Of a DNA stretch of 36,834 nucleotides, positions 1 through 36,834 are shown in pieces (position 1 is the stretch's first letter; every line of letters starts with the position of its first letter). A program made the translations under genes and the position numbers. The stretch is taken from IMG/VR virus record IMGVR_UViG_3300027782_000008, positions 1 through 36,834 of that record. One strand, given 5' to 3'. The stretch comes from a virus. The notes below the pieces were generated by a model. That model had not been told where the DNA came from. It did not search any database and saw only the letters and a list, made by a program, of their open reading frames with translations.

Positions 1-127
1 GCATAATCATCAAAAACGGTTTTAAAGCGACGACCTAACATAACTGACACAATGCCTAAAGCAGTTTGAGCTGCAAAGGCCGGTTGTGGAATCTTAGCGG
101 TTGCATTGTAATAGTCTTGAATATCAC
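1..127. repeat. Terminal overlap copy 1 (circular assembly)
   Basis: These 127 bases are identical to the last 127 bases of the window (36708-36834). An exact overlap of this length at both ends of a contig is the usual signature of a circular molecule closed at an assembler k-mer of 127. The primase-polymerase reading frame continues in frame through it. It is therefore not a biological terminal repeat. Confidence 0.93.
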
Positions 128-1160
128 CCAAAATACCCGGCAACCGTTCGACTTCACTATAAATGGGTGCGTCTGGTTTGATATACAGTAATTCAGGTGA
201 CCAAGTGATTTGACTAATCACCGGCTTATTAACCCATCCGGCCTCCATTGCCATTTTAAAAATGGTTGCTTTGGTAATACCGGATAGGCCTTTACGCTTA
301 AAACTGTTCCAGACTTTGAGCTGGTCTTTGTAATCGTATTTATCAGAGCGTTGTGACCAATCGCACCACAAGTCAAAACCAGCACCACCGCCTAAATCAT
401 TTTGTAGAGCCATACCGACTTGATACCAAATATCACGATCAGACGCATCAATAAAAAATAAAGCGGCTTCCAGTTCGATTAATTCACCATCGGATAAAGG
501 AATGGCAGGACTGACGGCATCATCAGCTAATACCATCTTAGTACGTGCTAAATCACGCAACCAATCCGGTAATGGAGAAGCAATCGCACCATTTAAAGGA
601 TCACTGGATGCTTCCCAGGTATACGAGCCACCACTAAAATGATTAGAGGGTTCAAGGACAATATAACCGTTTGCTTTAACATCAATGCCTTTACCCAATT
701 TACCGGGTAAGGTTTGATTAGCGGGTAATTGAAAGATTCGATGCTCACCACCACCGCCGGTATATTGCAAAACATCCGATAATAAAGGTCCGTGTTCGGC
801 TTCTATCGTTTCAATGGTATACATACCCCCATTACGCGGATCTATATCAATGGCACATAAATTGGATGAGGCTAAATGAGCCGCGATGTTGGCTTCTGGA
901 TAACTACCCCACCACTTCTTAATCAGTGCGCGGTCAGTGGTTGCATTGTCTTGTCCTTTGGGCGCTAACTTATGCAGAGGATGCTTGCCTGAATTACTGC
1001 AATCTAATTCACCGCACGCACATTGACCATCTGCCTTGACATTCCAAAGCGGGAAAATATGCCAGCCTAAAGCCGCATAACGCAACGCATAGCCCAGCCT
1101 TGATTCAAGATCAATGGTTGGCTCTGCATTACTAACGACTAACTCTATTTGTGCTGACAT
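1..1160 (-). CDS. Prim-Pol/DUF3987 replication protein, N-terminal part
   Basis: This is the N-terminal 386 or so residues of a 761-residue protein whose remainder is at 35582-36707 across the circular junction; 1160 + 1126 bases is exactly 762 codons. Residues 20-200 look like a bifunctional archaeo-eukaryotic primase-polymerase domain: the catalytic AIDID carboxylates fall at D105/D107 and a GGGGEHR motif puts a histidine at 140. Around residues 210-300 a PriCT-like segment follows (IDASDRDIWYQVGMAL). A cysteine-rich insert (CACGELDC, residues 47-54) may bind zinc. The product probably primes phage DNA synthesis. ATG at 1160 has no clear Shine-Dalgarno sequence. The gene sits just downstream of the terminator of the leftward switch genes. 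Confidence 0.87.
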   Translation of the reverse strand, partial: MSAQIELVVSNAEPTIDLESRLGYALRYAALGWHIFPLWNVKADGQCACGELDCSNSGKHPLHKLAPKGQDNATTDRALIKKWWGSYPEANIAAHLASSNLCAIDIDPRNGGMYTIETIEAEHGPLLSDVLQYTGGGGEHRIFQLPANQTLPGKLGKGIDVKANGYIVLEPSNHFSGGSYTWEASSDPLNGAIASPLPDWLRDLARTKMVLADDAVSPAIPLSDGELIELEAALFFIDASDRDIWYQVGMALQNDLGGGAGFDLWCDWSQRSDKYDYKDQLKVWNSFKRKGLSGITKATIFKMAMEAGWVNKPVISQITWSPELLYIKPDAPIYSEVERLPGILGDIQDYYNATAKIPQPAFAAQTALGIVSVMLGRRFKTVFDDY

Positions 1161-1207
1161 ATTGTTTTAAGTTTGTTTTGTGGCATAATCATTCTCGTAG
1201 TGTTAAG

Positions 1208-1247
1208 AAAAGCCCTGTTGATCTTGTCGGATGCAGGGCTTTTTTTT
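1208..1247. terminator. Intrinsic terminator between switch genes and primase
   Basis: The 10-bp arms AAAAGCCCTG (1208-1217) and CAGGGCTTTT (1234-1243) form a perfect stem with a 16-nt loop and an eight-T run on the plus strand. On the minus strand, where the switch genes arrive, the stem ends in only four Ts. It can stop leftward transcription from the Cro-like operon before the primase, making it a candidate target for antitermination. Confidence 0.8.
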
Positions 1248-1296
1248 GCGAAATTTTTAGTTTTTAAATGGTATCTACTACCGAAACCCAGTACAC

Positions 1297-1494
1297 CTAA
1301 AGAAGCTTTATATCTAAAGCATTAATCAGTATCCTAGCCTCAGCACGTCGCTTCTCGACTAACTCAAGGCAGGCAATATGAACAAATTCAGATACCGCCA
1401 TTTCATCAACCTGGCTCAAGCCAATCAGGGCTTTTTCAACACTTTCAGTCGTTTTGAACGTAATGGGCTTCATGCGTTTTTCAGGATGTTCCAT
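1297..1494 (-). CDS. Small ribbon-helix-helix-like protein in the Cro-like operon
   Basis: A 65-residue protein. Its pattern, a short beta stretch (MKPITFKTTESV) followed by two helices (EKALIGL..., SEFVHIACLELVEKR), resembles Arc/CopG ribbon-helix-helix regulators. It starts two bases after the stop of the upstream HTH gene, so the two are co-transcribed from the leftward switch promoter. It could be a second early regulator of the lysis-lysogeny decision. The family call rests on pattern only; an unrelated small DNA-binding accessory protein is possible. Confidence 0.65.
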   Translation of the reverse strand: MEHPEKRMKPITFKTTESVEKALIGLSQVDEMAVSEFVHIACLELVEKRRAEARILINALDIKLL

Positions 1495-1496
1495 GA

Positions 1497-1691
1497 TTAC
1501 TTACCAAAAATGTCGGGGCGGATTTCTTCGCGGGGGATGCCGAAAAGAAGCGCAATCTTTTTAGTGTTTTCTACTGATGGTTTTTTTTGTTCTAAAACCC
1601 ACGCTGAAAACGTAGATGTAGAAACACCTAGTGCTTTACATGCTTTTTCTTGACTGCCATGAGTGGCAGAAATCTTCTGGAATATATTCAT
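1497..1691 (-). CDS. Cro/YdaS-like HTH regulator
   Basis: A 64-residue protein. Residues 12-50 form a Cro-type helix-turn-helix (GSQEKACKALGVSTSTFSAWV), and it ends in REEIRPDIFG, which is characteristic of YdaS/Cro-like phage regulators. It is the first gene leftward from the promoter at 1698-1726, whose spacer contains an operator-like site. By position opposite the repressor it is the expected antirepressor (Cro) of the switch. It is followed after 2 bp by a ribbon-helix-helix-like gene. Confidence 0.82.
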   Translation of the reverse strand: MNIFQKISATHGSQEKACKALGVSTSTFSAWVLEQKKPSVENTKKIALLFGIPREEIRPDIFGK

Positions 1692-1697
1692 GATTCA

Positions 1698-1726
1698 ATT
1701 ATCCACCGATAAGGGATATTTTACAA
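1698..1726 (-). promoter_or_regulatory. Leftward switch promoter
   Basis: Read on the minus strand: TTGTAA, a 17-bp spacer, then GATAAT, followed within a few bases by the Cro-like start codon at 1691. The spacer and the -10 are covered by an operator-like site at 1701-1717. The layout and much of the sequence match the rightward early promoter at 3400-3427, which supports both calls. Confidence 0.72.
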
Positions 1727-1773
1727 CCATTAATTGTGGATTCGATAAAGAATATAATCCACTGATGGAATAT
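1701..1773. promoter_or_regulatory. Operator cluster 1 (three 17-bp sites)
   Basis: Three related 17-bp sites. 1701-1717 is ATCCACCGATAAGGGAT, with ATCC/GGAT ends. 1725-1741 is AACCATTAATTGTGGAT. 1757-1773 is ATCCACTGATGGAATAT. The first two start 24 bp apart, and the first lies in the leftward promoter. The second lies in the repressor promoter and the third covers the repressor start codon. GTGGATT (1736-1742) and AATCCAC (1756-1762) also form a perfect inverted pair. The sites resemble one another and those at 3385-3424 and are the likely binding sites of repressor and Cro-like protein. Confidence 0.65.
1721..1749 (+). promoter_or_regulatory. Repressor promoter (PRM-like)
   Basis: TTACAA (1721-1726), a 17-bp spacer and GATAAA (1744-1749) read rightward. 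The -35 hexamer is the same six bases, read on the other strand, as the -35 of the leftward promoter. Predicted transcription would begin near 1756, only about nine bases before the ATG at 1765, so the message would be nearly leaderless, as with lambda cI from PRM. Confidence 0.5.
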
Positions 1774-2439
1774 TTAGATTATGCAAAGCGATTAAAAAGC
1801 CTACAGGTAGCCCAAGGCATAAAAACACAGATAGAACTATCTGCGTGGATGGGGTTTTCTAAGTCTATTGTTAGCGCTTGGATGCGTGGAGAGAAAATAC
1901 CATCAATGGATACGGCTTTAAAAATAGCTGATATGTTTGGTGTTTGTGTTGAATGGCTATTAACTGGCAAAGGATTAAAACACCCAGATGATACTCCCGT
2001 TCTACAAAACTATATCAACGTCACCGACTTAACACCTGCGCAAATACAAGAAACAAACGATTTTATTGCTTTCAAAAGATCGCAAAATTTACCCAAAATA
2101 ACCGAAAATAACACAAATAAAGCCTTGACTACGCCAGCTAAAAATGTGGGGGGGGGGGTAAACTTGGCTATAGACCGCAGGGTGACTGATCGTCTGATAA
2201 AAGAAGGGAACCTTGAGCGTCGACGTTTTTTAGATGAACTGGCAACAGAACAGGATCGTTGTGTTATGGAAAGACACGCAGAAGAAGTCGAAGCCAATAA
2301 GCGTTATGTCGAAATGGTAAAAACAAAATGTAGGGACAACGAGTGTTACTGCGAGCCACCTTGCGAAACCGCTGCCGATCACACTAAAAACATGAGCTTT
2401 AATGACGTATTGGCTTACGCCAGGCGAAAGGATGATTGA
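1765..2439 (+). CDS. Phage repressor (HTH, no peptidase domain), poly-G tract inside
   Basis: A 224-residue protein; ATG at 1765 is chosen because the HTH begins right after it. The frame is open back to 1663, but that stretch is operator DNA. Residues 8-60 are an XRE-type helix-turn-helix (TQIELSAWMGFSKSIVSAWM) ending in EWLLTGKG, typical of CI-like phage repressors. The rest is charged and predicted helical, with a Cys-rich stretch (CRDNECYCEPPC). I see no Ser-Lys LexA/S24 self-cleavage domain, so induction would not use RecA-stimulated autoproteolysis. An 11-G run at 2148-2158 encodes VGGGV near residue 128; a one-base change in its length stops translation at or shortly after it. Predicted to bind the operators at 1701-1773 and 3385-3424. 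Confidence 0.82.
   Translation: MEYLDYAKRLKSLQVAQGIKTQIELSAWMGFSKSIVSAWMRGEKIPSMDTALKIADMFGVCVEWLLTGKGLKHPDDTPVLQNYINVTDLTPAQIQETNDFIAFKRSQNLPKITENNTNKALTTPAKNVGGGVNLAIDRRVTDRLIKEGNLERRRFLDELATEQDRCVMERHAEEVEANKRYVEMVKTKCRDNECYCEPPCETAADHTKNMSFNDVLAYARRKDD
2148..2158. repeat. Eleven-G homopolymer inside the repressor gene
   Basis: Eleven consecutive Gs lie in the repressor reading frame just after the DNA-binding half. With ten Gs the next codon becomes TAA. With twelve the new frame reaches TGA within about ten codons. Runs of this length are mutable by slipped-strand replication and are also error-prone in sequencing. Confidence 0.9.
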
Positions 2440-2441
2440 TA

Positions 2442-2666
2442 ATGAGTACAATAAGCTTTGATACTGACCGACTGGTTGAAGATTTAAAGTCTTCTGGACT
2501 GCCTCATGACCAAGCACGTGCTATTGTGCGCGGACTGGTAGACGCACAAACAGAATTAGCAACTAAAATGGATTTAGTGCAACTAGAGCAGCGCCTAACT
2601 ATAAAGCTTGGCAGTATGATGGTTGTGGCTATTGGTATAGTGGCGGTGTTGGTTAAGCTTATGTAA
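2442..2666 (+). CDS. DUF1640-like coiled-coil protein with C-terminal membrane anchor (copy 1)
   Basis: A 74-residue protein. ATG at 2442 is preferred over an in-frame TTG at 2436 because AAAGGA lies about nine bases upstream. The N-terminus STISFDTDRLVEDLKSSGLP followed by an ARAIVRGLVDAQ helix matches the DUF1640 family. A short coiled-coil (KMDLVQLEQRLTIK) leads to a C-terminal hydrophobic segment (MMVVAIGIVAVLVKL). The gene begins two bases after the repressor stop, so it would be expressed in lysogens. A paralogue lies at 26266-26541. Function is unknown; a host-envelope or exclusion role is only inferred from location. Confidence 0.75.
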   Translation: MSTISFDTDRLVEDLKSSGLPHDQARAIVRGLVDAQTELATKMDLVQLEQRLTIKLGSMMVVAIGIVAVLVKLM

Positions 2667-2724
2667 TTACGTTATACTAGATATACAAGAGCTGATTAAC
2701 AGCCGACGTTTTAGGAGATTAAAA

Positions 2725-2928
2725 ATGAATAAAGACTTTATACGTGGATTTTGGCAAGGGCTTTCTGGTTCAGTATTATGGGAAGCTCCAGAATTTCCAA
2801 AGACTAAACTGCTGCAAATTGCAATCGACAAAAGAACAGATACTGAAAAATTACAGGGCGATTGGAAAAAAATAGGAGGAGATTTTAATGTCGCAATTAA
2901 CAGATTCCAACGGAATAGTGGACGATAA
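2725..2928 (+). CDS. Small hypothetical protein in the repressor operon
   Basis: A 67-residue protein with a good ribosome site (AGGAG about eight bases before ATG). It begins MNKDFIRGFWQGLSGSVLW, a pattern I associate with short phage proteins of unknown role, and the remainder is basic and polar. Its last 41 bases overlap the start of the DUF2335-like gene in another frame, so the two are probably translated together. No function can be assigned. Confidence 0.65.
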   Translation: MNKDFIRGFWQGLSGSVLWEAPEFPKTKLLQIAIDKRTDTEKLQGDWKKIGGDFNVAINRFQRNSGR

Positions 2929-3265
2929 CAACGATAATAGCGCAATTATTGCATCTCAATGGCAAGGCCCACTCCCTCCTCCATCAGTATTAAAAGATTT
3001 TGATTTAATTATTGAAAATGGGGCAGAACGTATCATGCACATGGCAGAGCTTGAGCAAATCCATAGACATGATTATGAAATAAAAATATTAAGACAAGAA
3101 TCATCATCAATATTTAATGGGCAGTGGCTTGGAGCCTTTGCGGCTACATCATCTATAGCAGCTGCTACATTTACCGCTTATATTGGCGCTCATTGGGCAG
3201 TATCATGCGCTTTAGTTGGCGTTCCCATGCTTGGAATAGTAAAAGCAATCGTAAATAGAAAATAA
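2888..3265 (+). CDS. DUF2335-like membrane protein
   Basis: A 125-residue protein preceded by AGGAGG. The segment QWQGPLPPPSVLKDF, then GAERIMHMAELEQIHRHDYE, is the hallmark of DUF2335 membrane proteins. Two hydrophobic segments follow (about residues 80-98 and 103-118). It is the last gene of the repressor transcript and is followed by a terminator at 3291-3314. Membrane proteins made in the lysogen often alter superinfection, but nothing in the sequence proves that here. Confidence 0.78.
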   Translation: MSQLTDSNGIVDDNNDNSAIIASQWQGPLPPPSVLKDFDLIIENGAERIMHMAELEQIHRHDYEIKILRQESSSIFNGQWLGAFAATSSIAAATFTAYIGAHWAVSCALVGVPMLGIVKAIVNRK

Positions 3266-3290
3266 CCATCTAACCACCCAAATCCCCACC

Positions 3291-3314
3291 AAACCGCTTA
3301 ACTGCGGTTTTTTT
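3291..3314 (+). terminator. Terminator of the repressor operon
   Basis: AAACCGC (3291-3297) pairs with GCGGTTT (3304-3310) around a 6-nt loop and runs into TTTT, 25 bp after the DUF2335-like stop codon. It separates lysogenic transcription from the early promoter about 90 bp further on. Confidence 0.82.
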
Positions 3315-3384
3315 GTGCCTATCGAAAAATAAATACTGCGTTTAATCAAACACATAGGGTGTTGCGTGGGCTTTTGTTTGAAAA

Positions 3385-3424
3385 ATCCACTATCGGTGCT
3401 TGCAATAATCCCCTAATGGTGGAT
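3385..3424. promoter_or_regulatory. Operator cluster 2 (two 17-bp sites)
   Basis: 3385-3401 is ATCCACTATCGGTGCTT and 3408-3424 is ATCCCCTAATGGTGGAT, 23 bp apart start to start. The second matches the reverse complement of the site at 1701-1717 at 14 of 17 positions; the first matches it at 13 of 17. They cover the -35 and spacer of the rightward early promoter, so repressor binding would silence the lytic operon. Confidence 0.68.
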
Positions 3425-3427
3425 AAT
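3400..3427 (+). promoter_or_regulatory. Rightward early (lytic) promoter
   Basis: TTGCAA (3400-3405), a 16-bp spacer and GATAAT (3422-3427). The spacer holds an operator-like site. The element matches the leftward switch promoter in order: TTG-AA, ATCCC, GGTGGATAAT. It is the only good promoter seen upstream of the 8.5-kb rightward operon. Confidence 0.72.
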
Positions 3428-3466
3428 ATCCCTCAACAGCACAGAAACACGCTGAAAGATTTAAAG

Positions 3467-3508
3467 ATGTACTCCTCGCCTCACGGCACATTGAAACCCT
3501 CGTCGTAA
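3467..3508 (+). CDS. Possible 13-residue leader peptide
   Basis: An ATG at 3467 opens a 13-codon frame (MYSSPHGTLKPSS) whose TAA stop (3506-3508) lies in the loop of the hairpin at 3497-3524. A ribosome on it would cover the 5' arm of that hairpin. The ribosome site (GAAAG) is weak and no family is recognisable. The call is made only because of its position relative to the terminator. Confidence 0.22.
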   Translation: MYSSPHGTLKPSS

Positions 3509-3524
3509 TGACGGGGGACTTTTT
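3497..3524 (+). terminator. Terminator-like hairpin in the early leader
   Basis: CCCTCGTC (3497-3504) pairs with GACGGGGG (3510-3517) with one G-U pair and a 5-nt loop, followed by AC and five Ts. It lies roughly 60-90 nt after the expected early start site, so early transcription must pass it. It is either an attenuator overcome by antitermination or the end of a short leader RNA. Confidence 0.65.
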
Positions 3525-3530
3525 GGAGAC

Positions 3531-3599
3531 TTATTAAGACTATCTACTCGGCTCATAGTATTGAGCAACAGGCACTGCTGGAGTGGATAGTCTTAATAA
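3531..3599 (+). ncRNA. Long-stem structured element in the early leader
   Basis: TTATTAAGACTATCTACTC (3531-3549) pairs with 3581-3599 over 19 positions, with 18 Watson-Crick pairs and one G-U. The enclosed 31 nt contain a hairpin GCTCA/TGAGC (3551-3566) and a weak CAG/CTG pairing (3569-3580), giving a possible three-way junction. It stands between the terminator-like hairpin and the first early gene. It could be a cis-acting antitermination RNA, a stabilising 5' structure, or a protein-binding DNA site. Confidence 0.55.
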
Positions 3600-3642
3600 T
3601 TTAAACGTAGTAACAACAATAATAATATTTTGGAGAAAACAA

Positions 3643-3846
3643 ATGAATACAAAATTAAGCAAGTTAATCACCATCGCCATCGTTTTTGGCTTAGGCATAG
3701 CAGTTGACCAAGTATATAGCTCAGAAGCTTACACCAAGCTTTGGGTTACTCGTTCAGGCACGTTTTGCATCAAATCTAACCGTATCTATGAACTGACTGA
3801 ACTGGAAACAGCTTATACACCTATCGACAAGGGGTTAATGAAATGA
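3643..3846 (+). CDS. Small protein with N-terminal membrane/signal segment
   Basis: A 67-residue protein. ATG at 3643 has GGAGA seven bases upstream; the longer GTG-initiated frame from 3583 would lie within the leader stem and is rejected. Residues 4-20 (LSKLITIAIVFGLGIAV) form a signal or membrane anchor, and the rest would be outside the cytoplasm. First gene of the early operon, overlapping the next by four bases (ATGA). Function unknown. Confidence 0.7.
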   Translation: MNTKLSKLITIAIVFGLGIAVDQVYSSEAYTKLWVTRSGTFCIKSNRIYELTELETAYTPIDKGLMK

Positions 3847-4079
3847 GCAATTTAATCATGAAAGACCAAGCGCCACGCCTGCGCCAAAGAATGTTGGACG
3901 AACACGATCAGCATTGGCATGAGGAAGAAAAGCAGATGGTAAGCGGCAAGATTGCTTTTGCATTTCTCATGACGCTGGTATTGATTGCATTACTGGCGGT
4001 TTATGTGCCGGTTGAAGCGAGCACGTCATGGCAAGCGGTGTCTGACCAATCGCTAGTTGATATGTACGGGGAGGAGTAA
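3843..4079 (+). CDS. Small single-pass membrane protein
   Basis: A 78-residue protein, translationally coupled to the preceding gene by an ATGA overlap. A highly charged N-terminal 37 residues (DEHDQHWHEEEKQ) precedes one transmembrane segment (IAFAFLMTLVLIALLAVYV, about residues 38-56). A short acidic tail follows. Its early expression suggests a role in takeover of the cell or superinfection immunity, but no family is recognised. Confidence 0.68.
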   Translation: MSNLIMKDQAPRLRQRMLDEHDQHWHEEEKQMVSGKIAFAFLMTLVLIALLAVYVPVEASTSWQAVSDQSLVDMYGEE

Positions 4080-4282
4080 TGAACTTAGAAGTAATCTTAG
4101 ACGGCATTGCCTTTAATGTCGATTTCGACTACCAACCGAAAGAAATGGAAACGATGTATCAGCCAGGCTGCCCAGCAGAAATAGACATCACTGGCGTATC
4201 AATGCAAGGCATTGCAGTAGGGGAAATTATCAACCCTTACTGGATTGATAGAATTTCAGAAGAATTAATGGAGATGCACTAA
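4079..4282 (+). CDS. Hypothetical early protein
   Basis: A 67-residue acidic protein whose ATG overlaps the previous stop by one base (TAATG). The N-terminus MNLEVILDGIAFNVDFDYQP looks like a beta hairpin, and the C-terminus is helical (RISEELMEMH). Position in an unbroken chain of overlapping genes supports that it is real. Function not recognised. Confidence 0.65.
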   Translation: MNLEVILDGIAFNVDFDYQPKEMETMYQPGCPAEIDITGVSMQGIAVGEIINPYWIDRISEELMEMH

Positions 4283-4464
4283 TGAGATTCGACGTCGATA
4301 TGACCGTTAACGGCATGATTCTTTCGATAACGAACATCTTTGCATCATCAAAAGAAGATGCGATTGAGAAAGCTAAAAAAGACGCTTTGCATATGGGTTA
4401 TGCAATTACAACAAAAATCAAAGTGAGGAAGAAACGTGAACACCACGATAAAGTTACTTGTTAA
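4282..4464 (+). CDS. Hypothetical early protein
   Basis: A 60-residue protein beginning at the stop of the previous gene. The layout is strand-helix-strand: MRFDVDMTVNGMILSI, then KEDAIEKAKKDALHMG, then AITTKIKVRKK. Repeating acidic-basic residues suggest a small nucleic-acid or protein-binding fold. The C-terminal 29 bases overlap the next small gene in another frame. Function unknown. Confidence 0.6.
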   Translation: MRFDVDMTVNGMILSITNIFASSKEDAIEKAKKDALHMGYAITTKIKVRKKREHHDKVTC

Positions 4465-4606
4465 ACGGGTTAGATACCTTGAGGGCGTGATTGATTGCCA
4501 AAAAGGTATTTATCCACAGCGTACTACTCGTTATTACTTACAAGGCTATTCCGAGCAATACGCAAAAGATCAGATTTTAAACGAATTAACTGAACCAGCA
4601 TTCTAA
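4436..4606 (+). CDS. Small GTG-start hypothetical protein
   Basis: A 56-residue frame starting with GTG at 4436, with GAGGAA upstream at an appropriate distance. It overlaps the end of the previous gene and fills an otherwise empty gap before the Sak4 gene. The product is basic at its N-terminus (TTIKLLVKRVRYLEG) and contains RTTRYYLQGYSEQYAKDQIL, which looks like a small helical fold. Not recognised. Confidence 0.5.
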   Translation: MNTTIKLLVKRVRYLEGVIDCQKGIYPQRTTRYYLQGYSEQYAKDQILNELTEPAF

Positions 4607-4644
4607 AACGAAAGCGAAGAAAAAACAATTCTAAGGAGTTAAGC

Positions 4645-5517
4645 ATGTCATTTACCTTTCAAAAAGCAGAACGAAAAAAATCAAGGTTACGCCTTGGACT
4701 GACCGGCCCAAGTGGTAGCGGTAAGACCTACGGAGCCTTACAAATAGCCAGCGGTATTGGTGGCAAGATTGCTGTTATTGATACTGAGAAAGGCTCAGCT
4801 TCATTATATTCTACAATGGCTGAATTTGATGTATTAGAACTATCAGCACCTTACACGCCAGAACGCTTCATAGAAGCCATTAACGCCGCTGAAAATGCGG
4901 GTTATGACATTCTGATTATAGATTCAATCACCCATGAATGGAATGGCTCTGGTGGCTGTCTTGAATTAAACGACCAGATTGCCCAGTCAAAATATCGGGG
5001 TAATACCTGGAGCGCTTGGAATGAAACCACCACGCGGCATCGAGCGTTTTTAGACCGCATGATGCAATCAAAGATGCACGTTATTGTGACGATAAGAAGC
5101 AAAACCGAAACTGCCCAGCAAGAAAGTATTACCGGTAAAAAGTCGGTGGTTAAGTTAGGAATGAAAGCCGAACAACGCGACGGGGTTGAGTATGAATTAA
5201 CCACTGTTCTCGACATCATCCACGATGGACATTATGCGGTTGCCAGTAAAGACCGGACCGGCTTGTTTGTAGACAAAGACCCGAAAGCGATTAGCGTAGA
5301 GACTGGAAAGTTATTACTGGCTTGGTTAGATAGTGGTATCGAACCAGAAAAAGAAGAAGTAGAAGCAACGCCCGACTTTTTATCTATGTTGCAAGCGTGT
5401 ACATCAATGCTTGAATTAGGCACTTGTTGGCAATTAATCCCCAATGAATTGAAAAAAACCTACGAACAAACCAAAAACGAACAAAAACAACTTTTAACAA
5501 CTAAGGAAACTATCTAA
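4645..5517 (+). CDS. Sak4-like RecA-fold recombinase/annealing ATPase
   Basis: A 290-residue AAA/RecA-fold ATPase preceded by AAGGAG. Walker A is GPSGSGKT at residues 21-28; the Walker B strand is YDILIIDSIT with D93. The size, the early Walker A and the partner genes match the Sak4 group of phage single-strand annealing proteins, which are reduced RecA/Rad51 relatives. Its role would be homologous recombination and recombination-dependent replication. The stop overlaps the start of the DUF669 SSB-like gene by one base; Sak4 proteins commonly travel with an SSB. The acidic and Lys-rich C-terminal 60 residues are probably an interaction tail. Confidence 0.82.
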   Translation: MSFTFQKAERKKSRLRLGLTGPSGSGKTYGALQIASGIGGKIAVIDTEKGSASLYSTMAEFDVLELSAPYTPERFIEAINAAENAGYDILIIDSITHEWNGSGGCLELNDQIAQSKYRGNTWSAWNETTTRHRAFLDRMMQSKMHVIVTIRSKTETAQQESITGKKSVVKLGMKAEQRDGVEYELTTVLDIIHDGHYAVASKDRTGLFVDKDPKAISVETGKLLLAWLDSGIEPEKEEVEATPDFLSMLQACTSMLELGTCWQLIPNELKKTYEQTKNEQKQLLTTKETI

Positions 5518-6017
5518 TGGCTAATTTATCAGCACTATTCGGCAACAAAGCATTTAACCCAATGGACGTGGAAGAACTGGAGGTTGGTTTTGAACCCGTA
5601 CCAAAAGGCATTTACTCGATCATCATCACTGACTCTGAGTTAGCGGCCAACAAAGCAGGAACGGGAACCAACTTGACCTTAAAGTTGATTATTCAAGACG
5701 GTAAAGCAAAAGGCCGCACCCTGTTTGATAATCTGTGTGTTGTCCATAAAAACGAGATTGCCCAACGCATTGCCCAAACTCGTATGAAACAGATCTGCAC
5801 CGCGCTGCATATTGGGGAAGTTAAAGACACCTCACAATTTCACGACAAACTGATGAAGGTTAGCGTTGATGTTGAGTTAGACGAGTACGGTACGAATAAA
5901 CGTAATGATGGTGTCAAAGTCTATCGAAATGCCATTAAAGCCTATGAAGGCTCTGCTAATAAGCAAGCTTTAGCGGCTGTGGGTATTGAAGAACTAGACG
6001 AAGATATGCCTTTCTGA
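5517..6017 (+). CDS. DUF669 single-strand DNA binding-like protein
   Basis: A 166-residue protein matching the DUF669 pattern: PKGIYSIIITDSELAANKAGTG, then LKLIIQDGKAKGRTLFDNL, then the IAQTRMKQICTALHIG helix. It ends in an acidic ELDEDMPF tip like the protein-interaction tail of bacterial SSB. It sits directly after Sak4 (TAATG overlap), so the two probably work together on single-stranded DNA at replication forks and recombination intermediates. DUF669 proteins are regarded as phage SSB analogues; that assignment here is by family and context. Confidence 0.83.
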   Translation: MANLSALFGNKAFNPMDVEELEVGFEPVPKGIYSIIITDSELAANKAGTGTNLTLKLIIQDGKAKGRTLFDNLCVVHKNEIAQRIAQTRMKQICTALHIGEVKDTSQFHDKLMKVSVDVELDEYGTNKRNDGVKVYRNAIKAYEGSANKQALAAVGIEELDEDMPF

Positions 6018-6232
6018 TGGACCAAGAGCGACGAATATTTTTAGCTGTTCAAACGTATGTTGACGGACGTAAGGTTATCAGGCGTTATTCGCCTGATAGT
6101 CCTCTTGAAAGTAGGCACTTTCAAGAGCAAACCAACGAAGCAAAAGAATGGTTAAGAAAAGCAAATTGGCCTCTATGGACAGATAGATTTTATATACCCG
6201 ATAGCAAACCTTTTGAGATTGATTATGTATAA
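6017..6232 (+). CDS. Hypothetical protein between SSB-like and helicase genes
   Basis: A 71-residue protein with an ATG inside the previous TGA stop (TGATGG) and an end that overlaps the helicase start by eight bases. It is rich in aromatic and charged residues (EAKEWLRKANWPLWTDRFYIP). Its translation is locked to that of the SSB-like and helicase genes, suggesting a replication accessory role. No family recognised. Confidence 0.65.
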   Translation: MDQERRIFLAVQTYVDGRKVIRRYSPDSPLESRHFQEQTNEAKEWLRKANWPLWTDRFYIPDSKPFEIDYV

Positions 6233-7862
6233 ACTTAGAGATTACCAGCAACCAGAACCCATCTGGGATTATTTCAGAGCAAGAAAACAGGATAATTCAA
6301 CCTGTAATCCTTTGGTTGTGCTACCCACAGGAGCCGGTAAAAGCTTGGTTATTTCTGCTTTGGTTAAGGACATGATTGAGCGCTTTGGTGGTCGTCGTGT
6401 TCTTATCCTGGCACACCAAAAAGAATTGTTAACGCAAAACTTTGAGAAGCTTAAATCAACCTATCCTGAATGTGATCCGGGTATTTATTCCGCTTCCCTG
6501 GGAAAGAAGCAAACCAATAATAAGGTGTTGTTTTGTGGCATCCAGTCGGTCCATAACAAGGCGCATAAATTAGGTGATTTCTCACTCATCATTATTGATG
6601 AATGTCATTTGATACCTAAAAGCGGTGTTGGCATGTATCGAGGGTTTATTAATGAAATGAATAGACTCTGCGGAAAAGTGCCGGTAATTGGCTTAACCGC
6701 TACACCTTACCGCTTGGACAGTGGTTATTTGCATAAAGGTGATAGTGCGCTGTTTACCGGCATTGCACATGAAGTCAGTATTAATGACTTATTGGCACAG
6801 GGTTATTTATCACCGTTAACGACCAAGAAAGTCAGTTTTATTATTGATACCAGCTCTGTTAAAAAACGAGGTGGTGAATTTATCGACAGTGAATTGATGG
6901 CGGTGGTAGATCCGTTAACTGAAAGCGCCTTATTAGATGCACTACCGAAAATAGGCACACGAAAAACAGGCTTGGTGTTTTGCATCACAGTAGAACACGC
7001 CAACCATGTCAGTGCTTATTTAAATGAGTTGGGCATTAGTTGTGCGGTGATTTCAGGCCAGACCAAACGAGCTGAACGTGATTTTTTACTGGATGCGTTA
7101 AAGAAAGGCGAGATTCGTTGTTTGGCTAATGTCAATTGCTTAACGACAGGGGTTGACGTTCCCAACATTGATTTTTTAATCATGTTAAGACCGACGCAAT
7201 CACCTGGGCTTTATGTGCAAATGGGTGGACGGGGTATGCGTTTAGCTGAGTCAAAGTTTGATTGCTTGGTGTTGGATTATGCAGGGAATATAAACCGGCA
7301 TGGACCGATTGATGCCATTACCGTTAGAGAGAAAAAAACTAAAGGTGATGACGGAGAAGCACCCGTTAAATCTTGCCCTGAATGTGAAAGCATTGTTCAT
7401 GCTGCCCGTCGTGAATGTCCTGACTGTGGTTATGAGTTTCCACCACCCGCCTTTAAGGTTGAAAAGACCGCCAGTCGGGAGGCTATCTTAACCCAAGATT
7501 ATGAACCAGAGTGGCGAGCAATTAGCCGGGTAACTTATGCCAGAAATGCAGGCAGAGACGGAAAGCTGGACACTATGCGCGTTGATTATTGGGATGATGA
7601 TGGTTTGTTTCCTATTCGGGTTGCCAGTGAGTTTGTGTGTGTGTTTCATCCAATGGGGTTTCCAAGAGAGATGGCGTTAAGGTGGTTAGCAAATAGATGT
7701 ATTCCTTTTGATGATGATGTAATGGAATTATTGTTAACTGGAAATATTGAAAGGCGAGATTCTAAAAAACCAAAAGAACCCTCACGCTTACTCCTAGACA
7801 CACGCGGCAAGTTTGCAAAGATACTCGATTATGACTTTAGTCAGTTAGAGGAAGCAGCATGA
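6225..7862 (+). CDS. SF2 DEAD/DEAH-box helicase with zinc ribbon
   Basis: A 545-residue protein; ATG at 6225 chosen over an in-frame TTG at 6213. Superfamily 2 motifs are clear: Walker A PTGAGKS (34-40), DECH box (125-128), GLTATPYR, and in the second lobe LVFCITVEHA, LTTGVDVP and QMGGRGMR. A C-terminal zinc ribbon has four cysteines at 384, 387, 398 and 401 (CPEC...CPDC). This architecture is common in phage replication cassettes next to Sak4 and SSB. It probably unwinds DNA, perhaps opening the origin or restarting forks. The next gene starts within its stop codon (ATGA). Confidence 0.88.
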   Translation: MYKLRDYQQPEPIWDYFRARKQDNSTCNPLVVLPTGAGKSLVISALVKDMIERFGGRRVLILAHQKELLTQNFEKLKSTYPECDPGIYSASLGKKQTNNKVLFCGIQSVHNKAHKLGDFSLIIIDECHLIPKSGVGMYRGFINEMNRLCGKVPVIGLTATPYRLDSGYLHKGDSALFTGIAHEVSINDLLAQGYLSPLTTKKVSFIIDTSSVKKRGGEFIDSELMAVVDPLTESALLDALPKIGTRKTGLVFCITVEHANHVSAYLNELGISCAVISGQTKRAERDFLLDALKKGEIRCLANVNCLTTGVDVPNIDFLIMLRPTQSPGLYVQMGGRGMRLAESKFDCLVLDYAGNINRHGPIDAITVREKKTKGDDGEAPVKSCPECESIVHAARRECPDCGYEFPPPAFKVEKTASREAILTQDYEPEWRAISRVTYARNAGRDGKLDTMRVDYWDDDGLFPIRVASEFVCVFHPMGFPREMALRWLANRCIPFDDDVMELLLTGNIERRDSKKPKEPSRLLLDTRGKFAKILDYDFSQLEEAA

Positions 7863-8251
7863 CACCCGTTGATTATGTAAAACGCTTTACGGCTGTATGT
7901 AATCAATACAGCCATCAACCATCAATTGTATGGGCGCATTGTGGTGAAGAAGAACACCAGGTGCTTTGTGATAATGAGGGTGAAGAATGGGATTGGTTTG
8001 AAATATGCCTAACCTTATGGCAACGACCAACAATGGTATGGGATCAGGTTAATACTGCTTTACCAGCTATTAGTTGTGAGAGTTGTTGCCACTATACAAA
8101 ATATCGCATTAAACATACCAAGGCGGAAATTCTTCTTCAAACATGGGAACAGCGCAACAAAAGAACTCACGAGGAATGGTGCGATAAGCATAACAAAGCC
8201 ATACCCGTTACATTTAACAAAAATAATGCCTGTAAAGGATGGAATTTATGA
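7859..8251 (+). CDS. Cys/His/Trp-rich hypothetical protein
   Basis: A 130-residue protein, ATGA-coupled to the helicase. It contains SCESCCHYTKYR and later C/H residues (EEWCDKHNKA, ACKGW), so metal binding is plausible. Tryptophan-rich segments (EEWDWFEICLTLWQRP) lie in the middle. It is likely an accessory replication protein by location, but I do not recognise a family. Confidence 0.65.
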   Translation: MTPVDYVKRFTAVCNQYSHQPSIVWAHCGEEEHQVLCDNEGEEWDWFEICLTLWQRPTMVWDQVNTALPAISCESCCHYTKYRIKHTKAEILLQTWEQRNKRTHEEWCDKHNKAIPVTFNKNNACKGWNL

Positions 8252-8733
8252 ATACATCGCTCTATGAACTGACGACCAGTTATATGCAAGCACTGGATTT
8301 TTTAACAGATCCAGAAAACGAAATAGATCAACAAACCGCTATTGATACGATAGAAAGCCTTGACGGAACAATCGACGACAAGATGCTGAACTTAGGGCGC
8401 TTCATCACTAGCATTGAAGCCCAAGCAGATGCTATCGAAGCCGTTGAAAAACGTCAACGAGCTAGACGTCTATATCTTGTTAAAAAAGCTGTTTGGTTGC
8501 GTGACTATTTAAACGATGCCATGACGACAACAGGCAAGAACAAATTATCAGCTAATGATATTGCTATCTCCTTAGCTAAGTTGCCTGTTTCTGTTCAAGT
8601 AGATGATGAAAGCTTGATCCCTGATGAGTTTTGGAAAATTGAACGCAGTATCGACAAACAACTGATTAAGACATTAGGTGGTTGTGAGGGTGTTCGTATT
8701 GAAAGCAAAGGATTTAGGGTGGCTATAAGATGA
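8248..8733 (+). CDS. Siphovirus Gp157-like protein
   Basis: A 161-residue protein. ATG at 8248 is chosen because AAAGGA sits eight bases upstream, it overlaps the previous stop (ATGA), and Gp157 proteins start with a LYELT motif as here. Features are a helical N-terminal half with acidic repeats, a MLNLGRFITSIEAQADAIEAVEKRQRAR helix pair, and a C-terminal beta region (LPVSVQVDDESLIPDEFWKI). Gp157 occurs in siphophage replication clusters and has been linked to phage resistance in Streptococcus; its molecular role is not settled. Confidence 0.8.
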   Translation: MNTSLYELTTSYMQALDFLTDPENEIDQQTAIDTIESLDGTIDDKMLNLGRFITSIEAQADAIEAVEKRQRARRLYLVKKAVWLRDYLNDAMTTTGKNKLSANDIAISLAKLPVSVQVDDESLIPDEFWKIERSIDKQLIKTLGGCEGVRIESKGFRVAIR

Positions 8734-9092
8734 ACCATTTAATAAATCGCAAAGAAATAGCACAACTGATGGGCGTATCGACAAATCAAGTGGGTGTAAT
8801 GGATGATAGGGGGTTACTCCCCTGTGGTCCGGCTGATTATGTCGATCCTAAAGAAATGTGCCGGGGTAAGCCATCAAAGTTTTACGACCGCGAAATCATG
8901 CTGGACTGGATTGAACGACGCAAAACGGCAAAGTATAAAGTTATTTCTGAAAAGCCCGGCATCAGTTTTAAGCAAGTATTTTCAGGGCAGTTTGAACGTA
9001 GAGAATTGAAGAACCGATGGGGATTGAAAAAGTTGTGCGCTAAACATAGCAACGCGAAAACCGTCACTGTTCAAGTTATAGGGGAATGGTAA
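8730..9092 (+). CDS. Small HTH DNA-binding protein
   Basis: A 120-residue protein, ATGA-coupled to gp157. Residues 5-60 look like a winged-helix MerR/AlpA-type reader: NRKEIAQLMGVSTNQVGVMDDRGLLP, then KFYDREIMLDWIERR. The basic C-terminal half (RRELKNRWGLKKLCAKHSNAK) could add DNA or RNA contacts. It is a possible early or late transcription regulator, and one of few candidates for activating the late promoters. Confidence 0.7.
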   Translation: MNHLINRKEIAQLMGVSTNQVGVMDDRGLLPCGPADYVDPKEMCRGKPSKFYDREIMLDWIERRKTAKYKVISEKPGISFKQVFSGQFERRELKNRWGLKKLCAKHSNAKTVTVQVIGEW

Positions 9093-9251
9093 GTGAAATC
9101 ATATAACGGACACGTTAGCCTAAACCGAGTGCGTAAAGTGAAATGTCCTAAATGTAACGGCATATTTACCACAACAATCAGGATGCGTAAGTATTGCGAA
9201 CCGTGTAGTCCTGCCAGAATGACAGACCCTAGTTTTGCGGTGACTTTATGA
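9093..9251 (+). CDS. Small zinc-ribbon protein
   Basis: A 52-residue protein from a GTG at 9093, two bases after the preceding gene. Four cysteines in two CxxC pairs (CPKC at 18-21, CEPC at 35-38) separated by 13 residues make a zinc ribbon. The N-terminus is basic (NRVRKVK). Its stop overlaps the next start (ATGA). It probably binds nucleic acid or a host protein. Confidence 0.62.
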   Translation: MKSYNGHVSLNRVRKVKCPKCNGIFTTTIRMRKYCEPCSPARMTDPSFAVTL

Positions 9252-9412
9252 AACTCTACGACTTGCCCCGCAATACGTTATTTAAAATTGTTGGCGATAA
9301 ATCAAACACGATCCTGAGACTTGAAAGAATCGACGGCATGTTCTCGGTGTGTTGGGATGAACATGGCGAAGTTGTCCACATAGCAGCTAGTGCGGAAGTG
9401 GAGGCTTTATGA
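9248..9412 (+). CDS. Small hypothetical beta-rich protein
   Basis: A 54-residue frame starting at the ATGA overlap with the zinc-ribbon gene and ending in the ATGA of the next gene. The pattern of strands (NTLFKIVGD, TILRLERIDG, FSVCWDEHGEVVHIA) suggests a small beta barrel. It was found by following the overlap chain. No family recognised. Confidence 0.6.
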   Translation: MKLYDLPRNTLFKIVGDKSNTILRLERIDGMFSVCWDEHGEVVHIAASAEVEAL

Positions 9413-9789
9413 GTAAAGAAAGAGAGTTACTTGAAGAATTATCAAACAAGGACATGGTTAACTACTACTACCCAGAACTAATAAATAGGATTAAAGAACT
9501 ACTCGCACAACCTGAACCTGAGCCTGTTGCTTGGTGCATTGAATCAAAAAATTCTGCTGACTGGTGTTTTGCTAAGGATAAAATTGGTGTTATTGAAAAC
9601 GAAAAGTTACTTGATGAAGATTGCGACAGAAGCGATCCATTCCCACTATACACATCACCACTGACCCGTGAGCCTTTGAGCAACATTGTTATAAGAGAAT
9701 TCGCAAATCCTGAGTATATTGTCTGTAATGCCGCTTTTATATCAGGTGTTAGATGGGCAGAACAGCAACACGGTATTGGAGATGAGTAA
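9409..9789 (+). CDS. Phage hypothetical protein with EPVAW...FPLYTSP motif
   Basis: A 126-residue protein. The linker QPEPEPVAWCIES, then DPFPLYTSPLTREPLS, is a mosaic motif seen in many tailed phages in a variable family of unknown role. The N-terminus is a charged helix (KERELLEELSNKD). The C-terminus (ISGVRWAEQQHGIG) resembles the end of the protein at 10039-10344, so the two share modules. Encoded in the early operon; function unknown. Confidence 0.7.
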   Translation: MSKERELLEELSNKDMVNYYYPELINRIKELLAQPEPEPVAWCIESKNSADWCFAKDKIGVIENEKLLDEDCDRSDPFPLYTSPLTREPLSNIVIREFANPEYIVCNAAFISGVRWAEQQHGIGDE

Positions 9790-9950
9790 TGAAAAACGTT
9801 AGAGTGTATATAGAACAAATCCCAGAGCATTTTGACTCTGAATTAAGCATCACTATTACTTGTAAAAAATCAGAAAGACCAGAAGCTCAAGCAATCGTAG
9901 ATTACTTAAGTAGCATAATTAATATTACATTTAAAAGAGGTCCACAATGA
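9789..9950 (+). CDS. Small hypothetical early protein
   Basis: A 53-residue protein whose ATG overlaps the previous stop (TAATG). The alternating pattern KNVRVYIEQIP, then SELSITITCKKSERP, then AQAIVDYLSSIINITFKRG suggests a compact beta-alpha fold. A further eight-codon frame (9947-9973) starts in its stop. Not recognised. Confidence 0.55.
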   Translation: MKNVRVYIEQIPEHFDSELSITITCKKSERPEAQAIVDYLSSIINITFKRGPQ

Positions 9951-10038
9951 TTGAAGATGACGACTATGAGTAGCGAAAATATAGTATGTGGTTCCTTATT
10001 GTTTATATCCATTATTCTTTTTTTGTGTTGAGGTGATT

Positions 10039-10344
10039 ATGAGTAAAGACAAACCCGCTCCTTATGATATGAGCATACACAGCAACTCAAGTGCATTGGC
10101 TTGGACAAAGTTTTTTAGAGAGTGTAATCCAGAATGTAATTTAAATGATGAGGTTATGTTGGGATGGTTCGCAAATGCGATGATGGCGATGCACGATCAT
10201 ATTTACCAAACATCACCACCAAAACGTGAGCCTTTGAGTGATACTGAAATATTTGATTTATGGATAGTTAGCAGTGTTAAACACATTTATGATTTAGTAC
10301 GTTCAGTTGAGAAAGTACATGGTATTGGAGTAGATAATGGATAA
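10039..10344 (+). CDS. Phage hypothetical protein (REPLSDTEI module)
   Basis: A 101-residue protein; ATG at 10039 has GAGGTG upstream, and the longer GTG frame from 9988 is AT-rich leader. It carries PPKREPLSDTEIFDLW and ends EKVHGIG, modules shared by many phage early proteins and by the gene at 9409. The central segment (ECNLNDEVMLGWFANAMMAMHDH) is helical. Overlaps the next gene by eight bases. Function unknown. Confidence 0.7.
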   Translation: MSKDKPAPYDMSIHSNSSALAWTKFFRECNPECNLNDEVMLGWFANAMMAMHDHIYQTSPPKREPLSDTEIFDLWIVSSVKHIYDLVRSVEKVHGIGVDNG

Positions 10345-10549
10345 CTTAACACTACGCGACCACTTTGCAGGGTTGGCTATGCAGGGCTTGTTGGCAAGTC
10401 CTGTGATGGGAGACTGTGCATTACATGATTCAGCCGCTGAGTGGGTAAAAGTGATGAGTAAAGGTGCTTATGATTTTGCTGACGCAATGATTAAAGAACG
10501 TAATAAGCACATGAAAGAACGCCATGAAACATTTGGGGAGGAAGTATGA
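10337..10549 (+). CDS. Small conserved phage protein (LRDHFAGLAMQ type)
   Basis: A 70-residue protein beginning MDNLTLRDHFAGLAMQGLLA and ending in AYDFADAMIKERNKHMKERHE. This two-helix pattern is common in phage early regions as a hypothetical protein. Four-base overlaps join it to its neighbours. Role unknown. Confidence 0.7.
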   Translation: MDNLTLRDHFAGLAMQGLLASPVMGDCALHDSAAEWVKVMSKGAYDFADAMIKERNKHMKERHETFGEEV

Positions 10550-10875
10550 CAATGCCTAGAGTTATTCGAATGAGTCAAGCACCTGCCTATCTTGGCATGT
10601 CCATTCCACATTTTAATGCTCATGTCAGGCCGTATTTAGTTGAAGTTAGAGATGCACATAGCATGATTAGTTTTGACCGGCTTGACTTGGATGCTTGGTG
10701 GGAACAACATAAACAGGCTAACGGAAAGCCAGCAAAGGAGAATCAATCATGGCAAAAAGAACCCCAGGTCTACGAAAGCAAGGCGAAATCTGGCACGTTG
10801 ACAAAGTTATCGGCGGTGTCAACATACGACAAAGCACGGGAGAGAAGGAGCTTGATCAAGCAGAACGCTATTTAG
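10546..10875 (+). CDS. Excisionase-like HTH protein
   Basis: A 109-residue protein. Residues 5-55 are an AlpA/excisionase-type winged helix (IRMSQAPAYLGMSIPHFNAHVRPYL, then ISFDRLDLDAWWEQH). It lies immediately upstream of and overlaps the integrase by 127 bases, the usual place for a recombination directionality factor. The C-terminal 50 residues are basic and unstructured and coincide with the overlap. The likely role is bending attP DNA for excision and possibly repressing int. Confidence 0.72.
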   Translation: MTMPRVIRMSQAPAYLGMSIPHFNAHVRPYLVEVRDAHSMISFDRLDLDAWWEQHKQANGKPAKENQSWQKEPQVYESKAKSGTLTKLSAVSTYDKARERRSLIKQNAI

Positions 10876-11813
10876 CAAGGCTTATTGAGCAATATAGAAA
10901 AGTAAAAGTATATGGTGAAAAGATTGACCGACCCTTTGAGATAGCGGCAGCTCGCTACCTTGATGAGTACGGTCACAAAACATCACTGGATAGAGACATC
11001 ATTAGTTTAGATAAAATCATGCCTTACATTGGGCATATTGAATTATCTAAGATTCACTCCGGTGTGTTTGATGTCTTTATCAGTGATCGAAAGAAAGCTG
11101 GGATAAGTGCAGGCACATTAAATCGTGATATGGCCTCTGTCAGGCGAGTGCTAAAACTGTCAGCAGCAAAGTGGCGTGATGAGAATGGGAAGCCTTGGCT
11201 TGATAATGTACCCATGATGCCTTTAGTTGATGGCATTGAGAGAAAACCAAGACCGATCAGTTGGACTGAGCAGGAACTATTATTAAAAGAGCTGCCAGGC
11301 TACTTGTCAGAAATGGTGTTATTTGCACTCAATACCGGCTTGAGAGATCAAGAAATCTGTGGCATGAAATGGGCCGATGAATGTAAGGTCAGCGGTCTTG
11401 ATACGACCGTCTTCATTATTGATGAAACCCGAACCAAGAATAACCGAGAACGTATTGTGCCATTAAACTCTGTTGCTCGATCAATCGTTGCAGCAAAGCG
11501 TAATAATAAATCTGAATACGTTTTTGACTTCGAAGGTAGAAAGCTGGACAGAATGACAAATCGTGCTTGGCGTAAAGCGAGAGAAACAATTGGCCTTACT
11601 TTGGTTAGGGTGCATGATCTTCGCCATACGTTTGGAATGAGATTAAGAGCGGCTGGTGTTGGTTTTGAGGATCGACAGGATTTGTTAGGGCATCATGCTG
11701 GAAGAATCACTACGCATTATTCGAAAGTTGAGATTGCTCGATTAATAGATTGTGTTGAATTGCTTTGTGAAGCCAGAAAACCAGAATTAACATTAATCAG
11801 GAGAGTTATATGA
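10749..11813 (+). CDS. int: Tyrosine-family phage integrase
   Basis: A 354-residue tyrosine recombinase with AAGGAG seven bases before ATG. The catalytic set is visible: R199 (NTGLRDQEICGMKW), K230 (TRTK), H289 and R292 (HDLRHTFG), H315 (LGHH) and the nucleophile Y324 (THYSK). A basic N-terminal arm-binding segment (residues 1-55) is followed by a SAM-like core-binding domain. It would integrate the phage at the tRNA-Lys-derived attP about 400 bp downstream. The excisionase-like gene overlaps its start and a small Cys-rich gene overlaps its stop. Confidence 0.93.
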   Translation: MAKRTPGLRKQGEIWHVDKVIGGVNIRQSTGEKELDQAERYLARLIEQYRKVKVYGEKIDRPFEIAAARYLDEYGHKTSLDRDIISLDKIMPYIGHIELSKIHSGVFDVFISDRKKAGISAGTLNRDMASVRRVLKLSAAKWRDENGKPWLDNVPMMPLVDGIERKPRPISWTEQELLLKELPGYLSEMVLFALNTGLRDQEICGMKWADECKVSGLDTTVFIIDETRTKNNRERIVPLNSVARSIVAAKRNNKSEYVFDFEGRKLDRMTNRAWRKARETIGLTLVRVHDLRHTFGMRLRAAGVGFEDRQDLLGHHAGRITTHYSKVEIARLIDCVELLCEARKPELTLIRRVI

Positions 11814-12118
11814 GTTGTATTTCGTGCGCTCATTTTTATGCAAAGAATTATGAAAAGAAAGATGGTAATTGCTGTTTATATCCAGAGCATATTATTGTTT
11901 CAAGAGAGCATTATTGTGGGCAAATTGTAATGAGGCCAACATGGTCATCAACAATGGAATCAATATCACCTATACGAGACGCTCAGAATGATAGGAACAG
12001 ATATTGGGATATGTACAACAAAGAAAGAGACGCAAGACTTTTATTGGAGAAAAAAATTAAAACACTAAAGAGTGATATAAAAATCAAGCCCGCTAAAATC
12101 CCGTTAGTGCTTTTATGA
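11810..12118 (+). CDS. Cys-rich, coiled-coil hypothetical protein
   Basis: A 102-residue protein, ATGA-coupled to int. The N-terminal part has metal-site spacing (CISCAHFYAK, then CCLYPEHIIV, then HYCGQ), resembling small phage zinc-binding proteins. The C-terminal half is a charged helix (NRYWDMYNKERDARLLLEKKIKTLKSD). It is the last gene of the rightward operon. Its 3' end contains a CCGTTAG element that may be an integrase arm site. Function unknown. Confidence 0.65.
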   Translation: MSCISCAHFYAKNYEKKDGNCCLYPEHIIVSREHYCGQIVMRPTWSSTMESISPIRDAQNDRNRYWDMYNKERDARLLLEKKIKTLKSDIKIKPAKIPLVLL

Positions 12119-12130
12119 CGGGCATAAAAA

Positions 12131-12165
12131 AAGAGGTCTCCGTCAAAGATAACCTCTTGTTTTTT
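12131..12165. terminator. Bidirectional terminator beside attP
   Basis: AAGAGGT (12131-12137) pairs with ACCTCTT (12152-12158). Six Ts follow on the plus strand and a run of about seven Ts on the minus strand. It ends the rightward early operon and would also stop leftward late transcription that has crossed attP. Confidence 0.85.
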
Positions 12166-12177
12166 ATTCGGTCTTTG

Positions 12178-12222
12178 TGGTGGGTCGTGCGCGATTCGAA
12201 CGCGCGACCATCGCATTAAAAG
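12178..12222 (-). other. attP: attP core: 3' half of a tRNA-Lys gene
   Basis: Read leftward, the sequence gives the anticodon loop CTTTTAA (anticodon TTT), half an anticodon stem, the T-arm GCGCG-TTCGAAT-CGCGC, the 3' acceptor strand and encoded CCA. The 5' half of the tRNA is absent, so this is not a gene. It is the identity segment that restores a host tRNA-Lys on integration. CCGTTAG-like elements at 12101, 12276, 12319 and 12329 may be integrase arm sites. Confidence 0.85.
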
Positions 12223-12365
12223 AGCAATATTTTAAATACAAATTGTTATAAATCAATAACTTAACTTTTATCTTTCCGTTAGCAACCCCAATAGATACAA
12301 GTACAGTTACTATTAAAACCGTTAAAATCCCGTAAGCATTTCAGCCATTAAAACTACGCTATATA

Positions 12366-12458
12366 TTAAAGAGTAGCCGCAGCAATAAACATATCATCAA
12401 TCTCTGCTGCTGTTTTTCCCAAAGCCGCTAAGCCAACCCCTCGATCGTCAAGCTGCAT
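12366..12458 (-). CDS. Possible 30-residue peptide ending the late operon
   Basis: An ATG at 12458, inside the 3' end of the distal tail gene in another frame, opens a 30-residue frame (MQLDDRGVGLAALGKTAAEI and on to a hydrophobic IAAATL end). It could be a small amphipathic tail accessory. No ribosome site is obvious. Included because it would be the last late product before attP. Confidence 0.3.
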   Translation of the reverse strand: MQLDDRGVGLAALGKTAAEIDDMFIAAATL

Positions 12459-13288
12459 GTGCTATAGTCTGGATAAGCGACGTTAACAGCGAAATCTTTG
12501 TAAACACCGTAAACAGCTAAAACGCCATAATTGTCGTCACCAACCCAAACTACGGGCGTAGTGCGAATAGCGGCTAGGTAGGAAAATACTTTATCAACGT
12601 TAGTGTTTGGTATCATTAAATTTACTGACAAGCGCTTCGAATAAACACGCTGCAATAATGTAGTATTTCCATAAATATCAGTTGACTGTGTCGAGTAGTC
12701 GTTAATACTAGCCGATGCCCCGTATTGAGTGTCTCCAATGTTTGTTTGTTTGCCCCAAAAACATGTCCCTATTTTTATCGATGTTCCGGCTAGCGTTACC
12801 GTTATCGTCCATAATCCAGAAGGAATATCAATTAAAACCAAATCGGTTTTCAATGTCATATCAACCGTTTTTGAATAAACATTGACACTTAAAGCATTAA
12901 CAGCATTAACGGTAATTGACGTTGTCCCCGTTACGTTTAAAAAAACTATGCTATCAACAACATCACCAGTAATAACAAAACTACCTGATGTACCAAAATT
13001 TGACTGAGTTGCCGCACTAAAATCTAACATTTTATAGCGATCTGCTGCCCCGTCGCAACGCCAAAGGTCAGCCCGAGTGCTAGGTAGAACCACCGAAGAT
13101 GGCGCTATACAAGTGTAAATCTTATCGGCTTCGGTTACTCTGCTCCCTATCGCATAAGATGTTGTCGACACAAAAACTGGATAAATGGCATCTGGAAAAG
13201 CTATAGAGCTCGATGTTACACGCCCATAAAGAGCGTTATTTAATACGCCGATATTCCAATATATTCGTGTGTTTCTAATCACTTTCAT
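12428..13288 (-). CDS. Putative distal tail / tail tip protein
   Basis: A 286-residue protein starting inside the tape-measure stop. The N-terminal 90 residues and a central beta-rich region (SGSFVITGDVVDSIVFLNVTGTT) resemble carbohydrate-binding-like beta sandwiches. The C-terminal part has the look of a siphophage distal tail (Dit-like) protein (AAIRTTPVVWVGDDNY). It follows the tape measure, where distal tail proteins normally sit. I see no further baseplate or tail-tip genes before attP. Confidence 0.6.
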   Translation of the reverse strand: MKVIRNTRIYWNIGVLNNALYGRVTSSSIAFPDAIYPVFVSTTSYAIGSRVTEADKIYTCIAPSSVVLPSTRADLWRCDGAADRYKMLDFSAATQSNFGTSGSFVITGDVVDSIVFLNVTGTTSITVNAVNALSVNVYSKTVDMTLKTDLVLIDIPSGLWTITVTLAGTSIKIGTCFWGKQTNIGDTQYGASASINDYSTQSTDIYGNTTLLQRVYSKRLSVNLMIPNTNVDKVFSYLAAIRTTPVVWVGDDNYGVLAVYGVYKDFAVNVAYPDYSTCSLTIEGLA

Positions 13289-16200
13289 ACTGCCACCACT
13301 GTTGTAATTGAGGTTCCATCCTGCGTAACATCACGCAGTATCTTCGCAGTTTGGCGCGTGTTATTGGCAATCGCTTCTTGCCCTGCTCGAACCTCTGCTC
13401 TGAGTGCTTGAAGCTCTGCAACCAATTCCGCTGTACTCAATAGCCCTTTGCTTTGTGGGTTGCTGAATATTCTTGATGCTCCGGTGTGTTCAAGCTCTGG
13501 GCCGTTCTCACCGACAACTCGCCAACCGCCTGAGTGATAGCCGCCTGATGCGAATTGTGGCATTGGGCCGACAAGTGCGTCATTTGACGCAGGCAGATTT
13601 ATGTTTGTGTCATTCAACATAAGCATTGTTTTCAGATCGACTAGCTGCATTAATTCAGCCAGTGCTTGTGGCAATCCGACTACGGCTTTGGTTGTTTTCT
13701 CAATCGCGTCAAGTTGCTTTTGTGCCATTGATACTTGAGCATCGGCATAATCAGCCAGTTGGCTAATTGTTGATGATGTTCCTGCCTGAGCCGCAGCGTA
13801 TTCGTTAAATGTCGCGTAGAGTTGCTCACTGGGTTTTGCGACATCAGCCAGTGCTTTGTCCATCCCTGCGACATTGTCGATTGCACCACCCGCTTTGGCG
13901 ATCTTCAAAGCTGAATTCAGTAAAATGTTTGCATTAACCTTGTCAGCTCTTAAGCTCGCATTGGTTTCGACTTTTGTTGATGCCAGTGTTGATTTCAGTT
14001 TGTCGGATAAGCTGGTGAGCTTTGAAATTGCTGTACTTACATTCTTTGTTGACTTAGTCATTGCGGTGTTTAAGTCATCCATCGCATTTATTTGGCGCTG
14101 AGTGGCTTGCAGACTTGGCTCCATTGCATCCAATTCTTTCTGTCTTGATGCTGCTAATGCTTCGACTGTTCTTCCCTGAGTTTTCATCAGTGTAATATCT
14201 AACGACGCTTGCTTATTGGCTGTTTCTTGATTCCAGATTAATTGTTGAGTGATTCTCAATTTCTCTGGCAGCAATAATAATTCCGCTTCGTGCGATTCGG
14301 CTATTTTCTCGCTAAGTTTCAAGCCATCGCCTTGCGACTGGTACAGCTTGATGTTCATGTCGAGCGTATCTTTTACTAACTTTTCGTTGTAGCTGATAAA
14401 TTCATCCACTTTTGGCGCCATTTCAAGCAGTAAAGCATACTTATCGACTGCTGTTTTTTCTGCTGCGATATTTTTAGCGCCTTTCTTCCCTGCGTACTTG
14501 GTAACATCAGTCGCTGCCGAATCCACTGCATTTCCGTAAGCGTCACGGCTGTTTAACATGCCTTTTATTTGCTCTCCATCAAATAGCTTATTTTCTTTAA
14601 ATGAGCCTCTCAAGTATTTACCAGTTCGAGTTTGCTTTTCAGCGTCGGTTGTGAATTTATCAATAAACGCGGCAAAACTTGCTTGAAATTTCTCAAGTCC
14701 ACCGCTTGCCTGAACTAGCGCATCAGCCATTGCGATTGCATCGGTTGCGACTTTTGGCATGGCTTTGCCTGACTGAGCGAAAGCGTCTTTTATGATTGCC
14801 TTTTCTTCTTCAATACGTACCGCTGTCTCATACATACCCTCACCAAGTTGCTGATACTTTAGCAGCGATGAAAACACAACGGCTGACACGTTATCCATCA
14901 TTGACGATATAACGGCATTGGCTTTTTCAACTGCGTCTTTGCCTGTCAATCCCATTGTGTCTATTTTTAACGCAGGGATAATTGCTGCGTTTATCTTTTT
15001 TGCAAACTCTGGACCGAGCTTGGTGCTTACTTTGTCAAACGTAGCGCCTATATTTTTAAAGACATCAGTCATCGACTTTTGCAAATCGGCAGCCATCGGG
15101 CTGAAATAGTCTGTATATTCGTAAGTTGGTTTTTCTTTTGTCCCACCTTTTTTAGCATCAGTTGCATACATAGTGCCATATACGTTAATGCCTTTTAGTA
15201 ATTCGCCCAGCGTAATACTGCTTGTTTGCAAGCCACCCGCAACCATTGTATGTCCAGATTTTCCTAAGTCTGGATTGTTGACGCCTTGAATCGCCCCGAG
15301 CTGAAATTGCTTAGTCACCGCACTTAAAATGCTTCCGCTAAGTGCCTGAACGCCTTTGTTAATGCCACGTAATTCAACGTATTCATCAGCGTGGATGTTT
15401 TGCAATAAATCGTAGGTGTTCTTGATTGATTCCGATTTAGCAGTAGGGTCTCCAAGCACTGTGCCTGTTCCCATGTCGCTATTCGAGGGTGGTGGACCAG
15501 ATGCCGCTCCACCGCCACCGCCACCGCTTAAACTTATCCCCGCAAATCCAAGACCTGCCATGACTGCTATCATTGCGGCTACGCCTGCAAAGCCGCCCCA
15601 CCCAGATTGCCCGAACATCTTTGACGCGCCTTCGGTAACATTAACCCCTGTTTTCATCATCGACGATGCCATTTCTTTTACGTCCATTGCTAGGCGTAAG
15701 ACTGATAACCCCATCTCGATATTATGAAAGGCTTTCGCTGCATTAGATTTCTTATCAAATAGGTTTGCTGCTGCTCCCGCAATCTGACTGGCTCCGGTCA
15801 GAGCCGCTTTTGTATTGTCATTATTTAACTTGGCTTCTTCTTTGGCGTAAGTCTTAAAGTTAGCGGCTTTTTTGACTGGGTCTACAGTTGATTCATTCAA
15901 TTTTTTCATGGCTGCATTTTCTTCAAGCGCCTTGGTATTGGCTTCCATTGAAGTAACCATTGCATCAAATGCCCCAGCCATAGCAGTTATGCCACCCAAC
16001 GCCCCATCAAATATTGCTGCTGTCACAGCACCCAAGTCTGAGGTCTTGGTATTGGCATCATCCAGCTTTTTGTTATAAGCATCCAGCGATGACGTTGCAT
16101 CTTCAGTCGCTTTCTTGGCTGCCTCCGCTTGGATATTGCTGTCGTTTTGCTTAATCAGTGGCGCTGCTTGCTCTGGTGTCAGCTTTTGCTTATCGAGTGA

Positions 16201-18195
16201 GCTGGCATAATAGGCGCTTGCTGATAAAGTGAGTTGGTCGTATTTGTCTTTGAGCGAAGCCAGTTCGGTCTTTGCTGTCTCGCTGCTTTTCTTCTGAGCA
16301 TCCATAGCCTTGTTAGCATCCCACTGAGCCATTGCGAAGGCTTTTTGTGATACGCTCATTAATTTCAAAGCATCTGATTGGGCGTAATAATCACGCTCCG
16401 ACATAGTCAGTTTTTTATGCTGCTCATCAAGGCTTTTTAATTCGTCGCTGATGGTTTTTAAATTGTCTTTTCTTAATTTCTCAGCCGCTTTTTCTGCTGC
16501 TTCGTCAACGGGTGGCTTCGTAATTGTGGGTGGCTTTGGTGGTTCTGTTGGCTTGTTTTTGTTATCTGGTGCTGTGACTTTTGCGGCTTCTTTTTCTGCT
16601 GCTGTCTTGGCTTCTATGGCTGCCCGTTGACCTATCAATATCTCGAGATTTTTCTTCTCCATGTCCATCGTTTCTTTCGATGCACCTGTTCCTCCTCCGT
16701 GAGGTGCTAGGCTCTCAATTTTCGCGCTCTGTTCTTTTATTTTTAGATTTTGCTCCTCCAGCGTATTTGCCGAAGTCATAAATTCTTCGTGTGCTTTCTT
16801 CTGCTGACCTATTTTATCAATCACCATACCAATTCCAGCCGCACCGAGCGTTGCGACCAGCACCAATGGGTTTGCCTTTGCTGCCAGATTAAATGCCAGC
16901 ATCGCTGTATTTGCTGCCCAGATGCCTGCTGTCAAAATAGCAATCCCGCCTGCTCCCGAAGCGACTACTTCAAGCCCACTAGCGATGTTTTTTAGGTTGG
17001 TGTACTGCTCTTTCGTTAGGTTGTTTGAGGCGGCGAACTCTTTGCCCATGCCCTCATAGATTGCGATAACGCCAGTGACGCTGGTAATCAGCCCAGTCAA
17101 TCCCTCTGTGAGTGTGTGCGAGTTGCTCTGAACATCACCGAACTGCAATGCCGCTTCTGACAATGTACCGAGCAGCGCATCCCAAGCCTTTGCGAGTCCT
17201 TGATTTAGTATATCGCTTTGTTTTTTTGCGGATCCCGCTGCCCCTTCTAAAGCTGTCGAGAATGTATCAATTTTTCCTGCATTACTTGATAAAATCAATC
17301 CAGCCGCAGCCGCATCAGAACCAAACAGGGTGATTGCCTCCGCACCACTCAGATTGGCTTTCCTGAGTGTGTCCATAACGGGTTGCAGTCCATTAACTTG
17401 AATATTTAAATCAGCAAATGACAGACCATGCTGCTTTAATAGTTCCGTTTTATCTTTTGTCTCATTTCCTAGCGCAACCAGCACGGCTTTAAAGTTATTT
17501 CCCGCTTCACTTCCCTTGATTTGGTTATCTGCTAATATCCCCACCGACGCGCCCATATCCTCCAAGTTAATACCGAAGGCTTTTGCGATAGGCGCAACAT
17601 TCTTCATGGCTTCACCTACTTGCTCAACATTGGTGCTAGTATCAGCCGCCACCTTCGCAAATACGTCGTTAATCCTGCCGAGGTCTGTTAGCTCAAGCCC
17701 TAAGCCCTTCATCGTGCCTGTGGATATTTCAGCGGCTTTTGCCAAGTCAAGCGCACCCGCAGCCGCCAGCTCCAAAACCTTTGGTGTTGCTGCTAAAATC
17801 TCGTTAACTTTTAAACCTGCCGAAGCCAAAACGCCTTGCGCCTCTGCTGTTTGTTGTGCGGAAAAGGCTGTCGTTGCGCCTAGCGAACGCGCTTGCTTCT
17901 CCATTTCCTTCATTTGTGTGGCATTGGCATTGGTTAGTGCCTTGAGTGATAACAGTTTCGTTTCAAAACTGGCGACTTCTTGGATGGTTTTTGCAAACGC
18001 GATGCCTGCTATCGCACCCGCAGCCACTTTTGCCATGCCTGCCATTGCATTGAATTGACTGCCGGCACGTTGCGACGCTCTTTCGGTTGCTGTTAATGAA
18101 CGTGTCGTTCCATCACCTGCACGCTCCAACTCTTGAAGCCGTTGGCGTGCCTCTATTGAGTCAATCCGAATACCGAGTGTCGCAATGTCCATCAT
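13285..18195 (-). CDS. Tail tape measure protein
   Basis: A 1,636-residue protein, the longest gene. Residues 70-260 match the phage minor-tail/tape-measure core (GATTAFSAQQTAEAQGVLASA, then GEAMKNVAPIAKAFGINLEDMG). Hydrophobic stretches lie at about 420-470 and 845-890, the latter followed by a GGGGGGAASGPPP hinge. Lys/Glu-rich coiled coils fill much of the rest. It sets tail length: by the rule of about 1.5 Angstrom per residue, a tail near 240 nm. ATG overlaps the stop of the upstream chaperone frame (ATGATGG). Several long opposite-strand frames inside it are shadows of its Ala/Ser-rich codons. Confidence 0.93.
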   Translation of the reverse strand: MMDIATLGIRIDSIEARQRLQELERAGDGTTRSLTATERASQRAGSQFNAMAGMAKVAAGAIAGIAFAKTIQEVASFETKLLSLKALTNANATQMKEMEKQARSLGATTAFSAQQTAEAQGVLASAGLKVNEILAATPKVLELAAAGALDLAKAAEISTGTMKGLGLELTDLGRINDVFAKVAADTSTNVEQVGEAMKNVAPIAKAFGINLEDMGASVGILADNQIKGSEAGNNFKAVLVALGNETKDKTELLKQHGLSFADLNIQVNGLQPVMDTLRKANLSGAEAITLFGSDAAAAGLILSSNAGKIDTFSTALEGAAGSAKKQSDILNQGLAKAWDALLGTLSEAALQFGDVQSNSHTLTEGLTGLITSVTGVIAIYEGMGKEFAASNNLTKEQYTNLKNIASGLEVVASGAGGIAILTAGIWAANTAMLAFNLAAKANPLVLVATLGAAGIGMVIDKIGQQKKAHEEFMTSANTLEEQNLKIKEQSAKIESLAPHGGGTGASKETMDMEKKNLEILIGQRAAIEAKTAAEKEAAKVTAPDNKNKPTEPPKPPTITKPPVDEAAEKAAEKLRKDNLKTISDELKSLDEQHKKLTMSERDYYAQSDALKLMSVSQKAFAMAQWDANKAMDAQKKSSETAKTELASLKDKYDQLTLSASAYYASSLDKQKLTPEQAAPLIKQNDSNIQAEAAKKATEDATSSLDAYNKKLDDANTKTSDLGAVTAAIFDGALGGITAMAGAFDAMVTSMEANTKALEENAAMKKLNESTVDPVKKAANFKTYAKEEAKLNNDNTKAALTGASQIAGAAANLFDKKSNAAKAFHNIEMGLSVLRLAMDVKEMASSMMKTGVNVTEGASKMFGQSGWGGFAGVAAMIAVMAGLGFAGISLSGGGGGGAASGPPPSNSDMGTGTVLGDPTAKSESIKNTYDLLQNIHADEYVELRGINKGVQALSGSILSAVTKQFQLGAIQGVNNPDLGKSGHTMVAGGLQTSSITLGELLKGINVYGTMYATDAKKGGTKEKPTYEYTDYFSPMAADLQKSMTDVFKNIGATFDKVSTKLGPEFAKKINAAIIPALKIDTMGLTGKDAVEKANAVISSMMDNVSAVVFSSLLKYQQLGEGMYETAVRIEEEKAIIKDAFAQSGKAMPKVATDAIAMADALVQASGGLEKFQASFAAFIDKFTTDAEKQTRTGKYLRGSFKENKLFDGEQIKGMLNSRDAYGNAVDSAATDVTKYAGKKGAKNIAAEKTAVDKYALLLEMAPKVDEFISYNEKLVKDTLDMNIKLYQSQGDGLKLSEKIAESHEAELLLLPEKLRITQQLIWNQETANKQASLDITLMKTQGRTVEALAASRQKELDAMEPSLQATQRQINAMDDLNTAMTKSTKNVSTAISKLTSLSDKLKSTLASTKVETNASLRADKVNANILLNSALKIAKAGGAIDNVAGMDKALADVAKPSEQLYATFNEYAAAQAGTSSTISQLADYADAQVSMAQKQLDAIEKTTKAVVGLPQALAELMQLVDLKTMLMLNDTNINLPASNDALVGPMPQFASGGYHSGGWRVVGENGPELEHTGASRIFSNPQSKGLLSTAELVAELQALRAEVRAGQEAIANNTRQTAKILRDVTQDGTSITTVVAV

Positions 18196-18563
18196 TTTTT
18201 TGCCGCCTGTTGTTGGTAATGGTTCAAAAAAACATCGTCAAGTTGCTTGATAATATTAATTTCTTGCGCTGTAATATTTTTATTCGTTAGTCGATTCCAT
18301 GCGTCCAATTCCGTGTAGCTGATTGGGTTTGCCGTGTAACCATTACTCGTTCTTGCTCTGTTTAGCTCTAAAAAATCCAGCCAGTTAAACTCAAGCGTTT
18401 CTGGAAACGGGAGCGACTCAAGTTGCTCTGGTTTTACGCCTGTTTGTCTTTCTATTGATTCAAGGTGATGACGTAAAGACACGCCATCGCCTTGTTTTGC
18501 CCCGAGCGCTAATTCGTGTTCAGCAAATAGCAATAATTCAACTATTTGCTCTTCGTAAAATTT
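18192..18563 (-). CDS. Tail assembly chaperone, frameshifted C-terminal part (T-like)
   Basis: This frame is the -1 extension of the upstream chaperone. It is open through the slippery heptamer at 18557-18563 and encodes 121 further residues (YEEQIVELLLFAEHELALG and onward). A TTG at 18533 could start it alone, but no good ribosome site is seen. By analogy with lambda G/GT, slippage gives a 252-residue fusion that binds the tape measure. Its stop overlaps the tape-measure start. Confidence 0.75.
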   Translation of the reverse strand, partial: KFYEEQIVELLLFAEHELALGAKQGDGVSLRHHLESIERQTGVKPEQLESLPFPETLEFNWLDFLELNRARTSNGYTANPISYTELDAWNRLTNKNITAQEINIIKQLDDVFLNHYQQQAAKK

Positions 18564-18949
18564 GACATTAAATCCGAAGCCGCGCTGACTTGGTCGCGTA
18601 TCTCTGGGTTAATACGACAAAGCGTCAATGCCATTTCTTTACTGTATTCAACGGGCTTTCCACCGTCGTTAAGACCTTTCCAGCCAGTAATGGTGACGGC
18701 TGTTAATTTCACACTAAAATCTTCGTCTTCCTCGACTTTGCGATAGTCGTCTTTACCTTTCTTTGCCAACATACGTTCACGATCACGCATGTTGTTAACC
18801 GCTTTGCGCGTCCACTCTTTGACTGTGTCCGCGTGTTTGCCAAGTACAGTGATGAAGAACCCCTCACCAATGCCGGTTGCCTCTGGGATAAATTCAAACT
18901 CATAGCCTTGCTCTGATGTTGTGCTTAAATCTAGTGCTGATAATTCCAT
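18542..18949 (-). CDS. Tail assembly chaperone (G-like)
   Basis: A 135-residue protein between the tail tube and the tape measure, the conserved place for G-type chaperones. ATG at 18949 has GAGAAC upstream; an in-frame TTG at 18991 lies in a hairpin and is rejected. The N-terminal beta region (YEFEFIPEATGIGEGFFITVLG) and a charged helix (MRDRERMLAKKGKDDYRKVEED) fit the family. Near its end, codons TCA AAT TTT contain AAATTTT for -1 slippage. Confidence 0.78.
   Translation of the reverse strand: MELSALDLSTTSEQGYEFEFIPEATGIGEGFFITVLGKHADTVKEWTRKAVNNMRDRERMLAKKGKDDYRKVEEDEDFSVKLTAVTITGWKGLNDGGKPVEYSKEMALTLCRINPEIRDQVSAASDLMSNFTKSK
18557..18563 (-). promoter_or_regulatory. -1 frameshift slippery site (AAATTTT)
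   Basis: On the minus strand the zero frame reads A AAT TTT and the -1 frame AAA TTT, the X XXY YYZ geometry. It lies five codons before the G-like stop, and the -1 frame continues into the downstream chaperone frame. Any downstream stimulator structure was not resolved. Confidence 0.7.
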
Positions 18950-18975
18950 TTTTTGTTCTCTGTTTGTTAAAGGTT

Positions 18976-18997
18976 CGCGGCTGTATTTCAAGCCGCG
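18976..18997 (-). other. GC-rich hairpin between tail tube and chaperone genes
   Basis: CGCGGCT (18976-18982) and AGCCGCG (18991-18997) form a perfect 7-bp stem with an 8-nt loop in the 61-bp gap. No T-run follows on the minus strand. It may attenuate or protect the highly expressed tail-tube message rather than end transcription. Confidence 0.5.
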
Positions 18998-19010
18998 ATA
19001 GGGTTATTGT

Positions 19011-20228
19011 TTACGCCTTTGAATCTTGGATAGTAATAATGGTTTTATCATTAGCTGACGAAGTACTACCAGCCGTATTGATACGAGCCGTGAATGGATA
19101 AGTCCGAACGATAGCCTTGTCACCATCATCTTTACCATCACCATCCAACACAATGCTTGACATGCTGAACGATACGAACTCAGATGAATCAGCGCTGGTA
19201 TCTGTGACAACCGCGACTAGAGTTGTTGATGTTGCTCCATCAAAAAGAGTCGAAAGGGTTTTATCTTGATAAAAAGCCGTAAACGAACCTGATACATCAA
19301 TAACGCCTCGCTGAATATCTGGCGATACGTTTGCGCCAACAACCGCGCCTACGGTTGCCACTTTTCCGTCGATTGATATAGTGACACCCGTAAGGTTCGT
19401 TACCGCTGTTCCATCAACGATAAGCACACCATTAATCGCAGCTAACGGACTGGTTGTGGTTTCGGCTGTTGGTGAGGTAAACGTACGTGTAGTGCTAAGG
19501 GTTCGATTTAAGCCAGCGCCTGAAATGGCAATCGTGGCGTTGCCTGTGGACGGCAAGCTGATGTCCAATTTTCCGAGCATAACGTCTGAAAACACTTCAC
19601 TTTGCGTGATGTCAGACTGCCAATCTTCGACTGTATAATAGTCTTTGGTATGACCGGACTCAGGCGGAAACGCTTTTTTGCCCGGATAAGTCAACGTACA
19701 GGCTGCAATGGCGGTGGCGTTGGTCGTAATTGTTGAGTTATTAAGCGTTTTAACCGTAATGACTGTGTTAGTAATGGCTGTAATTAACAGATTTTTATCT
19801 TTTATATCGGCTGGCAATGTTGTTCCAGCAGTTACTCTGATAACGTCACCGATTTTCCAGCCGCCCGATACCATCAAGCCTGTTCCGGTAATCGTATAAG
19901 CGCCCGCAGAACCGCCAAAGATCAGCGACAGCGAGGGTATTGCTGTGATTATGGCAAAGTCATCGCGCAAAACCGAACCCATTACTGTTGCATAAGTGCC
20001 AGCCGATAAAACGCCACTCAGTGCAACATCAACTGAACGCAAGCCGTGAGTTTTGCCGGTGCTTTGTTGGTGCGCAGCAATTTCGTTGTTGCCGTAAGTG
20101 TCTTTTTTTAAGTTGTTAGTTGATGTCTCGCGCCTTAAAGTTTGAGCTGATCCGCCCGATGCTGCTGTGCCGAGTGCGGTTTGTTTTTTAACTGTAACCG
20201 TTTTGTAAATGCCTTGAGCTATTGCCAT
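19011..20228 (-). CDS. Major tail tube protein
   Basis: A 405-residue protein placed after the tail terminator and before the chaperones, where the siphophage tail tube gene belongs. The N-terminus MAIAQGIYKTVTVKKQTALG is typical of this group, as is RGVIDVSGSFTAFYQDKTLSTLFDGA in the second half. A Ser/Thr/Gly-rich beta domain (about residues 100-190) looks like an inserted decoration domain. It polymerises to form the tail shaft. Confidence 0.82.
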   Translation of the reverse strand: MAIAQGIYKTVTVKKQTALGTAASGGSAQTLRRETSTNNLKKDTYGNNEIAAHQQSTGKTHGLRSVDVALSGVLSAGTYATVMGSVLRDDFAIITAIPSLSLIFGGSAGAYTITGTGLMVSGGWKIGDVIRVTAGTTLPADIKDKNLLITAITNTVITVKTLNNSTITTNATAIAACTLTYPGKKAFPPESGHTKDYYTVEDWQSDITQSEVFSDVMLGKLDISLPSTGNATIAISGAGLNRTLSTTRTFTSPTAETTTSPLAAINGVLIVDGTAVTNLTGVTISIDGKVATVGAVVGANVSPDIQRGVIDVSGSFTAFYQDKTLSTLFDGATSTTLVAVVTDTSADSSEFVSFSMSSIVLDGDGKDDGDKAIVRTYPFTARINTAGSTSSANDKTIITIQDSKA

Positions 20229-20239
20229 TAGTTATATTC

Positions 20240-20644
20240 CTATTGTGAAATGTAAGCGTGAAAACGAATCTTGACTGGTCGGACAAACCGATCACCATCA
20301 AGGTAAGCTGGTGCGAGTTCTGGCGTTGTTGAAATAGTGACGGTAATGCCTCCATTAAACAAAGCCGTTCCTCGCTTAAAAGTGTTTCTAATTAGCTCGA
20401 AGCGCTGGTCAACTGCCCCTGCGCCTACGCTTTGTGAGTAACATAAGTCCACTTGCATATAGCCAGCTTCGGTATAACTTGCCCCGAAAACTCGATTGTC
20501 TGGTTCGGCTGTCAGCAAATTAACTCTCTGATAGGGCGTACCAACAATCGGTGTGTATGGGGTGTTTTGCCAAGCCGTTGCTAATGCTGGCGACATCCCA
20601 TTCAAGGCGGTTTCTAGGGCTGCGCGGATTTTGATGATACTCAA
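20240..20644 (-). CDS. Tail terminator-like protein (DUF4128)
   Basis: A 134-residue protein. It starts with TTG at 20644, supported by GGAGGTG seven bases upstream and a four-base overlap with the preceding stop. The pattern IIKIRAALETALNGMSPALA, then PYQRVNLLTAEPDN, then RFELIRNTFKRGTAL, then GDRFVRPVKIRFHAYI matches DUF4128, whose members cap the tail tube. Lies directly before the tail tube gene. Confidence 0.8.
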   Translation of the reverse strand: MSIIKIRAALETALNGMSPALATAWQNTPYTPIVGTPYQRVNLLTAEPDNRVFGASYTEAGYMQVDLCYSQSVGAGAVDQRFELIRNTFKRGTALFNGGITVTISTTPELAPAYLDGDRFVRPVKIRFHAYISQ

Positions 20645-21063
20645 GGGTTCACCTCCGAAACAGCCTGTTGCACCAGCGCTTGGTATTCTGTAATCGTCAA
20701 ACCGACCATGCCGTTAGGTGGGCATTGCGAACTGTGACCGTGTTCAAGTGCGATTGAGTAGGGCAAATTATTGACTATCCAATGCAGTTTTCCCGCTGCC
20801 TGTGGTGGCAGCAGTCCTTTAGTGTGTGCCAGTGTTCCCTGCCCCCCTTGTCCGTGTGCGCTATCGTCGTGAATATCAGTAACGCCTGTGGGCATGTCAT
20901 TAACGCCATATTGCCAGTTGCCCTTGAACCTGCCCGTATCGACTGGCGATTTCCTGATGACTGCGCGCATCACATCCAGCACTACCTTTTTCGTTACGGT
21001 GTTGACGTTAGTGCCTGCGTGGTTGATAAAGTGAGTCATATCAAGGGCGAAATTGCCAGCCAT
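20641..21063 (-). CDS. HK97 gp10-like head-tail component
   Basis: A 140-residue protein. ATG at 21063 overlaps the previous stop (TAATG); an upstream in-frame start at 21084 is not needed. The motif VIRKSPVDTGRFKGNWQYG is the signature of HK97 gp10-like neck/tail-completion proteins. A His-Gly-rich middle (HDDSAHGQGGQG) and LPYSIALEHGHSSQCPPNG follow. It probably sits at the head-tail joint. Confidence 0.82.
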   Translation of the reverse strand: MAGNFALDMTHFINHAGTNVNTVTKKVVLDVMRAVIRKSPVDTGRFKGNWQYGVNDMPTGVTDIHDDSAHGQGGQGTLAHTKGLLPPQAAGKLHWIVNNLPYSIALEHGHSSQCPPNGMVGLTITEYQALVQQAVSEVNP

Positions 21064-21425
21064 TACGCCCCCCTCACTTGGCACTCGTACATCACGACTG
21101 TTCCTGCTGGATTAAGTGATTTAATATTTTTAATAACGAAGGTAATGCCATTTGCAATAACGGTGTCATCAATCTTGGGTGCTGTTATGCCCACAGGACT
21201 AAGCAATAATTTTTTATCGCCTTGCAAAACAAGAGTTCCATCAATCTGGTTCAAGCCGTTATATTCTTTGACGACTCCGCGCCCAATCTCTGTTGCTGTA
21301 GTTGTTGCCGCTGTTCCTGTTGCAGGGTCGTAAATGCCAGTTGCCTTATGAGTCAAAGTGACTAGCTGCCCGTATTGACTGAGCGCGTCATCGACAACCT
21401 CGACAGCATCCGAATAAAAGCTCAC
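21063..21425 (-). CDS. Head-tail joining / stopper-like protein
   Basis: A 120-residue beta-rich protein (GQLVTLTHKATGIYDPATG, then DGTLVLQGDKKLLLSP, then IANGITFVIKNIKSLNPAG). Its size and gene order between the connector and the gp10-like gene fit the head-closure (stopper) proteins of siphophages. It overlaps both neighbours by a few bases. Confidence 0.68.
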   Translation of the reverse strand: MSFYSDAVEVVDDALSQYGQLVTLTHKATGIYDPATGTAATTTATEIGRGVVKEYNGLNQIDGTLVLQGDKKLLLSPVGITAPKIDDTVIANGITFVIKNIKSLNPAGTVVMYECQVRGA

Positions 21426-21919
21426 CTGATGACCTTATGTACGAGCTTACTAGACAGCCCGAAATAGGGTTGCAGCAATGCCACTACCGATGGATATTGC
21501 ACCGCCTGCGGGCTGTTCTTGTCAAAGTCGACCTCAATATCTCCAACCTTTGTGCTGGTCTTCTGCTGAGTCGTATCGACCAGTAAATCGCCTGCTGCGG
21601 CTCTTAACGCTAGTTCTGCACAGGCTCTGACGATAGGGGTTGGAACAATCGTTGATAAAACAAAATAACCGTTAGCCGTTACACCAACACGAGGCCAGTC
21701 CAGTGCTTGGGTGTTATTGACTCTTAGCCCTTGCCACTGTGATTTATAAGACAGCTCCATAAAGTCGGTAGCTCGTCGTAGTGCTTGCTCTTGTTGTGTT
21801 GTGGTGATGGTTGCCCATGTGCCATTACCACGCGCTGAGTGATAAGCCAACGAGTCAGCAACGCTACATAGGCTTTCGCTGGTTGAACTGGCTGTTCCGG
21901 TTTCGACAATCAAACTCAT
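21422..21919 (-). CDS. Head-tail connector (DnaT-like phage family)
   Basis: A 165-residue protein beginning MSLIVETGTASSTSESLCSV, with ADSLAYHSARGN, then QEQALRRATDFMELSY, then ALDWPRVGV, and a helix VRACAELALRAAAGDLL. This is the pattern of phage proteins annotated DnaT-like, which occupy the adaptor slot downstream of the coat gene and behave as connectors. The DnaT name reflects weak similarity, not replication function. Confidence 0.75.
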   Translation of the reverse strand: MSLIVETGTASSTSESLCSVADSLAYHSARGNGTWATITTTQQEQALRRATDFMELSYKSQWQGLRVNNTQALDWPRVGVTANGYFVLSTIVPTPIVRACAELALRAAAGDLLVDTTQQKTSTKVGDIEVDFDKNSPQAVQYPSVVALLQPYFGLSSKLVHKVIR

Positions 21920-22176
21920 ACGTCAATTGCTCCGGTAAATTCTGGTAGCGTTTTTAAATAATCATAAAGCGACGATATTGCCATTCCGTCAATATATGCG
22001 ACGGTGTGCCTGCTAAATAACAACGGCTGTTTGCTGCTTTCTCGTGCCTGTTGATCTTTATAAATAGCCACCGAAAAATTAACTTGTAGCTTGTCGCCAT
22101 TAAACGAAATAACTCGTGCATAGGCGGTTGGAAAATTAATATCGAACTGACTATCGAAGCTGAATTGCAATGCCAT
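21916..22176 (-). CDS. Hypothetical structural protein
   Basis: An 86-residue protein. The beta-rich N-terminal half (LQFSFDSQFDINFPTAYARV, VNFSVAIYKDQQ) is followed by a helix (ISSLYDYLKTLPEF). It is coupled to the connector gene by a four-base overlap and lies one base from the fibre gene. It could be a small fibre accessory or head component. Not recognised. Confidence 0.6.
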   Translation of the reverse strand: MALQFSFDSQFDINFPTAYARVISFNGDKLQVNFSVAIYKDQQARESSKQPLLFSRHTVAYIDGMAISSLYDYLKTLPEFTGAIDV

Positions 22177-22177
22177 G

Positions 22178-23113
22178 TTATGCCCCTGTTGCGTCTAAAG
22201 TTGACAGCCAAACTAAGTTCTTGCTTGCCAATCCGGTTACATTAATCGCTAGTGTTCCCGTACTCGTAACCACTTGTATTTTGCTTGCGGGTAAATTAGC
22301 CAGTGTCAGTGTTCCAGTTCCAAATATCGGGGTGATTACTACGCCTCGTAAGACTTGATTAGTTGACATAATCGTTATGTCAAAAAGTGCCGAACCAACT
22401 GTTGTTGTGTCTCTGACTAAAATCTGACCTTTCAGGGATATAAGCGATGCAATAACGGGTATTGATGCCACGTCAAAATAAGCAGGGAACATCGACATTA
22501 ATGTTGGTGTTGCGTTATCTGATGTGTCGGCTCGTAAGCAATAAACGCTGCGTTGTCCACTTTCTAGCCCCCAGTTTGCAAAAGAAACCTGAAAATCATG
22601 CGCTGATGTGACACCAGAGCCAATTGCAGTTGAACTAACTGTATTGACCGTATGATTCGCCCCTATTGCAACCGATTGAGAATTGACTATATTTTCAGCA
22701 CCGATTGCTATAGGAAACGCCCCGTACATCGTATTGTTGTTTCCAATACTCACAGCATTACTGCCGCTGCTCCCTGCTTTAACTGCGCCTACTTGAAAAT
22801 TAAAGCTTCCTGCTATTTTGGTCGTTGCGCTAAAAAATCTTGCGCTACTATCAATTTCCGCGACGGTTGTGCCATTAAAACTAACGCCAATTAATGACGT
22901 TAAGCCAGTACCACTTCCGTAAATTCCCGTATTAGTTGAGCCTGAAAACGCTAGTGCAGGCGCTGCTGCTGTTCCATAGTCAATCTTAACCGCACCCGTA
23001 AAAGTTGGGTTTGCTGTTTCTGCCTTGTCTGAGTTTAAGTTTGTAAAGTTGGCATCGAGTTGCAAGATAGTTAGCGGTGATCCGTTTGCGGTACGCGTAA
23101 CGATGGTGCTCAT
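22178..23113 (-). CDS. Fibre-like protein with YadA-type repeats
   Basis: A 311-residue protein. The N-terminus (ANGSPLTILQLDANFTNLN) is a phage-fibre attachment pattern. Around residues 110-165, SIGNNNTMYGAFPIAIGAEN, then SQSVAIGANHTVN, then STAIGSG repeats match the left-handed coiled repeats of trimeric adhesin heads (YadA-like). The C-terminal 80 residues are hydrophobic-rich beta. It probably forms a trimeric fibre. It sits among head genes, so head fibres are as likely as tail fibres. Confidence 0.65.
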   Translation of the reverse strand: MSTIVTRTANGSPLTILQLDANFTNLNSDKAETANPTFTGAVKIDYGTAAAPALAFSGSTNTGIYGSGTGLTSLIGVSFNGTTVAEIDSSARFFSATTKIAGSFNFQVGAVKAGSSGSNAVSIGNNNTMYGAFPIAIGAENIVNSQSVAIGANHTVNTVSSTAIGSGVTSAHDFQVSFANWGLESGQRSVYCLRADTSDNATPTLMSMFPAYFDVASIPVIASLISLKGQILVRDTTTVGSALFDITIMSTNQVLRGVVITPIFGTGTLTLANLPASKIQVVTSTGTLAINVTGLASKNLVWLSTLDATGA

Positions 23114-23739
23114 GGATAACTCCGACTAATGCCTGATAACGGATAGCTGTTACTAACACCACTTAACGGCATAGTGTCCGTTAATCCTGCTAACTCATAG
23201 CCTCTAGCAATGCCGTTTAACTCAAACGCTCTGCTTATGCCTGCGAGTGGGTATTTGATGATGCTGAGATAATCCAGCGAAGCATCTAATCCAGTTAAGC
23301 TGTAAGCGCCATACGCACAGGCCATTGCATAATTGGCACGCCCTGCTAGGTAATTTAATGCAGCCGTTTTTCCTGATAATGAATAACTGCTTGAGTTTGC
23401 GTTAAGGTTACGCGAGTAAACGAACGATGATGCTTTGCCGGTTAGTGTGTACGTTGCTGGTGAGCAACTCAGCTTTCGAGCAACCGATAATATTGATGAC
23501 TGACCAGCGACCGAATAAACGCCTTTTGCTGCGGCTAATTTTCGAGCGATTGAAAAAGTAACCGGCAAACCTGTTAGCGCATAACTTCCTTTGGCTGCTG
23601 TGAGCTTGTGCGCTAGTTTTAATGTTGCAGATTGACCAGTAACCGAATACGCGCCTGCTGCCCCAGTTAAGCTGTAACTGGTATTCGAGCTGACGACATA
23701 GCCCGCTACCCAATAGCCCGCTACAACATAATCATCCAT
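23110..23739 (-). CDS. Tandem-repeat surface/structural protein
   Basis: A 209-residue protein. The first 150 residues repeat the unit [SAVT]Y[SAT][LV][TAS]G about seven times, in about 12- or 24-residue steps (SYSLTG, AYSVTG, SYALTG, VYSVAG, TYTLTG, SYSLSG, AYSLTG), with basic HK/RK linkers. The last 50 residues carry about five shorter units of the type PLSGISRSY. Composition is Ser/Ala/Tyr/Gly-rich. Overlaps of one and four bases tie it to its neighbours. It is likely a capsid decoration or fibre; no enzyme motif is seen. Confidence 0.62.
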   Translation of the reverse strand: MDDYVVAGYWVAGYVVSSNTSYSLTGAAGAYSVTGQSATLKLAHKLTAAKGSYALTGLPVTFSIARKLAAAKGVYSVAGQSSILSVARKLSCSPATYTLTGKASSFVYSRNLNANSSSYSLSGKTAALNYLAGRANYAMACAYGAYSLTGLDASLDYLSIIKYPLAGISRAFELNGIARGYELAGLTDTMPLSGVSNSYPLSGISRSYP

Positions 23740-24155
23740 CAGGCGACTGAAAACACGCCATTCGTGGCATCAAGGTTGACGGTAAAAGTATCGGCATTTG
23801 TACCGTTCATTACGACGTTACTGCCATAATCCCAATAACCAAATGGAACGCCTGTCGTTGAGTTATACAAGATTGCATAACGGAAAGTGAAGCCAGCGCC
23901 TGTGGCTGTCCATGCTGCTGGATTAGCCAGTACGAGCTTATAAGTGCCTGCCGTTTGTGCGCTAGTGATCGTTGCACAAGCATTGCCGCCTGCTGTATAG
24001 CCTGCCGCTGTTGCAAGGTCGGTTGTGCCTGCGACAAATGCTGTATCGGCTATGTTGACCGTTAAAGCCAGTGCCACTTTCCACGCATCCGTTCCAGCGT
24101 TTACGCCTTCTGCTAGTGGTTCAACTGCTGCTGTATATTTAACGTAAGCTGCCAT
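23739..24155 (-). CDS. Putative capsid decoration/structural protein
   Basis: A 138-residue protein downstream of the coat gene. The pattern MAAYVKYTAAVEPLAEGVNA, then TDAWKVALAL, then GYTAGGNACATI, then FRYAILYNSTTGVPFGYWDYG recurs in many phage structural operons as a small beta-sandwich protein. Location after the coat suggests head decoration, though fibre-base proteins look similar. Confidence 0.62.
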   Translation of the reverse strand: MAAYVKYTAAVEPLAEGVNAGTDAWKVALALTVNIADTAFVAGTTDLATAAGYTAGGNACATITSAQTAGTYKLVLANPAAWTATGAGFTFRYAILYNSTTGVPFGYWDYGSNVVMNGTNADTFTVNLDATNGVFSVA

Positions 24156-24182
24156 TAATTATCCTAGTTAGTGTTCTAAGAA

Positions 24183-24206
24183 ATGCCCACTCAAAAGAAT
24201 GGGCAT
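24183..24206 (-). terminator. Hairpin after the coat gene
   Basis: ATGCCCA (24183-24189) pairs with TGGGCAT (24200-24206). On the minus strand TTTCTT follows. It lies in the 61-bp gap after the coat stop and could be a weak terminator that lowers expression of the following minor genes relative to the coat. Confidence 0.5.
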
Positions 24207-24216
24207 CGTTTATCGA

Positions 24217-25365
24217 CTAGCCGAGTAATATTGCTGCGTGGTCAGGTTTCCACATTTTCCCGCCATAGACGCAGGAAATATCGAACATTGCTTTTTTGTA
24301 GCCTTTATAAGCTGATACATCAAAGCTCAAGCCAGAATGTGGGTCTTGAACGGTCATTTGGTCGTCAGCATCATCACCGCCCATTGGTAGAGCGATTGGG
24401 CGTACTGCCAACTCAAAGCAACCTTTGTGCAATACGATGTTGCTAGTGGATGTTGCGCCCACTGTCAAAGCGACTGCGGATGCTGCAAGCGGTAAGCGTA
24501 AGCCAGGTGCATTAAGTGATATTGTGCCAGCAGCGGTAACACCAACGGCTACAACGTACTTGTTATTGTCACCCGTGAAAGTCACTACGTCACCCGCCAA
24601 AATAGTGCCGGTGCCTGTAATGACCGCAATATCAGTTGCGCCTACAGCATAACCAGCCGCACTTGATGTGTACGATGCGCCTGTTCCCTTAGTGACCGCG
24701 ATGGGTGCTGCTGATTCTTTCAACATAATGCGTTGTAAGTTAAGCAGTTCGCCTTGACGTAATAATGAGGAATCGCCAGAGGTATTAACTTGCTGTAATT
24801 GAGCCAAGTTGCGAAGCTTAGTGCCTGCAATGGTGTTCATTACTAGCGTTAATTGGCCGTCATCTGGGCAGCCGTTGTCGATTAAAATCTGACGAAGTTC
24901 AGCGATTTCATTAAAGTTAGCAGCGAATGGGGTTGTGCCAGCCGTACCAAATGCGCGTGATGCGCCTTTATAAGCCAATCTCCAAGCGTATGCTTCAATC
25001 TGGTTAGTGATAGCACGCATTGCTTGGGCGATTTGATCGCCATAGATGCTGGTATAGCCAGCGCCATTGTCAACGTGCTTGATGTCTTCACCCGTCCAAG
25101 GAATCTTAACCGAGGCAGTTTGGTCAAGTGTCATTGTTTTGTTGTCAACTGTCTGGTCGTTACCTTCTGGGATAACCATCGAAGGGGTGATAGTTCCAAC
25201 AGCCGCTGTGCGAGTAAATGCTGACCGGATAACGTCGCCAATGGCAACCGCTTCTGCACCTGCGTTAATGGTAACTGATGGAATAACCCCGACTAATTCC
25301 CGACCGACTGTGTCCGCTGCTTTATAAATATCAGCCGATAATGATGTCAGGACGTTTACTGTCAT
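24217..25365 (-). CDS. Major capsid protein (P22 coat-like)
   Basis: A 382-residue protein from ATG at 25365 (AGG eight bases upstream). The N-terminus MTVNVLTSLSADIYKAADTVGRELVGVI and the C-terminus VQDPHSGLSFDVSAYKGYKKAMFDI...PDHAAILLG are hallmarks of the P22 coat family. A Gly/Ala/Thr-rich beta segment at about residues 220-310 corresponds to the inserted I-domain. The frame is open to an upstream ATG at 25452 that also has a ribosome site. It assembles on the scaffold encoded just upstream. Confidence 0.87.
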   Translation of the reverse strand: MTVNVLTSLSADIYKAADTVGRELVGVIPSVTINAGAEAVAIGDVIRSAFTRTAAVGTITPSMVIPEGNDQTVDNKTMTLDQTASVKIPWTGEDIKHVDNGAGYTSIYGDQIAQAMRAITNQIEAYAWRLAYKGASRAFGTAGTTPFAANFNEIAELRQILIDNGCPDDGQLTLVMNTIAGTKLRNLAQLQQVNTSGDSSLLRQGELLNLQRIMLKESAAPIAVTKGTGASYTSSAAGYAVGATDIAVITGTGTILAGDVVTFTGDNNKYVVAVGVTAAGTISLNAPGLRLPLAASAVALTVGATSTSNIVLHKGCFELAVRPIALPMGGDDADDQMTVQDPHSGLSFDVSAYKGYKKAMFDISCVYGGKMWKPDHAAILLG

Positions 25366-25452
25366 AATGTAACCTGATCGGTACATCCACATAAACAGCA
25401 TGTCATGTAACATAGCCGCCATTGCCACAAATAGAGTCTTAATAATTTTCAT
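25366..25452 (-). CDS. In-frame upstream extension of the coat gene (alternative start)
   Basis: ATG at 25452 is preceded by TAGGAAAGCT, a good ribosome site, and opens 29 codons that run without a stop into the coat frame. The extension is strongly hydrophobic and Met-rich (KTLFVAMAAMLHDMLFMWMY), like a membrane segment. It would make a long coat form with an N-terminal anchor. It may instead be untranslated leader whose reading frame happens to be open. Confidence 0.35.
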
Positions 25453-25470
25453 AGCTTTCCTATAGTTGAT

Positions 25471-26091
25471 TTAATCTACAACCGTCCCACCTGACTTGAA
25501 AAATTCAGCTCGTTCTGAGTGACTTTTCGTATCAAAAGCGTCACGGCTTATTGTTTTTTGTCCGTTATCACTACCTTTGCCACCTGTTGAGCCACCACCC
25601 GAGTTGTTAGGTGCTGTCACAAAGTGCTTGCCGTCTTCCGATGCCGCCCATTCCTTTACAAATTCCGAGACTGTTTTTTCACCAATTTTGGCAACTCTAG
25701 TCTCACCCTCTGCAACGATCTGAGCCTGACTCGAAAACATGGCTTTCGTGGCGGGTAGAAATTGCGGTGCTACACCATTCTTTACAAGTTCGTCAGTCAA
25801 GCCGTTGTCGATTAGCAATTTCTGAGTAAACCCAGTCTCTGCTTTCAGTTGTCCTTGCAGCGTTTCCAGTGTTTTCACTGACTCTTTTGCCGACTTCTGA
25901 CTGGCTGAGAGTTCGCCTTGTAGCTTGTCAACTTGCGCCTCAAGATCTACCACCGTTTGCGGGTCAATCTCTTGACCTTTCATGAGCTTCTTGTTTTTAT
26001 CCAATAACTCTTGGTTCTTGGTCTTTAGTCCGCTGGTCGCTGCTTCAACTGCTGCATCTATAGCCGCTTGTACTTCTGGTGTAATGTCCAT
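25471..26091 (-). CDS. Capsid scaffolding protein
   Basis: A 206-residue protein with AAGGGGA upstream of ATG. Residues 20-95 are a heptad-rich coiled coil (KNQELLDKNKKLMKGQ, then LEAQVDKLQGELSASQK). A Gly/Ser linker (NNSGGGSTGGKGSDNG) leads to a short helical tail. Placement directly before the coat gene and composition fit phage scaffolds. It is the first gene after the promoter at 26150-26178. Confidence 0.8.
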   Translation of the reverse strand: MDITPEVQAAIDAAVEAATSGLKTKNQELLDKNKKLMKGQEIDPQTVVDLEAQVDKLQGELSASQKSAKESVKTLETLQGQLKAETGFTQKLLIDNGLTDELVKNGVAPQFLPATKAMFSSQAQIVAEGETRVAKIGEKTVSEFVKEWAASEDGKHFVTAPNNSGGGSTGGKGSDNGQKTISRDAFDTKSHSERAEFFKSGGTVVD

Positions 26092-26149
26092 TGTGTCCCC
26101 TTGGGATTTGGAAGGCTTAGCCCGGTTAATCGCCTAACGATTTGAGCGC

Positions 26150-26178
26150 ATTATAACATAATTGCAGTTTTTGCAATA
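26150..26178 (-). promoter_or_regulatory. Late promoter before the scaffold-coat operon
   Basis: Minus strand: TATTGCAA, a second TGCAA eleven bases on, then TATG-T-TATAAT, an extended -10 (TGn before TATAAT at 26155-26150). The spacer between TTGCAA and TATAAT is 15 bp. It agrees at 25 of 29 positions with 33000-33028. The repeated TTGCAA is a possible activator site. It follows the terminator at 26217-26239. Confidence 0.72.
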
Positions 26179-26216
26179 TATTTACTTATTGCAATTTTAG
26201 GAGGAATTTTAGGCAT

Positions 26217-26239
26217 AAAAAAACCAGCGGTTAAGCTGG
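26217..26239 (-). terminator. Terminator after the second DUF1640 gene
   Basis: On the minus strand CCAGC and GCTGG form a 5-bp stem with a 6-nt loop, followed by seven Ts (26223-26217). It lies 27 bp after the DUF1640 stop and before the scaffold promoter, splitting the late genes into two transcription units. Confidence 0.8.
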
Positions 26240-26265
26240 CTTTGGTATTTGGTAAAGCGGAGTGT

Positions 26266-26541
26266 TTAAGCGAAGAATGTTTTTAATACTAGAGACATGA
26301 CACCGGCAATTATAATACCTAGCATCCATCGATTAAGTTTTAATTCCCCATCAATGCGCTCGAATCTGGCATCTGATCGCAGTTCAGTCTCTTTTAATCG
26401 GTGATCCAGTGTAATGTTAGATACTAATGTTTCTTGAGCATCAGCAATAACACGTACCATAGCCTCGGCCTGCTCTTGTGGTATGCCTGCGGTTTTGAGT
26501 TTGTCTACCAGCTCTAAGGTGTCAAATGTTATTGTAGTCAT
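26266..26541 (-). CDS. DUF1640-like coiled-coil protein with membrane anchor (copy 2)
   Basis: A 91-residue protein. TTITFDTLELVDKLKTAGIP, then QAEAMVRVIADAQETL matches DUF1640 and the paralogue at 2442-2666. The coiled coil (LDHRLKETELRSDARFERIDGELK) is longer than in copy 1 and leads to a C-terminal membrane segment (MLGIIIAGVMSLVLKTFF). It closes the MuF transcription unit. The pair suggests a membrane-associated complex or duplicated moron; function unknown. Confidence 0.75.
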   Translation of the reverse strand: MTTITFDTLELVDKLKTAGIPQEQAEAMVRVIADAQETLVSNITLDHRLKETELRSDARFERIDGELKLNRWMLGIIIAGVMSLVLKTFFA

Positions 26542-26548
26542 TATGCTT

Positions 26549-26881
26549 TTAATAGGTTACTAATGATTCAATATGAGCATCATTAGAAAATTCCTCATAT
26601 CCTTTTGATGTTTTGCTTGGGTAATATTTCTTTAGTTCATTCGGTAAATTATCAAGACCAACAAGCGCTGAAAACTCTGTTTTATTATTTAATGGATCTG
26701 TCGCTGGAATAGTTCCATTAATAGCTTCGCAAATTATAAAACCATCATCAATAGCACAAGCCGCGCTTTCTTTTATAAATGCAGCACTTTGACCTGTTAT
26801 ATCACCAGTCTTATCATCCCAGAAAAACAATACATGATCATCATTTGGTAAGGGAATATGAAAATCTATTCTATGGAGCAT
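26549..26881 (-). CDS. Possible immunity partner of the MuF-zincin protein
   Basis: A 110-residue acidic protein that starts 11 bases before the MuF gene ends, in another frame, so it is made together with it. The sequence (LPNDDHVLFFWDDKTGDITG, then DGFIICEAINGTIPATDPLN) has no recognised family. Small acidic genes immediately after polymorphic MuF toxins are commonly immunity proteins. Its AT-rich composition matches the C-terminal half of the MuF gene rather than the structural genes. The immunity role is inference. Confidence 0.55.
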   Translation of the reverse strand: MLHRIDFHIPLPNDDHVLFFWDDKTGDITGQSAAFIKESAACAIDDGFIICEAINGTIPATDPLNNKTEFSALVGLDNLPNELKKYYPSKTSKGYEEFSNDAHIESLVTY

Positions 26882-28643
26882 AATTAAATAATAATCCTAT
26901 AACTAAATCAAACAGTTCTCTATCTTTAGATAGCAATTCATTAAATACATCTTTTTTTGTCATAACTGACTCTATACTCATCGTCATGACCTCTAATGCT
27001 TGGCCTGAATACTCTTTACCAAAATAAGCATTAATATAATGATCTTCTTTACAGACCTCTGTCGATCTAAACCCCCTGTTAGGGTAAACATCAGTTAATC
27101 GTTTAAGCTTATCCCCGTTTGTTCTTCTTTTATGCAAATCCTGAAAAATTGCATCAAGATTAGGCAATGCTGACTGTACTCTATGAGATAGTTCATGCAA
27201 TGCCGTCGATAAATTACCTTTATTAGTTACTATGAATCCAGCATTGTTGCTTCCTTCTTGTACTCCAAACCCCCACTTCTTAAAGTCTACTTTACGACCT
27301 GTATAGTCTTGATTAAAAGTAACGGCATAAGCTCTATTTGTTGATTCTCTAACAGTTAGAGAGCCAAAATCATCAATCGCTTTTGTCCAGCTATTAGGTA
27401 TTAATTTTGATGCTTCAACAACTAATTTTGATGCCGCATTTCGACTTCCGTAATTTATAATATTAGCACTAATATCTGTTCCAATCTCTTTATTTAATAG
27501 TCGGTTGAGTTCTGTCCTGAACTCTAATTCGCCACTACCTACAGCATTGATAATACTATCCGCTTTTGTTTTACCTAATGCAATATAATCATTAAGAGTT
27601 AATTGTTTTTTTATATCATACTTAGCCTGCAACTCACTCAACGACAATGGCTTGCCACCGCTTATCATCTGATCCATCGTAATCTTGCCAGACTTCCATA
27701 ACTCAGCCCTGCCCTTGCCAAGTGTGCGATCAGCGAACGTGGGATCTGTTTCTGTCTTGCGCTTTAGCCAGTCAGCAAACGTCTTATCTGTTACTTGACC
27801 GTCCATCGAGGCCCGTGTTCCATCCGGCAACTCGTCCATATTAATACCCAGTTCACGCCATGTCTTTAAGACCGGCACCATTGAGCACCGGCATCTGAAA
27901 TGCTTGGGTGGTATTTGATACACCATACTGTGATTGATTGGCTTGCTGTCAGTCGTCCAGCGTTTGTTATCTAATGCACCACAAGTCGGGCAGGTTTTAC
28001 GGTCCAAGGCGGCTGACCACTCCTTGCCTGCCATAACGTCGTCATTATCAGCAAATATCTTTTCGCGCGTGGTATTAGCGACCGACTGGACCGAAGTATG
28101 TACCAGCGTCTCCGCATTACGCCTGGATAAATCCAGAACACCACGCACCCGCTTGACTATTTGTGGTGTGGTTTCAGCACCGACTAAGCCCTGACGAACC
28201 GCTGATTGAAACTTAAACGCGGTGTCACCGGCTTGACGACTCCACCAATCGGCTTGAATTGCTCCTTGAATTATCGTGTTACCGGCTAAGGTTTCCAGAT
28301 AAGCATCTGTGGGCAATACACCAATAGCTACTTGACCGCCTACCGCCGCACTCAACGACGTCGCTGTGGCTGATGCTGATACTTGCGCCACGCTGGTGGT
28401 GGTATCTCTCGCGATGCCAGCCGCTTCATCATAATATTGCTTGATAACGGTACTGGCTTCTTTGAGCTGCTTATCAATTCTTGCCTTTGACCAATCGGTT
28501 ACGCCATTGGCTACTTTTGCAATGAGTTCTTTCTCAAGATTCTCTAATAGCTTGACGATGGTAGCCCGTGATTCAATCGCCACGCGCTCCATATCTAAAT
28601 GAAGCTCGATGGTATCGTCAAACAGAACTTTACTTAACGGCAT
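26871..28643 (-). CDS. MuF-type minor head protein with C-terminal HELSH zincin domain
   Basis: A 590-residue protein; ATG at 28643 preferred over a TTG at 28658. Residues 170-280 are a phage MuF head domain (HTSVQSVANTTREK, then CPTCGALDNKRW, then PPKHFRCRCSMVPV). The C-terminal 250 residues carry HELSH at 483-487 and a candidate third ligand E551 in ALEVMTMSIES, the arrangement of zinc metallopeptidases attached to MuF and other polymorphic toxin/effector proteins. The DNA encoding this half is visibly more AT-rich than the first half, suggesting domain exchange. It could be an injected effector or a capsid-maturation protease. Confidence 0.78.
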   Translation of the reverse strand: MPLSKVLFDDTIELHLDMERVAIESRATIVKLLENLEKELIAKVANGVTDWSKARIDKQLKEASTVIKQYYDEAAGIARDTTTSVAQVSASATATSLSAAVGGQVAIGVLPTDAYLETLAGNTIIQGAIQADWWSRQAGDTAFKFQSAVRQGLVGAETTPQIVKRVRGVLDLSRRNAETLVHTSVQSVANTTREKIFADNDDVMAGKEWSAALDRKTCPTCGALDNKRWTTDSKPINHSMVYQIPPKHFRCRCSMVPVLKTWRELGINMDELPDGTRASMDGQVTDKTFADWLKRKTETDPTFADRTLGKGRAELWKSGKITMDQMISGGKPLSLSELQAKYDIKKQLTLNDYIALGKTKADSIINAVGSGELEFRTELNRLLNKEIGTDISANIINYGSRNAASKLVVEASKLIPNSWTKAIDDFGSLTVRESTNRAYAVTFNQDYTGRKVDFKKWGFGVQEGSNNAGFIVTNKGNLSTALHELSHRVQSALPNLDAIFQDLHKRRTNGDKLKRLTDVYPNRGFRSTEVCKEDHYINAYFGKEYSGQALEVMTMSIESVMTKKDVFNELLSKDRELFDLVIGLLFNYAP

Positions 28644-30012
28644 TGGCGACAGGTGCAACCAATACAGGTGCTTGCTCTAATATATTTGCCTGTTCATCTT
28701 CAAACGTCACCTCTGCGGCTATCAATTCACCTTGTTGTAGGTTATTGAATAACGTCATGCTTGATATGCCTCCGGCTTGCCAAGCCCCGACTAACGCCTG
28801 TAATTCTTGCGGTGTCATCTTGGCAGGGAGATAATCAGTATTGAGCTTGATGGCAACCTCTGGCAAGCCTGCCCATTGGTGCATGAATGAACAAGCCCTT
28901 GATAATACTTTACCGACTCTATCCGATAATTGCGCCAATACACTAAACTCGCCCGTACTGCGTAGGCTTGCCCCTGTCGCTGTCTCTGCGGTTACGCTGT
29001 CACTGAGCATCTTTGCGCCTAACGATGCCATTTGTTTTTCTTTTAGTTCAAGACGTCTTTCCAGTGACCCTAGGCCTTGACCCGAAAACTCCAGATACTG
29101 TGCTTTCGCTTGTGGATCTGGAAACACCCAAGCAGAAACGCCACCCACCGATAAAGTCACGCCATCCGGTAGCTGCACACCGGCCAGCCAAGGCTGCGGG
29201 ATGCCTGTGTAATGACAGCCATTTTCTAGGTCAGCGGTTGTCATGTAGTGACTGATATTCAAGTCCACCAAATCAATCAGCAAGGGCAATTCGTCAGCAT
29301 CACCTAAAAAGTAGAATGGTATTTCCTTGAGATTAGCGCCATTCATCAACGGGTAAATGTCATCACCGACTTGAACAAAGTATTTATCTTTTTCGATAAA
29401 CTTACGCTGCCGGTAGTTACCCATGTCGTCCAAGTCCAGCACCCGATAAAAACACTGTTCTTCGCCCTCAAACTCTGACTTGGCTATGTATTCGTCTTCT
29501 TCAAGTATTAGCTGTGTGATTCGCTTACCGTCTTTACGCCAGTTAATCACTGAGTCGGCATCGAATAACGCTAGATATGGACGTGCGCCTAATGCCTGAG
29601 CCTGTGCGAGTGTGACTGCTTGAGCCATTGGTGAATGTTCGACCAGTATTCCGCCAAAGCCAGTGACTAAGACTTCCTCTAATACTTCCCCAGCAAACTC
29701 AGTCAAGCTGCAACCATGGCCGGTTACATCGTCCAAGTAAGGTGATGGATTATCAACACTCGGCGGCACTCGCATTATCATACCGGCGAAAGCGTCAACC
29801 GTTCGACTCATTGCTCCATAAAATACAGCGCGTCTTTTATAGGCTTGATATTCTGAATTACTTTGACCGGATAACTCAGGTAAATAAGTTCGACCCGCTT
29901 CGTGGATTGCTGTCTGTCCTTCGCGTGCATCCTCGCATTTATTCCAGATAGACAGCATGTATTCACTTTCTAGGTGGCGTTTGTTGATATTCTTGGCGGT
30001 TTCACCGTTCAT
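28630..30012 (-). CDS. Portal protein (DUF4055)
   Basis: A 460-residue protein immediately after TerL. The sequence (REGQTAIHEAGRTYLPELSG, then YKRRAVFYGAMSRTVDAFAG, then EVLVTGFGGILVEHSP, then a long C-terminal helix region KEKQMASLGAKMLSD) matches DUF4055, a portal family found with P22-like coats. It forms the dodecameric ring at the packaging vertex. The end overlaps the start of the MuF gene. Confidence 0.83.
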   Translation of the reverse strand: MNGETAKNINKRHLESEYMLSIWNKCEDAREGQTAIHEAGRTYLPELSGQSNSEYQAYKRRAVFYGAMSRTVDAFAGMIMRVPPSVDNPSPYLDDVTGHGCSLTEFAGEVLEEVLVTGFGGILVEHSPMAQAVTLAQAQALGARPYLALFDADSVINWRKDGKRITQLILEEDEYIAKSEFEGEEQCFYRVLDLDDMGNYRQRKFIEKDKYFVQVGDDIYPLMNGANLKEIPFYFLGDADELPLLIDLVDLNISHYMTTADLENGCHYTGIPQPWLAGVQLPDGVTLSVGGVSAWVFPDPQAKAQYLEFSGQGLGSLERRLELKEKQMASLGAKMLSDSVTAETATGASLRSTGEFSVLAQLSDRVGKVLSRACSFMHQWAGLPEVAIKLNTDYLPAKMTPQELQALVGAWQAGGISSMTLFNNLQQGELIAAEVTFEDEQANILEQAPVLVAPVANAVK

Positions 30013-30014
30013 AT

Positions 30015-31280
30015 TTATATTCCTAAAATCTTTAATGATTGATATGGTCGAATGACTGGAAACTCGTATGCTATCGGGTAGCCTGATGCGTCGTTTTGGT
30101 GGTCGAACCCACTCTTTTTATCAGGCTCGCCATTTTTATCGTATGCTTGTTGCTCAAAATTACTGGCCATCGTTTGGCATAATTTAGAGTTAATAAATAA
30201 CTTCCCATCTTCAAACTGCTTATTAACAGATAGTATTCGGTCTTTAACGAATGGATTAGTTGACTTAACCCTAACCTCAAACCCTGCTTGTCTCAGTAGT
30301 GCAATATCTGACACGCTGGCATTGACTGATTTTCTTGATCCACCAGATGCGTCTGGGTAGATAATTATTCGATTGTTTGGCCATCGTTCTTTAATGACAT
30401 TTATCATTGATGGCGTATCAAATACATCATGTAGTTCTGACACACCATGCCAGCCAGTAGATCGCTGAACATAGATGCTTGCAGCCATTTTTCCGACGTT
30501 AAAATCAAGGCCGATAAACAAAGACTCTTTACCCTGTATTGTTTCTAAAGATTCGCACCGCTGACGATTGTATGACCGATAAACTGTGCCGGTAGTTAAA
30601 TTACAGAACTTGCCATCAATGTAAGCGTCAATTAATTCGGCTGGATAGGTATCAATTAATGATTGTATATATCCGTCAGGTAGGTTTTTAGCGTTAGCTC
30701 TTGTCGATGCTTGGATTAATCCATAAAGACTTGATAGGTTTGGCTTGTTGGCTAACTCTGCAACAAATAACCTATGCGTCTCCCTAAATCCCTCGGGTGT
30801 AGTCGTTACATCGGCGCCATTAGTTGCACCTTGCCAACGCAGACGAGCAATGATCTTTCGCCATGCTTGCTGTGCTTTCTTTGGGTCCAATACATCAAGC
30901 TCATCAACGAGAGCATGGCCAATTTTGAATCCAACAATAGTTTGCGGTCGCTCCATACTTCGACAAATCGTTGTTCCTCGATATTTACGCCCACTATAAA
31001 AATGTACTTCCTTGTTTGATTCCATAATGTCAACGCTCAAGCCTAAACCATTGGCGACTTCTTCAATCGTTGGAAAGAAAATATCGCGTATATGCGGATA
31101 AGTGGGTGCAAAATAACCTTGATTAATACCCGGATTGCTCCATATTCTTGCGCACATTGCAGAAGAACCAGCCCACGTCTTTCCGCTTCCATAACCACCA
31201 ACATAGGCTTTAAATTTATGTGGCAATTGAATAAACTCTGATTGCTGAATATTGAGAGCCGGTGAATTACTCGCTTGCAT
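30015..31280 (-). CDS. terL: Terminase large subunit
   Basis: A 421-residue protein from ATG at 31280 (AGGG upstream); the frame also opens at TTG 31286. ATPase: Walker A GGYGSGKT at about 28-35 and Walker B HALVDELD. Nuclease: acidic residues in FIGLDFNVGKM and IIIYPDASGG. It overlaps TerS by 14 bases. Circular permutation of the assembly is compatible with headful packaging, though the packaging type cannot be read directly. Confidence 0.92.
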   Translation of the reverse strand: MQASNSPALNIQQSEFIQLPHKFKAYVGGYGSGKTWAGSSAMCARIWSNPGINQGYFAPTYPHIRDIFFPTIEEVANGLGLSVDIMESNKEVHFYSGRKYRGTTICRSMERPQTIVGFKIGHALVDELDVLDPKKAQQAWRKIIARLRWQGATNGADVTTTPEGFRETHRLFVAELANKPNLSSLYGLIQASTRANAKNLPDGYIQSLIDTYPAELIDAYIDGKFCNLTTGTVYRSYNRQRCESLETIQGKESLFIGLDFNVGKMAASIYVQRSTGWHGVSELHDVFDTPSMINVIKERWPNNRIIIYPDASGGSRKSVNASVSDIALLRQAGFEVRVKSTNPFVKDRILSVNKQFEDGKLFINSKLCQTMASNFEQQAYDKNGEPDKKSGFDHQNDASGYPIAYEFPVIRPYQSLKILGI

Positions 31281-31800
31281 CGACAACCCTAAACACTATT
31301 TGTTTTGGTTCTGGCGGCTCATCATCGTTCTTATTTATATCTTCGATGGTCTTTTTATTGGCATTAAGCAGATTCATACCGATAGTGCTTGAATCATTTG
31401 CCAGCTTTGTTAAGATCGCTATGTTTTGAAGCGCATCTGTTGACTGGCTTGGATTAACCTCGTCTATCTTATCAACCTGGTCATTTGCCATTCCTGATAA
31501 TCTATGCGCGGTCATTGCTCCATACTTTCCAGCACCTGCTAAATGACTTGATATTGCTTTTAATTCATCTGCTAAGGTTCGCGCACTGATTTGCGAACTA
31601 ATAGGCAATGATGACAGCGCTTCTTCTGCTTTAACTAATTGATTAGCAACTTTTTTTATTTCTTTAGTTTGCGAACCAAACCTTTTTCTTATTGCTGTCT
31701 CTGAGATGCCAAATTCACGAGCTAAAGAACGCCCTTTCTCCCCTGCAAGTAAGCGTAATCTTATTGCTTCCCACTGTTTTGGGGTGAGTGGTGATGCCAT
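31267..31800 (-). CDS. terS: Terminase small subunit
   Basis: A 177-residue protein. The N-terminal HTH (TPKQWEAIRLRLLAGEKGRSLAREFGISETAIRKRFG) would recognise the packaging site. A central helical oligomerisation region (KVANQLVKAEEALSSLP, then LADELKAISSHLAGAG) precedes an acidic tail (NKNDDEPPEP). It overlaps TerL, as usual for the pair. Confidence 0.83.
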   Translation of the reverse strand: MASPLTPKQWEAIRLRLLAGEKGRSLAREFGISETAIRKRFGSQTKEIKKVANQLVKAEEALSSLPISSQISARTLADELKAISSHLAGAGKYGAMTAHRLSGMANDQVDKIDEVNPSQSTDALQNIAILTKLANDSSTIGMNLLNANKKTIEDINKNDDEPPEPKQIVFRVVDASE

Positions 31801-31801
31801 A

Positions 31802-32005
31802 TTATTTCTTAACGATGACCCGATGATTCAACCACTGGAAAACCAGATTAGTGGTAAACGTCAACATACCCAAGACCACACCGAAAGCCGCTGCATGGCT
31901 GTCTAGCACGCTTAACCAATCACCTGCCACTAATCCTCCGCTTATTGTGTAGGTGCTGGTCTGTAAGACTGATGCGACTTTTTCGATATGTTCTGAATAC
32001 GCCAT
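31802..32005 (-). CDS. Holin-like small membrane protein
   Basis: A 67-residue protein. It has two hydrophobic segments (TISGGLVAGDWLSVL and AAFGVVLGMLTFTTNLVFQWL) and a basic C-terminus (NHRVIVKK), a class II-like holin layout. It would permeabilise the inner membrane for the lysozyme. A second candidate lies at 32330-32515, so one may be an antiholin. Confidence 0.62.
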   Translation of the reverse strand: MAYSEHIEKVASVLQTSTYTISGGLVAGDWLSVLDSHAAAFGVVLGMLTFTTNLVFQWLNHRVIVKK

Positions 32006-32235
32006 TACAATCCCTTAACCCAGAGTGTGGCCAATTCAATCGCTACGTTTAGAATCAATGCGGTTGCGTCACCGGCTATAATATGCAAATCATGAAAGAC
32101 TGCTGCCCGTTTCTCTGGACCCGTGAGTTTATTATCGCCATTGATCGTTGATACTAAGTGCCTGGCATCTGTCCACAACTTGCCGCCTAGAATTAGCGCC
32201 GAGAAATTACTGATAACTATATTTTTTACGTTCAT
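32005..32235 (-). CDS. Hypothetical protein in the lysis module
   Basis: A 76-residue protein whose stop shares bases with the next start (TAATG). Amphipathic N-terminus (NIVISNFSALILGGKLWTDA), a charged middle with a VFHDLHIIAGDATALIL stretch and a hydrophobic C-terminal helix. A lysis accessory role is likely from context; no family recognised. Confidence 0.58.
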   Translation of the reverse strand: MNVKNIVISNFSALILGGKLWTDARHLVSTINGDNKLTGPEKRAAVFHDLHIIAGDATALILNVAIELATLWVKGL

Positions 32236-32421
32236 TCATTCCACCTTGCAGGATAGGACGGCTTGACCACCGTCAATAATGTTTGTTGTCCAGCCAATAG
32301 GCTCGATTGCTTTTGGTAGCACTTCACATTTATTTATCATGGTGCAGTTTGTCAGGAGTAACGACACCCACAGCACCACTAAGAGCCATGCCCAAAGCGA
32401 TAATAGATTCTGCTTGCTCAC
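32236..32421 (-). CDS. Putative small lipoprotein / outer spanin candidate
   Basis: A 61-residue frame starting with GTG at 32421 inside the preceding holin-like gene. A signal-like hydrophobic stretch (LLSLWAWLLVVLWVSLLL) ends at a possible lipobox LTNC with Cys26; asparagine before Cys is unusual. Nested position in a lysis cassette resembles Rz1-type genes, but there is no Pro-rich tail and no recognisable inner spanin. Confidence 0.45.
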   Translation of the reverse strand: MSKQNLLSLWAWLLVVLWVSLLLTNCTMINKCEVLPKAIEPIGWTTNIIDGGQAVLSCKVE

Positions 32422-32515
32422 CTTTAAATGCGACTAGACCAAAGCTTGTAGCCACCCAGATAGCGGCACGCCATGAGGACGGCTCTTGTAGTCGTGCAAA
32501 AAAATACTCTTTCAT
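32330..32515 (-). CDS. Holin-like protein
   Basis: A 61-residue protein, ATGA-coupled to the lysozyme gene. MKEYFFARLQEPSSWRAAIWVATSFGLVAF, then EQAESIIALGMALSGAVGVVTPDK is the pattern of a widespread small phage holin-like family with two hydrophobic helices and a TPDK end. It probably forms the lethal membrane lesion or regulates it. Confidence 0.7.
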   Translation of the reverse strand: MKEYFFARLQEPSSWRAAIWVATSFGLVAFKGEQAESIIALGMALSGAVGVVTPDKLHHDK

Positions 32516-32973
32516 GCTGCATAAACTCCAGTAATCATCTGTGTGGCTAATTCTTGTGCGCGTTCACCAACGTCATCTTTCCATTTGCTATTGAGCATTT
32601 CAGCAGCGGCTTTTTGGTAGTCTTTCTTTTCGAGGGCAAGAATCATTTTCTTGAATTTGAGCAGGCCAACCAGACCTAAGTTGTAGGTCATGTTGATGAG
32701 AATATCTTGGCGGACGGTATTGATGCGGTTAATGACTGGCAGGGCTTCTTCGAGTTGGTCGGTTATCTTTGCAATCATTAGCTTTAGGAGTCGTTCGGCT
32801 TCATGTTTACCGATACCGTGCATTTGATTGTAATTTATTTCTAACGTTGATAACCGTAACGGGTTGGCGGTTAAATTGTAACCATAACCTATCGTCAGCT
32901 TCCCTGCTGTACAGCGGTAACTCTGCTGTCTATAGCCTTCATGCCGCTTTATCTGTTCGATTAATTGATCCAT
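32512..32973 (-). CDS. GH24 lysozyme (endolysin)
   Basis: A 153-residue T4-type lysozyme. The catalytic triad positions are E12 (RHEG), C21 (YRCTAGK) and T27 (LTIGYGY), the E-8-C/D-5-T motif in which Cys replaces Asp of T4. The C-terminal lobe has NMTYNLGLVGLLKFKKM. There is no clear signal peptide, so release depends on the holin. ATG at 32973 lies about 20 bases after the predicted late transcription start. Confidence 0.9.
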   Translation of the reverse strand: MDQLIEQIKRHEGYRQQSYRCTAGKLTIGYGYNLTANPLRLSTLEINYNQMHGIGKHEAERLLKLMIAKITDQLEEALPVINRINTVRQDILINMTYNLGLVGLLKFKKMILALEKKDYQKAAAEMLNSKWKDDVGERAQELATQMITGVYAA

Positions 32974-32999
32974 AACCACACCCAAAATAATTTGGGTTG

Positions 33000-33028
33000 A
33001 TTATACCATATTTGCAATTATTGCAATA
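33000..33028 (-). promoter_or_regulatory. Late promoter before the lysis-packaging operon
   Basis: Minus strand: TATTGCAA, TTGCAA, then TATG-G-TATAAT (33005-33000), an extended -10 with a 15-bp spacer from TTGCAA. It matches 25 of 29 bases of the promoter at 26150-26178. The transcript would begin near 32993 with a CCCAAA/TTTGGG hairpin at its 5' end just before the lysozyme start. Confidence 0.75.
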
Positions 33029-33035
33029 TTTTCAA

Positions 33036-33212
33036 TTATCGCTGGTGTTCCGGCGCGATTGATAATAGCGGCTGTTCTAGCTTGCAATCGATGCACACCC
33101 GCTTATTGAGCGAGTAATAGACCGCCCAGTGCGTATGCTGACAGTTAGCTACACGAATGGGCGCACTAAACAGATTGATAGGTGGTAAGTAGAAATCAGC
33201 CCAAGAAATCAT
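33036..33212 (-). CDS. Small Cys/His protein
   Basis: A 58-residue protein whose ATG overlaps the DUF3310 stop (ATGA). A possible zinc site is formed by NCQHTH and CIDC. The N-terminus is aromatic (ISWADFYLPPINLF). It fills the gap between DUF3310 and the late promoter. No family recognised. Confidence 0.55.
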   Translation of the reverse strand: MISWADFYLPPINLFSAPIRVANCQHTHWAVYYSLNKRVCIDCKLEQPLLSIAPEHQR

Positions 33213-33415
33213 TTAAAAGCGTTTTGTATTTCTCGATCCAGATACCAGCGGGCTTTTTCAAGATCCTCTGTGCGCTTACCTTTGTGATCTGCCCGGCTAA
33301 CGTACTTGATGACATTAGCGAGGTTATAACCCAACGCTTTGGCTTCAATAAAGTCGATGGTTTCAATGCCGCCAACTACATAGTGGCTAGGGTTGTTAAT
33401 AATATCGTTAGTCAT
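33209..33415 (-). CDS. DUF3310 (SaV-like) small protein
   Basis: A 68-residue protein from ATG at 33415 (GGAGAA upstream). NPSHYVVGGIETIDFIEAKALGYNLANVIKYVSRADHKG, then EDLEKARWYLDREI is the DUF3310 signature. These phage proteins are loosely called nucleotide-kinase-like; they are small and helical, and their activity is not established. It is coupled at both ends to small genes. Confidence 0.85.
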   Translation of the reverse strand: MTNDIINNPSHYVVGGIETIDFIEAKALGYNLANVIKYVSRADHKGKRTEDLEKARWYLDREIQNAFK

Positions 33416-33518
33416 GATGCGTCGTTCTCCATAAATCAAATAAAATTGCAGGGCTTGCGATAATCAATACAATCATGAGTAAAAACCGGATGATTAGCAT
33501 TTCAATAAAATTCTTCAT
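33408..33518 (-). CDS. 36-residue membrane peptide
   Basis: The frame starts at an ATGA overlap with the preceding tiny gene and ends eight bases inside the DUF3310 gene. It is one hydrophobic helix (MLIIRFLLMIVLIIASPAIL) with a polar tail. The overlap chain and hydrophobic content support it; no homologue is recognised. Confidence 0.45.
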   Translation of the reverse strand: MKNFIEMLIIRFLLMIVLIIASPAILFDLWRTTHHD

Positions 33519-33601
33519 TTCCACCACCACCACGACTCAAATACACATAATAAAAAAATGGCCACACAGCCATAAAACGGTAGATAAAATAAATCAGCCA
33601 T
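33515..33601 (-). CDS. 28-residue Trp-rich membrane peptide
   Basis: The ATG at 33601 overlaps the metallophosphoesterase stop, with GGAG about nine bases upstream. The product has a hydrophobic core (FYGCVAIFLLCVF) ending in four tryptophans and a lysine. The stop overlaps the next start (ATGA). It may be a small membrane-active peptide of the late operon. Confidence 0.42.
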   Translation of the reverse strand: MADLFYLPFYGCVAIFLLCVFESWWWWK

Positions 33602-34769
33602 CTCTTATATCTCCAAGCATTTTTGGGTTAATAATGTGCCTGCCCACTTCGCCGTAGTCTTTGTGCAAAATGATTGCCTTCATATCTCGACCCGACCGAT
33701 AACCGGCATTAGCTGCATACGCGTCAACGGGCGCTAATACCCTGAATGATTCGCACTTTACCCCTGCAAATTCTTTCACGCTGTCATGATGAATGTGTCC
33801 GGTCCACCAATATCGGTAGTCAGTCTCGCCCCAGTCTTTTTGCCGGTCAGTCGCCATTATCATCGGCAGCTTGTCGTGCTTTACCTTGTCACCGTGATGT
33901 GTGCCAACCAAGCACTTACCAAAGCGCCAATAATGAAAATGTGAGGGTGAGCGGTCAATGGTTACGCGCGGTTCGTCCTCATAAATATTGTGCATACACT
34001 CCATGAGAAAAACCGAGCTTGATGTATCATGGTTGCCAATCTCAATAATAACGTGCAATTTTTCATGTTTAGCTAAACAGGCACGAATCATATAACGCAG
34101 AGTTTTGATGGCTGCCCTTACCATCTTAGGAAAGCGCCCATCTGCATCCAGTAAGTTTCTGTGTGCGGGCGTGACAGCATCAAAGCTGTCGTAGTGCATG
34201 AAATCGCCCAAGATAACGATCAAGCCATCTTTACAAGCCGGTGCTGCATTGATTAAATAATTGATTGAGCCTTTCAGTAATTTCTTACCGATTGATAAGC
34301 TGTAATCCTCGCCAGTTTCTTCGTGCCAGGACAACATCCCAAAATGATGATCCCCGACCGGATAACATGCTGCCAGATTATCATCGGTATAGCTTGGACA
34401 TGGTATCGGCGCTTCTTTCGGTAAATCCTCCGCTAGAGCTGCCAGCGCTTCTCTAAATATTTCTTCTTGACGCTCTTTATCAGCGTTTGATTTTACCCAT
34501 TGAATCTTAGCTTCACCTGTCTGCATATCGTATAAAGTAGATGTGCCTTTTAACTTGAAGCCATCCGGCACAGGATGTTTTAAATCATGCTCTGGCGACC
34601 ATCCTTGTTGCGCCGCTTTTAATTTCAGGGTTCTAACTTGGTCGTATAATGTTGATCGAGGTATGCCCAGCTTATCAGCCGCTTTTAATTGATTACCTTC
34701 TGATTTAATTGCCTCTAAAATAACTTTCTGTCGATCTGTTGCGTAATTCGATAAGGCTTCAATGTCCAT
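33594..34769 (-). CDS. HTH-metallophosphoesterase fusion
   Basis: A 391-residue protein. Residues 10-60 form a Fis-like HTH (LKAADKLGIPRSTLYDQVRTLK). A linker is followed by a calcineurin-like phosphoesterase: VGDHHFG, LGDFMHYDS, EIGNHDTSSS, THHGDK and TGHIHHDS supply the Asp, Asn and His metal ligands. Such proteins recur in phages but the substrate is unknown; cyclic nucleotides, DNA ends or RNA caps are possible. The HTH hints that it acts on or near DNA. Confidence 0.83.
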   Translation of the reverse strand: MDIEALSNYATDRQKVILEAIKSEGNQLKAADKLGIPRSTLYDQVRTLKLKAAQQGWSPEHDLKHPVPDGFKLKGTSTLYDMQTGEAKIQWVKSNADKERQEEIFREALAALAEDLPKEAPIPCPSYTDDNLAACYPVGDHHFGMLSWHEETGEDYSLSIGKKLLKGSINYLINAAPACKDGLIVILGDFMHYDSFDAVTPAHRNLLDADGRFPKMVRAAIKTLRYMIRACLAKHEKLHVIIEIGNHDTSSSVFLMECMHNIYEDEPRVTIDRSPSHFHYWRFGKCLVGTHHGDKVKHDKLPMIMATDRQKDWGETDYRYWWTGHIHHDSVKEFAGVKCESFRVLAPVDAYAANAGYRSGRDMKAIILHKDYGEVGRHIINPKMLGDIRDG

Positions 34770-34796
34770 ACTATTCCCAATAAGGTTGTTATAAAA

Positions 34797-34979
34797 TTAG
34801 CAATCCACAAAAATTAAGTTTGTCAGCAATTCTCGTATTGTTAAGCCAGAGCAGTGACCTTCTCCATCATGGTCAAACAACCACCACCGACCAAATTCCT
34901 TGCTAAAGTAATAGCCTTGCTCTAATCGTGTTTCGAGCAACTCAAACACAGGGTATAAGTCATCGGTTTTTTTAGCCAT
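34797..34979 (-). CDS. Small hypothetical protein
   Basis: A 60-residue protein whose ATG shares a base with the RusA stop (TAATG). The sequence (LYPVFELLETRLEQGYYFSKEFGRWWLFDHDGEGH) is aromatic and acidic. Coupled to RusA, so perhaps a replication/recombination accessory. Not recognised. Confidence 0.6.
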   Translation of the reverse strand: MAKKTDDLYPVFELLETRLEQGYYFSKEFGRWWLFDHDGEGHCSGLTIRELLTNLIFVDC

Positions 34980-35344
34980 TAAACAATCTCTCTAATTTGC
35001 ACCAGCATTTTCCCGCCTGGTATTTTTTCGCATCGAGTCACGCTTAACTGATCGACTTGTTCATCATCCAGCCATACCCCTGCGTGTGTTAACGCATCCA
35101 AGCAACTCTTAATACGATTATCAATGTCATACTTCCTCAGCGTAGGCGCATACAAAGCAATATCGACCATTACCCGACCTGTTAGCGTGTTTAAGCCGAT
35201 TTCTTTAATTAGCCTATTTACGGCCTGCTTAAACTCTGTTCCTTCCTTGCTGATATAAATTTGCGCCCTTCTTCCTATTACTCGATGCTTCCAGTAGTGG
35301 TTGATTGATGGCGGCCAAGGTAGCGTTAATGTTGTTATGTTCAT
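34979..35344 (-). CDS. rusA: RusA-like Holliday junction resolvase
   Basis: A 121-residue protein, the normal RusA length. ATG at 35344 is chosen because the family starts with the LPWPPSINHYWKH motif here; the open frame back to 35530 is repeat DNA. The catalytic acidic residues of RusA fit DIALYAP and KYDIDNRIKSCLDALTHAGVWLDDEQV. It resolves branched DNA before packaging. The adjacent origin-like region and Prim-Pol make a second replication cluster. Confidence 0.87.
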   Translation of the reverse strand: MNITTLTLPWPPSINHYWKHRVIGRRAQIYISKEGTEFKQAVNRLIKEIGLNTLTGRVMVDIALYAPTLRKYDIDNRIKSCLDALTHAGVWLDDEQVDQLSVTRCEKIPGGKMLVQIREIV

Positions 35345-35610
35345 AATTTTTAATTGACATGAATTGACATGAATTGACATGAATTGGCAGACTTTCAATG
35401 TCAATTTAACCTGTTGATTAATATAATAAATACACATATATATATTGAATTGGCAAATATATAGAGATACATACCTATATTTAGGTATTACAAGGTATGT
35501 ATCGGAAGCCTTGCCAATTTGCCAATTCACCTATTTTCTTTTTAAAATCATCATGTTAAATTGACATTTTTAATTGTCAATTCATGTCAATTCATCATTT
35601 AATTGACTAT
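35345..35610. other. Candidate replication origin with iterons and nested palindromes
   Basis: AT-rich. Three perfect tandem copies of AATTGACATG (35352-35381) plus a degenerate fourth lie on the left; inverted copies within 35575-35594 lie on the right. Between them are nested inverted pairs: 14 bp (35397-35410 with 35555-35568), 12 bp (35447-35458 with 35517-35528), 11 bp GATACATACCT (35466-35476 with 35493-35503), and a short ACCTA/TAGGT cruciform at 35473-35486. It lies beside Prim-Pol and RusA. A regulatory region of the same genes is the alternative. Confidence 0.62.
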
Positions 35611-36834
35611 TTATAGCCATAAAGACGTTTCTTGGCTTACCTGGCTTACCTTCACGAGTATTCACCAAAGCAATTAATTCAGCTTTTAGTAGTGACTGGA
35701 TGACGTCGCCAAGATCTTTTTCTTTAAACTTGGTAAACGGTGCAACCCGATTCATGTCACGCTCTGAATAACCCGCTTTCTTACTTCTAATGGCTGCCAA
35801 AACATCATGCTTGGCTTGTTGAAATTCTGATCCAACAATGTTCTCCTTAACATCAGTCACAACAGCCAAAGATAACTTATCCATATAACGCACAGCAGTA
35901 GTGGCGTGATCTTCTTCAATGGTGGTAGCAAAAGGATTAACAGCCAAAGCAACCACCAAGGACACGCGACCCGCAAACTCGCCATAACGACCTACACAAC
36001 CTTCTAAGCCTTCTGCTTCTAATTCATTCATCAAGGCCACCATCTTTTCAGCAAAGGCCGTCAAGCTGTTTTCAGCACCTTCTGTTTCATCAAGAACAAT
36101 CACTTCCCCGGTTACTTCGGGAGAGTTTAAAGAGCAAGAGGCAGGATCATGTTCCATTGCTCGATCATTAATGGCTTTTGACCAGTTGATGATTGCTAAC
36201 GGTACAGATAAAGGCCGTGTTTTTTTAGGTGCAATACGGGGAAGATTACTTTTACAAGTAATAAAGCGACCAAAGAAACCATCCTTAATCATCTCAACTG
36301 TCAGGTTGGAATAAAACGTGGATGGTGTTGTCATTGATTGAATGGTAATGGCGGGGTTTTTAATGGTTAACGAACCCTCAGTATTTTTTGAAGATCCCAG
36401 TGTTGAATAATTCTTTGAGCGGATATCACCACCTAAACGTCCAATACATTCCATCAGGGTCGTATTGGCTGACTTACCAATAAAATTACTTTTACTGTTT
36501 GAGGCTTCCAAATACATACCCAATTCATCAATCACTGAGATATGCACTGGCTTAGTGTTTAACGTCGATAACACAGCACCGGCTGATGTGTAACCATCAC
36601 CCGCTAAAAGCTTTTCCATATCACAGGCTTTCAGCACATCCTCAGTAACCCGTTTAATATGTTCTTTACCGCAAGCTGTCGGTGCAATGTTTAAAAAATA
36701 TAACGAGGCATAATCATCAAAAACGGTTTTAAAGCGACGACCTAACATAACTGACACAATGCCTAAAGCAGTTTGAGCTGCAAAGGCCGGTTGTGGAATC
36801 TTAGCGGTTGCATTGTAATAGTCTTGAATATCAC
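35582..36834 (-). CDS. Prim-Pol/DUF3987 replication protein, C-terminal part
   Basis: This continues the gene that begins at 1160 on the other side of the circular junction; bases 36708-36834 repeat 1-127. The part here resembles DUF3987 (YfjI-like) helicase domains: a degenerate P-loop IAPTACGKEH, a Walker B-like ISVIDELGMY, GFFGRFITCK, and a C-terminal winged helix (YSERDMNRVAPFTKFKEKDLGDVIQSLL). Together with the N-terminal primase it looks like a self-contained primase-helicase. The stop overlaps the right-hand repeats of the origin candidate. Confidence 0.87.
   Translation of the reverse strand, partial: DIQDYYNATAKIPQPAFAAQTALGIVSVMLGRRFKTVFDDYASLYFLNIAPTACGKEHIKRVTEDVLKACDMEKLLAGDGYTSAGAVLSTLNTKPVHISVIDELGMYLEASNSKSNFIGKSANTTLMECIGRLGGDIRSKNYSTLGSSKNTEGSLTIKNPAITIQSMTTPSTFYSNLTVEMIKDGFFGRFITCKSNLPRIAPKKTRPLSVPLAIINWSKAINDRAMEHDPASCSLNSPEVTGEVIVLDETEGAENSLTAFAEKMVALMNELEAEGLEGCVGRYGEFAGRVSLVVALAVNPFATTIEEDHATTAVRYMDKLSLAVVTDVKENIVGSEFQQAKHDVLAAIRSKKAGYSERDMNRVAPFTKFKEKDLGDVIQSLLKAELIALVNTREGKPGKPRNVFMAINSQLNDELT
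36708..36834. repeat. Terminal overlap copy 2 (circular assembly)
   Basis: This is an exact copy of bases 1-127. Removing one copy gives a circle of 36,707 bp in which the primase-polymerase reading frame is intact. Confidence 0.93.

Follow-up and report, generated by a model that had tools for sequence, protein, structure and literature searches.

The analyzed window, an IMG/VR virus record, is 36,834 bases long and carries a direct terminal repeat of 127 bases. It contains a CI-type repressor gene accompanied by a divergent Cro-like gene, operator-like repeats and an integrase gene (Table 1). The N-terminal part of the repressor matches the PF07022 profile at 40.4 bits (cut-off 22; E-value 3.7e-10). 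This is the layout of an ordinary temperate immunity region around an unusual gene. An AlphaFold2 model based on a five-sequence alignment (mean pLDDT of 66) has a confident HTH domain, a helix at residues 91-106 and a less certain long helix at residues 138-190. No match to the Peptidase_S24 domain, which characterizes the S24/LexA-type repressors, was found in the window repressor using Pfam and PHROGs. Directly downstream of the repressor is a small gene for a coiled-coil-like protein (CCDC90-like, PHROG 17872; window positions 2442-2663), which also lies beside the tract described below in several relatives. Elsewhere in the window, the terminase large subunit (30015-31286) shares about 57% identity with its counterparts in Klebsiella, E. 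coli and Salmonella phages, though the host looks like a methanotroph.

Table 1. Features of the repressor locus and the integrase gene in the window.
Feature	Position	Strand	Evidence and remarks
Divergent Cro-like HTH gene, 64 aa	1500..1691	-	HTH_3, YdaS-like
Divergent promoter/operator region	1692..1764	.	Direct and inverted repeats
CI-type repressor gene, 224 aa, in frame at 11 Gs	1765..2439	+	ORF from ATG at 1765; PF07022/PF01381; PHROG transcriptional regulator/repressor families
HTH DNA-binding domain, residues 9-71	1789..1977	+	PF07022 (Phage_CI_repr); predicted pLDDT about 90; module exchanged between relatives
Disordered linker holding the tract, residues 107-137	2083..2175	+	AlphaFold2 pLDDT <50 for residues 107-140
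Conserved DNA block TTGAC-N11-RAAATGN directly 5' of the tract	2125..2147	+	Comparison of relatives
G11 tract (candidate slippage site)	2148..2158	+	Codons GTG-GGG-GGG-GGG-GTA; length-polymorphic in relatives
C-terminal half, 93 aa, Cys-rich, long helix	2158..2436	+	Made only with the tract in frame
Tyrosine integrase (temperate lifestyle)	10749..11813	+	PF00589

The Cys-rich C-terminal half of the repressor (EQDRCVMERH...CYCEPPC) has no family match in Pfam, PHROGs, PDB sequences, or phage or plasmid records, and no match in genome contigs or in 81 Methylococcales genomes. A single NCBIfam match (E-value 0.08, far under its cut-off) was dismissed as noise. The CYCEPPC domain was seen in viral contigs only, one of which (L048) may carry a diverged form.

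The original prediction was that the repressor gene holds, 3' of its HTH domain, the only long G homopolymer of the window. The position of this tract and its count of eleven Gs were confirmed on the window sequence, and every other G run in the 36,834 bases is five or shorter; from the G-to-G frequency of the window itself, 0.0002 runs of at least 11 Gs would be expected by chance. All three Gly codons of the tract are GGG, a codon that makes up 12% (71/588) of the Gly codons in the window's genes. The tract is thus a pure non-triplet repeat within a coding region, and its length sets the reading frame. The computed full-length products are 223, 224 and 225 aa for 8, 11 and 14 Gs, respectively. 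With 10 or 13 Gs translation stops at once (131 or 132 aa), at 10 Gs on the TAA that had been predicted, and with 9 or 12 Gs it stops after ten codons (140 or 141 aa), at 12 Gs on the TGA that had likewise been foreseen. Every out-of-frame product retains the HTH domain and the region of the 91-106 helix.

The 23 bases directly upstream of the tract are kept in relatives while the protein halves on both sides get swapped, and the Leu codon of this block is TTG in every tract-bearing copy that was found without the DNA pattern. A DNA-level role of this block is possible. Two other functions of the site were considered and rejected. An internal start downstream of the tract, for which the Gs would act as a Shine-Dalgarno sequence, is not consistent with the in-frame codon after the run, which is GTA or GCT in several lineages. 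Inspection also spoke against TTGACA as a -35 box, the -10 position being taken up by the tract itself.

Relatives were collected by protein search and then by the DNA pattern TTGAC-N11-RAAATGN-G6. The linker and tract are common to 24 viral contigs and two Methylococcaceae MAG contigs (about 30 related contigs overall); pattern matches in L033 and L052 were due to chance and were left out. The hosts are probably freshwater methanotrophs (Methylococcaceae), an assignment based on the two MAG contigs, and searching 311 Methylococcales genomes for the tract yielded nothing beyond these two known MAGs. One MAG contig (L067) has a different backbone, including a PF12236 head-tail connector, a VapE-like protein, a helicase, RecT and an integrase, so the element occurs in more than a single type of phage.

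The tract lengths among the relatives are G8, G10, G11, G12, G14 and at least G17, and a length of 2 modulo 3 is the in-frame register throughout. The in-frame alleles are G14 (L005/L007, L016, L023, L032, L037, L039, L044 and L048), G11 (the window, L006, L040, L047 and L050) and G8 (L034 and L046). The out-of-frame alleles are G10 (L004, L041 and L051) and G12 (L013, L022, L049 and L053). Therefore, both frame states occur, with 15 of 22 in frame and 7 of 22, or about a third of the assembled alleles, encoding the short form; L043 was omitted from this count as both of its tails are short. The in-frame share exceeds the one third expected by chance (p = 0.0009 if the contigs were independent, which they are not fully), suggesting that the long form is usually favoured. 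This excess also fits a linker that merely tolerates different numbers of Gly residues, with the out-of-frame lengths being errors. In searches unbiased with respect to the tract, all eight loci with the type 1 C-terminal half have or border a repeat (the L003 and L020 contigs start at it), and of the 11 loci with the type 2 half nine have G tracts, one is on a contig broken at that site and one has an interrupted run.

Several observations on individual contigs can be added. The viral contig L013 and the MAG contig L053 share G12, the out-of-frame state and one short C-terminal type. The two tracts found on MAG contigs, those of L051 and L053, are each out of frame. Outside the repressor tract, further runs of G8-G9 occur in L048 (1575 and 1870), L050 (9165) and L043 (4268); no such further run in these phages exceeds nine, except for junk at the L024 contig end.

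By comparing close relatives, we found that the tract changes in length faster than its flanks in three pairs. The contigs L041 and L049, which come from different metagenomes, have G10 and G12 with no differences in the 160 bases before and the 110 bases after the tract. The tracts of L004 and L034 are G10 and G8, with one difference in 270 flanking bases. The third pair, L035 (G15) and L048 (G14), has no differences in 164 bases, the G15 length being less certain since the run is only four bases from the contig end. The tract length is unchanged between L005 and L007, and the window and L002 are both G11 and identical across 6,868 bases. Homopolymer read or PCR errors could be behind some of the length differences of one base. 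Over longer divergence, the tract remains pure G across lineages in which the synonymous sites of the C-terminal half are near saturation.

Repeats of another kind occupy the same site in L008, which has the type 1 C-terminal half. This contig lacks the G run; its linker carries (CCAG)10 and then (CCGAG)7, so the frame is kept in only one third of the repeat-number combinations; its relative L020 starts just past the repeat site. The presence of two unrelated non-triplet repeats at one site is hard to explain except through some use of slippage. Interruption of the Gly stretch, which the original prediction had named as evidence to the contrary, was found in a single record, L066, where the G run is interrupted (GTGTGGGGGG) and in frame, which makes it a natural locked variant; in its sister L046/L065 the G8 is intact. 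In L077/L078, an HTH of the same family is fused to Peptidase_S24 (PF00717, 6e-22) without a repeat. The repeat therefore goes with the non-S24 architecture and not with the HTH, though this comparison comes from one lineage.

The type 1 C-terminal half is under purifying selection, with dN/dS of 0.02-0.19 in the measurable pairs, so this half is a working part of the protein. Around the tract, the repressors are mosaic: one conserved linker joins five to six HTH groups and about five C-terminal types (distinguished by eye) in many combinations. In the otherwise near-identical phages L004 and L034 (98.5-99.96% over kilobases), the whole operator and HTH cassette is swapped, one breakpoint lying within the cro-like gene and the other close to HTH residue 66. 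The exchange is a clean immunity-cassette swap of part of cro, the operators and the HTH (L004 4700-5300 and L034 4230-4850). Contigs also tend to end at the repeat, 8 of 31 within 150 bases of it compared to 0.58 expected. In L003/L076 (41.8 kb) and L024/L072 (39.5 kb), the HTH and the C-terminal half lie at opposite contig ends; these are probably circular genomes that were opened within the tract itself. Mixed tract lengths would cause such breaks, which are suggestive as supporting evidence; poor homopolymer reads, or linkers shared by co-occurring mosaic phages, could also produce them.

Based on these comparisons, we consider it probable that the G run serves as a simple-sequence contingency (phase-variation) site in a mosaic lysogeny repressor of a temperate phage family. 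Slippage in DNA copying would alter the number of Gs. Lengths of 2 modulo 3 would give the full repressor, composed of the HTH, the flexible linker and the C-terminal half, and other lengths would lead to a stop within about 25 codons past the tract, so that only the HTH and a short helix remain. Rather than turning a gene on and off, the switch would thus alternate a single DNA-binding protein between two heritable forms. Loss of the C-terminal half may weaken multimerization, stability or control of the repressor, and a phage population would then be a heritable mix of tighter and looser lysogens and of fast or clear-type phages. The rate of slippage, the coexistence of lengths within one population and the effect on lysogeny are inferred. 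The proposal of a phase-variable repressor is thus borne out in part. It gains from the conserved, length-polymorphic tract with both frame states in many relatives, from the length differences between identical flanks and from the other non-triplet repeat in the linker of L008, and the comparison of tract lengths among related phages that had been suggested favours it. The claim that slippage switches the repressor off was too strong, as only the C-terminal half is toggled and all out-of-frame alleles encode the whole DNA-binding half. In TP901-1, a CI truncated by 43 residues at its C-terminus is mostly dimeric and retains repression of PL on a plasmid (PMC4892519); the likely effect of truncation is weaker or differently controlled repression.

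Some of the same observations can be accommodated without a heritable switch. Programmed transcriptional slippage or ribosomal frameshifting would produce a fixed mix of long and short repressors at any tract length, making length changes in the DNA nearly neutral. Long G runs are plausible slippage sites, and out-of-frame alleles are tolerated in 7 of 22 cases; however, the in-frame excess and the strong constraint on the C-terminal half suggest that the DNA length matters, the (CCAG)n and (CCGAG)n repeats of L008 are not polymerase-slippage motifs of that kind, and RNA folding around the tract gave no consistent stimulatory structure or hairpin. We regard this mechanism as unlikely. The tract could instead be a fast-mutating flexible joint, a length-tolerant glycine linker whose frame is kept by selection and whose out-of-frame copies are dead ends or errors. 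Its location in a predicted disordered linker, the whole Gly codons by which the lengths 8, 11 and 14 differ and the in-frame excess all suit such a joint, which nevertheless has no need for the infrequent GGG codons or for 4- and 5-base repeats. It also does not account for the persistence of uninterrupted tracts across saturated lineages, for the recurrence of out-of-frame alleles in about a third of cases or for the absence of such a tract from same-HTH relatives with S24 C-terminal domains, and we find it improbable.

There is still less to recommend a recombination joint, in which the linker and the tract serve mainly for swapping of HTH and C-terminal modules and length change is a by-product. 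The many combinations of modules around one conserved linker would be expected of such a joint, but the sole clean recent swap, between L004 and L034, has its breakpoints away from the tract, and we judge this explanation very unlikely. The possibility of a sequencing length error, raised in the original prediction and here extended to assembly artefacts, implies a fixed tract with a misread length. Homopolymers of ten and more bases are error-prone, contigs tend to end at the tract and the L024 end is poly-C/G junk. However, the tract is present consistently in many independent metagenomes, its lengths span 8-14 and beyond instead of scattering by one base around a single value, pairs with identical flanks differ by two, and non-homopolymer repeats occur at the same site in L008. 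Given the lengths of 8, 11 and 14 and the two other repeat units, an artefact is highly improbable as the whole explanation.

If the contingency-site interpretation is true, prophage persistence is partly set by heritable, reversible mutation at one site, lysogens and free phages get a built-in mixture of stabilities that can be tuned by selection, and bet-hedging in lysogeny becomes directly testable. The tract would also draw attention to a C-terminal domain without a name that functions independently of SOS cleavage.

The open-licence PMC papers searched contained no report of a phage CI repressor with repeat-driven phase variation; the accessible part of a paper on the Campylobacter prophage CJIE1 discusses homopolymers of the host, not a tract in the prophage repressor (PMC4004267). 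The closest likeness is to the contingency loci of Neisseria, Haemophilus and Campylobacter, with poly-G/C and tetranucleotide tracts in coding regions. As in those loci, the repeats are non-triplet and inside a gene, both frame states occur among relatives, and the length changes while the flanks stay the same. Repeat-driven phase variation is well established for bacterial surface genes. In bacteria, contingency loci mainly affect surface, LPS and restriction-modification genes of the cell itself, whereas in the present case the repeat sits in the lysogeny repressor gene of the phage itself and toggles no more than the C-terminal half of the protein.

In layout, the window repressor resembles TP901-1 CI and similar non-S24 repressors, which combine an N-terminal HTH with a C-terminal part that is dispensable for DNA binding. 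This likeness is one of layout, and, unlike for the window repressor, no repeat tract is reported for TP901-1 CI in the available part of the source (PMC4892519). Among phages, heritable phage-encoded switching of the kind proposed here has counterparts in Mu gin, P1 cin and P22 gtr, which differ in acting on host range or the host surface and in doing so without repeat slippage. The Mu and P1 systems use inversion and the P22 system uses methylation, and all three are known as phase-variable phage functions. The S24 repressors of the lambda/LexA type likewise consist of two halves joined by a linker, whose separation frees the HTH, and L077/L078 combine such an S24 half with an HTH of the family described here. 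It is conceivable, as a tentative extension, that repeat slippage has replaced SOS autocleavage in these phages, with a repressor having either an S24 half without a repeat or a non-S24 half reached via a slippery repeat. A frameshift would then part the DNA-binding half from its partner by heritable chance, whereas cleavage does so on command, and lysogeny would be switched as a form of bet-hedging that does not depend on DNA damage. In lambda/LexA-type repressors the separation is triggered by RecA; in the window repressor, which lacks S24, it would be genetic and random.

Follow-up and report, generated by a model that had tools for sequence, protein, structure and literature searches.

Our analysis identifies a structured RNA leader ahead of the first early gene of a temperate, tailed phage, whose genome is represented here by a window of 36,834 nucleotides (the whole stretch of DNA analysed, IMG/VR record IMGVR_UViG_3300027782_000008). 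The leader is real and selected; structured mRNA leaders of phages are an ordinary kind of element, but this one is new as a family, with exchangeable arms that are unusual. This view rests on computed folds, compensatory changes, modularity, an island of conservation, and the co-variation of a CU-rich element with the Shine-Dalgarno (SD) sequence of the first gene. We tentatively read the leader as a cis-acting, multi-armed mRNA element that controls translation of gene 1 after the promoter has fired, a reading to which we give somewhat less than an even chance.

The contig ends overlap by ~127 bp, with the last bases recurring ~100 bases from the start, and a primase frame crosses both ends of the window (positions 1 and 36834), which together indicate a complete circular genome. 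A cI-like repressor lies at 1663-2439, the head, tail, terminase and lysis genes are on the - strand, and an early operon of 8.5 kb runs on the + strand from 3643 and encodes an AAA_24 ATPase, an SSB-like protein, a helicase, a Mu Gam-like protein and an integrase. The product of gene 1 (67 aa) has no family match. As in the preliminary description of this DNA, which had recognised no N- or Q-like protein, none was found among the early proteins tested, in which PHROGs gave no antitermination family; for a Q-like protein the search took in ten other proteins as well. Two repeat features of the genome are recorded here as separate observations. A run of 11 G at 2148-2158 falls within the repressor gene, and in two relatives (L006 and L090) this linker region of the repressor gene contains short repeats of other sequence (AGCCAGCC type), possibly reflecting phase-variable repressors or else assembly noise. 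Beside the primase gene, at 35352-35386 and about 35575-35595, AATTGACATG occurs in 3.5 copies and, close by, in inverted orientation; these repeats are candidate replication-origin iterons.

The leader and its surroundings comprise, from 5' to 3', the following features.

3400-3427, + strand: early promoter from a consensus scan (-35 TTGCAA, 16-bp spacer, -10 GATAAT)
3437-3454, + strand: 5'-end hairpin CAGC...GCUG, read from the sequence
3467-3508, + strand: 13-codon frame, ATG at 3467 to TAA at 3508, judged not to be a leader peptide because it is not conserved
3472-3475, + strand: CUCC anti-Shine-Dalgarno element, from SD pairing against permuted partners and from double changes
3478-3487, + strand: small hairpin GCC-UCAC-GGC, from RNAalifold
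3497-3524, + strand: terminator-like hairpin and U5 tract, with double changes at paired positions and a weak terminator score
3525-3528, + strand: decoy GGAG (UUUUUGGAGA), which nearly repeats the SD context, from nascent-chain folding
3531-3599, + strand: three-way junction of stems P1, P2 and P3, covariance model R1
3612-3626, + strand: (AAY)5 run AACAACAAUAAUAAU just 5' of the SD, the sole AAY run of at least five on either strand
3632-3635, + strand: Shine-Dalgarno GGAG of gene 1, read from the sequence and from folding
3643-3846, + strand: first early gene (gene 1), 67 aa with a hydrophobic N-terminus

Transcription from the early promoter is predicted to start at about 3434, and an operator-like inverted repeat (ATCCAC...GTGGAT) surrounds this start region. 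The promoter/operator block varies among relatives (47-59% identity), and ATCCCTCAACA, directly 3' of it, is common to most of them. The CAGC...GCUG motif also opens the leaders of L090, L091, L092 and L006, and the small hairpin has counterparts in L090 (GGC/GCC) and L091 (GGCC-CGAA-GGCC), with the alignment partly off in L091 and L092. The terminator-like hairpin reads CCCUCGUC-GUAAU-GACGGGGG at 3497-3517, followed by AC and then by five U at 3520-3524. In P1 of the junction, TTATTAAGACTATCTACTC at 3531-3549 faces GAGTGGATAGTCTTAATAA at 3581-3599 with all 19 positions pairable (18 Watson-Crick, one U-G), and it encloses P2 (3551-3555/3562-3566, loop UAGUAU, the hairpin spanning 3551-3566) and the 3-bp P3 (3569-3571/3578-3580, loop GCACUG, the hairpin spanning 3569-3580), which directly abuts P1. 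Related AAC/AAU runs precede gene 1 in L003, L004, L084, L087, L090, L091 and L010; we take the AACAACAAUAAUAAU run to be of the Hfq distal-face/Crc target type, and the AAY-run region gives a weak Rfam match to the 5' end of CrcZ (E 0.087).

The structured leader put forward in the preliminary description, with a terminator-like hairpin and a 19-position stem enclosing inner hairpins 5' of the first early gene, is confirmed, and its fold is far stronger than chance. The minimum free energy of the leader is -59.2, while shuffles average -34.3 (z = -7.0, with 0 of 200 shuffles as good), the segment 3434-3645 folds with z = -6.8, and among 200-nt tiles over 1-12,200 the one at 3401 is the lowest. 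The strong fold stops at the start of gene 1, for which z = +0.6. P1 is the top short-loop stem of the entire genome with a score of 19; across 20 Markov-shuffled genomes, the best such stem per genome scored 12-17. The possibility that the stem encodes protein was rejected, since its frames are broken in relatives.

Relatives were found by protein and pattern searches of viral contigs. The same three-way junction is present in L002 (identical), L003, L004, L084, L090, L091 and L092, while L006, L087 and L010 carry related leaders that do not contain it; in a search of 90 sources, covariance model R1 matches only the window and the junction-bearing loci. Across six distinct leaders, four junction pairs have double changes, and the covariation score is 0.173 versus 0.077 when shuffled (0 of 500) and near zero for slid versions, in a small sample of seven rows with few independent changes per pair. 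The compensatory changes convert A-U to U-A in P2 and CAG/CUG to CGC/GCG in P3, and the terminator-like hairpin covaries too. Since the junction is kept in six distinct leaders with double-sided compensatory changes, the RNA is under selection. The preliminary description had called for a covariation search, and had held that an absence of compensatory substitutions in relatives, along with full read-through in vitro after deletion of the stem, would speak against its reading; relatives do carry such substitutions, in the side hairpins of the stem and in the terminator-like hairpin. Across the six leaders the sequence of P1 hardly varies, with a 3-nt bubble in some, and is conserved beyond the needs of a simple spacer arm; the loops UAGYWU and GCACUG do not change either. 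This hints that P1 and the loops are recognised by a protein or engaged in a tertiary contact, a role that lies outside the mechanism proposed below. Beyond these relatives, no phage record with a similar leader was found in INPHARED, the stem had no match in prophages of 84,980 species genomes (one scan with a strict pattern) or of 369 genomes of one class, and a stem-pattern match in L095, located within a coding region, was dismissed as chance. No Rfam family matched the window or 12 loci at gathering score, and relaxed thresholds gave nothing relevant in the L006 and L087 leaders.

The long arm of the junction invites another explanation, namely that it serves chiefly as an RNase III processing or stability site, with the remainder of the leader protecting the 5' end and no SD switch involved. 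Long stems are known as RNase III sites in the lambda N leader and in T7 early mRNA (R sites), and the present stem resembles these in being a long stem in an early phage mRNA leader. P1, with its 19 positions, and the abutting P3 together provide about two helical turns of double-stranded RNA, enough in length for such a site. Many natural RNase III sites carry an internal bubble, as some relatives do at alignment positions 10-12; the junction lies at a variable distance from its neighbours, and further stems of like kind occur in other leaders. However, conserved terminal loops and a compensated side hairpin are needless for RNase III, the near-invariance of P1 exceeds what recognition of double-stranded RNA needs, and the co-variation of the CU element with the SD is left unexplained. 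The three-way junction and the conserved loops also set the arm apart from the lambda and T7 sites, and processing here is putative. We regard this explanation as rather unlikely.

What favors a cis effect on translation is the relationship between the two ends of the leader. CUCC at 3472-3475 can pair with the decoy GGAG at 3525-3528 or with the SD GGAG at 3632-3635, and the corresponding element/SD pairs in relatives are AACCC/GGGU in L091 and L092 and UAUCUCC/GGAGAUA in L006. In seven leaders, double changes occur in four of the seven CU element:SD pairs, a result reached in 5 of 500 shuffles, and in eight leaders the pairing of each CU element with its own SD beats that with permuted partners (p 0.012). 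When 17 offsets were scanned, the effect appeared only at the CU position (p 0.015/0.001), with p at least 0.064 at 15 others, and restricting the permutation to the five leaders placed by alignment alone gave p 0.042; few lineages are represented, and visual inspection played a part in placing the CU element of L006, L087 and L010. An upstream element complementary to the SD and preserved through compensatory changes is thus found here, on modest statistics and in few lineages, as SD sequestration would have it. This pairing, which was absent from the preliminary description, has better comparative support than the interpretations offered there.

Folding of the nascent chain places CUCC on the decoy with a probability of up to 0.99 as long as the SD has yet to be transcribed, and on the SD with 0.7-0.8 afterwards. 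Addition of 50 nt of coding sequence lowers the CUCC:SD pairing in the window to ~0.25, which makes the switch not robust in the model and its equilibrium delicate, and 16.5% of shuffled leaders occlude the SD equally well. Decoy pairing dominates in L003 and L004, and in L006 the SD is occluded by other means. Two related candidates were set aside: pairing of CUCC with the decoy GGAG as a conserved closing helix, which had one compensatory change (L091) and permutations with p 0.66, and CsrA/RsmA sites, as L091 and L087 do not retain the GGA within the SD.

In the mechanism that we propose, the CU-rich element would be transcribed first and pair transiently with the decoy GGAG, and it would later compete for the true SD. 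The intervening arms, namely the small hairpin, the terminator-like hairpin and the 19-bp three-way junction, would fold independently and draw the distant ends together. If the arms fold alone and join the ends, any set of self-contained stems could fill their place, as the variety of arms among relatives illustrates, and with distant complementary elements closing a ring of arms, the two ends could co-vary and the arms be free to differ. Gene 1 would accordingly be translated from the nascent RNA and damped on the finished RNA, as in the leader of the MS2 maturation gene. Together with P3, with which it is continuous, the 19-bp arm reaches ~22 bp and is a plausible RNase III site, and cleavage may remove the arm or free the ribosome-binding site. 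The presence of the (AAY)5 run next to the SD suggests that Hfq or Hfq/Crc provides a second input. The translational effect, its timing and the roles of RNase III and Hfq are what we infer from the features above.

Precedents for such timing exist. The MS2 (levivirus) maturation-gene leader is a cloverleaf with delayed SD sequestration (PMC6733600), and in our model the phage leader would resemble it in that an upstream element pairs with the SD across self-contained hairpins, with a transient alternative fold possible. Unlike MS2, the leader described here belongs to the early mRNA of a DNA phage, its arms are wholly different, include the 19-bp three-way junction and are exchanged between phages, a decoy GGAG is present, and the switch is a predicted one. 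The type I toxin mRNAs aapA3 and hok (PMC6733600) likewise have a small hydrophobic first product and CU-rich elements, which in their case mask the SD during and after transcription; the likeness extends to the CU element and the small hydrophobic product alone, with no known antisense RNA or toxicity on the phage side.

The leader also behaves as a unit of exchange. Identity between L090 and the window is 47% in the promoter block, rises to 93% across the hairpin block and 98.6% across the junction, and is 96% from there up to the ATG and 58% in gene 1, and different replication genes lie downstream in L090; a near-identical leader between divergent flanks indicates an island that phages retain or swap as a whole. 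Within this island the arms differ among relatives, with ~150 nt of another structured module between the hairpin and the junction in L084, L091 and L092, and an extra 16-bp stem 5' of the hairpin in L003 and L004. In L006, ~1.1 kb without a convincing gene separates the early promoter from gene 1, the two halves of this leader fold with z of -3.2 and -4.0, and repeated stem modules of the UUUAUACGCAU...AGCCGUAUAAA type occur along it. A further repeated module, UUUAUACG-CAU-variable-AGC-CGUAUAAA, was observed at 2516-2604, 2756-2835 and 2982-3061 of L006 and at 782-855 of L084; its 3x3 internal loop is constant, and its inner helices change by compensation. Near the 5' end of the early leader of five relatives (L003, L004, L006, L084 and L087) there is a pseudoknot-like module, GAUUC-CCGUCGAA-GAAUC-GCAGGACG, located at 2712-2775 in L003, 2068-2135 in L006 and 1398-1456 in L087, with compensatory changes in its first stem in L004 and L087, and in all five it is followed by a boxA-like GCUCUUU. 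The leader of the window does not carry this module, and pattern matches in L098-L101 were rejected as unrelated or coding. Separately, a viral contig of 80 kb (L097) has a stretch similar to the pseudoknot module with two boxA-like sites before an unrelated gene, and L087 has an array of twelve-base repeats (GACGGTTCCGGT type) at 1774-2043, where it separates an early gene from the structured leader.

This modularity raises the broader possibility, which we consider doubtful but worth stating, of a new family of modular phage RNAs that form the 5' part of early transcripts and have an RNA function beyond the timing of one gene. Such a family would share a common frame of 5' hairpin, CU element, terminator-like hairpin, AAY run and SD; it would hold exchangeable long-stem arms, from one in the window (~210 nt) to several in L006 (~1.1 kb), and some sets of arms would include the pseudoknot plus boxA-like module. 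The leader could also be mainly the source of a stable trans-acting ncRNA, for example one that binds Hfq or Nus proteins, of which the window would hold the smallest version. The strongly folded ~1.1-kb leader of L006 with its repeated stem modules is consistent with this, as is the lack of any Rfam family match; but the version in the window is only ~210 nt, the RNA-binding partner and the release mechanism are putative, and the CU:SD co-variation points to an effect in cis, and we consider a primary role as ncRNA quite improbable. GOLLD and ROOL, whose function is unknown, are large structured RNAs found in phages and prophages (PMC12286853), and the L006 leader is comparable to them as a large structured phage RNA; the present leaders differ in lacking an Rfam match, in being part of an mRNA leader, and in the ~210-nt size of the window version.

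The preliminary description had instead drawn attention to transcription, describing an intrinsic-terminator-like hairpin that early transcripts must pass and recalling antitermination of the HK022 put type, with the proviso that the mechanism may differ. As an effective intrinsic terminator the hairpin scores poorly (d = -35 by the d'Aubenton-Carafa formula), with an AC spacer and only five U followed by GG, and no convincing intrinsic terminator was found in the early operon after the leader, from 3643 to 12118. HK022 put RNA precedes the terminators it overcomes and acts on the zinc-binding domain of the RNA polymerase beta' subunit (PMC9378689). The leader shares with put (PMC9378689) the general character of a short RNA of two-hairpin type near the start of an early transcript in a phage with no N protein; it differs in having no sequence or structure match, in lying 3' of the terminator-like hairpin and in its much longer stem. 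A covariance model built from eight put RNAs (R2: HK022 putL, putR and relatives) scored putL at 95 bits and putR at 52.6 bits, and its best match in the window reached 8.4 bits, far from the leader, within which it detected nothing of the put sequence and structure (GAACGGC ... GGUUCAGGAUGAACGGCAAUG, two stems). The put-like reading is thus not supported. In a more general form, the leader RNA would stay with RNA polymerase across the 8.5-kb early operon, in a manner like put or the boxA of rrn operons. Its position just after the early promoter, the failure to find an N- or Q-like protein among those tested, the movement of the leader as a cassette and the pseudoknot-like module with boxA-like GCUCUUU in five relatives would all fit, and it is mainly this boxA-like element that keeps antitermination by another route in consideration. 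Against it, boxA (YGCUCUUUAACA) is absent from 3300-3700 of the window, the operon offers no convincing intrinsic terminator to overcome, and the 19-position stem comes after, not before, the sole terminator-like hairpin, itself weak. We judge this explanation unlikely.

Attenuation is far less probable still. Here the position of a ribosome on a 13-codon leader peptide would decide whether the terminator-like hairpin forms, and the frame that had suggested ribosome-mediated control is indeed present and ends within the hairpin loop. It is not conserved, however: the ATG is missing from L090 despite 98.6% identity in the stem, and in L003 and L004 the frame has no stop in the loop. The frame in the window has no convincing ribosome-binding site and no regulatory codon run, and the terminator is weak.

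Other prophages with the same AAA gene provided further observations. In Pseudomonas AAA_24-type prophages (L126 3280-3441, L127 3032-3158, L118 3361-3489, L119, L122 and L123), near-perfect stems of 19-27 positions enclosing 50-120 nt precede the early genes, with conserved sequences GCTGCATCGGAG...CTCCGATGCAG and GACCGCATTGGC...GCCAATGCGGTC and no Rfam match. In Mannheimia haemolytica, L036 2430-2766 holds a tRNA gene between fully paired stems of 20 and 22 bp, in non-coding sequence before the first early gene, a layout that recalls rRNA operons, and L108, from the same species, has the same two stems. A Sutterella prophage of the AAA_24 group carries a C4 antisense RNA (Rfam RF01695; L114 7547-7633). 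The long perfect stems 5' of this AAA gene in Pseudomonas, Mannheimia and Sutterella prophages have other sequences, and no homology with the stem of the window could be shown.

In summary, the early operon needs control even in temperate phages that have no N-like protein, and in the phage described here an RNA rather than a protein seems to occupy that point, in the form of a leader that matches no family in Rfam and passes between phages as a cassette of stems, each self-contained. If the proposed SD switch is true, a timing trick of RNA phages and toxin mRNAs would extend to the first gene of a DNA phage.

Follow-up and report, generated by a model that had tools for sequence, protein, structure and literature searches.

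A mirror-symmetric iteron array directly 3' of a Prim-Pol/DUF3987 gene as the probable replication origin of a temperate tailed phage

Judged from its sequence, a short segment of the window (the whole stretch of DNA that was analyzed, 36,834 nucleotides) is very probably the site at which copying of the phage DNA starts. We consider it likely that positions 35345-35592 constitute a replication origin, which is bound and opened by the adjacent Prim-Pol/DUF3987 protein and supports bidirectional theta replication. The array of repeats at this place was read as a phage origin bound by Prim-Pol because of its likeness to the origins of SaPI and PICI elements.

The window is a complete circular genome of a temperate tailed phage. 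Its first and last 127 bases (1-127 and 36708-36834) are identical, and the record was therefore taken to be a circle of 36,707 bp that had been cut inside the Prim-Pol gene, so that this gene, the putative initiator gene, appears as two partial frames at the window ends. Joined across these ends, the two halves bring Prim-Pol, PriCT_2, and DUF3987 domains together in one protein, as expected of a phrog_3022-type phage primase, and the gene is seen whole (761 amino acids) in the relatives L003/L079. The genome also encodes a CI-like repressor, an integrase, a terminase, and portal, head morphogenesis, major head, and tail proteins; virion genes are thus present, whereas a PICI satellite would be without a full set of its own. 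A predicted membrane protein with a DUF2335 domain (PHROGs class morons/host takeover) is encoded in the early region, at 2888-3265. The features of the array and of its neighborhood are as follows (those given without a strand are unstranded):

35582..36834 (frame to 36832), minus strand: C-terminal part of the Prim-Pol gene, DUF3987 AAA+ and predicted winged helix (Pfam DUF3987, phrog_3022, models)
1..1160 (frame from 3), minus strand: N-terminal remainder of that gene, with Prim-Pol (PF09250) and PriCT_2 domains, continuous with the C-terminal part once the circle is closed
34979..35344, minus strand: RusA-like resolvase gene, next gene downstream of the array; other genes there in some relatives
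35352..35406: outer iteron module, RusA side; AATTGACA (+) at 35352, 35362, and 35372, AATTGGCA (+) at 35382, TGTCAATT (-) at 35399; conserved in L003/L021, L019, L023, L024, L012, and L016
35407..35447: spacer arm of 41 bp, rich in AT, which has TTAACCTGTTGATTAAT next to the outer module; in most relatives the counterpart arms measure 31-51 bp, and TTATAA occurs in many of them
35448..35455, plus strand: inner iteron AATTGGCA
35456..35511: centre, 56 bp, with the 11-bp inverted pair GATACATACCT/AGGTATGTATC (35466-35476, 35493-35503)
35512..35527, minus strand: inner iterons, two abutting copies of AATTGGCA at 35512 and 35520
35528..35558: spacer arm of 31 bp, likewise rich in AT, which mirrors 35407-35447
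35559..35592: outer module of iterons on the Prim-Pol side, with AATTGACA (+) at 35559 and TGTCAATT (-) at 35575 and 35585; overlaps the stop codon 35582-35584

The repeats are real and far beyond chance. Eleven of the 13 AATTGRCA octamers of the whole genome fall within 35352-35592, and the 266-bp segment examined holds 11 of them against a mean of 0.13 and a maximum of 2 in 100 dinucleotide-preserving shuffles. Three perfect AATTGACATG iterons (35352, 35362, 35372) are followed by a fourth, variant one (AATTGGCAGA, 35382), inverted copies lie at 35399, 35575, and 35585, and the set is completed by extra copies of AATTGGCA at 35448(+), 35512(-), and 35520(-) and by AATTGACATT at 35559(+). All the repeats described in the earlier note, namely the three perfect iterons and the inverted copies at the far end (35575, 35585), were thus recovered, and the nested symmetric palindrome that it reported turned out to be stronger than noted, since the longest perfect inverted pair measures 21 bp (35359-35379/35575-35595) and not 14. 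No pair exceeded 12 bp in 100 shuffles or 14 bp in 271 other stretches of the genome. Shorter inverted pairs of 13 bp (35446-35458/35517-35529) and 11 bp (35466-35476/35493-35503) are nested between these arms. The array fills the 237-bp non-coding gap (35345-35581) between the RusA start codon (ATG at 35344) and the Prim-Pol stop, and its arms, as had been claimed, reach the stop codon (35582-35584), cross it, and overlap the last Prim-Pol codons. The location between RusA and Prim-Pol was likewise correct, but the gene at the right end is only the DUF3987 helicase half of the split Prim-Pol gene. No intrinsic terminator or known RNA was found.

An AATTGRCA array at the corresponding site, its mirror arrangement retained, was present in L003/L021, L019, L023, L024, L010/L012, and L016 (Prim-Pol identity about 62-100%). 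More distant Prim-Pol/DUF3987 genes carry, directly 3', arrays built from other words, which overlap the stop codon or come right after it:

GCAGACA: Moraxella phage Mcat10 (L065), L094, L095, L161
GCCGACA: L086, L091, L098
ATTGTTGTC: L087, L089, L092, L093, Psychrobacter L158
ATTCGTC: L085
TGCAACA: L075
GCCCTAC: L072
GAAATTCA: L097
GCAGGAA: L170

Further words occur besides these. About ten lineages differ in the word and have the same general plan. The 320 bp around and after the Prim-Pol stop were then compared with a control region upstream of the gene in 42 dereplicated homologues. A significant 7-mer array (p <= 0.01) was detected at the 3' place in 18 of the 42, while the upstream region of these homologues contained 2-4 copies at most and no comparable repetition. 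When 320-bp tiles were laid over all loci, at least five copies of one 7-mer were found in 24/191 tiles near the 3' end of the gene versus 9/1969 elsewhere, and at least two of the latter nine (L101, L066) are again downstream of Prim-Pol. The other 24 of the 42 homologues, including those of Pseudoalteromonas, Roseobacter, and Vibrio phages, have no significant array at the 3' place, a count that takes in very distant homologues and one with a broken frame (L101); the origin of these phages would therefore lie elsewhere or be built differently.

Several loci deserve separate description. In Pseudomonas phage KP1 (L066), seven copies of AATTGAT lie within 320 bp, about 1.9 kb after Prim-Pol, in a 2-kb stretch without annotated genes, and this cluster may be a displaced origin array. 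The Prim-Pol frame of L101 (IMGVR_UViG_3300018489_000038) stops early, and a GCCGACA cluster is located 1.1 kb downstream, about where an intact gene would end. The CGCCGAC iteron words of L098, L100, and L102 begin before the predicted Prim-Pol frame has ended, within its final codons; either the array is partly coding or the frame runs past the true end. Moraxella phage Mcat10 (KR093634) has a second array of the same plan at 3908-4120, just after the first one, with the word GTCAATAA/TTATTGAC around GGGGTATAC..GGTATATACCC; since an annotated attL (3801-3813) separates the two, one of them may belong to a neighboring or former prophage. Pattern matches for the double iteron in L009, L013, and L017 were rejected as chance hits in other contexts without an array.

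The common plan begins with outer iterons, followed by an arm rich in AT and an inward-pointing inner iteron; the centre comes next, and then the mirror image, with arms of about 31-51 bp and centres of 48-72 bp over the family. The lengths (arm/centre/arm, in bp) were:

L065: 48/53/48
L081: 48/56/48
L087: 49/67/49
L089: 48/69/49
L093: 49/62/49
L094: 38/48/39
L067: 39/59/51
Window, read on the Prim-Pol strand: 31/56/41

Despite different iteron words, L065, L081, L087, L089, and L093 keep arms of 48-49 bp and centres of 53-69 bp. TTATAA was found in 10 of 24 arms and in no centre. Of 16 centres, 15 contain GGTAT/ATACC, with 31 sites in all where mononucleotide shuffles give 1.7. These counts describe the family and are no blind test, as the boundaries of centres and arms were set, and the motif picked, after viewing the sequences. 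The 11-bp inverted pair in the centre of the window is one form of this GGTAT/ATACC feature.

The earlier note had proposed, besides an origin-like region tied to Prim-Pol, that RusA might recognise a cruciform here. This enzyme cuts four-way junctions, and a cruciform or hairpin substrate for the neighboring resolvase would agree with the large nested palindrome, which as a single DNA strand folds with z = -9.2, and with RusA being the next gene here and in several relatives. We know, though, of no requirement for such a palindromic site in RusA cutting. Arrays remain where the next gene is a DNA methyltransferase (L012), a gene of unknown function (L016/L067), or, at other array loci, a queuine tRNA-ribosyltransferase; since the next gene varies in this way, RusA is not a fixed partner of the array. 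Furthermore, in 31 RusA loci where no Prim-Pol was detected in the 3.5 kb upstream, no array precedes RusA, the highest 7-mer count there being 2-3, i.e. the level of shuffled sequence, versus 6-8 in RusA loci with Prim-Pol. The cruciform proposal is thus highly improbable, whereas the link to Prim-Pol was borne out by the conservation of the array, in place and geometry, 3' of divergent Prim-Pol/DUF3987 genes, also where the next gene is not RusA.

The same comparison bears on a regulatory function, in which the octamers would be operator or promoter sites of a phage regulator controlling RusA and later genes. The array does occupy a gap between codirectional genes, its iterons contain TTGACA, and one promoter-like site lies on the minus strand (35580-35553); however, such sites, numbering 4 against 2.9 in shuffles, are not enriched, a mirror-symmetric array of 240 bp with fixed spacers is more than operators require, and the array follows Prim-Pol whatever the next gene is. 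We therefore regard this explanation as unlikely, although Prim-Pol could regulate its own gene through the array. Still less likely is a packaging (pac/cos) site or another structural site, e.g. for partition or recombination: tailed phages need a packaging start site and the terminase genes (30015-31800) are 3.5-5.5 kb further along, yet the array always abuts Prim-Pol and not terminase, and its words change with the Prim-Pol lineage. Finally, the inverted ends and AT-rich interior are reminiscent of a MITE, but there is one copy in this genome, with iteron clusters only at 35352-35592, where a MITE would be expected in multiple copies, and the same site and architecture recur with different words in independently assembled contigs, prophages of sequenced Psychrobacter strains, and a Moraxella phage record, which makes a MITE remnant or an assembly artefact scarcely conceivable.

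The origin reading is also consistent with the predicted structure of the putative initiator. AlphaFold2 models were built for a close relative (L079) from an alignment of 23 relatives, and reached a mean pLDDT of 82.7 for the whole protein and 87.9 for its C-terminal half. A sequence search of solved structures with the Prim-Pol protein gave no significant relative. By Foldseek, the N-terminal half of the model is a Prim-Pol like that of pRN1, and fold comparison indicated that the helicase domain is MCM-like (Z 19.8, rmsd 3.2-3.3 Å over about 270 residues); a C-terminal winged helix is formed by helices and strands 681-751. The structure matches included the staphylococcal Cch helicase (5dgk) and a viral neighbor annotated as 'NrS-1 polymerase-like HBD'. 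The prediction for Prim-Pol thus combines an AAA+ helicase resembling MCM with a winged helix at the C terminus. A shared fold alone is no proof of function, and we propose that the winged helix might be the iteron-binding domain. Co-variation of the C-terminal domain with the iteron word was present but was dismissed as evidence, because proteins with a common word are more alike in every domain, as common descent alone would produce.

These findings led us to propose the following mechanism. The Prim-Pol/DUF3987 protein would bind the AATTGRCA iterons, most likely via its C-terminal winged helix, and form oligomers on the two mirror-image arms, whereupon ATP-driven remodelling would open the AT-rich arms and the centre. 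Two MCM-like helicase rings would be loaded in opposite directions, and the N-terminal primase of the same protein would initiate synthesis, with the central ATACC/GGTAT sites as possible priming points; bidirectional theta replication of the circular genome would be the outcome. Bidirectional loading, as suggested in the earlier note, would fit the two-fold symmetry of the array. The GC-skew check gave a minimum at 35.3-36.1 kb, close to the array, but the skew varies with the coding strand, and its sign within the Prim-Pol gene is the one expected of transcription and not that of replication, so that this minimum, being confounded by gene strand, lends no independent support to an origin.

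More speculatively, tailed phages of this kind may form a widespread class with a one-protein, two-arm origin, in which a Prim-Pol with an MCM-like helicase acts on mirror iteron arms, two rings are placed head to head, priming occurs at GGTAT/ATACC, and origin and protein co-diverge so that each lineage has its own word; we hold this generalization to be possible, though rather doubtful. If true, the two-arm Prim-Pol origin would be a bacterial-virus counterpart of the MCM double hexamer. The roughly ten lineages with different words and the same plan offer a test set for the study of origin recognition, opening, and priming by Prim-Pol initiators, and a rule by which origins could be located from sequence in many phage genomes from metagenomes.

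Among open-licence papers, we found no described origin for this phage family, and a paper on Moraxella prophages makes no mention of replication origins. The origin of phage P4 has iterons, and P4 needs two separate sites. As proposed here, its alpha protein, acting with ori/crr, joins initiator helicase and primase in one polypeptide (PMC7145576), but it belongs to another protein family. The SCCmec helicases Cch and Cch2 resemble the protein proposed here in being self-loading and of initiator type, and the C-terminal domain of Cch2 binds repeats directly downstream of its own gene (PMC7581432); they differ in having a separate primase, three AAGTG iterons, and a chromosomal cassette instead of a phage as their setting. 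NrS-1 also has a Prim-Pol fused to a ring helicase, and its 8-nt recognition word TTTGGTTA is present in two copies of opposite orientation at the genome centre, which is the suggested origin (PMC7102993, PMC8718748). However, these two copies are described as priming recognition sites, in contrast to the dense iteron array found here, and the C-terminal Head and Tail folds of NrS-1 are described as new, whereas an MCM-like helicase and a winged helix are predicted in our case. The closest likeness is to the SaPI/PICI origins. PICI origins follow the 3' end of the initiator gene and consist of an AT-rich region with a set of iterons on either side, rep and ori together drive plasmid replication, and the layout was considered by its authors to be unique to PICIs (PMC6092414); in SaPIs, the C-terminal domain of Rep recognises iterons that lie immediately after the rep gene (PMC7581432), and in PICMI satellites a DUF3987-type primase is needed for full replication (PMC10803314). 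The window and its relatives have in common with these elements an array directly 3' of the putative initiator gene and an initiator with (here predicted) helicase and, when fused, primase activity. They differ in that they are not satellites but complete tailed phages, equipped with genes for terminase, portal, and capsid, in the PrimPol+PriCT_2+DUF3987 composition of the initiator, and in the fixed mirror-image spacing with its GGTAT/ATACC centre. An origin layout reported as satellite-only would thereby also occur in complete phages, where the initiator is of another family, and this has a bearing on the source of the satellites' replicons.
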